Of a DNA stretch of 43,132 nt, positions 1 to 43,132 are shown one piece after another; within the stretch, counting starts at the first letter, position 1; the number at the start of each line of letters is the position of its first letter. The DNA is from Oscillospiraceae bacterium (GTDB lineage: Bacteria > Bacillota > Clostridia > Oscillospirales > Oscillospiraceae): NCBI GenBank assembly GCA_017541995.1, contig JAFXYD010000003.1, forward strand, positions 1-43,132, written 5' to 3'. The notes under the pieces are model-generated. The model was not told the origin of the DNA. It was given only the letters and a program-made list of their open reading frames with translations, and did no database searches. Both the position numbers and the translations under genes were made by a program.

Positions 1-311
1 GCGATTGTTTGCTCCGCAAACCGGGCGGCCGATGACCGCCCCTACGGACGGGTGGTTAACGGCAGGCCTCTGCCTCGGGCGGGCGGCCAATGACCGCCCC
101 TACGCCCGGCTTGCTGAGTAAAACCGATAACCAGAATTCGGATTTGTCGAAACGCTCCCGTAGCGGCGCACACCAGTGCGCCACGAGACCAGGTTCCAGT
201 GGCGCACTGGTGTGCGCCGCTACAGGGCGTTTGCAATGTGCGCCGCTACAGGGCGCTTGCAAAGTGCGCCGCTACCGGACGTTTGCAAGAGCTCGACAAA
301 TCCCGATTTGC
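1..311. repeat. Intergenic REP/BIME cluster upstream of the MATE gene
   Basis: No gene is supported in the first 369 bases. The stretch holds GTAG-footed hairpins: minus-orientation copies at 23-45 and 81-103 (stem GGGCGG/CCGCCC), a plus copy at 160-182 facing a minus copy at 201-223 (stem GGCGCAC/GTGCGCC), and two weaker minus copies ending CGCCGCTAC at 249 and 275. The facing pair is a classic BIME arrangement. A GGATTTGTCG motif near 140-149 and a CGACAAATCC motif near 293-304 bracket the group. Open frames here are by-products of GC-rich repeats. A TATAAT at 337-342 could be the -10 of the MATE promoter, but no good -35 is visible. Confidence 0.8.
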
Positions 312-369
312 CCTTCCCTTTTCCGGATTCCTGTAGTATAATAAGAAAAAAAGAAAAGGACGACAGCGC

Positions 370-1779
370 ATGCAGACCTCCAAGCTCTCCAAAACCGAGC
401 TCTTTGAGCGGGTGTCCATCCCCCGGGCCCTGGCGGCCATGGGAATTCCCACCATCATCAGCCAGCTCATCAACCTCATTTATAATATGGTGGACGCCTT
501 CTTCATCGGGCGCACCGGCAACTCCTACATGATGGCGGCCACCACCGTCACCCTGACCCTGACCATGCTGAACGTGGCCTTCGCCAATCTCTACGGGGTG
601 GGGGGCGGCTCCCTCATCGCCCGGCTCATGGGCCAGCGGCGGGAGGCTGAGGGCCGCCAGGTCTGCGCCTACGCCATCCGGGGGGCCCTGCTGCTGGGCC
701 TGGGCTACGCCCTGGTCACGGCCCTGTTCCGGGACCCCATCCTCCGCTTTCTGGGGGCCTCCCAGGCCACCCTGGGCTACGCCCGGGACTACACCCTCTA
801 CGTCATCATCATTGGCAGCGCCCCCACCATCCTCTCTCTGACCCTGGGCCACCTGCTGCGGAACACCGGCTGCTCCGCTCAGGCCAGCTTCGGCCTGTCC
901 ATGGGCGGGGTGCTGAACATGGTCCTGGACCCCCTGTTCATGTTCGTGCTCCTGCCCAAGGGGCAGGAGGTCACCGGGGCCGCCGTCGCCACCCTGATCT
1001 CCAATCTGGTCTCCTGCGGCTATCTGCTGTGGGCGCTGAAAAAGGCGGCGCTCAAGGCCCCTCTGACCCTGGATCTGCGGCAGGCGGCGGGGCTGGCCCG
1101 GGAGCACAGGGGCAGTCTCTACAGCGTGGGCATCCCCTCGGCGGTGCTGACGGGGCTCTTTGACCTGGCCAGCATCTGCGTCAACAAGCTGGCGGCGGCC
1201 CACGACGATCTGGTGCTGGCGGCCTTCGGCATCGTCATGAAGGTGGAGCGCATCCCCAACGCCGTGAACATCGGCATCTGTCAGGGCATGATGCCCATCG
1301 TGGCCTACAACTACGCCGCCGGGAACCGGGAGCGGATGCGGGCCGCGGTGAACGCGGCCCGGCTCTGGGGCCTGCTGGTATCGGCCCTCAGCATCCTGCT
1401 GCTGGAGCTCTTCGCCCGGCCCGTCACCAATCTCTTCCTCAGCACCTCCGCCGGGGACCCGGCGGGGGCCCTGGCCACCGTGGGCTTCGCGGCGGCCTTC
1501 CTGCGGGTCCGCTGTCTGGCGGCCCCGGTGCAGCTGATCAACTATCACAGCTCCTTCTCCCTCCAGGCCGTGGGCAACGGGCGGGACACCATGCTCCACG
1601 CCTGCGTCCGGGAGCTGGGGATCTATATCCCCCTGATGTACCTGCTGGACCGGCTCTTCGGCCAGATGGGCCTGGCCGCCGCGCTTCCGGCGGGAGAAGG
1701 CCTGGCGGCCGTCTTCGCCCTCTGGCTGCTGCGGCGGGCCCTCCGGGACCGCAGCCGGGAGGCCGCGGCCGCGGAATAA
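370..1779 (+). CDS. MATE family efflux transporter
   Basis: A 469-residue integral membrane protein of the multidrug and toxic compound extrusion family. It should export cationic drugs or metabolites in exchange for Na+ or H+ at the cytoplasmic membrane. The N-terminal segment (IPRALAAMGIPTIISQLINL, then YNMVDAFFIGR) is the typical MATE opening with the first helices and substrate-entry loop. About twelve hydrophobic helices follow, in two bundles of six, and the length matches the family norm of 440-480. The chosen ATG has AAAAGGA upstream. Substrate cannot be told from sequence. A second copy of the last roughly 30 codons lies downstream at 3889-4011, after the sigma/anti-sigma genes, so this locus has been duplicated or interrupted. 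Confidence 0.93.
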   Translation: MQTSKLSKTELFERVSIPRALAAMGIPTIISQLINLIYNMVDAFFIGRTGNSYMMAATTVTLTLTMLNVAFANLYGVGGGSLIARLMGQRREAEGRQVCAYAIRGALLLGLGYALVTALFRDPILRFLGASQATLGYARDYTLYVIIIGSAPTILSLTLGHLLRNTGCSAQASFGLSMGGVLNMVLDPLFMFVLLPKGQEVTGAAVATLISNLVSCGYLLWALKKAALKAPLTLDLRQAAGLAREHRGSLYSVGIPSAVLTGLFDLASICVNKLAAAHDDLVLAAFGIVMKVERIPNAVNIGICQGMMPIVAYNYAAGNRERMRAAVNAARLWGLLVSALSILLLELFARPVTNLFLSTSAGDPAGALATVGFAAAFLRVRCLAAPVQLINYHSSFSLQAVGNGRDTMLHACVRELGIYIPLMYLLDRLFGQMGLAAALPAGEGLAAVFALWLLRRALRDRSREAAAAE

Positions 1780-1831
1780 GGGCCCTACGGCTGGGCCTGC
1801 GGTTCGGACGTCAGAAAAAAACGGATTTCCC

Positions 1832-1862
1832 TGTCACATTCCTTTCCCGTTTTCGGCTCTAT
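1832..1862 (+). promoter_or_regulatory. Possible ECF-type autoregulated promoter of the sigma gene
   Basis: TGTCAC at 1832-1837 and CGGCTCTAT at 1854-1862 are spaced about 16 bases apart, 50-80 bases before the sigma factor start. They resemble ECF-type -35 and -10 elements rather than sigma-A boxes. ECF-like sigma genes often transcribe themselves, so autoregulation is a reasonable inference. No second copy of the promoter was found in the window to confirm the motif. Confidence 0.3.
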
Positions 1863-1913
1863 GGGTGAAGGGACCTTCAGAAACAAGCGAAAACAAGGAG
1901 AGGAGGCGGACCG

Positions 1914-2471
1914 ATGACGGACGAGGCCATTATCCAGCTCTATTTTGACCGGGACGAGCAGGCCATCGCGGAATCCGACGGGAAGTACGGCGGCTTCTGC
2001 CGGTATCTGGCGGACAACATCCTCCGGAACCGGGAGGACGCCGAGGAGTGCGTCAACGACACCTGGCTGACCGCCTGGAACCGGATCCCCCCGACCCGGC
2101 CGGAGCGCCTCAAGGCGTTTTTCGGCCGGATCACCCGGGATCTTTCCATCGACCGATGGAGGCATGACCGGGCCCAAAAGCGGTACGATGGCGCCGAGCT
2201 GCTGCTCTCCGAGCTGGAGGACTGCGTCCCCTCCCCCCAAAACGTGGAGGAGACGGCGGAGCTCCGGGAGCTGACTGCGGCCATCGACCGCTGGCTTGGC
2301 GGGCTGGAGCCCGACGAGCGGGCGGCCTTCGTCCGCCGCTACTGGTACGGCGAGCCCGTGAAGGATCTGGCGGAGCACTTCGCCGCCTCCCCCAACCAAA
2401 TGGCCCAACGGCTGCGGCGGCTCCGGCTGCGGCTCCGGGAGGCCCTGGAAGCGGAAGGAGTGGCGATATGA
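1914..2471 (+). CDS. ECF-like RNA polymerase sigma factor
   Basis: A 185-residue sigma-70 family protein with a sigma2 region at about residues 5-85 (includes ILRNREDAEECVNDTWLTAW and ITRDLSIDRWR) and a sigma4 region at about 115-180 (LEPDERAAFVRRYWYGEPVKDLAEHF, then an HTH-like segment). It would direct RNA polymerase to a small set of promoters. The ATG has GGAGAGGAGG just upstream. The stop overlaps the next ATG (ATGA at 2468-2471), so sigma and the downstream membrane protein are translationally coupled, the usual arrangement for sigma/anti-sigma pairs. The regulon is unknown; the adjacent MATE pump is a possible target by context only. Confidence 0.88.
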   Translation: MTDEAIIQLYFDRDEQAIAESDGKYGGFCRYLADNILRNREDAEECVNDTWLTAWNRIPPTRPERLKAFFGRITRDLSIDRWRHDRAQKRYDGAELLLSELEDCVPSPQNVEETAELRELTAAIDRWLGGLEPDERAAFVRRYWYGEPVKDLAEHFAASPNQMAQRLRRLRLRLREALEAEGVAI

Positions 2472-3883
2472 AAGAAAAAGCAGTGACCATGTTCAACGCC
2501 GTCACCGGCATTGACGAACGATATTTGGAGGAGGCGGAGGCCCATCCCGCCAAGCCCCGCAGGACCTGGACCCGATGGGCCGCCATGGCGGCCGTCCTGG
2601 TCCTCGCAGTCGGGCTGGGAATGCAGCTCTGGCTGAAGGCCCACGGCCCGAGCTCCACCGGGAGCGGCAGCGCCCCCAACAACGGATACTACGGGTACTA
2701 CGCCGGCCCCGTGCTGCCCATGACCGCCCAGGGCGACCTGGAGGGGCTGACCGTCACCCGGGACGTGAGCTATGATTTTTCCGGGTTTAAGAGCAGGACC
2801 TATGAGAGCTTCGCGCAGGTGACGGACCGATACGTCCTGACCAACGCCGCCGGCGCGGACAAGACCCTGAAGCTCTGCTATCCCGTGTCCGGACGCCTCT
2901 CGGACGAGAGCCTGAAAAGCCTGCGCTTCACGGTGGACGGCGCCGACGCCCAGCCGGACTTCCATCTGGGCCACGGCGTCCAGCAGGACGGGAAATATAC
3001 CCTCTCCTGGAACGAATACCGGGAGCTGCTGGAAAAGCCCGGCAATCTGGCCTCGTCTCTGGCCCCGGAGCCGGAGCTGGACCTGGCCGCCCTGGTCTAC
3101 ACTCTGACGGAGGAGGTCCCGGGCGAAGGGGCCGAGGACGCAGTGAATCTGGTGTTCCACGTGGATCCGGAGACAACGGCGGTTTTTGCCAGCGGGATCA
3201 CCAGCTATTCCATAGACGATCGGACGGGCCGGGTCAGACTGGGCTTCTATATCGACCGGCGGGCCGCCGCTGTCCCGGAGCCCTGCAGACTGGTGCTGGT
3301 GGGCGGAGACCTGAAGGATTCGGCCCTGGATGCCTCCGTCGGCACCGGCACGGGGACCTGGAGGCTGGACCGGCAGGAGACCACCCTGGCCGCGATCCTG
3401 GAGGAGGATCTGATCTGGCTGAGGAGGAACGAAGGCGCCGCCCTGTCCCGGACCGACCGGGCGGCGGTGGCCCGGCTGCTGGAGGACCGGGGCCTGCCCA
3501 GCCTGCGGAACATGCCCTATAACGGTCTGAGCTCGGTGGGCCTGCTGTCCTCCGAAGCCTATAACCAGAGCCGCGTCATGTATGAGACGCTGGAGCTCAC
3601 CGTCCCCGCCGGCGGGAGCCTGACCCTGGAGGTTTCCCAGAAGAAAATGGCCAGCTATTCCTACGGCGACGTCGGCCAAAATGGAGGCGACGCCGGCTAC
3701 GATCTGGTTACCCGGGCGGGCTCCGAGCTGAGCTTCACGGAGCAGACAGCCTCCGTCACCGGCCTGAGTCGGGTGGAGATCACCGACAACAACTTCGGCT
3801 TCGACCCGGAGGCCGGGATCACCGAGGTGATCCTGGATCCCGAGGTCCCCTGCTACTGGATGCAGCTGCGAGCCGCCTCCTGA
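2468..3883 (+). CDS. Putative membrane-anchored anti-sigma factor
   Basis: A 471-residue protein. The first about 35 residues are a short cytosolic head with no recognisable zinc anti-sigma motif. A single membrane helix follows (about 38-55, AAMAAVLVLAVGLGMQLW), then a long extracellular part of about 410 residues rich in beta-type segments with an N-terminal glycine/tyrosine linker (NNGYYGYYAG). This topology and the four-base overlap with the sigma gene support an anti-sigma or signal-sensing partner. The extracellular part resembles the DUF4179-type anti-sigma proteins of clostridia in layout, but I cannot assign it firmly. The stop at 3881-3883 lies six bases before the MATE remnant. Confidence 0.65.
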   Translation: MKEKAVTMFNAVTGIDERYLEEAEAHPAKPRRTWTRWAAMAAVLVLAVGLGMQLWLKAHGPSSTGSGSAPNNGYYGYYAGPVLPMTAQGDLEGLTVTRDVSYDFSGFKSRTYESFAQVTDRYVLTNAAGADKTLKLCYPVSGRLSDESLKSLRFTVDGADAQPDFHLGHGVQQDGKYTLSWNEYRELLEKPGNLASSLAPEPELDLAALVYTLTEEVPGEGAEDAVNLVFHVDPETTAVFASGITSYSIDDRTGRVRLGFYIDRRAAAVPEPCRLVLVGGDLKDSALDASVGTGTGTWRLDRQETTLAAILEEDLIWLRRNEGAALSRTDRAAVARLLEDRGLPSLRNMPYNGLSSVGLLSSEAYNQSRVMYETLELTVPAGGSLTLEVSQKKMASYSYGDVGQNGGDAGYDLVTRAGSELSFTEQTASVTGLSRVEITDNNFGFDPEAGITEVILDPEVPCYWMQLRAAS

Positions 3884-3888
3884 GCCGG

Positions 3889-4011
3889 AAGCCTTACGCC
3901 GGGCGCCTCCCCGTGGGCGAGGACCTGGCGGCGGTCTTCGCCCTCTGGCTGCTGCGCCGGGCTCTGAAGGACCGGCGGCAGAGCGCAGCCGCTTCCGATT
4001 GCGAGGCATAA
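3889..4011 (+). pseudogene. C-terminal remnant of a second MATE transporter
   Basis: Translating from 3889 to the TAA at 4009-4011 gives LPVGEDLAAVFALWLLRRAL followed by KDRRQSAAASDCEA. The intact MATE gene ends LPAGEGLAAVFALWLLRRAL followed by RDRSREAAAAE. The match covers about 30 codons and is also clear at DNA level, but nothing before this point is MATE-like and there is no start codon. Either a tandem MATE paralogue was mostly deleted, or the sigma/anti-sigma pair entered between copies. It is in a different frame from the anti-sigma gene and should not be translated. Confidence 0.85.
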
Positions 4012-4038
4012 AAGCAAGCAAATCATATTGCGATCTGA

Positions 4039-4093
4039 AAAAGCAACAACTTTTTGATGCGAAAACAAAAAGCATTAAAAAGTTGTTGCTTTT
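4039..4093 (+). promoter_or_regulatory. Long palindrome, probable operator or terminator before satD
   Basis: AAAAGCAACAACTTTTT at 4039-4055 is repeated exactly in inverted orientation at 4077-4093. The arms extend inward to 22 bases with one G-T mismatch (GATGC/GCATT), leaving an 11-base A-rich centre at 4061-4071. The right arm contains the TTGCTT -35 of the satD promoter, which favours an operator. The T-rich tail means an intrinsic terminator for the upstream genes cannot be excluded. AT content is far above the surroundings. Confidence 0.7.
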
Positions 4094-4114
4094 CTTCAAA
4101 AGCTGTGCTATCAT
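4086..4114 (+). promoter_or_regulatory. Sigma-A promoter of the satD operon
   Basis: TTGCTT at 4086-4091 and TATCAT at 4109-4114 are separated by 17 bases, 31 bases before the satD ATG. The -35 lies inside the right arm of the palindrome, so a protein bound there would block initiation. Confidence 0.6.
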
Positions 4115-4144
4115 GCAGATAGAAACGCAGAGGGAGGGCTGCCC

Positions 4145-4990
4145 ATGTACGGGGCGTTGATGGTGGATCTGAAGGGCTCCAGGGATTATGAGCCGGAGCG
4201 GCGGAACGCGCTGCAGCAGTACCTGGTGGAGCTGACGGAGATCTTGAACCTGTGCTTTGCTTCCGGCCTGGAGCGCAGGCTGGAATTCAACGGCGGAGAC
4301 GAGATCCAGGGCCTGTTCACCAGGCCCGCGGACGCCCTGCTCTGCCTGCGGCTGCTGCGGCGGGCCATTTTCCCCGTGCCCATACACGGGGGCATCGGCG
4401 TGGGCGAATGGACGGTCCGAACGCCGGAGCGGGACACCTTCTACCAGGACGGCCCCGTGTACCACCGGGCCAGGGAGGCGATTGAGCAGGCAAAAAAGGA
4501 ACGGGACTACAGAGCGCTGATGATCACCGGGCGCTCCAAGGACATGGCCTTGAACGCGGTGCTGAACGGCATTTTCGCGCTTACGGAGGGGAACAGCAGC
4601 CACCAGAACGACCTGGCGCTGCTGGTGGAGCTGCTGTACCCCATCGTCTCGCCGGAGGGGTCCCTGGATTTATCGGGTCTGCTGGAGCTGGCGGAGCTTC
4701 TGTCCCGGCGGGGAGAGCTCTGTGAAGGCGGCAAGCCCGCCAAGCTCAGGCCGGAGGCTTTTTCGGAGGCGGTTCGCCTCGGCCCGCGGTTTTTGGGGGA
4801 GAGCTGGGCGGAAGCGAGAAACCGGAACAGCTCTGCCTGCTATAGCTGCGCCCACCCTTACGGTGCGGCCAGCGCGGCGGCGGCCTTGGCGGGCCTGAAG
4901 CGTCAGGCCGTGGACACAGCCCTCCGGGCTGCCAAGGTGTACGAGGAGCGCTCCCTGACCCTGGCGCTGCTGGAGCTTCTGCCGAAATAG
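4145..4990 (+). CDS. SatD family protein
   Basis: A 281-residue protein of the SatD family, named after a streptococcal acid-tolerance locus; the biochemical role is not established. Features seen: an N-terminal beta strand ending in an acidic residue (LMVDLKGSR, D8), a GGDEIQG motif at residues 50-56, and GGIGVGEW at about 84-91. The D/GGDE pairing recalls the metal-binding core of GGDEF and class III cyclase folds. That similarity is my inference from motif spacing, not a demonstrated activity. The C-terminal half is helical and might bind DNA. The gene starts an operon with a DUF3307 membrane protein, its usual neighbour. The ATG is preceded by GAGGGAGG. Confidence 0.8.
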   Translation: MYGALMVDLKGSRDYEPERRNALQQYLVELTEILNLCFASGLERRLEFNGGDEIQGLFTRPADALLCLRLLRRAIFPVPIHGGIGVGEWTVRTPERDTFYQDGPVYHRAREAIEQAKKERDYRALMITGRSKDMALNAVLNGIFALTEGNSSHQNDLALLVELLYPIVSPEGSLDLSGLLELAELLSRRGELCEGGKPAKLRPEAFSEAVRLGPRFLGESWAEARNRNSSACYSCAHPYGAASAAAALAGLKRQAVDTALRAAKVYEERSLTLALLELLPK

Positions 4991-5010
4991 AAAAGGAAGG
5001 CGTGACGAGG

Positions 5011-5766
5011 ATGATAAACGCACTGCTGCTTTTGGGGATCGCCCACGGGCTGGGAGACTATCTGCTGCAGCCCGACAGGCTGGCGCGAAGGAAGCAGAAG
5101 GAGCTCCGCTTTCTGCTGCTCCATGGGCTTCTCTACGCCCTGGCTATGGCATCGATGTTCCTTTTGGACGTTTCCGGCGCCGTCTGGGCCTGCTGGGGAA
5201 TCGCCTCCGCGACCCACCTGGGGATTGACTGGATTCGGGTCCGGATCTGCCGCAGAAAGCAGAGGACGGCTCTGCTTCAGCTGGTTTCCTTCTGCGCGGA
5301 TCAGGCCCTGCATCTGGGCGTCCTGGCGGGGCTTTGGGCCCTGCTGCTGCCACATACGACGGGGGCTCTGGCGGCCTGGAGCGGAACGGTCTGGCTTCGG
5401 CCTGCCTTGGTTTACGCCGCCATTTTCTGCGTGATCTGGAAGCCCGCTGCGATTCTGATCCGGCTGTTTTTCGCTTGGTTTGTCCCAGCCGGGGCCGGAG
5501 CGGCGCAGGCCGCAAAGCCTGCCTCGGAGGCGCAGACGGTCCCCGGCAGCGGGGAGCTGATCGGCAAGCTGGAGCGGCTGATCATCGCGGTGCTGGTGCT
5601 CTGCGATCAGTTCGGGGCCATCGGCTTTGTGCTCACCGCCAAGAGCGTTGCCCGCTTCAAGCTGATCGAGGAGAACCGGGACTTCGCGGAGCGCTATCTG
5701 GTGGGCACCCTCCTGAGCACTGTCATTGCGCTGCTCACCGCCCTGCTGCTCCGGAAGCTGCTGTAA
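5011..5766 (+). CDS. DUF3307 domain-containing membrane protein
   Basis: A 251-residue polytopic membrane protein. The N-terminal DUF3307 domain is recognisable by IAHGLGDYLLQPDRLARRK, a helix carrying His and Asp, and by a second charged motif THLGIDWIRVR at about residue 70. At least six hydrophobic helices follow to the C-terminus. The family occurs widely beside SatD; its function is unknown. An upstream GTG at 5002 lies only one base after the AAGGAAGG site, so I chose the ATG at 5011, which has a normal spacing of ten. It lies 20 bases after satD and is almost certainly cotranscribed with it. Confidence 0.82.
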   Translation: MINALLLLGIAHGLGDYLLQPDRLARRKQKELRFLLLHGLLYALAMASMFLLDVSGAVWACWGIASATHLGIDWIRVRICRRKQRTALLQLVSFCADQALHLGVLAGLWALLLPHTTGALAAWSGTVWLRPALVYAAIFCVIWKPAAILIRLFFAWFVPAGAGAAQAAKPASEAQTVPGSGELIGKLERLIIAVLVLCDQFGAIGFVLTAKSVARFKLIEENRDFAERYLVGTLLSTVIALLTALLLRKLL

Positions 5767-5799
5767 CGAGAATTCCATCCAATAATACAGAAGGAGGGC

Positions 5800-6117
5800 A
5801 TGAACATGGAATACGCGTTTTATTTCGTGACCCTGGGGCTGGGCGTGGGGCTGCTGCTCTATGCCCTGGTGCTGCGGCTGACGCTGAACGTGAAGCTGAT
5901 CCCCAAAAGCGGCGGGGCGAAGCTGAAGGATCCCAGGTCCTACGTCCGCATGGTGGCCTGCATCCTTTGCTTCCTGGCTCTGGCCTTTCTGACCGGGGCC
6001 TGGGTGGGCTTTTACGCCGGGCCTCTGGCGGGTCTGCTGGCCCTGGGGGCGGCCCTGGCCCTGGCGATCTGGCTCTGCGTCCGGCTCTGGCGGAGCAGCC
6101 ACAACAAGAACCGGTAG
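5800..6117 (+). CDS. Small three-helix membrane protein in the satD operon
   Basis: A 105-residue protein with three predicted membrane helices (about residues 4-28, 50-73 and 76-98), a positively charged loop between helices 1 and 2 (PKSGGAKLKDPRSYVR) and a basic tail. I do not recognise the family. AAGGAGGG precedes the ATG, and it begins 33 bases after the DUF3307 gene on the same strand, so a shared transcript and function with SatD is likely by context only. Confidence 0.75.
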   Translation: MNMEYAFYFVTLGLGVGLLLYALVLRLTLNVKLIPKSGGAKLKDPRSYVRMVACILCFLALAFLTGAWVGFYAGPLAGLLALGAALALAIWLCVRLWRSSHNKNR

Positions 6118-6193
6118 CAAGCCGGGAAAGCCGGAAAAGTCGGGCCGCGATCCCCTGGATTTGTGTACGGCCGCGATCCCCTGGATTTGCGGC

Positions 6194-6222
6194 TTGACTT
6201 TTCCGGACAAACGCGATACAAT
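6194..6222 (+). promoter_or_regulatory. Sigma-A promoter of the thiT transcript
   Basis: TTGACT at 6194-6199, a 17-base spacer and TACAAT at 6217-6222, a few bases before the TPP aptamer. An inverted repeat, CCGGAAAAGTC at 6131-6141 against GACTTTTCCGG at 6196-6206, overlaps the -35. Between them a 21-base sequence is directly repeated (6143-6163 and 6169-6189). Confidence 0.8.
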
Positions 6223-6225
6223 AGA

Positions 6226-6326
6226 CACACCTTCGGGGAGCCGGACGGATCCGGCTGAGACTGGGCGAGAATCGCGCCCTCACCCGCGAACCTGATACGG
6301 ATCATGCCGTCGTAGGAAAAGGGTGC
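6226..6326 (+). promoter_or_regulatory. TPP riboswitch (THI element) controlling thiT
   Basis: The conserved blocks of the thiamine pyrophosphate aptamer are present in order: TTCGGGGAGCC, the GGCTGAGA bulge at 6253-6260, an optional P3a hairpin, then CGAACCTGAT, CGGATCATGCC and CGTAGG. Downstream GCCGTCG (6306-6312) is complementary to CGACGGC (6342-6348), the left arm of the terminator. Ligand binding should therefore sequester the antiterminator and switch thiT off. The regulated gene is a thiamine transporter, as expected for this class. Confidence 0.93.
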
Positions 6327-6338
6327 TTTCTCTTGGAA

Positions 6339-6368
6339 TGCCGACGGCCTGAAACCGTCGGTATTTTT
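6339..6368 (+). terminator. Riboswitch-controlled intrinsic terminator
   Basis: CCGACGG at 6341-6347 pairs with CCGTCGG at 6355-6361 around a seven-base loop, followed by TATTTTT. The hairpin lies between the TPP aptamer and the thiT ribosome binding site and competes with pairing of its left arm to 6306-6312 in the aptamer. Confidence 0.88.
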
Positions 6369-6387
6369 CAAAAGGAGGAAGAAACAA

Positions 6388-6951
6388 ATGCAAAGCAAAA
6401 AGAGATCCACGACCCGAATCCTGGCGGAGGGCGGCGTCTGCATCGCCCTGGCCATCGCCCTGAGCTATCTGAAGATCCCCATCGGCCTGGAGTTTGGCGG
6501 CTTCGGCGGCTCCATCGACCTGGTGATGATCCCCCTGATCATCTTCGCCATGCGCTCCAACGCGGGCTGGGGCATCGGCGCGGGGCTGGTCTTCGGCATT
6601 CTGAAGTTCATCTTCGCCAACGGCGCGGCCATCAACTGGGTTTCCATCGTCTTCGACTACGGCGTTGCCTACGCCATGGTGGGCCTGGCGGGCCTGTTCC
6701 ACAAGAACTACAAGCTGCTGCCTCTGGCCGCCTTCGTGGGCTGCCTGGGCCGCTTCATCATCCACTTCATCAGCGGCGTGACCGTCTACGCCGAGTATCT
6801 GCCCGACGCCTTCATGGGGGTGGAGAAGCCCTCCGTGGCCCTGTACTCCCTGCTCTATAACGGCACCTATATGCTGCCCAACACCATCCTGGCCGTGGTA
6901 ATCTGCGCCCTGCTGCTGGCAGTGCCCCGGATCGTCAAGCGGCCCGAATAA
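6388..6951 (+). CDS. thiT: Energy-coupled thiamine transporter ThiT
   Basis: A 187-residue S-component of an ECF-type importer. ThiT binds thiamine in the membrane and needs the shared EcfA/EcfA'/EcfT energising module, which is not encoded here. Six hydrophobic helices are visible. The N-terminal segment RILAEGGVCIALAIALS, followed by GGSIDLVMIPLIIFAMR and the glycine-rich GWGIGAGLVFGILKF, matches the ThiT family, and the length is typical (180-200). AAAGGAGG precedes the ATG. The TPP riboswitch upstream independently confirms the thiamine link. Confidence 0.93.
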   Translation: MQSKKRSTTRILAEGGVCIALAIALSYLKIPIGLEFGGFGGSIDLVMIPLIIFAMRSNAGWGIGAGLVFGILKFIFANGAAINWVSIVFDYGVAYAMVGLAGLFHKNYKLLPLAAFVGCLGRFIIHFISGVTVYAEYLPDAFMGVEKPSVALYSLLYNGTYMLPNTILAVVICALLLAVPRIVKRPE

Positions 6952-7270
6952 AACAGGGAATAAGGAATAAGAAATAGGGAATAGGGAATTAGGTTACGGA
7001 TCTGAACTCTGGAGCTTGAACCAAAAGGAGCCCGCCTTATGTGCAAGCCCATCCGTCCTTCCATCGCAGCGAAGCACGGCGGGCGGGAGGTGGCGGCCAA
7101 TGACCGCCGCTACAGCGGGTGCTGCGGGAGGCGCGGGGCGCGGACGGCAGGGTGCCGTCCCTACAGGCGGGCGTGTCCCCTGTTGCCTGTTGCCTGTTGC
7201 CTCGTCGGAGCGGAGCACAGAGGACGAGCAATGCTCGCCCCTACGTGCGGGCGTATCCCCTGATCCCTGA
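6952..7270. repeat. Heptamer arrays and three GTAG-type REPs
   Basis: No gene is supported here. Right after the thiT stop a degenerate 7-base tandem repeat runs (GGGAATA, AGGAATA, AGAAATA, GGGAATA, GGGAATT). Three minus-orientation REPs follow at 7091-7113, 7142-7164 and 7222-7244, each ending CTAC but with different stems (GGCGG/CCGCC, GGACGGC/GCCGTCC, GGACGAGC/GCTCGCC). A second 7-base array, CCTGTTG repeated three times, lies near 7177-7200. Small frames here overlap these repeats and show no protein signal. Confidence 0.8.
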
Positions 7271-7285
7271 AAGAAGGAGCCTCCC

Positions 7286-8362
7286 ATGTTTAAGCCTGTC
7301 CGCAATCTCATCGGCGCTGCCGTCGCCGCGGCCCTGGCCGCCGCGGCGGTGGGGCTGGCCCGCTTCATGCCCGCCTTCTGGTTTTCCTTTTATACCGACT
7401 TCTCCCGGAGCGCCATGCGGGCTCTGGGGGCGGCCTTCGGCTGGGTGCCCTTCCCGGTCTGGGAGATCCTGCTGGCGCTGCTGATCCTGGGGGCCATAGC
7501 GGGGCTGATCTACGCCCTCCGGAAGAGGCGAATCCTGGGCTTTCTGACGGGGCTGCTGGAGCTTCTGGTTGTGCTTGCGGCCCTCTTCATCGGGCTCTGG
7601 GGCCTCAACGGCTTCGCCCCCTCCATCGGGGAGCAGACGGGGCTGGAGACCCGCGCCTACACCGTGGAGGAGCTGCGGCAGGCCGCGGCCTGGTACGCCC
7701 GGCAGGCCAGCGAATACTCGAAGCTGGTGGAGCGGGACGAGGCCGGGGCGGTGGCGCTGCCGGAATTCGCCCGCATGTCCGACCTGGCCGTGGAGGCCTA
7801 CGGGCGGCTGGCGGAGGACAACGCCCGCTTTGCCGATCCCGCCCCCCGGGTCAAGCCCCTGCTGGGGGGAAAGGCCTTCGCCTACATGGGCACCACCGGC
7901 ATCTTCGTCTGTCTGACGGGGGAGGCCGGGGTCAGCGAGGAGACCTTCCCCCTGTCCCAGCCCTTCACCATCTGCCACGAGCTGGGCCACAGCCTGGCGG
8001 TGGCCCGGGAGGACGAGGCCAATTACCTGGCCTTTCTGGCCTGTCGCGCCTCGGGGGATCCCCTGTTCCGCTACTCCGGCTGGTACAGCGCCTACATCTA
8101 CTGCTTCAACGCCCTCTACGCGGAGAAGCCCGCCGCGGCCCGGGGGCTCTGGGAGCTCTGCTCCGAGGAGCTGATCCGGGACACCAACGTCCACGTGGAG
8201 CACAACAGGCAGTATGAGGGCAAGGTCCAGGAGGCCGCCCAGGCCGTGAACAACGCCTATATCAAGACCTTCGACGAGGCGGGGGTCAAGTCCTACGGCC
8301 TGGTGGTGGATTATCTGATCGCGGAGTATTTTGCAAGTCACAGCGAAGGAGGCACCCAATGA
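7286..8362 (+). CDS. DUF3810 domain protein, putative membrane zinc metallopeptidase
   Basis: A 358-residue protein. Three N-terminal hydrophobic helices span about residues 5-110, and an extracytoplasmic or membrane-associated domain follows. The HELGHSLAV motif at about residues 231-239 contains HExxH, the zincin zinc-binding and catalytic signature, and EDEANYLAFLAC just after it supplies a candidate third ligand (Glu). This layout is that of DUF3810 proteins, whose substrates are unknown. AAGGAG precedes the ATG. The last four bases overlap the next start (ATGA), so the two genes are translationally coupled. Proteolysis is inferred from the motif. Confidence 0.85.
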   Translation: MFKPVRNLIGAAVAAALAAAAVGLARFMPAFWFSFYTDFSRSAMRALGAAFGWVPFPVWEILLALLILGAIAGLIYALRKRRILGFLTGLLELLVVLAALFIGLWGLNGFAPSIGEQTGLETRAYTVEELRQAAAWYARQASEYSKLVERDEAGAVALPEFARMSDLAVEAYGRLAEDNARFADPAPRVKPLLGGKAFAYMGTTGIFVCLTGEAGVSEETFPLSQPFTICHELGHSLAVAREDEANYLAFLACRASGDPLFRYSGWYSAYIYCFNALYAEKPAAARGLWELCSEELIRDTNVHVEHNRQYEGKVQEAAQAVNNAYIKTFDEAGVKSYGLVVDYLIAEYFASHSEGGTQ

Positions 8363-9192
8363 AAAAAGCAACGATTGCCGTGCTGGCGGCGGCGGGGACC
8401 GCGGCGGCCGCCGCGTCCGTTCCCTATTTCTACCGGCAGAACACGGATCTGACGGCGTCCCACTACGTGTTCCGCTCCCCCAAGGTGAAGGGGGCCCTGG
8501 AGGGCTTCCGGATCACCCAGGTCTCCGACCTGCACAACAGGCAGTACGGCCGGGACAACTGCCGTCTGCTGGCCCTGGCGGAGGCCCAGCTGCCGGATCT
8601 GCTGGTCATCACCGGCGACCTCACCGACAGTTACCATACCGACCTGGACAAGGCCCTGGACAGCGCCGCCCGGCTGGCGAAGCTGGCCCCCTGCTACTAC
8701 GTCAACGGCAACCACGAGCAGCGCATGAGCCGGGAGCGGCAGGAGGAGTTCTACCGCCGGCTGGAGCAGGCCGGGGTCACGGTGCTGCGCAACGAGGCCG
8801 TCGTCCTGGGTCTGGGAGAGGGCTTCCGCCTGCTGGGGGTGGACTGCAGCCAGGGCAGGACCGAAACCCTGCGGGAGCTGATGCGGGACCGTCCCGCCGG
8901 GGAGCTGAACATTCTGCTCTCCCACAAGCCCCACTACGCGAAGTATTACGAGCAGGCGGGGGTGGATCTGGTGCTGGCGGGCCACGCCCACGGGGGCCAG
9001 TGGCGGCTGCCCGGGGTGGGGGGCCTCTTCGCCCCCGGCCAGGGGCCTCTGCCCAAGTATACGGCGGGGATGTACCGCCTGGGCAATACCGTCATGTGCG
9101 TCAGCCGGGGCCTGGGCAATTCCTCCTTCCCTCTGCGCATCGAGAACAAGCCGGAGCTGGTCACCGTGACCCTCCGGGGCGGGATAAAATAA
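8359..9192 (+). CDS. Metallophosphoesterase, membrane anchored
   Basis: A 277-residue calcineurin-like phosphoesterase with an N-terminal hydrophobic anchor (about residues 4-23). The two-metal centre motifs are all present in order: DLHN, GDLTDS, GNHE, SHKPH and GHAHGGQW. It resembles the YkuE/YaeI group, which acts on lipid-linked substrates such as UDP-diacylglucosamine-like or phospholipid molecules. The exact substrate cannot be read from sequence. It overlaps the DUF3810 gene by four bases, so a shared envelope role is plausible. Confidence 0.9.
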   Translation: MKKATIAVLAAAGTAAAAASVPYFYRQNTDLTASHYVFRSPKVKGALEGFRITQVSDLHNRQYGRDNCRLLALAEAQLPDLLVITGDLTDSYHTDLDKALDSAARLAKLAPCYYVNGNHEQRMSRERQEEFYRRLEQAGVTVLRNEAVVLGLGEGFRLLGVDCSQGRTETLRELMRDRPAGELNILLSHKPHYAKYYEQAGVDLVLAGHAHGGQWRLPGVGGLFAPGQGPLPKYTAGMYRLGNTVMCVSRGLGNSSFPLRIENKPELVTVTLRGGIK

Positions 9193-9208
9193 GAGAAGAA
9201 ACCCAACG

Positions 9209-9235
9209 GGGGCCGGTGGAAACACCGGCCCCTGC
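9209..9235 (-). repeat. GC-rich hairpin, REP variant or weak terminator
   Basis: GGGGCCGGTG at 9209-9218 and CACCGGCCCC at 9223-9232 form a perfect ten-pair stem with a GAAA tetraloop, 17 bases after the phosphoesterase stop. No U-run follows, so it is a poor intrinsic terminator. Read on the minus strand it begins GCAG-GGGCC, one base different from the GTAG foot of the window's REPs. Confidence 0.6.
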
Positions 9236-9369
9236 GGGCATCCGAAATCCACTTGTGGTGTAAAAATATACCATCCACAACATATTGTATAATCATTCTT
9301 TTTTATCGAAATTGAACGCCGCGCCGCCGGGGCCAGGAAAGGTTTTTGGAAAAAGTGCATACCAAAACC

Positions 9370-9398
9370 TTGACCTTCGGGCAATTATCTGTTAGAAT
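9370..9398 (+). promoter_or_regulatory. Sigma-A promoter of the giant protease gene
   Basis: TTGACC at 9370-9375, a 17-base spacer and TAGAAT at 9393-9398, about 90 bases upstream of the start. The leader contains a CGCCCT/AGGGCG hairpin at 9434-9454. The rest of the 9193-9487 gap is AT-rich with no other feature that I can support. Confidence 0.75.
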
Positions 9399-9487
9399 AT
9401 AGAGTACAAATACGGATTGCTTGCGTATATTACCCGCCCTACGGGAACAGGGCGGATGATATAAATATTTCAAAAGGAGATATGACA

Positions 9488-12400
9488 ATGAAGAACACAT
9501 CGCTGTTCCGCCGGATCCTGTCGGTGGTGCTGGTTGTGGCCATGGTTCTGTCTGTGATGGTGCCCTCCATCAGCGCAGAGCAGCTTACGGCCAAGACCGG
9601 CTCCAGCGAGACCAGGGAACTGGATCTCGTCCCCATCGACCCCGGCACATTGGATTCCCGTCAGCACAGCGCTGATAAGGAAACCAATGAGGAAACGGCC
9701 TATCGCAGCACGGATGTCGTTCGTGTGTCCATCGTCCTGGAGAAGGCCTCCACTCTGGATGCCGGCTTCAAGGCCGAGAGCTACACGAGAAATCCCGCTG
9801 CCCGGGCCTACCGTGCGAGTCTCCGCGAAGAGCAGAAGGCTATGACCGCCAAGATCGAACAGGTCATCGGCGGCAAGCTGGACGTCAAGTGGAATCTGAC
9901 TCTTGCGGCAAACAACATCTCTGCGAACGTGCTCTACGGACAGATCGAGGCCATCAAGGCCATCGACGGTGTCAAGGACGTGTTCCTGGAGAATCGCTAT
10001 GAGCCTCAGGTAGACGAAGAGGCAGACGAACCCAACAACGGCTCCGCCTCCTACATGATCGGCTCCAACATCACCTGGGCCAACGGTTATACCGGCGCCG
10101 GCAGCAAGGTTGCCGTCATCGATACCGGTATCGACAGTGAGCACCAGTCCTTCTCCGGCGAGGCCCTGGAATACGCCCTGGCCCAGACCGCCGAAGAAAA
10201 GGGAATGTCTTACGATGAATACGTTGCCAGCCTGAATCTGCTGACTGCTGAGAAGATCGACGCTGTCAAGGGCGAGCTGAACGCCGCCATCGGTTCCGGC
10301 GCTGCGGCTTACCGCAACACCAAGATCGCCTACGGCTACAACTACGTTGACAAGCGCGTGGATTACATCGAGCATATGCAGGACTCCCAGGGTGAGCACG
10401 GCTCCCACGTGGAAGGCATTTCCGCAGCCAACCGCTTCATCAAGGTCGACGGCGAGTTTGTTCCCGCTCTCCAGGCCGTCGGCACCCAGGGTGTTGCCCC
10501 TGACGCCCAGATCGTCGTCATGAAGGTCTTCGGCATCGGCGGCGGCGCCTACGACTCCGATTACATTGTCGCCATCGAGGACGCCATCGTCCTGGGCTGC
10601 GACTCCGCCAACCTGTCCCTCGGCTCCGGCTCCACCGGCTTCAGCTTCTCCAGCGGTTATGAAGACACCATGAACAAGCTGGTTGAGAACGGCACTGTGG
10701 TAGCCTTCTCCGCGGGCAACAGCGGTATGTGGTACGACACCCCCAACAACTCCGCCATGGGGTATCCCTACCTGTACATCGACGACGTGAACTACGCCAC
10801 CGGCGGCAGCCCCGGCTCCTTCACCAACTCCCTGACCGTTGCCTCCGTGGACAACATGGGCCAGACCGGCCGTCCCCTGGTCTTCGGCGACCGCCACGTC
10901 TTCTACTCCGAGACCTCCGGCTACGGCAATTCTCCCATTGCCACCATCGCCGGCCAGGAGTATGAGTACGTCCTGGTGGACGGCCCCGGCGTGGACGACA
11001 ACGACCACGTGGGCCAGGAGGGTGACCAGTTCATGGCCATCGGCTCCGAGGTCCTGACCGGCAAGATCGCCATGTGCTACCGCGGCTCCTCCTCTTTCTT
11101 CGCGAAGGCCAACGCCGCCGTGGCCCAGGGTGCTGTCGGTGTCGTCATCATCAACAATGTTGACGGCGTCATCAACATGAACCTCACCGGCTACAACTAC
11201 ACCGCTCCCGCGGTCTCCATCCTGAAGGCCGACGGCGACGCCATCAAGGAAGCCTCCCAGATCGCTGTCTCTGAGAACGGCCAGGAGTACTACACCGGTA
11301 CCATGAGCATCTCCGGCGATATCGAGGTCCAGGTTCCCGAGGTCACCGACACCGTCAGCGTCTCCTCCTTCTCCTCCTACGGTCCTGGGGGCACCCTGGG
11401 CATGAAGCCTGAGATCCTGGCTCCCGGCGGCTCCATCTACTCCGTCTTTGGCGCCAACAACGGCAGCACCCCCCAGAGCGCCCATGATCAGTACGAGGTT
11501 ATGTCCGGTACCTCCATGGCTTCTCCTCAGGTTGCCGGTATGGCCGCCGTCATGGGCCAGTACATCCGGGACAACGACCTGTGCGCCAAGACCGGCCTGA
11601 GCCAGCGTCAGCTGACCAACTCTCTGCTGATGTCCACCGCCCATCCCGTGTTTGACGCCGACGGCGAGTACTGGCCCACCTTCCGTGTGGGCTCCGGTCT
11701 CGGCAACGTGGCCGACGCCACCGCCGCCAAGTCCTACATTCTGATGGACGAGAACGCCACCCTCTTCCCCGACACTGCCAAGGACGGCAAGGTCAAGGTT
11801 GAGCTGGGCGACGATCCCGACTGCGTGGGCGAGTACGAGTACTCCTTCACCGTTTACCCCATGGAGGGCTCCAAGTCCTTCACCCTGCGTACCGATCTGT
11901 TCACCCAGGCTGTGGCCGGCAACGCCGGATACGGTCTGCTGCAGTACACCGGTACCATGGCCATCGGCTCCGTTGCCACCTACGAGGTCAACGGCGAGGT
12001 CTACGAAGACACCTACGCCCTGGAGGCTGACGTCAACATGGACGGCGAGACCAACGAGGCTGACGCCCAGGCCATCCTGGACAAGCTGACCGGCGCGCTG
12101 GCCGAGGACGCCGCCTTCGACGAGGCCGCTGCCGACGTGGACGGCGACAATGCCATCACCACTGTGGACGCCAGACTGATTCTCGAGTCTGCCGCCACTC
12201 CCGTCATCACCATCACCGAGCCCACCAAGGTCACCGTCAATCTGAAGATCGACGAGGGCTGGAAGGCTCTGCTCCTTAGCCGCTACTTCACCAAGGGCTT
12301 CTTCGTCGAGGGCTACACCTACGTGGATCCCGTTGCCGACGAAGAGGGCGTGCTGGACGTTGTCCACTCCATCCCCATCCTGGGCTACTGCGGCTCCTGG

Positions 12401-15400
12401 ACGGATCCCGCCATGCTGGACCGCAGCAGCGCCATTGACGTTGCCTACGGCACCGCCAAGCAGCCCTACGTCACCAACTCCAGAGAGAGCAACTACATGA
12501 GCGTGAAGGACGCCGACGGCGACGTCTCCACCTACATGGGCAACCCCTACATGATCGAGGACGAGTTCCCCGTCGAGCGGCTGGCCCTGAACAGCGAGAC
12601 CACCATCAACGCCTTCAACTACCTGAACATCCGGAACGTGGCCACCCTGGGCTTCGCGATCCAGGACGCTGATGGCAAGGTCCTCTTTGCCCAGGCCACT
12701 CCCACCCAGAAGTACAGCGCCTACTACTACGTCAACGGCGGCACCTGGCAGAACACCACCCCCGCCAACTACAACGTGGGTAAGAAGCTGGCCTCTGCCG
12801 GTGTGAAGGAAGGCGACGTCATTACCGTTGGCTTCTATGCCCTGCCCGAGTACTACGGCGTCATCAACGCCAAGAACAACGGCCAGGTTGCCGCCACCGG
12901 TTCTCTGGACACCGCCGGCCTGACCGCCATCATTGAATCCGGCATCCTGGGCGACGGCGCGGGCATCAAGTACACCGTCACCGTGGATAACACCGCTCCC
13001 GAGGTCAAGGGCGCTCTGATGGACCTCATCACCGGCGACATCACCATCCGCGCGCAGGACAACCGCTACGTTGCCTACGTGGCCGTGATGAACAAGTCCG
13101 GCTCCAAGGTCTACATGGAGGGCGTGCCCGAGCAGACCGGCCCCAACGAGCTGGTTGAGGTTCCCCTGGAGCTGCCCGAGGGCGTGACTCTGCCCAAGGG
13201 TGAGGTCGTGCTGCTGGTTGCCGACTATGCCGGCAACGAGTCCGCCTTCAAGGTCAACCTGGGCGGCAACGGCGAGGAAGAGGACAACGGCGGCCTGATG
13301 GTCGGCTTTGTCCCCGCCGGCTCCACCGCGGCTCCCGGCAGCGGCAACCGCGCCTGGGAGATCGACAAGGACGCCCTGTGGTACAACCACGGCAACGGCA
13401 CCTATGCCGGTCTGAGCAACTACGCCAACGTGGACTTCACCGTCACCGCGGCTGAGTACGTGGACGGCTACGTCTTCATGGCGGCCGACGACGGCAATGT
13501 GTACGCCGCCGAGCTGGGCGCTCTGGACGAGGCCTCCCGCGTGGGCAGCGCCATCGACGCGGGTTATGTCTACGACATGGCCTTCAACTACACCAACAAC
13601 AACCTGTATCTGCTGGGCGATGACAACACCGTCTACAAGATGCACCTCATCACCGGCGAGCTCACCAAGGTCGCGGTTGTGACCCTGGCCGACAACGCCA
13701 GCGGAAAGATGAACCGTCTTGCCATCGACGACAACGGCGTGTTCTACACCGCCAACGACGGCAACACCGGCTCCGCCAAGCTGTACAAGTTCACCCTGGA
13801 CGACAGCGCCTACGTTCCCGAGGATCCCGACCCCGGCGAGGATCCCGTGGTGCCCGGCGAGACCACCTATGCCTGGGACTTCGAGTCTGGCGCGGACGGC
13901 TGGACCCTTGTGGACGCCGACGGCGACGGCTACAACTGGACCTGGAACCAGGACGCCGCCTCCTGGTGGTCCTCCGAGATTGATCTGGCCAGTCTTGCCC
14001 ACAACAGCACGGGCTGCATCGTCTCCGGCTCCTACATCAACACCGTGGGCGCTCTGACCCCCGACAACTGGGCGATTTCCCCGGCCATTGATCTGAGCGA
14101 GGTGAGCGCTGCCTCCGTGTCCTTCTACGCTGTGAGCGTCGATCCGGACTACCCGGAGCAGATCACCGTCTATGCGGGCACCTCTGCGGATCCCGCCGAG
14201 ATGGTTGCTGTTTCCGACGCCATCACGACGCCCGCCGAATTTGCGCAGTACACTGCCGATCTGTCCGACTTCGTCGGTGAGGAAGAGGTCTATGTGGCCC
14301 TCCGCAACAACGGCACGTCCGATATGTATCTGGCTGCCATCGACGACGTGGAGATTGTGACCGCCGCTGCTGACGGCAACGCTGCGAACCAGCCCTCCAG
14401 AAGCGGCAAGACCGTCGGTACCCGTTCCGTGAATCCCGCTGTTGTCACCGGTGAGGCTGTCTACAGCTACAGCTTCGAGAGCGAGGACGAGTTCAACGCC
14501 TGGACCCTTGTGGACAGCGACGGCGACAGCTACAACTGGATGCTCCGCAGCCAGGGCGACGGCGGCAACGACTGGGACATCAAGGACGGCGAAAAGATGA
14601 TCTTCTCCGCCTCCTACCTGGGCACCCCCCTGACCCCCGACAACTGGATCATCTCCCCCGCGATGAATTTCTCCGGGCTGGAGGACGCGACCCTGTCTGT
14701 CTGGGCTGTGGGCCAGGATCCCAGCTACGCCGAAGAGGTCTTTGCCCTCTACGCCGGCACCTCCAACAATCCGGCTGAGATGACCAAGGTCTCCGACGAC
14801 TTCACCGCCACCGGCGCGTGGACGCAGTATACCGCCGACCTGGCCGACTTTGTGGGTGAGGAAGCGGTCTACGTGGCCCTCCGCCACTACAACGTCACCG
14901 ACATGTTCTACCTCAACGCCGACCTGGTGGAGATCCTGACCGAGGGCGAGGTCCCTGTGGATCCCGATCCCGAGGATCCCGATCCCGAGGATCCCGATGA
15001 TCCTCCCGCCACCGGCGAGGACCTGGAGCCCGTGGTGGCCGAGATCACCGCGGAGCAGGTGGGCACCGCGGCGATGGGTGTGTACAACAAGTCCACCGGC
15101 GGTTCCATGGCCTGGGACCACGACAACGACCTGCTGTACCTGGTCTCCAACTGGAACGCCACCCAGGACTACGACCACTATCTGTGGACCGTGGATACCA
15201 CCACCGGCGTGGCGGCCAAGGCCAACAGTGTCAACAGCAGCTACTCCGCCCGTCTGTACGGTTCTGTCCGCGGCCTGTTCATCGTGCCCGGCAACAACCA
15301 TCTGATCTACCCCACCGACATTGCCACCGGCATGGAGGTCGAGCCCGGCGAGCTGAACCTCTTCAAGGGCCAGACCGCGGAAATCACCGTGACCCTCTAC

Positions 15401-18400
15401 CCCTGGACCCTGACCAACAAGGACGTGACCTGGGAGAGCGCTGATCCCGCCATCGCCACCGTCAAGGACGGCGTCGTCACCGGCGTGGAGGAAGGCGAGA
15501 CCGTGGTCACCGTTACCTCCGCGGCTCTGTCCGAGCTGGGCGAGCCCCATGTCATCGAGATCCCCGTTACCGTGTCCATGCCTCCCGAGGCTGAGATCCG
15601 CGGCATCATCTGGGACGAGAACGGCAAGGGCCAGGCCTCTGTGTTCAACTCCAACGCCACCCAGGAATGGACCGCCCTCTCTGAGGTGGGTCAGCTCCGC
15701 TGGGGCGCTCTGGTGGGCGACACCGTCTACGGCTCCACCGAGGACACCATGTATGCCTTTGACGCCGACACCTACGAGGTGACCCAGCTGGGCGGCATCG
15801 TCTCCATGTGGATCCCCTCCGACGCCTGCGAGCTGCCCGAGGACTTCGTGGAAGCCTTCGCGGCCATGGGCTACAACGTTGGCTCCGTCATCGGCCCCAA
15901 CAACAACGGTACCTACCTGACCATGCTGGATCCCGAGGCCGGCAGCCTGCTCTACTTCGACCTGGGCGACACCGTCTTCGGCTCCGATCCCATGGCTACC
16001 TTCACCGGCGCGGGCCGCGGCGTCTATGACGACGGCGAGTCCACCGATGAAAACGGCGCGACCTTCTATGGCCTCACGGAGAGCGGTGAGCTGTATCTGT
16101 TCACCATGAACCATGAAGGCTCCGTCATGTGGACCGACCTGGGCAACACCGGCCTGGATCTGTCCGGCGTGGCCGACGCCACCAACTCCGTCTGGGCCTC
16201 CACGGTCTATGACGCGGAGAACGAATTCCTGTACCTGTCCCTGTACAACGGCGCTGACGAGTACGCCCACCTGTACGCCATTGACGTGAACGACCTCTCC
16301 CGCGTGGGCGAGACCGGCAACTTCAATGCCGACGTGTGGCCCGTCACCGGCCTGTACGAGTACGAGCCCGCCACCGACCTGGTGCTGAAGGTCAAGCCCG
16401 AGTCTCTGGTCCTCTTCGAGGGCGAGACTGCCGAGCTGAACATCAAGGTCAAGCTGGGCGAGACCAACGAGTACACCGTGGAAGTGGCCGATGAGAATGT
16501 CTGCACCTTCGCCGACGGCGTGGTCACCGCGCTGAAGGAAGGCGAGACCACCATCACCGTAACTACCGTGGACGTCAACGAGGCCGGCGAGCACCTGAGC
16601 AAGGAGATTCCTGTCAAGGTCAAGGGCTTCAAGAGCGTTGACATCTTCGTCAACGGTCAGGTCACCGACGAGAACGGCGCCCGCTTCACCAAGATCAGCC
16701 TGGACGGCGCTGTGGTGTCCAAGAAGGGCGTCGACGCCCCCGGCAACGTCACCTCCGGTACCCGTGCCGGTGAGCTCTACGTGGCCGACATCGGCGGCAG
16801 CGTGAACATCCTGGACGCTGTGAACTTCGAGCCCAACCTGGATTGGAACAAGTTCGACACCGCCACCTACGCCGAGTACCCCGCTCTGGACTTCGCCAAC
16901 TATCCCACCTACCGGACTACCGCCGGTTTGGACGTTGACGACAAGGTTCTGATGACCACCTCCGTGGGCTGGCTGGTCAAGCCCGACTACTACGGCTGGA
17001 ACATCAGCTCCTTCATCTCCGACATGGCCGGCGTCGCCTTCGGCGGCCTGGAAGAGATGGAAGACGGCACTCTGGTGTACGACTACTACATCCTGGGCGC
17101 TGACGGAACCCTGTACTTAATGGCTGTCGATTTCGTCAACGGCCGCCGCACCGATCCGCAGGCCATCTTTAACACCGGCATCGTCCTGGCCAACCCCACC
17201 GACGCCTCCATGACCTTCGTGGCCACCGCCAAGGTGAACCCCGACGGCTCCATCAGCGAGGAGGAGTACGAGAACGCCGGTCTTGTGATCGCCGACAACG
17301 GCAGCAAGAAGCTGTGGTACCTCGACTTCATGGCTGAGGAAGAGGACGACGTCGTGGGCCTGGTGGGCATCATGGATGTGGAGAACGTCTCCGGCCTGTA
17401 CGGCACCTTCGACGAGCTGGATTCCGTCGCGGACATCCAGGGCATCGAGCCCTTCGATCCGGGTCCCGAGCCTCAGGATCCCGGCGAATACCCCGAGCCT
17501 GCCGAGGGCTTCTACAACCCCGTCGTCACCTGGGACTTCAACGACACCGTGGACGGCTGGACCTTCTTCGACCGCGACGCCGACGGCAACAACTGGATCT
17601 GGACGCCTGAGGGCGACTACAGCACCATCGCCGCCTATGAGGGCGCGGGCATGATTCTGTCCCAGTCCTACATCAACGACATCGGCGCTCTCAACCCCGA
17701 CAACTTCGCCATCAGCCCCGCCATCAACCTGGCTGATTACGACAACGCCAACATCAGCTTCTGGGCCAAGGGCCAGGATGCCAGCTACGCCGCCGAGGTC
17801 TTCGCGGTTTACGCCGGCACCAGCGCCGAGGTCGGCGAGATGGTCAAGATCAGCGACAACTTCACCGCCACCGGCAGCTGGACGCAGTACACCGCCTCCC
17901 TGGCCGACTTCGCCGGCGAGGAAGAGGTCTACGTGGCCATCCGTCACTACAGCTGCACCGACATGTACTTCCTGGACGTGGACTACGTTGAGGTTCTCAC
18001 CGAGGGCGGCGAGGCGCCTCCCGAGCCTGTGGCTCCCGTCTACGAGTGGTCCTTCGAGAACACCACCGATCTGGACGGCTGGACCCTGCTCTCCAACGAC
18101 AGCGACGCCTCCACCTGGGCCAGATACGGCGCCACCGGCGTGGCCACCCCGACCATTCCCGATGTGGGCTATGTTCTGTCCTCCACCTACAACAGCACCG
18201 CCGCTGTGGACGATCTGGCCATCACCCCGGCTCTGGACTTCTCCGAGCTGAGCAACGCCACCCTCTCCTTCTGGGTCATGAAGAACTCCACGACCTGGAA
18301 TGAGAACTACTCCGTCTACGCCGGCACCTCCGCCAACTTCGACGAGATGGAGGAGCTGGTGCCCGAGACTGCGGCAGTCAACGCCTGGACCAACGTGACC

Positions 18401-21400
18401 GTGGATCTGGCCGACTACGCCGGTGAGGAAGAGGTCTACATCGCCTTCCGCCACACCGCCCTGGCCGATCAGTTCCGCATCTACCTCGACGCTGTGGAGA
18501 TCACCACCATCGAGGAAGAAGAGCCCACGGAGCCCTTCGAGACCGTGCTTTGGGACTTCGAGGACGAGGCCCTGGACGCTGAGTGGACCATTGTGGACGT
18601 GGACGGCCAGAGCTCCTTCGAGATCCAGACCACCAACAACGCCTACTCCGGCGGCAGAGCCCTGTTCTGCTACTACGGCGATCATCCCAATGACTGGGCC
18701 ATTTCCCCCGCCATTGACCTGACCAACGCGCAGGCTCCCGAGCTCTCTGTCTACGGCAGAAAGTACGGCGGCTCCAGCTGGTACGAGTACTTCCAGCTCT
18801 ACGCCGGAACCTCCACCAACGTGGACGAGATGACCATGGTCCTCGACACCACCGAGCTGGCAGCCACCTACAGTGAGTTCGTGGCTGACCTCTCCGAGTT
18901 CGCCGGCGAGCCCGAGGTCTACGTGGCGATCCGCTACTGCAACAGCCCCGACCAGTTCGGCGTCTACTTCGACGACGTCTCCGTCCGTGAGCACACCGGC
19001 GAGGACGGCAACGCGTTCAAGCATCCCACTGCCGAGATCTCCTGCAGCTTCGTCCCGATGAAGGCTGCCGCCAAGGAGCTGAACCTCGGCTTCGGCCGTC
19101 TGGACGTGGCCCGGAACGCCGGCTCCGTGGAGATGACCAAGATCGGCGAGACCGCCAACGAGGTCACCGGCGGCACCAACGCCATCCGCGGCGAGCTGGT
19201 CAGAACGCCTGTCCGCAAGCCCGTTGACGAGACCGTCACCGAGAACGGCACCGTCCAGATCGTCCTGACGGAGGACGTGGCTGTCACCAACGGCCTGTTC
19301 ACCGTCACCTACGACGCCGAGGCCCTGAGCTTCGTGGACGCTGTCTCTACCCTGCCCTACAAGTCCATCCATCACGAGATCGTGGAGAACGAGGGCGTCA
19401 TCACCATCGCCTACGCCTCCGTGAACGAGATCCCCGCCGAGGAAGTCCTGGCGACCCTGAACTTCACCTACCCCGAGCAGACCGTCGATACCACCGTGGT
19501 CGTCAAGACCCTGGAGCGGAACGACGAGGTCGCCGTGGAGGAGGAAGAGCTGGAGATCGAGGTCAAGTTTGACCACGTCCATGACTACGGCGAGCCCGAG
19601 TGGACCTGGACCGAGGACTTCTCCGCTGCCACCGCCACCTTCACCTGCGAGTGCGGCGACGTGCAGACCGTGGAAGCCGTCGTGACCACCGAGACCGTCG
19701 ACGCCTCCTGCACCGAGGCCGGCAAGACCGTCTACACCGCGGTTGCCGTCTTCGAGGAGACCGAGTACACCGACGTCCAGGAGGTCGAGATCCCCGCCAC
19801 CGGTCATACCCCCGCTGAGCCCGTCATCGAGAACGAGGTTGCGCCTACCTGCACCGAGGCCGGCAGCTACGACGAGGTCGTCTACTGCTCCGTCTGCGGC
19901 GAGGAGCTGTCTCGCGAGACCAAGACTGTGGACGCCATCGGCCACGCCTACGGCGAGCCCGAGTGGACCTGGACCGAGGAGAACACCGCCTCCGCCAAGT
20001 TCGTCTGCGCCAACTGCGGCGACGAGCAGGTCATTGAGGCTGTTGTGAGCTCCGAGACCATCGAGCCCAGCTGCACCGAGGCCGGCAAGACCGTCTACAC
20101 CGCCGTCGCCACCTTCGAGGACGTCGAGTACACCGACACCAAGGAGATCGAGGGCGATCCCGCTCTGGGCCACAGCTACGGCGAGCCCGAGTGGACCTGG
20201 ACCGAGGACTTCACCGCCACCGCCAAGTTCGTCTGCGCCACCTGCGGCGACGAGCTGGTGCTGGATGCTGAGGTCAGCGCCAAGTACTTCGACACCAAGA
20301 CCGTCTACACCGGCGTTGTCACCCTGAATGAGACCGAGTACACCGACGAGGTGGAAGGCCCCGCTCTGGATCCCAACACCTACATCCTGACCGATGTGCT
20401 GAAGGACGGCGACCAGGTTGTCATCTACAACCCCGGCTACGGCAAGGGCGTTTCCAACGCGGACTTCTCCGCCGAGCAGCCCACTTACCGCGCCGGTGTG
20501 GACGTGGTGCCTGAGGGCGACAAGATTGTCAACCCCGAGGACGCCATCGTCTGGACTGTCCAGTACGTCTACGACGAGGAAGGCAACGCCATCGGCGTGA
20601 ACTTCATCGACGCGGAGGGCCGCAAGCTGTCCATGGACGCCAAGGGCCTGGAGCTGGATAAGGAAAATGACCTTTGGGAGATCCGCGTCCGCAGCGAGGA
20701 GGACTTCACCAGGAACATTGTGAACGTCAACGCCCAGCCCGGCAACTCCGGCGATCCCAAGGCTCTGGAGTGGTACGCCAAGTACGGCGAATTCAGCACC
20801 CACTATCTGAACGCCGACGACAGCCAGTTCATCTTCGAGCTCTATGCCAAGGTTGAGCTGGAGTCCGAGTGCAAGATCGGCCACTTTGTGGATCTGGAGG
20901 AGTACCCCCACGGTACGCCCATCCATGACGCCATCGAGTGGGCCTTCACCCACGATCCTCAGATCACCTCCGGCACCGACGAGACCCACTTCACTCCTGA
21001 GAAGGAGCTGGATCGGAAGACCGCTATGACCTTCCTGTACGCCGCCGCCGGCAAGCCTGAGTTCGACGTGGAGAGCGCGGAGAAGACCTTCTCCGACGTG
21101 AAGCCCGGCAAGTGGTACACCAAGGCCATCCTGTGGGCTGCCAACCAGGATCCCGCCATCACCGCGGGCAACACCGATGGCACCTTCGGCATCAACACCG
21201 TCTGCAAGACCGGTCATATGCTGACCTTCCTGTACGCCCAGCAGGGCAAGCCCGAGTTTGACGAGTCCGCGGTTCCCGAAGGCTATGTGGCCGAGGGCAA
21301 GTGGTACACCGCTGCCGCCAAGTGGGCTTACGTGGAGGGCATCTACAGAGCCGAGGGCGACAAGTTCGTCCAGAGCGTGCCTTGCACCCGTGCTACCACC

Positions 21401-21448
21401 GTGCTCTACCTCTACCGCGCCCTGACCGGCGAGGCCCTGGACAAGTAA
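9488..21448 (+). CDS. Giant secreted S8 (subtilisin-like) multidomain surface protease
   Basis: A 3986-residue exported protein. Order seen: signal peptide (1-30, cut after SISA); S8 domain with catalytic D212 (VIDTGID), H304 (EHGSHVEG), oxyanion N411 (SAGNSG) and S676 (GTSMASP), with a PA-type insert at about 490-600 as in lactocepin/C5a peptidase; dockerin-like pair at 847-903 (DVNMDGETNEADAQAIL and DVDGDNAITTVDARLIL); Fn3-like region; five cleaved-adhesin-like repeats at about 1461-1624, 1659-1818, 2680-2838, 2852-3008 and 3020-3168, joined by Asp/Pro/Glu linkers; Big2-like domains at about 1951-2030 and 2298-2380; cohesin-like segment at about 3252-3360; three YGEPEWTW repeats with CxC/CxxC pairs; three SLH-like repeats at about 3796-3985 for wall attachment. 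I chose the ATG at 9488 (8 bases after AAGGAG) over 9482. Likely role: degrading or binding host or dietary protein at the cell surface; substrate unknown. Confidence 0.9.
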   Translation: MKNTSLFRRILSVVLVVAMVLSVMVPSISAEQLTAKTGSSETRELDLVPIDPGTLDSRQHSADKETNEETAYRSTDVVRVSIVLEKASTLDAGFKAESYTRNPAARAYRASLREEQKAMTAKIEQVIGGKLDVKWNLTLAANNISANVLYGQIEAIKAIDGVKDVFLENRYEPQVDEEADEPNNGSASYMIGSNITWANGYTGAGSKVAVIDTGIDSEHQSFSGEALEYALAQTAEEKGMSYDEYVASLNLLTAEKIDAVKGELNAAIGSGAAAYRNTKIAYGYNYVDKRVDYIEHMQDSQGEHGSHVEGISAANRFIKVDGEFVPALQAVGTQGVAPDAQIVVMKVFGIGGGAYDSDYIVAIEDAIVLGCDSANLSLGSGSTGFSFSSGYEDTMNKLVENGTVVAFSAGNSGMWYDTPNNSAMGYPYLYIDDVNYATGGSPGSFTNSLTVASVDNMGQTGRPLVFGDRHVFYSETSGYGNSPIATIAGQEYEYVLVDGPGVDDNDHVGQEGDQFMAIGSEVLTGKIAMCYRGSSSFFAKANAAVAQGAVGVVIINNVDGVINMNLTGYNYTAPAVSILKADGDAIKEASQIAVSENGQEYYTGTMSISGDIEVQVPEVTDTVSVSSFSSYGPGGTLGMKPEILAPGGSIYSVFGANNGSTPQSAHDQYEVMSGTSMASPQVAGMAAVMGQYIRDNDLCAKTGLSQRQLTNSLLMSTAHPVFDADGEYWPTFRVGSGLGNVADATAAKSYILMDENATLFPDTAKDGKVKVELGDDPDCVGEYEYSFTVYPMEGSKSFTLRTDLFTQAVAGNAGYGLLQYTGTMAIGSVATYEVNGEVYEDTYALEADVNMDGETNEADAQAILDKLTGALAEDAAFDEAAADVDGDNAITTVDARLILESAATPVITITEPTKVTVNLKIDEGWKALLLSRYFTKGFFVEGYTYVDPVADEEGVLDVVHSIPILGYCGSWTDPAMLDRSSAIDVAYGTAKQPYVTNSRESNYMSVKDADGDVSTYMGNPYMIEDEFPVERLALNSETTINAFNYLNIRNVATLGFAIQDADGKVLFAQATPTQKYSAYYYVNGGTWQNTTPANYNVGKKLASAGVKEGDVITVGFYALPEYYGVINAKNNGQVAATGSLDTAGLTAIIESGILGDGAGIKYTVTVDNTAPEVKGALMDLITGDITIRAQDNRYVAYVAVMNKSGSKVYMEGVPEQTGPNELVEVPLELPEGVTLPKGEVVLLVADYAGNESAFKVNLGGNGEEEDNGGLMVGFVPAGSTAAPGSGNRAWEIDKDALWYNHGNGTYAGLSNYANVDFTVTAAEYVDGYVFMAADDGNVYAAELGALDEASRVGSAIDAGYVYDMAFNYTNNNLYLLGDDNTVYKMHLITGELTKVAVVTLADNASGKMNRLAIDDNGVFYTANDGNTGSAKLYKFTLDDSAYVPEDPDPGEDPVVPGETTYAWDFESGADGWTLVDADGDGYNWTWNQDAASWWSSEIDLASLAHNSTGCIVSGSYINTVGALTPDNWAISPAIDLSEVSAASVSFYAVSVDPDYPEQITVYAGTSADPAEMVAVSDAITTPAEFAQYTADLSDFVGEEEVYVALRNNGTSDMYLAAIDDVEIVTAAADGNAANQPSRSGKTVGTRSVNPAVVTGEAVYSYSFESEDEFNAWTLVDSDGDSYNWMLRSQGDGGNDWDIKDGEKMIFSASYLGTPLTPDNWIISPAMNFSGLEDATLSVWAVGQDPSYAEEVFALYAGTSNNPAEMTKVSDDFTATGAWTQYTADLADFVGEEAVYVALRHYNVTDMFYLNADLVEILTEGEVPVDPDPEDPDPEDPDDPPATGEDLEPVVAEITAEQVGTAAMGVYNKSTGGSMAWDHDNDLLYLVSNWNATQDYDHYLWTVDTTTGVAAKANSVNSSYSARLYGSVRGLFIVPGNNHLIYPTDIATGMEVEPGELNLFKGQTAEITVTLYPWTLTNKDVTWESADPAIATVKDGVVTGVEEGETVVTVTSAALSELGEPHVIEIPVTVSMPPEAEIRGIIWDENGKGQASVFNSNATQEWTALSEVGQLRWGALVGDTVYGSTEDTMYAFDADTYEVTQLGGIVSMWIPSDACELPEDFVEAFAAMGYNVGSVIGPNNNGTYLTMLDPEAGSLLYFDLGDTVFGSDPMATFTGAGRGVYDDGESTDENGATFYGLTESGELYLFTMNHEGSVMWTDLGNTGLDLSGVADATNSVWASTVYDAENEFLYLSLYNGADEYAHLYAIDVNDLSRVGETGNFNADVWPVTGLYEYEPATDLVLKVKPESLVLFEGETAELNIKVKLGETNEYTVEVADENVCTFADGVVTALKEGETTITVTTVDVNEAGEHLSKEIPVKVKGFKSVDIFVNGQVTDENGARFTKISLDGAVVSKKGVDAPGNVTSGTRAGELYVADIGGSVNILDAVNFEPNLDWNKFDTATYAEYPALDFANYPTYRTTAGLDVDDKVLMTTSVGWLVKPDYYGWNISSFISDMAGVAFGGLEEMEDGTLVYDYYILGADGTLYLMAVDFVNGRRTDPQAIFNTGIVLANPTDASMTFVATAKVNPDGSISEEEYENAGLVIADNGSKKLWYLDFMAEEEDDVVGLVGIMDVENVSGLYGTFDELDSVADIQGIEPFDPGPEPQDPGEYPEPAEGFYNPVVTWDFNDTVDGWTFFDRDADGNNWIWTPEGDYSTIAAYEGAGMILSQSYINDIGALNPDNFAISPAINLADYDNANISFWAKGQDASYAAEVFAVYAGTSAEVGEMVKISDNFTATGSWTQYTASLADFAGEEEVYVAIRHYSCTDMYFLDVDYVEVLTEGGEAPPEPVAPVYEWSFENTTDLDGWTLLSNDSDASTWARYGATGVATPTIPDVGYVLSSTYNSTAAVDDLAITPALDFSELSNATLSFWVMKNSTTWNENYSVYAGTSANFDEMEELVPETAAVNAWTNVTVDLADYAGEEEVYIAFRHTALADQFRIYLDAVEITTIEEEEPTEPFETVLWDFEDEALDAEWTIVDVDGQSSFEIQTTNNAYSGGRALFCYYGDHPNDWAISPAIDLTNAQAPELSVYGRKYGGSSWYEYFQLYAGTSTNVDEMTMVLDTTELAATYSEFVADLSEFAGEPEVYVAIRYCNSPDQFGVYFDDVSVREHTGEDGNAFKHPTAEISCSFVPMKAAAKELNLGFGRLDVARNAGSVEMTKIGETANEVTGGTNAIRGELVRTPVRKPVDETVTENGTVQIVLTEDVAVTNGLFTVTYDAEALSFVDAVSTLPYKSIHHEIVENEGVITIAYASVNEIPAEEVLATLNFTYPEQTVDTTVVVKTLERNDEVAVEEEELEIEVKFDHVHDYGEPEWTWTEDFSAATATFTCECGDVQTVEAVVTTETVDASCTEAGKTVYTAVAVFEETEYTDVQEVEIPATGHTPAEPVIENEVAPTCTEAGSYDEVVYCSVCGEELSRETKTVDAIGHAYGEPEWTWTEENTASAKFVCANCGDEQVIEAVVSSETIEPSCTEAGKTVYTAVATFEDVEYTDTKEIEGDPALGHSYGEPEWTWTEDFTATAKFVCATCGDELVLDAEVSAKYFDTKTVYTGVVTLNETEYTDEVEGPALDPNTYILTDVLKDGDQVVIYNPGYGKGVSNADFSAEQPTYRAGVDVVPEGDKIVNPEDAIVWTVQYVYDEEGNAIGVNFIDAEGRKLSMDAKGLELDKENDLWEIRVRSEEDFTRNIVNVNAQPGNSGDPKALEWYAKYGEFSTHYLNADDSQFIFELYAKVELESECKIGHFVDLEEYPHGTPIHDAIEWAFTHDPQITSGTDETHFTPEKELDRKTAMTFLYAAAGKPEFDVESAEKTFSDVKPGKWYTKAILWAANQDPAITAGNTDGTFGINTVCKTGHMLTFLYAQQGKPEFDESAVPEGYVAEGKWYTAAAKWAYVEGIYRAEGDKFVQSVPCTRATTVLYLYRALTGEALDK

Positions 21449-21484
21449 GCTCCGACGAGGAAAAGCACACAAAAAAACCAAAAG

Positions 21485-21508
21485 CCCGGAGCGGGCAACC
21501 GCTCCGGG
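21485..21508 (+). terminator. GC-rich hairpin after the giant gene
   Basis: CCCGGAGCGG (21485-21494) and CCGCTCCGGG (21499-21508) form a perfect ten-pair stem with a GCAA tetraloop, 36 bases after the stop. It lacks a U-run and may only stabilise the 3' end; the stronger terminator follows. Confidence 0.5.
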
Positions 21509-21530
21509 CCCCGGAACAAAACCCGGAACA

Positions 21531-21570
21531 AAAAAAGACCGTGGCTGCGCAAGCAGCCATGGTCTTTTTT
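21531..21570. terminator. Bidirectional intrinsic terminator
   Basis: An 18-pair stem, AAAAAAGACCGTGGCTGC (21531-21548) against GCAGCCATGGTCTTTTTT (21553-21570), with one G-T wobble and a GCAA loop. It has T-runs on both strands, so it can end the giant gene from the left and the carboxypeptidase transcript from the right. Confidence 0.92.
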
Positions 21571-21680
21571 GTCATTCTGAGCGGAGCGCAGCGGAGCCGA
21601 AGAATCCGTTCCCCCGTCATTCTGAGCGGAGCCGAAGAATCCGTTCCCCCGCGTCATTCTGAGCGAAGCCGAAGAATCCG
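21571..21680. repeat. Three CATTCTGAG...GAAGAATCC repeats
   Basis: Three near-identical units start at 21571, 21616 and 21653, each GTCATTCTGAGCG(G/A)AGC followed by CGAAGAATCCGT. The first has an extra GCAGCGGAGC-like insertion. ATTCT and AGAAT at the ends make each an imperfect palindrome. They sit between the terminator and the stop codon of the convergent carboxypeptidase gene, whose TGA abuts the last unit. Confidence 0.85.
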
Positions 21681-23186
21681 TCAGTCCAGCCCGTAAATCT
21701 TCGTGAACTTCTCCTCCAGGTAGTCGGTGAAATACCTGGGGTCGAAGGGCTCTCCCAGGGCCTTTTCCAGCAGCTCCAGGGGATCGTAGCGCTTGCCGTA
21801 CTTCCAGATATGCTCCTCCAGCCAGCCGGTGATGGGCCGCAGGTCGCCGGAGCGAATGGCCCCCTCCACGTCCACGCTCTGCTTCATCTTCGCCAGCAGC
21901 TGGGCGCCGTAGGCGGAGCCCAGGGCGTAGGAGGGGAAGTAGCCCACGTTGCCGTTGGACCAGTGGCTGTCCTGCAGCACGCCCCGGCGGTCATCGGGCA
22001 CGTCGATGCCCAGGTATTCCCTGTACTTGGCGTTCCAGACCCCGGGCAGCTCCTCCACGGCGATGCTGCCGTCGAATAGGCCCTTTTCGATCTCGTAGCG
22101 CACCAGCACGTGCAGGGCGTAGGTCAGCTCGTCCGCCTCGGTGCGGATCAGACTGGGCTGGGCCTTGTTCACCGCCAGATACATCTGCTCCGCCGTGACC
22201 CCCGCCAGCTGCTCCGGGAAGAGCTCCTGCATCTTGGGGAAGATCAGCTCGATGAAGGCCCGGCTGCGGCCAATGTAGTTTTCCATGAAGCGGGACTGGC
22301 TCTCGTGGATGGACATGGAGGCGCCGCCGGAGAGCAGGGTCCCCTCCAGCTCGTCGCCGGAGTGGAGCTCATACAGGGCGTGGCCCCCCTCGTGGATCAC
22401 GGAGTACATGGAGTACACCGGGTTTTCCTCGTGGTAGTGGGTGGTGACCCGCACGTCCTTCTTGTTGAAGAAGGTGGTGAAGGGGTGCTCCGTCTCCCCC
22501 ACGCCGCAGCGCCTGCGGTCCACGGTGATGAGCTCCAGCAGATAGTCGGTGAACTTCCGCTGAACCTCGGTGGGATAGACCTTCCCCCAGAGGAAGCTGT
22601 CGTCCACCTGGGGCCGGGCCATGACCCGCTTCAGCAGGGGCACGATGCGCTCCTTCAGGGCGCCGAAGAAGGCGTCGGTCCGGGCCATGGTGAGGCCCTG
22701 CTCGTAGCGGCTGAGCTGGGTGTCGTAGGGGGCCTGGTCCGGCTTGTAGTATTTGGCGAAGCGGACGTTGGCGTCGAAGATCTCCCGGATCAGCGGGGCG
22801 AAGGAGGCGAAGTCGCTGTCCAGCTTGGCCTTGTGCCACACGGCGTCGGCCTTGTTCAGCAGGGTGGTGTAGCCCACGAATTCATCCCGGGGGATGGAGG
22901 CGGTGTACTCGCTGCCGCGGCGGAAGAGCTGAATCTCCCGGCGCTCCAGCTCGCTGAGCTCCTCCGGGTGCTGGCTGAGATACCGGGCGGCCTCCTCCAG
23001 CGCCGGGTCGGTCTGGATCTCGTAGGAGCAGCCGGAGAGGTAGGCCAGGGTCCGGCCCCGCCCCTCGGCGGATTCCACCGGCGCCGTGGTGGCCCCGTCG
23101 TAGGACAGGATCCCCATGGCGTGCCGCAGGGCCTTCATTTGGGCCACGTGGCCGCGGAATATGGTCTTGGCTTCTTGAGTGGTCAT
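21681..23186 (-). CDS. Carboxypeptidase M32 (carboxypeptidase Taq-like)
   Basis: A 501-residue zinc metallocarboxypeptidase that removes C-terminal residues from peptides in the cytosol. The HEGGH zinc motif starts at H265, and HESQSRFMENYIGRS, about 30 residues later, supplies the third ligand and the family-specific signature. Length equals the family norm of about 500, and no signal peptide is present. GAAAGGAG precedes the ATG. It is the last gene of the minus-strand group after psuG, but an AATGAAG element separates them, so cotranscription is uncertain. Confidence 0.95.
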   Translation of the reverse strand: MTTQEAKTIFRGHVAQMKALRHAMGILSYDGATTAPVESAEGRGRTLAYLSGCSYEIQTDPALEEAARYLSQHPEELSELERREIQLFRRGSEYTASIPRDEFVGYTTLLNKADAVWHKAKLDSDFASFAPLIREIFDANVRFAKYYKPDQAPYDTQLSRYEQGLTMARTDAFFGALKERIVPLLKRVMARPQVDDSFLWGKVYPTEVQRKFTDYLLELITVDRRRCGVGETEHPFTTFFNKKDVRVTTHYHEENPVYSMYSVIHEGGHALYELHSGDELEGTLLSGGASMSIHESQSRFMENYIGRSRAFIELIFPKMQELFPEQLAGVTAEQMYLAVNKAQPSLIRTEADELTYALHVLVRYEIEKGLFDGSIAVEELPGVWNAKYREYLGIDVPDDRRGVLQDSHWSNGNVGYFPSYALGSAYGAQLLAKMKQSVDVEGAIRSGDLRPITGWLEEHIWKYGKRYDPLELLEKALGEPFDPRYFTDYLEEKFTKIYGLD

Positions 23187-23211
23187 GGTGGTTCTCCTTT
23201 CAGTAATGATG

Positions 23212-23449
23212 CTCGGCCTTCGGCCTGAATGAAGCTCGCGCTTCGCGCTGAATGAAGCCGCTCCCTGCGGTCGCTAATTTCGGAATTTGCGAATTCTCGA
23301 ATTCGCAAATGAAATTTGAATTTTTGTTTTGCAATTGGCAAATTGCAAAACTCCACAATTAGGGCGAAGCCCGGCTTCATTAGGCCGAAGGCCGGCTTCA
23401 TTAGGCCGTCAGGCCGACTTCATTCGGCTGCGCAGCAGCCGACTTCATT
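23212..23449. repeat. AATGAAG hairpin-array element, copy 1
   Basis: Between the carboxypeptidase and psuG lies a mirror-symmetric element. On the plus strand the left half has small GC-rich hairpins separated by AATGAAG (near 23226 and 23250). The right half has hairpins separated by CTTCATT (near 23374, 23395, 23418 and 23443). The AT-rich centre holds ATTTGCGAATT/AATTCGCAAAT and GTTTTGCAATT...AATTGCAAAAC palindromes. The rightmost CTTCATT, read on the minus strand, is AATGAAG and provides the TGA stop of psuG. A second copy lies at 35333-35765. Confidence 0.8.
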
Positions 23450-24371
23450 TGCACAGCGCGCAATACGCGCAGGCGGTCTTTGCCGCCAGGGCCGCGTTGT
23501 TGTAGACCAGCTGAATGTTGGAGGCCAGGCTGTCGCCGCCGGTGAGATCCTTCACCTTGGCCAGCAGATAGGGGGTGGTGGCCTTGCCGTGGATGCCCTC
23601 CTTCACGGACTGGGCAATGGCCTCGTCGATGGCCTTGTTGATCACGTCAAAGTCCATGGCGTATTCCTCGGGGATGGGGTTGGTCACCAGAATGCCGCCC
23701 TTGAGCCCCAGGTCCCGCTGGACCTTGAAGACCTTCGCCAGCTCCTCGGGGCTGTCGATGCGGTAGTCTACCTCGAAGCCGCTGCGGCGGGTGTAGAAGG
23801 CGGGCAGCTCCTTGGTGCCGTAGCCCAGCACGGGCACGCCGTGGGTCTCCAGATACTCCAGGGTGAGGCCCAGGTCCAGAATGGACTTGGCCCCGGCGCA
23901 GACTACCATCACGGGGGTGTTGGCCAGCTCCTCCAGGTCGGCGGAGATGTCCATGGTGGTCTCCGCCCCCCGGTGAACGCCGCCGATGCCGCCGGTGGCG
24001 AAGATGTTGATGCCCGCCATGTGGGCGATCATCATGGTGGTGGTGACGGTGGTGGCCCCGTCCATGCCCTTGGCGACGATCACCGGCAGATCCCGGCGGC
24101 TGGCCTTGGTGACGGCCTGGCCGGTCTTGCCCAGGTATTCGATCTCGTCCGGGGTCAGACCCGCCTTCAGCCGGCCCCCCAGAATGGCGATGGTGGCGGG
24201 CACGGCTCCGTTCTTCCGGATGACCTTCTCCACGTTCAGAGCCGTCTCCACGTTCTGGGGATAGGGCATCCCGTGGGAGATGATGGTGCTCTCCAGCGCC
24301 ACCACCGGCTTCCCGGCGGCCACCGCCGCCGCAACCTCAGGGTTTACGTCCAAATAAGCGTTCAGATTCAT
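23445..24371 (-). CDS. psuG: Pseudouridine-5'-phosphate glycosidase
   Basis: A 308-residue enzyme that reversibly splits pseudouridine 5'-phosphate into uracil and ribose 5-phosphate, the second step of pseudouridine catabolism. Family motifs are clear: ALESTIISHGMPYPQN near the start, FATGGIGGVHRGAETTMDIS with metal and phosphate ligands, and VCAGAKSILDL carrying the Schiff-base lysine. The true start is the ATG at 24371 with AAAAGGAGG in front. The open frame extends to an ATG at 24398 only because a REP in the leader contains one. The stop TGA falls inside an AATGAAG repeat. It follows psuK on the same strand, the normal psuKG order, with two REPs in the gap. Confidence 0.95.
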   Translation of the reverse strand: MNLNAYLDVNPEVAAAVAAGKPVVALESTIISHGMPYPQNVETALNVEKVIRKNGAVPATIAILGGRLKAGLTPDEIEYLGKTGQAVTKASRRDLPVIVAKGMDGATTVTTTMMIAHMAGINIFATGGIGGVHRGAETTMDISADLEELANTPVMVVCAGAKSILDLGLTLEYLETHGVPVLGYGTKELPAFYTRRSGFEVDYRIDSPEELAKVFKVQRDLGLKGGILVTNPIPEEYAMDFDVINKAIDEAIAQSVKEGIHGKATTPYLLAKVKDLTGGDSLASNIQLVYNNAALAAKTACAYCALCK

Positions 24372-24384
24372 AGTTCCTCCTTTT

Positions 24385-24438
24385 GTAGGGGCGGTCATTG
24401 GCCGCCCGCAATTCCGTAGGGGCGGTCATTGGCCGCCC
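24385..24438 (+). repeat. Two GTAG REPs between psuK-RAYT and psuG
   Basis: Two copies (24385-24407 and 24416-24438) of GTAG plus the GGGCGG...CCGCCC hairpin, in plus orientation and 31 bases apart. They face the minus-oriented array on the other side of the RAYT coding segment. They lie in the psuG leader, just before its ribosome binding site, so they could also affect psuG expression. Confidence 0.92.
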
Positions 24439-24452
24439 GAAAAACCTGTCGT

Positions 24453-24912
24453 CTAATGCGGACTGACGTAATAATCGTCCGTTTTCCATTTTGCGGGATT
24501 GTATTCGATATATTCTCCGGCAGCTTGGAAATCCGCCTCTGAGCGGATCACCTGATCGTAAAATCCTTTCTGCCAGATTTTTGTTCCCGCCTTCTTTGTC
24601 ACGGCGCCTTTCAATTGATTGATGATCCAGGAAACGCTTGGATTTTCCTGTTCGGTGGAAAGCCGCAGCAGCAGATGGACGTGATTTGGCATGACGCAGT
24701 ATCGCACGATCTCAACGGTGGGATAATGGACCGGGATCGCAAGGATCGCCTGTTCCACCATCTGCCCCAGGGGATAGAGCCGCAGCTGCTGGGTATCCGC
24801 GCCTTCATATACCTGGCTGAAAACACATTTTCGCCCCTCCGTACAGAGCACAATATGGTACGCGCCGCCCTGGGTGTAATCATAAGCCTCCAGGCGATTT
24901 CGCTTGCGGCGC
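24453..24912 (-). mobile_element. RAYT (Y1/HUH transposase) coding segment
   Basis: This is the transposase portion of the fused frame, about 152 residues, near full length for a RAYT. RAYTs are single-copy, domesticated relatives of IS200/IS605 transposases that cut and rejoin REP hairpins through a tyrosine nucleophile, recognising a GTAG-type tetranucleotide at the hairpin foot. GTAG-footed hairpins lie on both sides in opposite orientations. The first codons of the domain (CGCCGCAAGCGAAATCGC) directly abut the last REP, so the ancestral start codon appears to have been replaced. Confidence 0.88.
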
Positions 24913-26276
24913 GGGCGGCCAATGACCGCCCCTACAGTTTGGGCCTCCGGGGATTGCGGCGGGCGGCCAATGACCGCCCCTACAGCTTGGGCCTCCGAGG
25001 GTTGCGGCGGGCGGCCGATGACCGCCCCTACAGTTTGGGCCTCCGGGGGTTGCGGCGGGCGGCCGATGACCGCCCCTACAGCTTGGGCCTCCGGGGGTTG
25101 CGGCGGGCGGCCGATGACCGCCCCTACAGCTTGGGCCTCCGGGGATTGCGGCGGGCGGCCGATGACCGCCCCTACAGTTTGGGCCTCCGGGGGTTGCGGC
25201 GGGCGGCCGATGACCGCCCCTACAGTTTGGACCTCCGGGGGTTGCGGCGGGCGGCCGATGACCGCCCCTACAGCTTGGGTCTCCGTGGGTTGCGGCGGGC
25301 GGCCGATGACCGCCCCTACAGCTTGGGCCTCCGGGGGTTGCGGCGGGCGGCCAATGACCGCCCCTACAGCGCGTTCCCTGGCTGCGGCATAACACAATGC
25401 GGGGTTGACGGTTTCGGGGCTTTCAACGGCCAGACTGCCGCAGGCCAGGGCGAAGCGGGCGGCTGCTTCGATGGGCAGGCCGTCCAGGTAGGCCCGGACG
25501 AAGCCCGCGGTCATGGCGTCGCCGCCGCCGCTGGCGTTGACCAGCCGGGTCTCCGGGCAGGGCGCCAGGCAGCGCTCCGTGTCCCAGGCGCAGTAGACGC
25601 CCCGGCTCCCCAGGGAGACGCAGAGCCGCCGCAGTCCCGTCTGCAGCAGCTTGGCCGCGGCCAGCTCCAGGCTGTTCCGGTCCGTGATCCGCACGCCGGA
25701 CAGGGCCTCCGCCTCCACCCGGTTGGGCTTCAGACTGAAAAGCCGCCCCAGCACGGGCCGCAGCTTCTCCCCCTTGCGGACGGAAACCGGGTCCGCGAAG
25801 AGGGGCGCGCGGACTCGCTCCGCCAGGAAGGCAATGGCCTGCTCCGTCAGATTGGCGTCCAGCACCACCGCCGCGGCCCCGTTCAGCAGCTCCAGCTGCT
25901 CTTCCAGATAGGCCGGGGTGATCTCTTCCGCCAGGCGGTTGTCGCAGAGGGCCAGCTCCATATCGCCCTCGGGGCCCTCAATGGCCAGATAGCCGGAGGT
26001 GATGCCCTCCGGAACGTAGCGGGCGCGGCTGAGATCTATGCCCGCGGCCTTGCAGGAGCCGCGGATCAACCCCTCCCAGCGATCCCCCGCCAGGGCGGTG
26101 AGCAGGAAGACCGGAACCCCCAGCAGGGCCAGATTGTGGGCCGCGTTCCGGCCCACACCCCCCGGGGAGAGCCGCAGCTGCCCGGGGTTGGAGTCCCGGG
26201 GGATCAGCGGCCCGAAGGCCTTGCCGCAGACGTCGATATTGATTCCGCCGACCACGGCGACATAGGGCTGCTTCAT
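24453..26276 (-). CDS. psuK: Pseudouridine kinase fused through a REP array to a RAYT transposase
   Basis: One 607-residue frame with three parts. Residues 1-301 are a complete PfkB-family pseudouridine kinase, which phosphorylates pseudouridine using ATP: GGVGRNAAHNLALLG and NASGGGDAMTAGF with the catalytic base at D253. Residues 302-455 are ten 16-residue repeats of the type GRPPQPPEAQAVGAVI, the translation of a 48-bp repeat carrying REPs. Residues 456-607 are a REP-associated tyrosine transposase: RRKRNRLEAYDYTQGGAYHI start, MPNHVHLLL with the HUH pair H532/H534, WQKGFYDQVIRSE, and YIEYNP with candidate nucleophile Y589 (or Y592). The ATG at 26276 follows GGAGGTG. The RAYT part has no ATG of its own near its beginning. 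Kinase function is expected from the adjacent psuG; whether the fusion is made, cleaved or active is unknown. Confidence 0.85.
   Translation of the reverse strand: MKQPYVAVVGGINIDVCGKAFGPLIPRDSNPGQLRLSPGGVGRNAAHNLALLGVPVFLLTALAGDRWEGLIRGSCKAAGIDLSRARYVPEGITSGYLAIEGPEGDMELALCDNRLAEEITPAYLEEQLELLNGAAAVVLDANLTEQAIAFLAERVRAPLFADPVSVRKGEKLRPVLGRLFSLKPNRVEAEALSGVRITDRNSLELAAAKLLQTGLRRLCVSLGSRGVYCAWDTERCLAPCPETRLVNASGGGDAMTAGFVRAYLDGLPIEAAARFALACGSLAVESPETVNPALCYAAARERAVGAVIGRPPQPPEAQAVGAVIGRPPQPTETQAVGAVIGRPPQPPEVQTVGAVIGRPPQPPEAQTVGAVIGRPPQSPEAQAVGAVIGRPPQPPEAQAVGAVIGRPPQPPEAQTVGAVIGRPPQPSEAQAVGAVIGRPPQSPEAQTVGAVIGRPRRKRNRLEAYDYTQGGAYHIVLCTEGRKCVFSQVYEGADTQQLRLYPLGQMVEQAILAIPVHYPTVEIVRYCVMPNHVHLLLRLSTEQENPSVSWIINQLKGAVTKKAGTKIWQKGFYDQVIRSEADFQAAGEYIEYNPAKWKTDDYYVSPH
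24913..25371 (-). repeat. Array of ten 48-bp REP-containing units inside a coding frame
   Basis: Ten units begin at 24913, 24961, 25009, 25057, 25105, 25153, 25201, 25249, 25297 and 25345, exactly 48 bp apart. Each has a 23-base hairpin with CTAC at its end (GTAG on the minus strand) plus a well-conserved 25-base spacer of the type TTTGGGCCTCCGG-TTGCGGC. The two units at one end and the one at the other carry CCAATGA, and the seven inner ones CCGATGA. The period is a multiple of three, so the psuK frame stays open throughout. Confidence 0.95.
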
Positions 26277-26348
26277 ATTGACACCTCCACCCCATATTGT
26301 ATCACATTTGCCGGAGCTTGGCAATCCCGTTTTCGCCGGAAATGGGGC

Positions 26349-26377
26349 TTGACAGATGGCCCCGGGCATGATATACT
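26349..26377 (+). promoter_or_regulatory. Sigma-A promoter of uraA
   Basis: TTGACA at 26349-26354, a 17-base spacer and TATACT at 26372-26377. Transcription would start near 26384, giving a leader of about 130 bases before uraA. Confidence 0.85.
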
Positions 26378-26437
26378 TGCCTGCGAAAAGTCTGAAGGCG
26401 GGAGTGAACGGCCGAAAGGACCGCTCAAAACGCTGAC

Positions 26438-26469
26438 ACGTACCCGTCTGATGACAGGGTACGTTTTTT
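26438..26469 (+). terminator. Attenuator-type terminator in the uraA leader
   Basis: ACGTACCC (26438-26445) pairs with GGGTACGT (26457-26464), followed by TTTTT. It lies between promoter and start codon, so it must be conditional. An upstream hairpin (GAGTG/CGCTC, about 26402-26425) may be the sensing part. A PyrR- or ligand-dependent switch is plausible for a pyrimidine permease, but I see no convincing PyrR site or known riboswitch consensus. Confidence 0.75.
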
Positions 26470-26514
26470 CATTTTGCCCCGTGTCCCCGCAAGAAAAGAA
26501 AGAGAGGAACGATC

Positions 26515-27942
26515 ATGAAGCTCATTTACGGCATCAAAGACAAGCCCAAGGTTTCCCAGCGCATTGTGTTCGCCTTCCAGCAGGTTCTGGCAATTATGGC
26601 CGCTACCCTGGCCGTCCCCGCTGTGGTCAACGGCGCCATGGGCAGCGAAATGGACCCCGCCGCCGCCCTCTGCGGCGCCGGCGTCGGCACCATCATCTAT
26701 CTGCTCTTCACCCGCTCCAAGAGCCCCGTCTTCCTGGGCTCCTCCTTCGCCTTCATCGGCTCCATGTGCTCCGCCTTCGCCGGCGCGGCCTCCATGGCCC
26801 TGGGCTATCTGGGCCTCATCCTCGGCGCCGCCCTGGCCGGTCTGGTCTACGTGGTGCTGGCCGTCTTCGCCAAGACCCTGGGCACCGACTGGCTCAACAA
26901 GCTGATGCCCCCCGTGGTCATCGGGCCCACCGTGGCCATCATCGGCCTGTCCCTGGCCCCCAACGCCATTGCCGACCTGCTCAAGAGCTCCGTCACCACC
27001 CAGACCATGGAGTACGCCATTGAGCTGCGCAGCGGCATCCCCACCATCGTGGAAAACCTGGTGGACACCGCCACCGGCTCCGTCTACGTCTGCCTGGCCT
27101 GCGGCCTGGTGACCCTCTTCACCACCGTCCTCTTCGCCACCTACGGCAAGAAAATGGCCCGGCTGATCCCCTTCATCCTGGGCATCCTGGCGGGCTATCT
27201 CTGCGCCTGCGTGTTCTACCTCATCGGCGACGCCGTGGGCAAGGATTCTCTGAAGGTCATCAGCTTCCAGCCCTTTGTGAACTGCTTCTCCAGCCTGAGC
27301 CTGGCCTCCTTCCTGTCTGTGCCCCGCTTCACCTTCCTGCAGACCAAGGGCGCCTTCGGCGAGCTGAACCTGTCCTACTTCATCACCCTCTTCACCGCCT
27401 ACGTGCCCGTGGCCTTCGTGGTCTTTGCCGAGCACCTTGCCGACCACAAGAACCTCTCCACCATCGTGGAGAAGGATCTGCTGAAGGAGCCCGGCCTGCA
27501 CCGGACCCTGCTGGGCGACGGCGTGGGCTCTATGGCGGGCGCCTTCTTCGGCGGCTGCCCCAACACCACCTACGGCGAGTCCATCGGCTGCGTGGCCATC
27601 ACCGGCAACGCCTCCATCGTCACCATCTGGTACGCCGCGGTCATGTGCGTTGCCATCTCCTTCCTGTCCCCCTTCATCGCCTTCCTGGAGTCCATCCCCT
27701 CCTGCGTCATGGGCGGCGTCTGCATCGCCCTCTACGGCTTCATCGCCGTCTCCGGTCTGAAGATGCTCCAGAACGTGGATCTCAACGAGAACCGCAATCT
27801 CTTCACCGCCTCCGTGATCCTCATCACCGGCGTGGGCGGCCTGATCGTGAAGATCGGCGCCGTGGAGATCCGCACCGTGGCCTGCGCCCTGATCCTGGGC
27901 ATCGCGGTCAACAAGCTGCTGGGAAGAAAAAAGAAGGCCTAG
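26515..27942 (+). CDS. uraA: Uracil/xanthine permease (NCS2 family)
   Basis: A 475-residue nucleobase:cation symporter of the NCS2/UraA type with about 14 membrane segments. Signatures: QQVLAIMAATLAVPAVV in helix 1, FLGSSFAFIG in the helix 3 substrate segment, VVFAEHLADHKNLS in helix 8 with the substrate-binding Glu, and GGCPNTTYGESIGCVAIT in helix 10. SCVMGGVCIALYGFIAVSGL is typical of uracil carriers. It sits next to the divergent psuK-psuG genes, whose pathway releases uracil, so a pyrimidine-salvage grouping makes sense. GAGAGGA precedes the ATG. Uracil is the favoured substrate; xanthine is not excluded. Confidence 0.9.
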   Translation: MKLIYGIKDKPKVSQRIVFAFQQVLAIMAATLAVPAVVNGAMGSEMDPAAALCGAGVGTIIYLLFTRSKSPVFLGSSFAFIGSMCSAFAGAASMALGYLGLILGAALAGLVYVVLAVFAKTLGTDWLNKLMPPVVIGPTVAIIGLSLAPNAIADLLKSSVTTQTMEYAIELRSGIPTIVENLVDTATGSVYVCLACGLVTLFTTVLFATYGKKMARLIPFILGILAGYLCACVFYLIGDAVGKDSLKVISFQPFVNCFSSLSLASFLSVPRFTFLQTKGAFGELNLSYFITLFTAYVPVAFVVFAEHLADHKNLSTIVEKDLLKEPGLHRTLLGDGVGSMAGAFFGGCPNTTYGESIGCVAITGNASIVTIWYAAVMCVAISFLSPFIAFLESIPSCVMGGVCIALYGFIAVSGLKMLQNVDLNENRNLFTASVILITGVGGLIVKIGAVEIRTVACALILGIAVNKLLGRKKKA

Positions 27943-28019
27943 TATAAATCGCGGACAGATGATCCGCCCTCCGGCATCCAGGCGAGGCATCCTGCCGCAG
28001 CCCCGCAGGGAAATTCATA

Positions 28020-28059
28020 CAGAAATCGCTCAGGCGTCGGCCTGAGCGATTTCTGTTTT
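28020..28059. terminator. Strong terminator after uraA
   Basis: A perfect 16-pair stem (28020-28035 with 28040-28055) around a GTCG loop, followed by TTTT. It ends the uraA transcript and also lies just past the stop of the convergent minus-strand gene, though the minus-strand T-run is weak. Confidence 0.92.
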
Positions 28060-28069
28060 CCCCGCTGGA

Positions 28070-28789
28070 TTATTCATATTGTTTTTTCTTTTGCAGAGCC
28101 TGCGCCGTACGTTCCGGTCTGCTGAACTTTTTATGCTGCGTTCTGCCATAGCCCCGTTTCGACGAAGACAACTGCATGATTCTGTAATATGCTTCCTGTT
28201 GTTTCCGGAAGGAACGCAGGGATAAAGCAAGGCTTTCGTTTTGCTTTTCCAGATCACTTAATTGTATCGCAATGGTATCAAATGTGGTCGTATACCAGAA
28301 CTCTCTTAACCGCCTTTGTTCTTCCTGCAAAAAGACGATATCATCTATAATCGTGATTCTCGCCTTGGTTCCGACAAGGCCATTAGCAATGGTTTTCAGT
28401 CGAATCAGCGCACGGCTGACCAGAGCCTCCAGAGCCTTTACGTCCTGACCTGAGTTCAGCGGCAGCAGCGATTCTATGGTTTCATTCGGAGCATACTCCA
28501 GATTGATATTGGCAGCCAGCTGGCAGAATGCGGCGTCTGCTGTTTGATATTCCGCCTCGTTTACGACGCTTGACCGATCATCCGTGGCGTAAACGATCCA
28601 TAGCCCGTTTCTTTGAAAGCACCCCTCGGCATTTGGAAGGGACGTATATTCGCTGTTGTCCAATACGATCCTTTTCGCTTTCTTTGAAATCAGGAATTCT
28701 CTGAAATCCTCTTTTTTCAGAAGATTTACCAATCTGTTCTGATCCAGCAAATCCATTGCGGCGTCAAATTGTCTGATTGCGGCTCTCAA
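28070..28789 (-). CDS. Unknown protein, probable immunity partner of the TNT-type toxin
   Basis: A 239-residue protein of no family I recognise. Residues 1-85 look globular (LLKKEDFREFLISKKAKRIV, then GLWIVYATDDRSSVVNEAEY). The middle and end are helical, with a probable coiled coil at about 165-205 and a strongly basic tail. It starts with TTG directly after the stop of the preceding toxin-domain gene, with AAGGGGGTG about ten bases upstream; ATG at 28756 is an alternative start with no clear site. Position right behind a TNT-type protein suggests an immunity or anti-toxin role, which is inference. Base composition is AT-richer than the flanks, pointing to horizontal acquisition. Confidence 0.6.
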   Translation of the reverse strand: MRAAIRQFDAAMDLLDQNRLVNLLKKEDFREFLISKKAKRIVLDNSEYTSLPNAEGCFQRNGLWIVYATDDRSSVVNEAEYQTADAAFCQLAANINLEYAPNETIESLLPLNSGQDVKALEALVSRALIRLKTIANGLVGTKARITIIDDIVFLQEEQRRLREFWYTTTFDTIAIQLSDLEKQNESLALSLRSFRKQQEAYYRIMQLSSSKRGYGRTQHKKFSRPERTAQALQKKKQYE

Positions 28790-29392
28790 CTAAAACACCC
28801 CCTTCAATGCGTCAATCGGCTTTGGAAGCTTGACCTGGATTCCACCGCCGTCCTTAGGTTCCGTTTGACGAAACGCGCTTGCGACGATTCCCCTCAGGAC
28901 AGGCCTTTCTGCCTCTCCGGCGTAGGACTTCTTGATCGTGTAACAGTGGTAACTTGGGCTGTCCGTAATCTGGGTCTCGGGAATATAATACGGCAGCGCT
29001 CTGGCAAGATAGGGTTCCGGAGTTCCGTCTTCCTTCAGCGGAGAAAGGTAGCGGCCCTCCTCTCCGCCAATGCGGTCATATTGCTCCCCTTCCTTCAGCT
29101 CGGATGCCTGTCTGGGACCGCTGAATTCATCCAGCGGCCAATTGTATAGAAAATAGTATTCCTCCGCTCCGTCAAATAATACTTCTTTTCCGATTGCCGT
29201 TTTTCTTAAAAACAGATCGTCTGCGGGGATCAGGACATCCCGCCTGTCTTCTGTTCTGAGTTGATTGTATGCCTGGATCAATTGCTGAACCAGGGCAGCT
29301 CTTTCTTCGCCTGTCAGCGTGTTGTCGCTGCTTGCGGTTTGCTTGCCAAAAAAAGCCGACGTAATGCGGTATAGGCTTATTGGCAGATCCAT
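28790..29392 (-). CDS. TNT-domain protein, putative NAD(P)+ glycohydrolase toxin
   Basis: A 200-residue protein whose residues about 83-195 match the TNT domain of the tuberculosis necrotising toxin CpnT. Seen: WPLDEFSG, then YDRIGGEEGRYLSPL with R107, YLARALPYYIP, and DGGGIQVKLP with Q186 at the position of the catalytic glutamine in TNT. TNT enzymes hydrolyse NAD+ and kill cells unless bound by an immunity factor. The first 80 residues are helical and not a recognised secretion domain; no signal peptide or LXG/WXG100 domain is visible, so export is unexplained. AAAGGAG precedes the ATG. The adjacent downstream gene is the candidate antidote. Confidence 0.78.
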   Translation of the reverse strand: MDLPISLYRITSAFFGKQTASSDNTLTGEERAALVQQLIQAYNQLRTEDRRDVLIPADDLFLRKTAIGKEVLFDGAEEYYFLYNWPLDEFSGPRQASELKEGEQYDRIGGEEGRYLSPLKEDGTPEPYLARALPYYIPETQITDSPSYHCYTIKKSYAGEAERPVLRGIVASAFRQTEPKDGGGIQVKLPKPIDALKGVF

Positions 29393-29429
29393 TCTGATGT
29401 CTCCTTTTAGCAGTTCTTTTGTATATTTA

Positions 29430-29458
29430 TTTATACCATATTTCCAGTTTTATGTCAA
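29430..29458 (-). promoter_or_regulatory. Promoter of the TNT gene pair
   Basis: On the minus strand TTGACA (29458-29453), a 17-base spacer and TATAAA (29435-29430). It lies about 40 bases before the TNT start and is back-to-back with the recJ promoter. Confidence 0.8.
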
Positions 29459-29514
29459 TCCTTTCTGAACAACTCTGTTTTAAGTGCCATCGTTGCGTCC
29501 TGCCAAAAAAACTA

Positions 29515-29543
29515 TTGTGCAAACTCTGCCAAAGTGTTATAAT
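29515..29543 (+). promoter_or_regulatory. Promoter of recJ-rel
   Basis: TTGTGC at 29515-29520, a 17-base spacer and a perfect TATAAT at 29538-29543. Transcription from here would start near 29550, which excludes in-frame ATG codons before that point as the recJ start. Confidence 0.75.
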
Positions 29544-29574
29544 GAAAGAAAAAAACATATGGATGTGGATTATC

Positions 29575-31641
29575 GTGAAATTCGGAGCCTGGAACGTATC
29601 GTCCTTCGATGCGGAGCAGGTGCGGGAGCTGGAGCAGGCGGGCTACGGGCCCCTCTGCGCCCGGATCCTGTCTGCCAGGGGCTATGGGGACGCGGCGGCG
29701 GCGCGGGAGTATCTGCGCGGCGACGCGCCCCTGCATTCCCCGTTCCTGATGAAGGACATGAAGACCGCCGCGGATCGGGTCCGTCTGGCCGTGGCGAGAA
29801 GAGAGCATATCGCCGTCTTCGGGGATTACGACGTGGACGGCATCACCTCCACCGCCCTGCTGACGGAGTTCCTCCGGGGCCTGGGAGCCCGGGTCACCCC
29901 CTACATCCCCGCCCGGCTGGAGGAGGGCTACGGCCTCAATGAGTTCGCCATCCGCTGGCTCTATAAGCGGCAGGTGAATCTCATCGTCACCGTGGACTGC
30001 GGCATCACCGCCAACGAGGAGGCGGAGCTCTGCCGCAGGCTGGGGATGGATCTGGTCATCACCGACCACCACGAGTGCAAGGACGAGCTGCCCCGGGCCG
30101 CCGCGGTGGTGGACCCCCACCGGCCCGACTGCGGCTACCCCCACACGGATCTCTCCGGGGTGGGTGTGGCCTTCCAGCTGGCCGCCGCCATCAGCGGCGA
30201 CCAGACGGAGCTGCTGGAGCGCTTTGCCGACCTGCTCTGCCTGGGTCTGGTGGCGGACGTCATGCCCCTGCGGGGCGAGGTGCGGACCATGGTGGTGAAG
30301 GGCCTCAAGGCCCTGGCCAAGCCCGCCCGCCCCGGCATCGCGGCCCTGATGGAGGCCTGCGGCTGCACCGGCCCCGTCACCACCTCCACCGTGGGCTATC
30401 TCCTGGCTCCCCGCATCAACGCCGCGGGCCGCATGGGCCAGGTGGAGCAGGCCCTGGAGTTGTTTATGACCCGGGACCCCGCCCGGGCCAAGAGCCTGGC
30501 GGAAAATCTCTGCCGTCTGAACCGGGAGCGGCAGCGGGTGGAGGCCGGAATCTACCAGCAGGCTGTGAACATGCTGGGGCCGGACGCCCATCCCCACGCC
30601 ATCGTCCTGGCCGGGGAGACCTGGCACCAGGGGGTGGTGGGCATCGTGGCCTCCCGGCTCTCGGAGGAATACAACTGCCCCGCCTTTTTGATCTGCATGG
30701 ATCACGACCGGGGCAAGGCCTCCTCCCGCAGCTATGGCGGCTTCAACCTCTTCGGCGCGCTGACCCAGCTCTCCGACCTGCTGGAGAGCTTCGGCGGCCA
30801 TGAGCTGGCCGCGGGCTTTACCATCAGCCGGAGCAACATCCCCGCCTTCCGGCAGGCCGTCACCGCCCTGGCAGCGGAGTTCCAGGCCTCCGGTCAGGCG
30901 GACACCGACCTGGCCGTGGACTGCGCCGTGGATCCCGCCCTGCTGACCCTGGAGAACATCCGGGCGCTGGACCAGCTGGAGCCCTGCGGCACCGGCTGCC
31001 CCATCCCCGTGCTCTGCGTGGAGGACGCCGTGGTGGTCCAGCTCTCCGAGGTGGGGGGCGGCAAGCACCTGCGGCTGGGCCTCCGCTGCCCCAACGGCCA
31101 GACCCTGGCCGCCATCTTCTTTTCCCAGACGGCTCTGGGGGCCGGGGTGGCCCTGGGGGACACGGTGGACGCGGCCTTTACCCCCCAGATCAACGAATTC
31201 CGGGGGGCTCGCACGGTGCAGCTGAACCTGGTGGACCTGCGGCTGGCCCGGCGTCTGCGGCAGCAGACCGACGACGAGCGGGATCTCTACAGCCGCTTTG
31301 TCCGGCAGGAGTCCCTGGCCCCCGGGGAGGCAGCCCGGCTTCTGCCCACCCGCAGCGAGTTCGTGGCGGTGTGGCGCTATCTCATCGCCAACGCCCGGGA
31401 CAACAGGCTCCAGGAGAATTTCGCCTGCATGGGCCGGAAAATCGCCCGGGGCGCCGCCGAGAGCCTGACCCTCAGCAAGGCCCGGATCTGCCTGGACGTC
31501 TTTGCCGAGCAGGGCCTCATCGAGCTCCACGCCTGCCGCCGCTGCTGCCAGATCCGTCTGACCTCCGACGGCCGCAAGGTGGACCTGGACGCCAGCCCCA
31601 TCGTCAAGGCCCTGCGGGCCGCCAAAAAATCAACAAATTGA
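29575..31641 (+). CDS. recJ: Single-stranded-DNA-specific exonuclease RecJ
   Basis: A 688-residue 5'-3' single-strand DNA exonuclease used in recombination and repair. DHH-phosphoesterase motifs are in order: GDYDVDG with D84, D86 and D88; TVDCGI; TDHHE with DHH at 164-166; LGLVADVMPL. A DHHA1 domain with GGHELAAGF follows, then an OB-fold and a C-terminal extension of about 120 residues as in many clostridial RecJ proteins. The frame is open back to 29419, but the promoter lies within that part, so I chose GTG at 29575 (MKFGAWNV...); ATG at 29563 is possible. Only 15 bases separate it from rel. Confidence 0.92.
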   Translation: MKFGAWNVSSFDAEQVRELEQAGYGPLCARILSARGYGDAAAAREYLRGDAPLHSPFLMKDMKTAADRVRLAVARREHIAVFGDYDVDGITSTALLTEFLRGLGARVTPYIPARLEEGYGLNEFAIRWLYKRQVNLIVTVDCGITANEEAELCRRLGMDLVITDHHECKDELPRAAAVVDPHRPDCGYPHTDLSGVGVAFQLAAAISGDQTELLERFADLLCLGLVADVMPLRGEVRTMVVKGLKALAKPARPGIAALMEACGCTGPVTTSTVGYLLAPRINAAGRMGQVEQALELFMTRDPARAKSLAENLCRLNRERQRVEAGIYQQAVNMLGPDAHPHAIVLAGETWHQGVVGIVASRLSEEYNCPAFLICMDHDRGKASSRSYGGFNLFGALTQLSDLLESFGGHELAAGFTISRSNIPAFRQAVTALAAEFQASGQADTDLAVDCAVDPALLTLENIRALDQLEPCGTGCPIPVLCVEDAVVVQLSEVGGGKHLRLGLRCPNGQTLAAIFFSQTALGAGVALGDTVDAAFTPQINEFRGARTVQLNLVDLRLARRLRQQTDDERDLYSRFVRQESLAPGEAARLLPTRSEFVAVWRYLIANARDNRLQENFACMGRKIARGAAESLTLSKARICLDVFAEQGLIELHACRRCCQIRLTSDGRKVDLDASPIVKALRAAKKSTN

Positions 31642-31656
31642 AAGGAGGCCGCCGTT

Positions 31657-33837
31657 ATGGAGACCTTCCAGGATCATTATAATTCGATGATGCAGGCCAT
31701 CCGAACCTACGTCCCCAACACCGATCTGGAGGCGGTGGAGCGGGCGGTTCAGTACGCCAACGAGAAGCACAAGGACCAGAAGCGGAAGGACGGCTCCCCC
31801 TATATCATCCACCCCCTGGCGGTGGCGGAGATCGTGGCCGAGACCGGTCTGGACACCGACGCCATTGTGGCGGCCCTGCTCCACGACTGCATCGAGGACA
31901 CCTCCGCCTCCTTCGACGAGATCTCCCGGCTCTTCGGCCGCACTGTGGCGGAGCTGGTGGAGGGGGTCACCAAGCTGACCCGGGTGGAATTCTCCACCCG
32001 GGAGGAGCAGCAGGTGGAGAACCTGCGGAAGATGTTCATGGCCATGTCCAAGGACATCCGGGTGGTGCTCATCAAGATCTGCGACCGCCTCCACAACCAG
32101 CGCACCATGGAGTACCAGACCAAGCCCAAGCAGGTCAGCAAATCCATGGAGACCATGGACATCTACGCCCCCCTGGCCCACCGCCTGGGCATGCAGAAGA
32201 TCAAGTGGGAGCTGGAGGACAGCGCCCTGCAGTACCTGGATCCCGAGGGCTACAAGGAGTTGGTGGACTATCTGGAGGCCCACCGGGCCGAGGCCGAGGC
32301 CTTCATGGCGGAGATCCAGCAGCGGATCCGGGAGCGGCTGGAGTCCGTGGGCATCGCCTGCTCCATCTCCGGCCGCATCAAGCACGTCTACTCCATCTAC
32401 CGCAAGATGAAGGAGCAGAACAAGACCCTGGACGAGCTCTACGATCTCTATGCTTTCCGGGTCATTGTGGACAGCATTGCCGACTGCTACAACGTCCTGG
32501 GCCACATCCACGAGATGTTCAAGCTGGTGCCGGGGCGCTTCAAGGACTATATCTCCACCCCCAAGCCCAACAACTACCAGAGCCTCCACACCACCGTCAT
32601 CGGGGACGAGGGCATCCCCTTCGAGGTGCAGATCCGCACCAAGGAGATGCACGAAATCGCGGAGAACGGCATTGCGGCCCACTGGAAGTACAAGGAGGGC
32701 ATAGACTCCAGCGAGGGCAAGGAGTTTGACTGGATCCGCAGGCTTCTGGAGGATCAGCAGGAGACCGACGCCGAGGACTACATCCATACCCTCAAGGTGG
32801 ATATGTTTGACGACGAGGTCTTCGTCTTCTCCCCCAAGGGCAAGGTGATCTCCCTGCCCGCAGGCTCCACGCCCATCGACTTCGCCTACGCCATCCACTC
32901 CGGCGTGGGCAACACCATGATCGGCGCCAAGATCAACAACCGCATCGCGGGCTACGACGTGAAGCTCCGCAACGGCGACATTGTGGAGATCCTCACCTCC
33001 AAGTCCGCCAAGGGACCCTCCCGGGACTGGCTCAATATCTGCAAGTCCAACCAGGCCCGCTCCAAGATCAAGCAGTGGTTCAAGCGGGAGAAGCGGGAGG
33101 AGAACATCGCCCGGGGTAAGACCAGCTTCGAGGGCGAGCTGCGCCGCATGAACATCTCTCCTGCCCTGCTCCAGGACGAGGAGCTGCAGCCCCAGCTGCT
33201 GCGGAAGCTGTCCTTTGAGTGCCTGGACGATATGTACGCCGCCATCGGCTACGGCGGCATCACCGCCGTCAAGGCCATCGGCAAGATCCGGGAGGATCTG
33301 CTGAAGGCCAGCCGGGCCCCTGCCGCCGCCAAGGAGACCAAGGTGCTGGAGATCACCCAGCCCGTGCAGCAGAACCGCCACGGCAACAGCGGCGTCATTG
33401 TGGAGGACATCGATTCCTGCATGATTAAGTTCTCCCGCTGCTGTACCCCGGTGCCCGGGGACGACATCGTGGGCTTCATCACCAAGGGCTACGGCGTCTC
33501 CATCCACCGGCGGGACTGCCCCAACGCCCGGGCCGCCAACAATCCGGACCTGGCCGCCCGCTGGGTCAACGTCTCCTGGATCACCGGGGGCGAAAAGCCC
33601 TTTGCCACCACCCTGGAGGTGCTCTCCGAGGATCGGGACGGCCTGCTGCTGGACGTGTCTTCGGCCCTGACCTCCCAGCAGATCCGCATGAAGGAGATCA
33701 TCGGCAAGGAGCTCCCCGGAGGCCGCTGCGGCTTCACCGTCACCTTCGAGGTCAAGGGCCTGGAGCAGCTCACCGGCGTCATGAACCGCCTGCGCGCCAT
33801 CGAGGGCGTGGTGGAGGTCAAGCGCGGGCAGAATTAG
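31657..33837 (+). CDS. relA: Bifunctional (p)ppGpp synthetase/hydrolase
   Basis: A 726-residue long RSH protein that makes and breaks the alarmone (p)ppGpp. Domains: HD hydrolase (about 30-200; HPLAVAEIVAETGLDTDAIV and H76-D77 in HDCIEDT), synthetase (about 235-345; GRFKDYISTPKPNNYQSLHT), TGS (about 385-450; DFAYAIHSGVGN), helical and zinc-finger/conserved-cysteine region (FSRCCTPVPGDDIVG), and a C-terminal ACT domain. The hydrolase residues are intact, so both activities are expected. AAAGGAGG precedes the ATG. The recJ-rel-dtd-MBL order is common in clostridia. A 7-base tandem array begins right at its stop codon. Confidence 0.96.
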   Translation: METFQDHYNSMMQAIRTYVPNTDLEAVERAVQYANEKHKDQKRKDGSPYIIHPLAVAEIVAETGLDTDAIVAALLHDCIEDTSASFDEISRLFGRTVAELVEGVTKLTRVEFSTREEQQVENLRKMFMAMSKDIRVVLIKICDRLHNQRTMEYQTKPKQVSKSMETMDIYAPLAHRLGMQKIKWELEDSALQYLDPEGYKELVDYLEAHRAEAEAFMAEIQQRIRERLESVGIACSISGRIKHVYSIYRKMKEQNKTLDELYDLYAFRVIVDSIADCYNVLGHIHEMFKLVPGRFKDYISTPKPNNYQSLHTTVIGDEGIPFEVQIRTKEMHEIAENGIAAHWKYKEGIDSSEGKEFDWIRRLLEDQQETDAEDYIHTLKVDMFDDEVFVFSPKGKVISLPAGSTPIDFAYAIHSGVGNTMIGAKINNRIAGYDVKLRNGDIVEILTSKSAKGPSRDWLNICKSNQARSKIKQWFKREKREENIARGKTSFEGELRRMNISPALLQDEELQPQLLRKLSFECLDDMYAAIGYGGITAVKAIGKIREDLLKASRAPAAAKETKVLEITQPVQQNRHGNSGVIVEDIDSCMIKFSRCCTPVPGDDIVGFITKGYGVSIHRRDCPNARAANNPDLAARWVNVSWITGGEKPFATTLEVLSEDRDGLLLDVSSALTSQQIRMKEIIGKELPGGRCGFTVTFEVKGLEQLTGVMNRLRAIEGVVEVKRGQN

Positions 33838-34098
33838 GGATCAGGGATCAAGGATCAAGGATCAGGGTGAGGAAAGGGAACAGGGAACGGGGAACAGACC
33901 GGCCCGTAGCGGCGAGCATTGCTCGCCATGTTGTTCCCCGCCGTACCCCGCCCGCCTGTAGGGGCGGTCATTGGCCGCCCGCCGTACCCCGCCCGCCTGT
34001 AGGGGCGGTCATTGGCCGCCCGCCGACGACAGACCGGGCTTCATAATTGAGAATTGAGAATTGAGAATTGTGGTGTTTTCAAATTGCCATTTGAAAAC
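33838..34098. repeat. Heptamer arrays, three REPs and palindromes between rel and dtd
   Basis: Directly after the rel stop come 7-base units (GGGATCA/AGGATCA, then variants of AACAGGG). Plus-orientation REPs follow at 33906-33927 (stem GGCGAGC/GCTCGCC), 33958-33980 and 33999-34021 (stem GGGCGG/CCGCCC); the last two lie in a 41-bp direct tandem repeat. Next are AATTGAG three times (about 34044-34065), then AATTGTGG and a perfect ten-base palindrome GTTTTCAAAT/ATTTGAAAAC (34075-34084, 34089-34098). The AATTGTGG plus GTTTT...AAAAC core also occurs in both AATGAAG elements. Confidence 0.82.
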
Positions 34099-34129
34099 AT
34101 TCATTCAAAAATGAAAGTAGAAGCAAAGT

Positions 34130-34579
34130 ATGAAAGCTGTATTGACAAGGGTATCCTCCGCCTCTGTACGCATTGACGGGAAAATCAATGGGCAGATTGG
34201 GGAGGGCTTTCTGATCCTCCTGGGGATCGGGCCGGAGGACACGAAAAAGGACGCGACGAAGCTGGCGGAGAAGCTGCTGAGTCTGCGGATTTTTACCGAT
34301 GAAAACGACAAGATGAACCTGGGCCTGGAGGCCGTGGGCGGGGAAGTGCTGGTGGTGAGCCAGTTCACCCTCTACGGCTCCGTCCGCAAGGGCCGCCGCC
34401 CCAGCTTCACCGGGGCCGCGGACCCTGCCCTGGCCATTCCCCTCTATGAGTTCTTCCTCTCCGAGTGCGCCCGCCTGGGCTATCCCCCCCAGCACGGGGA
34501 ATTCGGCGCGGACATGCAGGTGGAGAGCGTCAACGACGGCCCGGTGACCATCGTGGTGGATTCCTCGGAGCTGGCATAA
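34130..34579 (+). CDS. dtd: D-aminoacyl-tRNA deacylase
   Basis: A 149-residue enzyme that hydrolyses D-amino acids (and glycine) from mischarged tRNA. The two signature motifs are present: SQFTLYGSVRKGRRPSF (SQFTL) and the Gly-Pro motif NDGPVTIVVD near the C-terminus. Length is typical at 145-150. The ribosome binding site is weak (AGAAGCAAAG), unlike its neighbours. The TAA stop is also the first bases of the TAAATCGGGATTTGACG repeat that bounds the following REP pair. Confidence 0.95.
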   Translation: MKAVLTRVSSASVRIDGKINGQIGEGFLILLGIGPEDTKKDATKLAEKLLSLRIFTDENDKMNLGLEAVGGEVLVVSQFTLYGSVRKGRRPSFTGAADPALAIPLYEFFLSECARLGYPPQHGEFGADMQVESVNDGPVTIVVDSSELA

Positions 34580-34704
34580 ATCGGGATTTGACGGGATATC
34601 GCCGTAGGGGCCGGCGTCCTCGACGGCCCGCAGGTATCAGATCACGACAGGTTCGGGGCGTCGAGGACGCCGCCCCCTACGGCCTTACAAATCCCAATTT
34701 GACG
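34578..34704. repeat. Facing REP pair bounded by AAATC...ATTTGACG motifs
   Basis: A plus REP at 34604-34629 and a minus REP at 34655-34680 face each other, both with GTAG at the foot and a long stem built on GGCGTCCTCGACG. AAATCGGGATTTGACG (34578-34593) and AAATCCCAATTTGACG (34689-34704) bound the pair and are themselves near-palindromic. The pair fills the gap between dtd and the MBL gene. Confidence 0.8.
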
Positions 34705-34719
34705 AAAAGGATCACGAAT

Positions 34720-35337
34720 ATGAAACTCACATCCCTGACCGTCGGTTCCATCGGGACCAACTGCTATATTATATATAAGGAAGAGACCGGGGCCGCCGTG
34801 GTCATCGACCCCAGCGACGAGGCGGAGCTGGTGGAGGCCCGGATCGCGGCCCTGGGGCTGGAGCCCCGGGCCATTCTGCTGACCCACGGCCACTTTGACC
34901 ACGGGGGCGACCTGGGCCGCCTGCTGGCCCGCTGGTCCGTGCCGGTGTACTGCCACCCGGCGGACCGGGCCCTGCCCTCCTGGCTGACCCACGGGGTCCG
35001 CTTCGACCGGGAGCTGACCGAGGGCCAGAGCCTGGACTTCGAGGGCATGGGCTTCACCGTGCTCCACACCCCGGGCCACACCCCCGGCAGCGTCTGCTTC
35101 CTCTGGGAGGCGGGAAAGACCGTCTTCACCGGGGACACCCTCTTCGCGGGCTCCTGCGGCCGCACGGACCTTCCCGGCGGCAGCTGGAAGCAGATGGCCG
35201 CCTCCCTCCGCCGCCTGGCGGCCCTGCCGGGGGATTGGACCGTCTGCCCCGGCCACGGGGAGAGCAGCAGCCTGGACGCGGAGCGGGAGGGGAACCCCTA
35301 CGTGGAAATGGCCCTGCGGGAGGGATCGCCCGAATGA
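34720..35337 (+). CDS. MBL-fold metallo-hydrolase (glyoxalase II-like)
   Basis: A 205-residue metallo-beta-lactamase-fold hydrolase. The binuclear metal motifs are THGHFDHGGD (HxHxDH), HTPGHTPGS (third His) and GDTLF (bridging Asp), with a late PGHGE. It groups with the short glyoxalase II-like proteins found next to dtd in clostridia; hydroxyacylglutathione hydrolysis is not assured, because such species usually lack glutathione. The open frame runs upstream through the REP pair, but ATG 34720 with AAAAGG nine bases earlier is the credible start. The TGA stop lies in an AATGAAG repeat. Confidence 0.9.
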   Translation: MKLTSLTVGSIGTNCYIIYKEETGAAVVIDPSDEAELVEARIAALGLEPRAILLTHGHFDHGGDLGRLLARWSVPVYCHPADRALPSWLTHGVRFDRELTEGQSLDFEGMGFTVLHTPGHTPGSVCFLWEAGKTVFTGDTLFAGSCGRTDLPGGSWKQMAASLRRLAALPGDWTVCPGHGESSSLDAEREGNPYVEMALREGSPE

Positions 35338-35765
35338 AGACCGGCTTCGCCGGAATGAAGTCGGCCTGACGGCCTAATGAAGCCGCAGTCGGCTGAGGCC
35401 TCCTGCTGAATGAAGCCGCTCCCGATGGTCGCTAATTATGGTATTTGCGAATTAGCGAATTCGCAAATGAAATTTGAAATGGCGGGCTGATAGCCCGCGC
35501 TACAGCGGAATAAGGCGTAGTGGCCGCTGACCTCAGCGGCCATACCAAGCGATTTCTGCCTCTTCCCGATGGCCGCCGGGGTCGGCGGCCACTACGGACA
35601 AGCGCTGCTGAATCGATTATTTTGTTTTGCAATTGGCAAATTGCAAAACTCCACAATTAGGGCGAAGCCCGACTTCATTAGGCCGCAGGCCGGCTTCATT
35701 CGCCCCGAAGGGGCAGCTTCATTAGGCCGCCAGGCCGACTTCATTCGGGGCAACGCCCCGACTTT
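35333..35765. repeat. AATGAAG hairpin-array element, copy 2
   Basis: The 442-base gap between the MBL gene and apbE contains no gene. It starts with AATGAAG at 35333-35339, whose TGA is the MBL stop. Hairpins separated by AATGAAG follow, then an AT-rich core (ATTTGCGAATT...AATTCGCAAAT), and after an inserted REP cluster the GTTTTGCAATT...TTGCAAAAC palindrome, CCACAATT, and hairpins separated by CTTCATT up to about 35765. Core and several arms match copy 1 at 23212-23449. It ends just before the apbE ribosome binding site (GAGGTG). Confidence 0.82.
35481..35619. repeat. REP triplet inserted inside the AATGAAG element
   Basis: Three GTAG-footed hairpins: minus at 35481-35503 (GCGGGCT/AGCCCGC), plus at 35517-35542 (TGGCCGCTGA/TCAGCGGCCA) and minus at 35570-35595 (TGGCCGCC/GGCGGCCA). 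Copy 1 of the host element reads straight through from AAATTTGAA to TTTTGTTTTGC, while here about 140 bases intervene, so this block appears to have entered the older element. Confidence 0.8.
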
Positions 35766-35779
35766 CTCCGAGGTGTGAT

Positions 35780-36796
35780 ATGAAACACAGAATTCTCCCG
35801 ATCCTGCTCGCCCTGGCCCTCCTGCTCTCCGCCTGCAATCTGCTGCCGGAGGCGGGGGCGAAGCCCCGGGCTGTCTCCGAGTCCTCCATCTGGGCCATGG
35901 ACACCCAGATGGATCTGCGGCTCTACGGGGACGCGGAGGGAGCCTGCATGCAGCGTCTGACGGCCCTGCTGAATGAGCTGGACCATACCCTCTCCGCTAC
36001 GGCTGAGGACAGCGATCTGACCGCCCTGAACCGGAGCGGCTGGACCGACAACCCCCACATCCTCCGGCTGGCGGAGGAGGCCCTGGCCGTCTCCGAGGAG
36101 ACCGGCGGGGCCCTGGACGTGACGCTGCTGCCCGTGTCCCGGGCCTGGGGCTTCTCCACAGGCAGCTATGGCGTGGTCCCCGCCGCCGAGCTGGAGGCCC
36201 TGCGGGACAACGTGGGCATGGACAAGCTGACGCTGCAGCCCGGAGTGGGACTCAGCATCCCCGCCGGGACCGCCCTGGACTTCGGCGCCCTGGCCAAGGG
36301 CTACGCCGCGGATCTCTGCCGGGCGGAGCTGGAGGAGGCCGACTGCGCCGGGATCCTCTCCCTGGGGGGCAACATCCAGACCGTGGGAACCAAGCCCGAC
36401 GGCAGCGACTGGGTCATCGGCGTCCAGGACCCCGACGATCCGGGCCATTACCTGTTGACCTTGGGGCTCACGGGCTCCCGGGCTGCCGTCACCTCCGGGG
36501 ACTACCAGCGCTATTTCATGGAGGATGGCGTCCGCTACTGCCACATCATCGACCCCGGCACCCTGGCCCCGGTCCGGGGCAGCCTCCGGGCCGTCACCGT
36601 CATTGCCGACAGCGGCCTCCGGGCCGACGCCCTCTCCACGGCCCTCTTCGTCCTGGGCCGGGAGGCGGGGGAGGCCCTGCGGCGGAGCCGCGGGGACTTC
36701 GAGACCGTCTGGATCGAGGCCGACGGCAGGGTCTGGGTCAGCCCCGGCCTGGCGGAGCGGGTCCTGGAGGGCAGCTATGAGGTGACCCAGCCATGA
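35780..36796 (+). CDS. apbE: FAD:protein FMN transferase ApbE
   Basis: A 338-residue lipoprotein that attaches FMN covalently to threonine in target flavoproteins such as Rnf/Nqr subunits or extracellular electron-transfer proteins. The N-terminus has a lipobox (LLSAC, C19), so it acts outside the membrane. ApbE motifs: AMDTQMDLRLYG, LDFGALAKGYAAD, LSLGGNIQTVG, HIIDPGTLAPV and ADALSTALFVLG. The downstream NusG-domain-II gene overlaps its end by four bases (ATGA), a common pairing in Bacillota linked to Rnf-type or FMN-binding systems. No flavinylation target is encoded in this window. Confidence 0.95.
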   Translation: MKHRILPILLALALLLSACNLLPEAGAKPRAVSESSIWAMDTQMDLRLYGDAEGACMQRLTALLNELDHTLSATAEDSDLTALNRSGWTDNPHILRLAEEALAVSEETGGALDVTLLPVSRAWGFSTGSYGVVPAAELEALRDNVGMDKLTLQPGVGLSIPAGTALDFGALAKGYAADLCRAELEEADCAGILSLGGNIQTVGTKPDGSDWVIGVQDPDDPGHYLLTLGLTGSRAAVTSGDYQRYFMEDGVRYCHIIDPGTLAPVRGSLRAVTVIADSGLRADALSTALFVLGREAGEALRRSRGDFETVWIEADGRVWVSPGLAERVLEGSYEVTQP

Positions 36797-37149
36797 GGAC
36801 CCGCAGCTGGGCCCTGCTGCTGGGGGCGATCTTTCTGATTCTGGCAGGGCTGGCGCTCTGGCAGAGCCTGGGCACGAAGCCGGCGGGCAGCGCGGCGGTC
36901 TACGCCGACGGCGTCCTGGTCCGGACCGTGGACCTCTCCGTGGATGGGGAGTACCGGGTGGAGTCCGCCGAGGGCTGGAACCTGCTGAGGGTGCGGGACG
37001 GCAAGCTGGCCGTCACCGCCGCCTCCTGCCCCGACGGAGACTGCGTCCGCTGCGGCCCCCGGAATACCGACCCGCCCATCGTCTGCCTGCCCAACCGGAT
37101 CAGCATCCGCTTTTCCGACTCCGGCGAGGTGGACGGCGTGGTACGATAA
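36793..37149 (+). CDS. NusG domain II-containing protein
   Basis: A 118-residue protein with one N-terminal membrane helix (about 7-25) and an extracytoplasmic NusG-domain-II fold: AVYADGVLVRTVDLSVDGEYRV, ASCPDGDCVRCG and PPIVCLPNRISIRF. The three cysteines in the CPDGDCVRCG segment plus VCLPN are typical of the family. The family is repeatedly found beside apbE and Rnf genes; a role in electron-transfer complex assembly is assumed, not shown. Start overlaps the apbE stop. Confidence 0.87.
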   Translation: MRTRSWALLLGAIFLILAGLALWQSLGTKPAGSAAVYADGVLVRTVDLSVDGEYRVESAEGWNLLRVRDGKLAVTAASCPDGDCVRCGPRNTDPPIVCLPNRISIRFSDSGEVDGVVR

Positions 37150-37151
37150 AA

Positions 37152-37284
37152 ATGAAACTATGAAACTATGAAAATATGAAACGATTTCGGAATTTTTCAT
37201 ATCTGCGATATGAAAAATAGAATTCAAATCTGTCGCGGAGCGACACCTCAATATTTTCATAATTTCATAGTTTCATAGTTTCAT
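37152..37284. repeat. 133-bp MITE-like palindromic element
   Basis: Terminal inverted repeats of 30 bases (37152-37181 and 37255-37284) match at 29 positions and consist of 8-base units (ATGAAACT type). Inside is a perfect palindrome with 12-base arms, ATTTTTCATATC/GATATGAAAAAT (37192-37203, 37207-37218), and a small GTCGC/GCGAC hairpin. The element fills the gap between the NusG-II gene and the AAAAAGGAG of the thioesterase gene. No transposase is inside. Confidence 0.85.
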
Positions 37285-37302
37285 AAAAAGGAGATCATCC
37301 AT

Positions 37303-38028
37303 ATGGAAGCACGTCTTTCCCAAAGCATTACCATTCTCCCCTCTGTCTGCGATGCGCAGATGAAGCTGTCCATCCCGGACCTCTTCGCCCGGTTCATGGA
37401 CATTGCCACCCTCCACGCCGAGGAGCTGGGGGTGGGAGCCGACGCCATGTTCGCCCGGGGCCTGTTCTGGCTCACGGTGAAGACCAAGGTCCATATCCTC
37501 CGGCGGCCCCGGATGCTGGAGACCGTCACACTCTCCACCCGGCCCCTGGTCCCGGAGCGGGTGAAGGCCATCCGGGAGTACCGGCTGGAACAGGCGGGAG
37601 AGCTGCTGGCGGAGGGGAAGACCGAGTGGGCCGTCATCGACACCGGCAGCGGCCGCCTCTGCCCCATGGCGGGGATCTTCCCGGCGGAGCTGGAGCTGGC
37701 CTCCGAGGCCGCCTATCCCGCCCCCTTCGCCCGGATCAAGCCCGATTTCAGCGGGGCCGATACCCTGGGCAGCTATAGCGTCCGCTCCACGGACATCGAC
37801 CTGGGGGGCCACATGAACAACGTGGCCTACCTGCGGGCGGTGCTGGGCGTTCTGCCCGGCAAGGAGCTGAAGGACTTTCCCCAGGGCGAGATCGAGATCG
37901 TCTTCCGCACGCCCTGCTTCGAGGGCGACGCGCTGACCGTCAAGCGCCGCGAGACGGAAAGCGGCTGGGAGCTGGCCGCCCTGAAGGAGGACGGCAGCCC
38001 GGCGGTGTTCCTCAAGGCGGACCGGTAA
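37303..38028 (+). CDS. Acyl-ACP thioesterase
   Basis: A 241-residue double hot-dog thioesterase of the FatA/FatB-like bacterial family, releasing fatty acids from acyl carrier protein. FARGLFWLTVKTKVHILRRP lies in the first hot-dog domain, and DIDLGGHMNNVAYL in the second contains the Asn/His catalytic-region motif. Length is typical of bacterial members (235-250). AAAAGGAGATC precedes the ATG. A degenerate 7-base array (AAAAACG, AAGAACG, AAAAATG) directly follows the stop. Confidence 0.9.
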   Translation: MEARLSQSITILPSVCDAQMKLSIPDLFARFMDIATLHAEELGVGADAMFARGLFWLTVKTKVHILRRPRMLETVTLSTRPLVPERVKAIREYRLEQAGELLAEGKTEWAVIDTGSGRLCPMAGIFPAELELASEAAYPAPFARIKPDFSGADTLGSYSVRSTDIDLGGHMNNVAYLRAVLGVLPGKELKDFPQGEIEIVFRTPCFEGDALTVKRRETESGWELAALKEDGSPAVFLKADR

Positions 38029-38284
38029 AAACAAAAACGAAGAACGAAAAATGAAGAAACGGGGCGGCCGCAAGTCCGGCTACCCTGCTCCTTTTCCGAA
38101 AAAAACGCGTTTTTCTGCCTCCGCAACCTGAGCGGGCGCGATTGGCGGGGCAAATTGGTGGAACGCAACCTGGGAATCTGCTAAGATCTGGTCAGCGATG
38201 CGGGAGATCCGGGGTTCAGAACCGTGGAAAGAGACGGCAGCCAGAATCCCGCAGACGCAAATCTTACCAAACGAGGTGTTTATC
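38029..38284. other. Gap before the HTH gene
   Basis: After the thioesterase stop come degenerate heptamers (about 38033-38060), then GC-rich sequence with a CGCAACCTG direct repeat (about 38121 and 38164). TAAGAT at 38182-38187 could be a -10, but no matching -35 at proper spacing is visible. A short upstream extension of the HTH frame to 38198 exists; I see no protein signal in it. Confidence 0.4.
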
Positions 38285-38953
38285 ATGTTGTTCCATGAAA
38301 AATTGATCCAGCGCCGCAAAGAGCAGGGTATGACCCAGGAGGATCTGGCGGAGCGGCTCTCCGTGAGCCGCCAGACCGTCAGCAAGTGGGAGAATGGCGA
38401 ATGCATGCCCGACGCCGACAAGTTCATCCGACTCTCCGATATTCTGGAGATCAGTCTGGACGAGCTGGCTGGACGGGAGGTGGAGGTGGAGCCCATCGTG
38501 CTCCCCGCCCCGGAGCTGCCGAAGCCCGGCGGAAGGCTGCGCCGCCTTCTGGCCGCCGCAGCCGCCTGTCTGCTGATCGGCGCGGCCTGCTTCTGCCTGG
38601 GCCGTTACGCCTTTCCGAAGGCGGCCCCCGCCGCAGGGCAGAGCGCAGCGCTGCCGGAGACCCTGACCGTCACGGGCATTTCTTTCTTCACGGACGCAGA
38701 TGGAGCCAAAGCCATGCGCTTCAGCGCCAACGCCTCCCTGGACGGGACCGCGTTCCTCTATCGGGGGGAGTTGAAGCCCGTGGAGCTTCCCGCGGTCTAC
38801 AAAAACGGGACCTACACCGTCTCCGGACTCCCGGCGGGCAGCTATGAGAAGATGGTGCTTGTAATCTCCGCCGAAGGGCAGGAGCGCAGCGCCCCGGTGG
38901 CTGAGAATCTGACGATCGACGCGGAAGGCGCAGGCTGGGCCAAGCCCGGCTGA
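38285..38953 (+). CDS. XRE-family HTH regulator with membrane segment
   Basis: A 222-residue protein. Residues 5-60 are an XRE-type helix-turn-helix (LIQRRKEQGMTQEDLAERLS, then VSRQTVSKWENGECMPD). A membrane helix at about 82-104 follows (LLAAAAACLLIGAACFCLG), and an extracytoplasmic beta-rich domain of about 110 residues ends the protein. This one-component layout suggests a DNA-binding protein that senses an external or envelope signal. The ATG at 38285 has GAGGTG seven bases before it and begins the conserved HTH, so the longer frame from 38198 is not used. Targets are unknown. Confidence 0.88.
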   Translation: MLFHEKLIQRRKEQGMTQEDLAERLSVSRQTVSKWENGECMPDADKFIRLSDILEISLDELAGREVEVEPIVLPAPELPKPGGRLRRLLAAAAACLLIGAACFCLGRYAFPKAAPAAGQSAALPETLTVTGISFFTDADGAKAMRFSANASLDGTAFLYRGELKPVELPAVYKNGTYTVSGLPAGSYEKMVLVISAEGQERSAPVAENLTIDAEGAGWAKPG

Positions 38954-39069
38954 CGCCGCCCGGAGCCTCTCGATTTGTGTCTGTTCACGCCTCGGGCCAC
39001 AACATTTTGTGCCTCGGAAATCTGTACAAAATTTTCTGAAAAATTTTATAAAAAACGCCAAAAAAGTTC

Positions 39070-39098
39070 TTGACATTCAGCCGTGTGTGTAGTATAGT
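39070..39098 (+). promoter_or_regulatory. Strong sigma-A promoter of the S10 operon
   Basis: TTGACA at 39070-39075, a 17-base spacer and TATAGT at 39093-39098, embedded in AT-rich sequence (39000-39070) that may act as an UP element. It is the best -35/-10 pair in the window, as expected for ribosomal protein genes. Confidence 0.92.
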
Positions 39099-39104
39099 AT
39101 GGGG

Positions 39105-39380
39105 GCTTGCGAACGGGACAACTGCGCGCAGGCACTGCGATGAAGCGGGAGATTGCGTGGAAACACGGTAACTTCCGCAGAGTATGTCCGGTCATCGGGC
39201 GGCTGAGAAGGGACTGAGCGCGGCGTATATCGCCACGTAAGGCAACTTGGCCGGCACTGCGTCGGCCAATTTTCATGTGCGTGGAGTGATACGCACGGCA
39301 AAGCGGTCAGAAAACTTTCTCGACCGTACCCAGCGAGACAAACGAAAAAACTGAGTACGATAATTTAGGAGGAAACAACA
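39105..39380 (+). ncRNA. Structured 5' leader of the S10 operon with attenuator-like hairpin
   Basis: The roughly 275-base leader has no ORF worth calling. GGACA (39116-39120) can close with TGTCC (39185-39189) around a branched fold: CTGC/GCAG, GCGGGAG/CTTCCGC (39145-39151, 39172-39178) and CGTG-GAAA-CACG (39156-39167). GGCG/CGCC (39222-39234) follows, then TTGGCCG/CGGCCAA (39247-39253, 39263-39269) with TTTT, a likely attenuator, then GTGCGT/ACGCAC. Leader control by a ribosomal protein (L4 in E. coli) is known for this operon; I cannot tell which ligand acts here. Confidence 0.65.
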
Positions 39381-39692
39381 ATGGCAAACCAGGAAATGAT
39401 CCGTATCCGCCTCAAGGCTTACGATCATCAGCTCATCGACTCCAGCGCGGAGAAGATCGTGGAGACCGCCAAGCGCAACGGCGCCTCCGTCTCCGGCCCC
39501 ATCCCCCTGCCCACCAAGAAGGAGATCGTCACCATCCTTCGCGCCGTCCACAAGTACAAGGACAGCCGTGAGCAGTTCGAGCGCAGAACCCACAAGCGTC
39601 TGATCGATATTCTCAACCCCAATCAGAAGACCGTCGAGGCCCTCATGGCCCTGGATCTTCCCGCCGGCGTTGAGATTGAGATAAAGCTGTAA
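39381..39692 (+). CDS. rpsJ: 30S ribosomal protein S10
   Basis: A 103-residue ribosomal protein of the 30S head and NusE partner in antitermination. [26 protein letters not shown] and the loop [11 protein letters not shown] are unmistakable, and length is standard. AGGAGG precedes the ATG. First gene of the S10 operon. Confidence 0.99.
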
Positions 39693-39855
39693 TACATTAT
39701 AGTATGGCAGTCGGCGCGCCGTATCGCCCGGCTCCGAAAAAATGAATTGCAGCACCCGCTGTCCGTCGCAAGGACGGACAGGTCAAGTTGGCAGACCAAC
39801 GGTGCCCAATGCCGCGTATGTCAACCAATAACCTAATAAGAAGGAGTAAAAAATC
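39693..39855 (+). other. rpsJ-rplC gap with hairpins
   Basis: A 163-base gap, unusually long for this operon. It holds CTGTCCGTC/GACGGACAG around a short loop (about 39759-39781) and TTGG-CAGA-CCAA (about 39789-39800), but no T-run. Possibly a second regulatory leader or an mRNA processing site; function not shown. Confidence 0.4.
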
Positions 39856-40578
39856 ATGCAGAAAGCAATCATCGGCAAGAAAGTGGGCATGACCCAGATC
39901 TTCGATGAGACCGGCCACGTGATCCCCGTTACTGTCATTGAAGCGGGCCCCTGCGTCGTGACTCAGAAGAAGACCAACGAAAAAGATGGCTACGCTGCCG
40001 TTCAGCTGGGCTTTGAGGACATCAAGGAAGCCAAGCTGAGCAAGCCCGAGAGAGGCCACCTCTCCAAGGCCGGCGTCGCCTTCAAGAAGCACCTGAAGGA
40101 ATTCAAGCTGGAGAAGGCCGCCGAGATGAAGGTCGGCGACGAGGTCAAGGCTGACGTCTTCGCCAAGGGCGACCACATCGACGTCACCGGCACCTCCAAG
40201 GGCCATGGCTACCAGGGCGCCATCAAGCGCTTCGGCGCGCAGCGCACCCCCACCTCCCACGGCGGCGGTCCCGTGCACCGTCACGCGGGCTCCATGGGCT
40301 CCACCTCCACCCCGGCCCGCATCTTCAAGGGCCACATCGGCGCCGGCCAGATGGGCGATGAGCAGACCACTGTTCAGAACCTCATCGTGGTCAAGGTCGA
40401 CCCCGAGCTCAACATGATCGTGGTTCGCGGCGCGATTCCCGGCCCCAAGGGCGGCATCGTGTATCTGAAGAACACCGTCAAGACCATCCACGTTGCCAAG
40501 GGCGCCGCCGGCATCAGTGTCAACCCGCAGAAGGCTTCCGCCCGTGTCAACCCGCAGAAGGCTTCCGCCAGAGGCTAA
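39856..40578 (+). CDS. rplC: 50S ribosomal protein L3
   Basis: A 240-residue rRNA-binding protein placed early in 50S assembly. The N-terminal [24 protein letters not shown] and the central loop [16 protein letters not shown], then [13 protein letters not shown], which reaches the peptidyl transferase centre, are diagnostic. The C-terminus is longer than usual (about 210) and ends in an exact tandem duplication of [15 protein letters not shown] precedes the ATG. Confidence 0.99.
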
Positions 40579-40597
40579 GAAAGGAGAGTAACACACC

Positions 40598-41218
40598 ATG
40601 ACTACTAAGGTTTTCAACATGGCCGGCAATCACGTCGGTGAGGTGGAGCTCTCTGAGGGCATCTTCGGCATCGAGCCCAACGTCTCCGTCATGCACGACG
40701 TGGTCAAGAACCACCTGGCCAACTGCCGTCAGGGCACCCAGTCCGCGCTGACCCGCGCTGAGGTCTCCGGCGGCGGCAAGAAGCCCTGGAGACAGAAGGG
40801 CACCGGCCGCGCCCGTCAGGGCAGCACCCGGGCTCCCCAGTGGACCCACGGCGGCATCGTCTTTGCCCCCAAGCCCCGGGACTACAGCTACCGTCTGAAC
40901 AAGAAGACCCGCCGGCTGGCTCTGAAGTCCGCTCTGAGCGCCAAGGCCCAGGCCGACGAGATCGTGGTCATCGACCAGATCAAGATGGACGAGATCAAGA
41001 CCAAGACCTTCAAGAAGTTCCTCGAGGCCGTCAAGGTCGAGAAGAAGGCTCTGGTCATCACCGCCGAGGCCGACGAGCTGGTGGTCAAGTCCGCCCGCAA
41101 CATCGAGGGCGTCAAGGCTACCTTCGCCAACCTCATCAACGTGTACGACATTCTCAACGCCAACCAGCTGGTGCTGGACAAGGCCGCTCTGGCCAAGATC
41201 GAGGAGGTGTTCGCATAA
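40598..41218 (+). CDS. rplD: 50S ribosomal protein L4
   Basis: A 206-residue 50S protein lining the exit tunnel; in E. coli it also represses its own operon. The GTGRARQGSTRAPQWTHGGIV loop contains the tunnel extension. AAAGGAG precedes the ATG. Its stop overlaps the L23 start (TAATG). Confidence 0.99.
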   Translation: MTTKVFNMAGNHVGEVELSEGIFGIEPNVSVMHDVVKNHLANCRQGTQSALTRAEVSGGGKKPWRQKGTGRARQGSTRAPQWTHGGIVFAPKPRDYSYRLNKKTRRLALKSALSAKAQADEIVVIDQIKMDEIKTKTFKKFLEAVKVEKKALVITAEADELVVKSARNIEGVKATFANLINVYDILNANQLVLDKAALAKIEEVFA

Positions 41219-41514
41219 TGAAGACCGCATACGACATCATTCTGAGACCTGCGATCACGGAGCAGTCCATGGAGGCCGTGGAAGAGAAGCGTTACGTGTT
41301 CTACGTTCTGCCCACCGCCACCAAGACCGAGATCAAGGCTGCCATCGAAGAGATCTTCGGCGTCAAGGTCGCCAAGGTCAACACCCTTCGTATGGACGGC
41401 AAGGCCAAGCGCCAGGGCGCTTACCCCGCCGGCCGCACCGCCTCCTACAAGAAGGCGATGATCAAGCTCACCGAGGACTCCAAGACCATCGAGTTCTTCG
41501 AGGGCATGGTCTAA
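41218..41514 (+). CDS. rplW: 50S ribosomal protein L23
   Basis: A 98-residue protein at the tunnel exit, docking site for trigger factor and SRP. YDIILRPAITEQSM and the KAAIEEIFGVKVAKVNTL segment are typical. Start shares a base with the rplD stop; GGAGGTG in the end of rplD serves as ribosome binding site. Confidence 0.98.
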   Translation: MKTAYDIILRPAITEQSMEAVEEKRYVFYVLPTATKTEIKAAIEEIFGVKVAKVNTLRMDGKAKRQGAYPAGRTASYKKAMIKLTEDSKTIEFFEGMV

Positions 41515-41544
41515 TTCAAATCTCAAAAAGGAGCGTAACGCAAA

Positions 41545-42381
41545 ATGGCATTGAAAACTTTTAAGCCTTATACCCCTGCGAGACGGAACATGACTGTTTC
41601 CGCTTTCGAAGGCGTTGACAAGAAGGCAAAGCCCGAGCGCGGCCTGGTTGAGACTTTGAAGAAGCATTCCGGCCGCAACAGCTACGGTCATATCACCGTC
41701 CGCCATCAGGGCGGCGGCAACAAGCGCAAGTACCGTGTGGTGGACTTCCGCCGCGACAAGCTGGACGTCCCCGCCACCGTGCTCCGCCTGGAGTATGACC
41801 CCAACCGCACCGCCTACATCGCCCTGGTGGAGTACACCGACGGCGAGCGCCGCTACATTCTGGCCCCCGTTGGCCTGAAGGCCGGCGATCAGGTGATCTC
41901 CTCCGCCGCGGCTGACATCAAGCCCGGCAACACCCTCCCCATTGCCAACATCCCCGTGGGTACCGTCATCCACAACATCGAGCTGGCCCCGGGCCGCGGC
42001 GGACAGCTGGTCCGTTCCGCCGGCGCCGCCGCTCAGCTGATGGCCAAGGAAGGCGAGCTGGCCCAGGTCCGTATGCCCTCCGGCGAGTTCCGCTACGTGC
42101 GTATGAACTGCACCGCCACCATCGGTCAGGTGGGCAACCTGGAGAACGCCAACATCCACATCGGCAAGGCCGGCCGTACCCGTCACATGGGTATCCGTCC
42201 CACCGTCCGCGGCTCCGTCATGAACCCCAATGACCATCCCCACGGCGGCGGCGAGGGCCGCGCTCCTGTCGGCCGTCCCGGCCCCGTCACTCCCTGGGGC
42301 AAGCCTGCGATGGGCCTGAAGACCCGGAAGGCCAAGAACCGGACCAACAAGTTCATCATCAAGCGCAGAAACAGCAAGTAA
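41545..42381 (+). CDS. rplB: 50S ribosomal protein L2
   Basis: A 278-residue primary rRNA-binding protein next to the peptidyl transferase centre. [31 protein letters not shown] and the C-terminal [19 protein letters not shown], containing the conserved histidine, identify it. Length is standard. AAAAAGGAG precedes the ATG. Confidence 0.99.
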
Positions 42382-42396
42382 GGAGGAAATGAAACA

Positions 42397-42675
42397 ATGA
42401 GCAGAAGCATTAAAAAAGGCCCGTTTGTTGCTCCCGAGCTGTTCAAGCGCGTTGAGGAGCTCAACAAAACCGGCGAAAAGAAAGTTCTGAAGACCTGGTC
42501 CAGAGCTTCCACCATTTTCCCCTCCTTCGTAGGTCACACCATCGCGGTGCACGACGGCCGGAAGCATGTTCCCGTCTACGTCACCGAGGATATGGTCGGT
42601 CACAAGCTGGGCGAGTTCGTCCCCACCCGGACGTTCCGCGGCCACAGCGGCTCCAAGACCGCCAACAACAAGTAA
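42397..42675 (+). CDS. rpsS: 30S ribosomal protein S19
   Basis: A 92-residue 30S head protein. [31 protein letters not shown] and [15 protein letters not shown] are invariant-type motifs. AAGGAGG precedes the ATG. Confidence 0.99.
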
Positions 42676-42688
42676 GGAGGAGCGCAAC

Positions 42689-43024
42689 ATGGAAGCAAGA
42701 GCATATCTGAAATTTGTGCGGATCTCTCCCCGTAAGGTGAAGATCGTCTGCGACCTCATCCGTGGTCAGGACGCCAGCACCGCCATTGCGTACCTGCGCC
42801 ACACCCCCAAGGCAGCCACTGAGCCCATGCTCAAGCTCCTCAACAGCGCCATTGCGAACGCCGAGACCAATCACGGCATGGACCGTGAGAAGCTCTACGT
42901 CTCCACCGCTGTTGCCGATCCCGGCCCCACGCTGAAGCGCGGCATGCCGAGAGCCAAGGGCAGCTACAACCGCATTCTCAAGAGAACCACGCACCTCACC
43001 ATCGGCGTGAGCGAGCGGGAATAA
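42689..43024 (+). CDS. rplV: 50S ribosomal protein L22
   Basis: A 111-residue protein with a tunnel-lining hairpin. RISPRKVKIVCDLIRGQ and the C-terminal PRAKGSYNRILKRTTHLTIGV are diagnostic. The start at 42689 has AAGGAGGAG in front; longer frames upstream overlap rpsS and are not used. Confidence 0.99.
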   Translation: MEARAYLKFVRISPRKVKIVCDLIRGQDASTAIAYLRHTPKAATEPMLKLLNSAIANAETNHGMDREKLYVSTAVADPGPTLKRGMPRAKGSYNRILKRTTHLTIGVSERE

Positions 43025-43039
43025 GGCAGGAGGTACAAT

Positions 43040-43132
43040 ATGGGACAGAAAGTTAACCCCCATGGTCTGCGCGTCGGCGTGATCAAGGATTGGGATTCTC
43101 GCTGGTACGCCCGCGAGGATAAGGTCGGCGAC
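43040..43132 (+). CDS. rpsC: 30S ribosomal protein S3 (5' part, cut by window end)
   Basis: The first 31 codons give [20 protein letters not shown] after the ATG, the standard S3 start. GGCAGGAGG lies ahead of the ATG, and the position after rplV fits the S10 operon. The rest lies beyond the window. Confidence 0.97.

Follow-up and report, generated by a model that had tools for sequence, protein, structure and literature searches.

One open reading frame joins a pseudouridine kinase, an in-frame REP array and a RAYT transposase in an Oscillospiraceae genome

Organization of the psuK-psuG locus

Whether a domesticated transposase can be supplied to the cell as the C-terminal part of a metabolic enzyme, or whether a frame that joins the two marks a transposase gene on its way to loss, is the question raised by one locus in an Oscillospiraceae genome. 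The available part of PMC8049555 describes RAYTs as domesticated transposases that occur in single copy, are inherited vertically and have no precisely known function. In the window (the whole stretch of 43,132 nucleotides analyzed here), the original prediction placed at positions 24453-26276 an unbroken frame leading from a complete pseudouridine kinase (PsuK) through ten 48-bp REPs into a nearly full-length RAYT. These coordinates proved correct, with the feature on the minus strand, and zero stops occur in frame from psuK through the array and the RAYT (607 codons), the latter being complete. The HVH and YIEYNP motifs lay where they had been placed (residues 532-534 and 589-594). The features of the locus are as follows.

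26276-24453, minus strand: fused frame (PsuK/REP linker/RAYT) of 607 codons, with ATG at 26276 and stop at 24455-24453
25368-26276, minus strand: psuK part, pseudouridine kinase of the PfkB family, residues 1-303 (profile and structure-sequence matches)
24912-25367, minus strand: REP array of ten GTAG-tagged REPs (nine full 48-bp units and the last REP), residues 304-455
24453-24911, minus strand: RAYT (TnpA-REP) part, residues 456-607 and stop, with HVH at 532-534 and Y589 in YIEYNP
24921-24923, minus strand: ATT codon (I452) in the last REP, candidate non-standard internal start proposed from the sequence
24416-24439, plus strand: inverted REP (iREP) 3' of the RAYT (pattern match)
24385-24408, plus strand: second iREP, adjoining the psuG ribosome-binding site (pattern match)
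23445-24371, minus strand: psuG, with its own AGGAGG (Pfam Indigoidine_A, E=1.5e-134)
26296-26324, minus strand: sigma-70-like promoter match 5' of psuK, TTGCCA-17-TACAAT (10/12, consensus match only)

The fused frame sits between the psuK and psuG positions, the latter identified through the Pfam family Indigoidine_A, which we take to be PsuG. It is very probably what the ribosome reads, as one protein. Terminator-like sites near the locus showed no excess over shuffled sequence (3 versus a mean of 2.9), and a search of a plasmid collection returned zero matches.

Other features of the window were recorded in passing. A divergent region at 26340-26500 separates psuK from a xanthine/uracil permease gene (26515-27942, plus strand); it holds a promoter match of 11/12 and a hairpin-like sequence before a T run, with no Rfam match. 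The sole Rfam match at gathering threshold in the window was a TPP riboswitch (6224-6335, plus strand). A frame of 3,988 aa (9482-21448, plus strand) contains subtilase, PA, Big_2 and hyaluronate-lyase-like beta-sheet stretches and four Cleaved_Adhesin stretches, indicating a giant protease-like protein that is probably secreted. Two arrays of the same 21-bp unit, ATTAGGCCGCAGGCCGACTTC, at 23358-23449 and 35656-35745, represent a second small repeat family.

Identity of the two halves

Profile searches of both halves, which the original prediction had proposed, matched Pfam PfkB (E=3.3e-42) and Pfam Y1_Tnp (E=1.3e-7), respectively. For the PsuK half, the best NCBIfam model was PRK09850 (218 bits, under its cut-off of 540), and the E. 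coli PsuK structure 7vkp matched residues 3-297 (E=8.3e-61). Counted on the printed alignment, 13 of the 14 PsuK residues named in the available text of PMC9247573 are identical, catalytic D256 included; the base-contacting M114 is Asn in the fused protein. By its PfkB family, substrate residues, catalytic Asp and psuG neighbor, this half is a PsuK, with pseudouridine activity predicted.

The RAYT half matched the NCBIfam model REP_Tyr_transpos at E=3.3e-15, with 56 bits against a cut-off of 80, a threshold under which matches to this model fell in 146 of the 150 matching genomes of the order. Its HUH motif and a catalytic Tyr in a Y---NP context, which the accessible portion of PMC6006769 gives as the class 2 TnpA-Y1 context, assign it at the sequence level to class 2. 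The 152 RAYT codons carry no stop or frameshift, and both HVH and Y589 are kept. An AlphaFold model of the RAYT half alone (residues 444-607, aligned with 26 relatives) had a pLDDT of 82.9 and a pTM of 0.77, with the first 13 modeled residues, 12 of them REP-coded, at pLDDT under 50. The best Foldseek match to this model was 4er8, a REP-bound RAYT (E=3.7e-8, TM 0.63), which the sequence profile of this half also matched (E=3.8e-13). The model indicates that the RAYT half folds like TnpA-REP 4er8, with cleavage at CT predicted; the E. coli TnpA-REP cleaves at a CT on the 5' or 3' side of the REP, as described in the part of PMC8266576 consulted. A joint alignment of the fusion, PsuKs and RAYTs was set aside (mean column identity of 22%).

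Start codon of the RAYT

It had been suggested that RAYTs are normally free-standing genes and that this one lacks a start codon near its N-terminus. A start of their own proved to be the norm for RAYTs, and the lack of a standard one here stood. We scanned 59 RAYT rows including the window's, 53 of them full-length, leaving out short fragments (G003:C11 and two of G023:C47). An ATG lay at most 20 codons upstream in 50 of the 53 full-length matches, within 1-6 codons in 42 of these 50, and in L060 and L076 a GTG or TTG, with no ATG, occupied that interval (52/53 overall). The fused RAYT was the only one with none of the three; its nearest candidate is a TTG 159 codons upstream, inside psuK. 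In a wider set of 80 loci (71 of 81 rows full-length), an ATG was found within 25 codons in 62 and only GTG or TTG in 8, so that 70 of the 71 had a start in that range, the sole exception (L140) beginning 8 codons after a stop.

Within the fused frame, no ATG, GTG or TTG occurs between codon 294 (in psuK) and codon 476, and the GTG at codon 476 would cut the fold because it lies within beta-strand 1 of the model (model positions 28-36, equivalent to 471-479). A RAYT is expected to be a gene with its own start codon, and the fused RAYT was found without a standard one. As read from the sequence, the RAYT protein is reachable by the standard route only as a PsuK fusion, because its coding part has no standard start of its own.

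Structure of the REP array

The REP unit of the array reads GTAGGGGCGGTCAT[T/C]GGCCGCCCG, in ten copies with a 48-bp period, the tenth of which abuts the RAYT directly. The REP pattern (up to 3 mismatches) had 17 matches in the window compared with a mean of 0.01 in shuffles, and its hairpin has a 7-bp stem at -8.6 kcal/mol (folded as DNA) in both variants. With a short hairpin, a 5' GTAG and a high copy number (203 in G000, the window's genome), the array repeat is a GTAG-tagged REP. A CT precedes the GTAG in 10 of the 10 array copies, including at the psuK junction (CGCGCT/GTAG). Since ten REPs upstream and two iREPs downstream of the same family flank the RAYT, the locus is a REPtron.

A Pro-rich linker had been predicted from the REPs, and the ten in-frame copies do encode it. 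Because the REPs are read in the phase GTA-GGG, their TAG falls out of frame and psuK reads on. The 30-base spacer pattern (up to 3 mismatches) matched only the fused array within G000 (9/9), which argues that the copies arose locally; the longest exact repeat inside the array is 80 bp. No stop interrupts the array in four of the six frames, including two of the three on the fused-frame strand, and an open frame through it is not rare in itself. With two of three frames open on that strand, the RAYT would fall in the psuK frame by chance about 1 time in 3 by our estimate, and because the unit of 48 bp is 3 x 16, the joined frame is independent of copy number. What has to be explained is that the RAYT lies in the psuK frame, that psuK lacks its stop and that the RAYT has no standard start. 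Compared with their own consensus in the psuK frame, the nine full units differed at 2 synonymous and 10 nonsynonymous positions, several of these being the same change repeated, and the linker amino acids therefore give no sign of constraint in this comparison of sequences.

The psuK-psuG locus in related genomes

The original prediction had also proposed a look for psuK ending before the array in relatives. In the 15 other genomes of the genus with psuK, the frame from the match start runs 301-321 aa to a stop, so that psuK ends at about 305 aa. All 13 genus relatives whose contig reaches that far have psuG directly after psuK on the same strand; in G006 and G021 the stretch stops 110 bp past psuK at the contig end, and G007 and G010 have other repeats in the gap between psuK and psuG. 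The PsuK of G013 is extended by three inverted REPs and that of G002 by a decayed copy, so the window is not alone in having REPs read as a PsuK tail. Of 39 genomes, only that of the window had a match spanning both the PsuK domain and a RAYT. Among the matches listed for 394 genomes of the order, the window's RAYT open frame was the longest (671), the next being a RAYT::NIF3 frame in G271 (463); two other long frames (L179 and L180) have their own ATG, and L181 matches part of a RAYT only, at 28%.

In G002, the gap between psuK and psuG contains two iREPs, the broken 3' end of a RAYT and a decayed REP whose orientation and phase match those in the window. This remnant is identical to the window RAYT at 74 of 100 columns (74%), compared with 71/105 (68%) for the RAYT of G006 and 71/108 (66%) for that of G004. 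Between G000 and G002, psuK had dS 0.57 and dN 0.27, and psuG had dS 0.50 and dN 0.03. A G000 plus G002 clade was rejected in psuK and psuK+psuG trees (p-AU of 0.0001, 0.0011 and 0.0002, for a pair chosen after the first tree was seen). We therefore rejected the remnant as proof of one old insertion, since the two genomes form no clade and since its identity to the window RAYT barely exceeds that of the G006 and G004 RAYTs. It is compatible with two insertions, with transfer, and with a single shared insertion followed by losses. What G002 does show is that a REPtron of this kind once stood at psuK-psuG in another lineage, which does not date the window insertion.

RAYT clade and REP numbers

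In a tree of 54 RAYTs, the window RAYT grouped with L039 (G006) and L027 (G004) with support of 94/90. These were also the only 3 of the 59 RAYT rows with a REP of the array type within 1 kb (for L027 on the 3' side only), in a scan for which the available stretch was shorter for some rows. L039 is an intact gene lying between REPs, and its own ATG follows a GGAGG. L027 is without its N-terminal part and start, its 5' end being replaced by other sequence, and G004 keeps many REPs, indicating that REPs can persist where the RAYT found is broken. The other two RAYTs of G000 (on C98 and C119) belong to different clades, and the array-type REP is absent nearby.

The fused RAYT departs from 3 of 29 near-invariant positions, and 23 of the 27 rows compared have 0-2 departures. 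Elsewhere, truncated L027 departs at 3/23, L068 at 3/29 and the own-start sister L039 at 4/28, and one fused-RAYT departure (W to G) is common to both clade mates. A divergent clade and slight relaxation would explain these departures equally well, and they decide nothing. Synonymous sites were saturated between the G000 and G006 RAYTs, so that dN/dS was of no use.

The array-type REP is present in 16 of 23 genus genomes, G000 having the most. REP matches on both strands (up to 1 mismatch) numbered 203 in G000, 172 in G004, 66 in G017, 63 in G006, 56 in G010, 50 in G008, 47 in G007 and 18 in G002, in counts that favor G000 because the pattern was taken from the window and that count fully palindromic copies twice where these match both strands (G008:C33, and beside L027 in G004). 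Exact TCAT[T/C] copies numbered 132 in G000, 27 in G010, 22 in G004, 17 in G007, 11 in G021 and 6 in G002. These figures suggest that the array-type REP expanded in the window's lineage, with the fused RAYT or an unfused forerunner as the only candidate source found there. Either was probably active not long ago, given REP counts of 203 versus 18, exact copies of 132 versus 6, and the lack of the repeat near the other RAYTs of G000; another cognate RAYT may be missing from G000, as this is a 122-contig draft that is 78% complete.

Several contigs of G000 (C2, C33, C46, C47, C74 and C78), as well as the window (22-103), start in REPs, mostly in pairs 58 bp apart, and longer REP pairs thus seem to break the assembly.

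Proposed origin and possible function of the fusion

The history that we favor would begin with a REPtron, a RAYT gene between its own REP and iREP repeats, seated between psuK and psuG. Its 5' REP would have fused to the final codons of psuK with loss of the stop, and local tandem growth would then have produced ten copies at 48-bp spacing, the last of which would lead directly into the RAYT at the point where a start codon stands in other RAYTs. The psuK promoter, ribosome-binding site and start would now yield one 607-aa protein comprising PsuK, a REP-coded linker and the RAYT. PsuK would presumably still work with this tail, and if the RAYT half still cuts REPs, expression of the pseudouridine operon would govern REP copying. 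We hold tentatively, at a little under an even chance, that the fusion also serves as a functional source of RAYT. An extended form, in which a domesticated RAYT is made only as a C-terminal fusion to the kinase, its own REPs serve as both linker and ten DNA targets, REP copying follows pseudouridine supply and PsuK dimerization pairs the RAYT domains, appears unlikely.

An accidental fusion to a dying RAYT is nearly equally likely as a functional one. Array growth would have destroyed the RAYT start, the frame would be open by chance, the tail would be useless to PsuK and perhaps proteolysed, and the RAYT would be a very young pseudogene. The same four observations that speak for this account weigh against a functional fusion: the number of open frames through the array, its excess of nonsynonymous over synonymous differences, the changed near-invariant RAYT positions, and the decay of RAYTs in G004 and G002. 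A young loss would also leave the frame open, as 64% of simulated neutral copies were stop-free at 0.02 substitutions per site. An accidental fusion is harder to reconcile with a RAYT that has lost no HUH or Tyr residue and has acquired no frameshift or stop, and the changed positions lose weight given that W to G is common to both clade mates and that L039 departs more often with its own start. If the fusion were as old as the G002 remnant (psuG dS of 0.50, about 0.25 per lineage), an age that is not established, open frames would survive in only about 1-3% of neutral copies; with three histories remaining for that remnant, this argument is conditional only.

It is improbable that the RAYT is made separately from a non-standard start codon, for which the simplest candidate is the last REP's ATT (24923-24921). 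This ATT has AGGGG five bases upstream and lies about where relatives have their ATG, which in most RAYT matches stands 1-6 codons before the match. However, initiation at ATT is rare and weak, a standard candidate exists for every one of the other 52 full-length matches, and in the REP folded as DNA the ATT is in the hairpin loop with AGGGG partly in the stem, which may disfavor its use. An assembly artefact, in which REPs common to psuK and a RAYT locus led to their being joined, is very improbable even for a 122-contig draft with several contigs beginning in REPs, since the spacer is found only in the fused array, exact repeats inside it reach only 80 bp, G002 has its decayed REP, RAYT 3' remnant and iREPs at the same site, and two matching misjoins would be needed because the psuK and psuG sides are both syntenic with relatives.

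Relation to known systems

The locus resembles the REPtron of the E. coli TnpA-REP (4er8) in its HUH-Y1 core, HVH, Y---NP, flanking REP and iREP, GTAG hairpin and CT before GTAG, and differs from it in that the window RAYT stands in frame behind a host gene without its own standard start. REPs inside genes are already known. In the available sections of PMC3733652, GTAG REPs often supply the TAG stop to neighboring ORFs, and REP DNA is translated inside ORFs, with larger clusters encoding 43-82 aa. The window shares translation of REP DNA within an ORF with these intragenic REPs and with Rickettsia palindromic elements, whereas the 152 aa encoded by its ten copies connect a host enzyme with a RAYT that is flanked by the same repeats. 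The TnpA-Y1 proteins of unexpected length treated in the accessible part of PMC6006769 likewise have a RAYT-type domain in an over-long frame, and were discarded there as gene fusions or annotation errors. The RAYT::NIF3 frame of G271 (L178:2085-3410) also holds a host gene and a RAYT in one frame with the same order, but its RAYT is upstream with its own ATG, NIF3 has an ATG at the junction, and no REP array lies between. Among the matches listed in a literature search of titles and abstract openings, which covered few subscription papers, none described a REP array linking a host gene to its RAYT.

Translated tandem repeats were also seen within RAYT cores. The core of the RAYT::NIF3 frame (L178:2085-3410, plus strand) holds a repeat of GDGRQVAAI, and a second RAYT (L078:1776-2429, plus strand) is split by a repeat of GDRTGNPSATE between its two core halves, resembling the repeat-driven insertions of subclass 2.4 in the portion of PMC6006769 available.

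Implications

If the fusion is accidental, it would illustrate a simple route by which REP growth turns neighbors into fusion genes, and such a step may precede RAYT loss. If the RAYT is made only within the host enzyme, the locus would offer a natural example of RAYT expression tied to a known operon, and the effect of RAYT dosage on REP number would be directly testable. It would also mean that a repeat family can supply the linker by which a host protein and the family's own transposase are joined.
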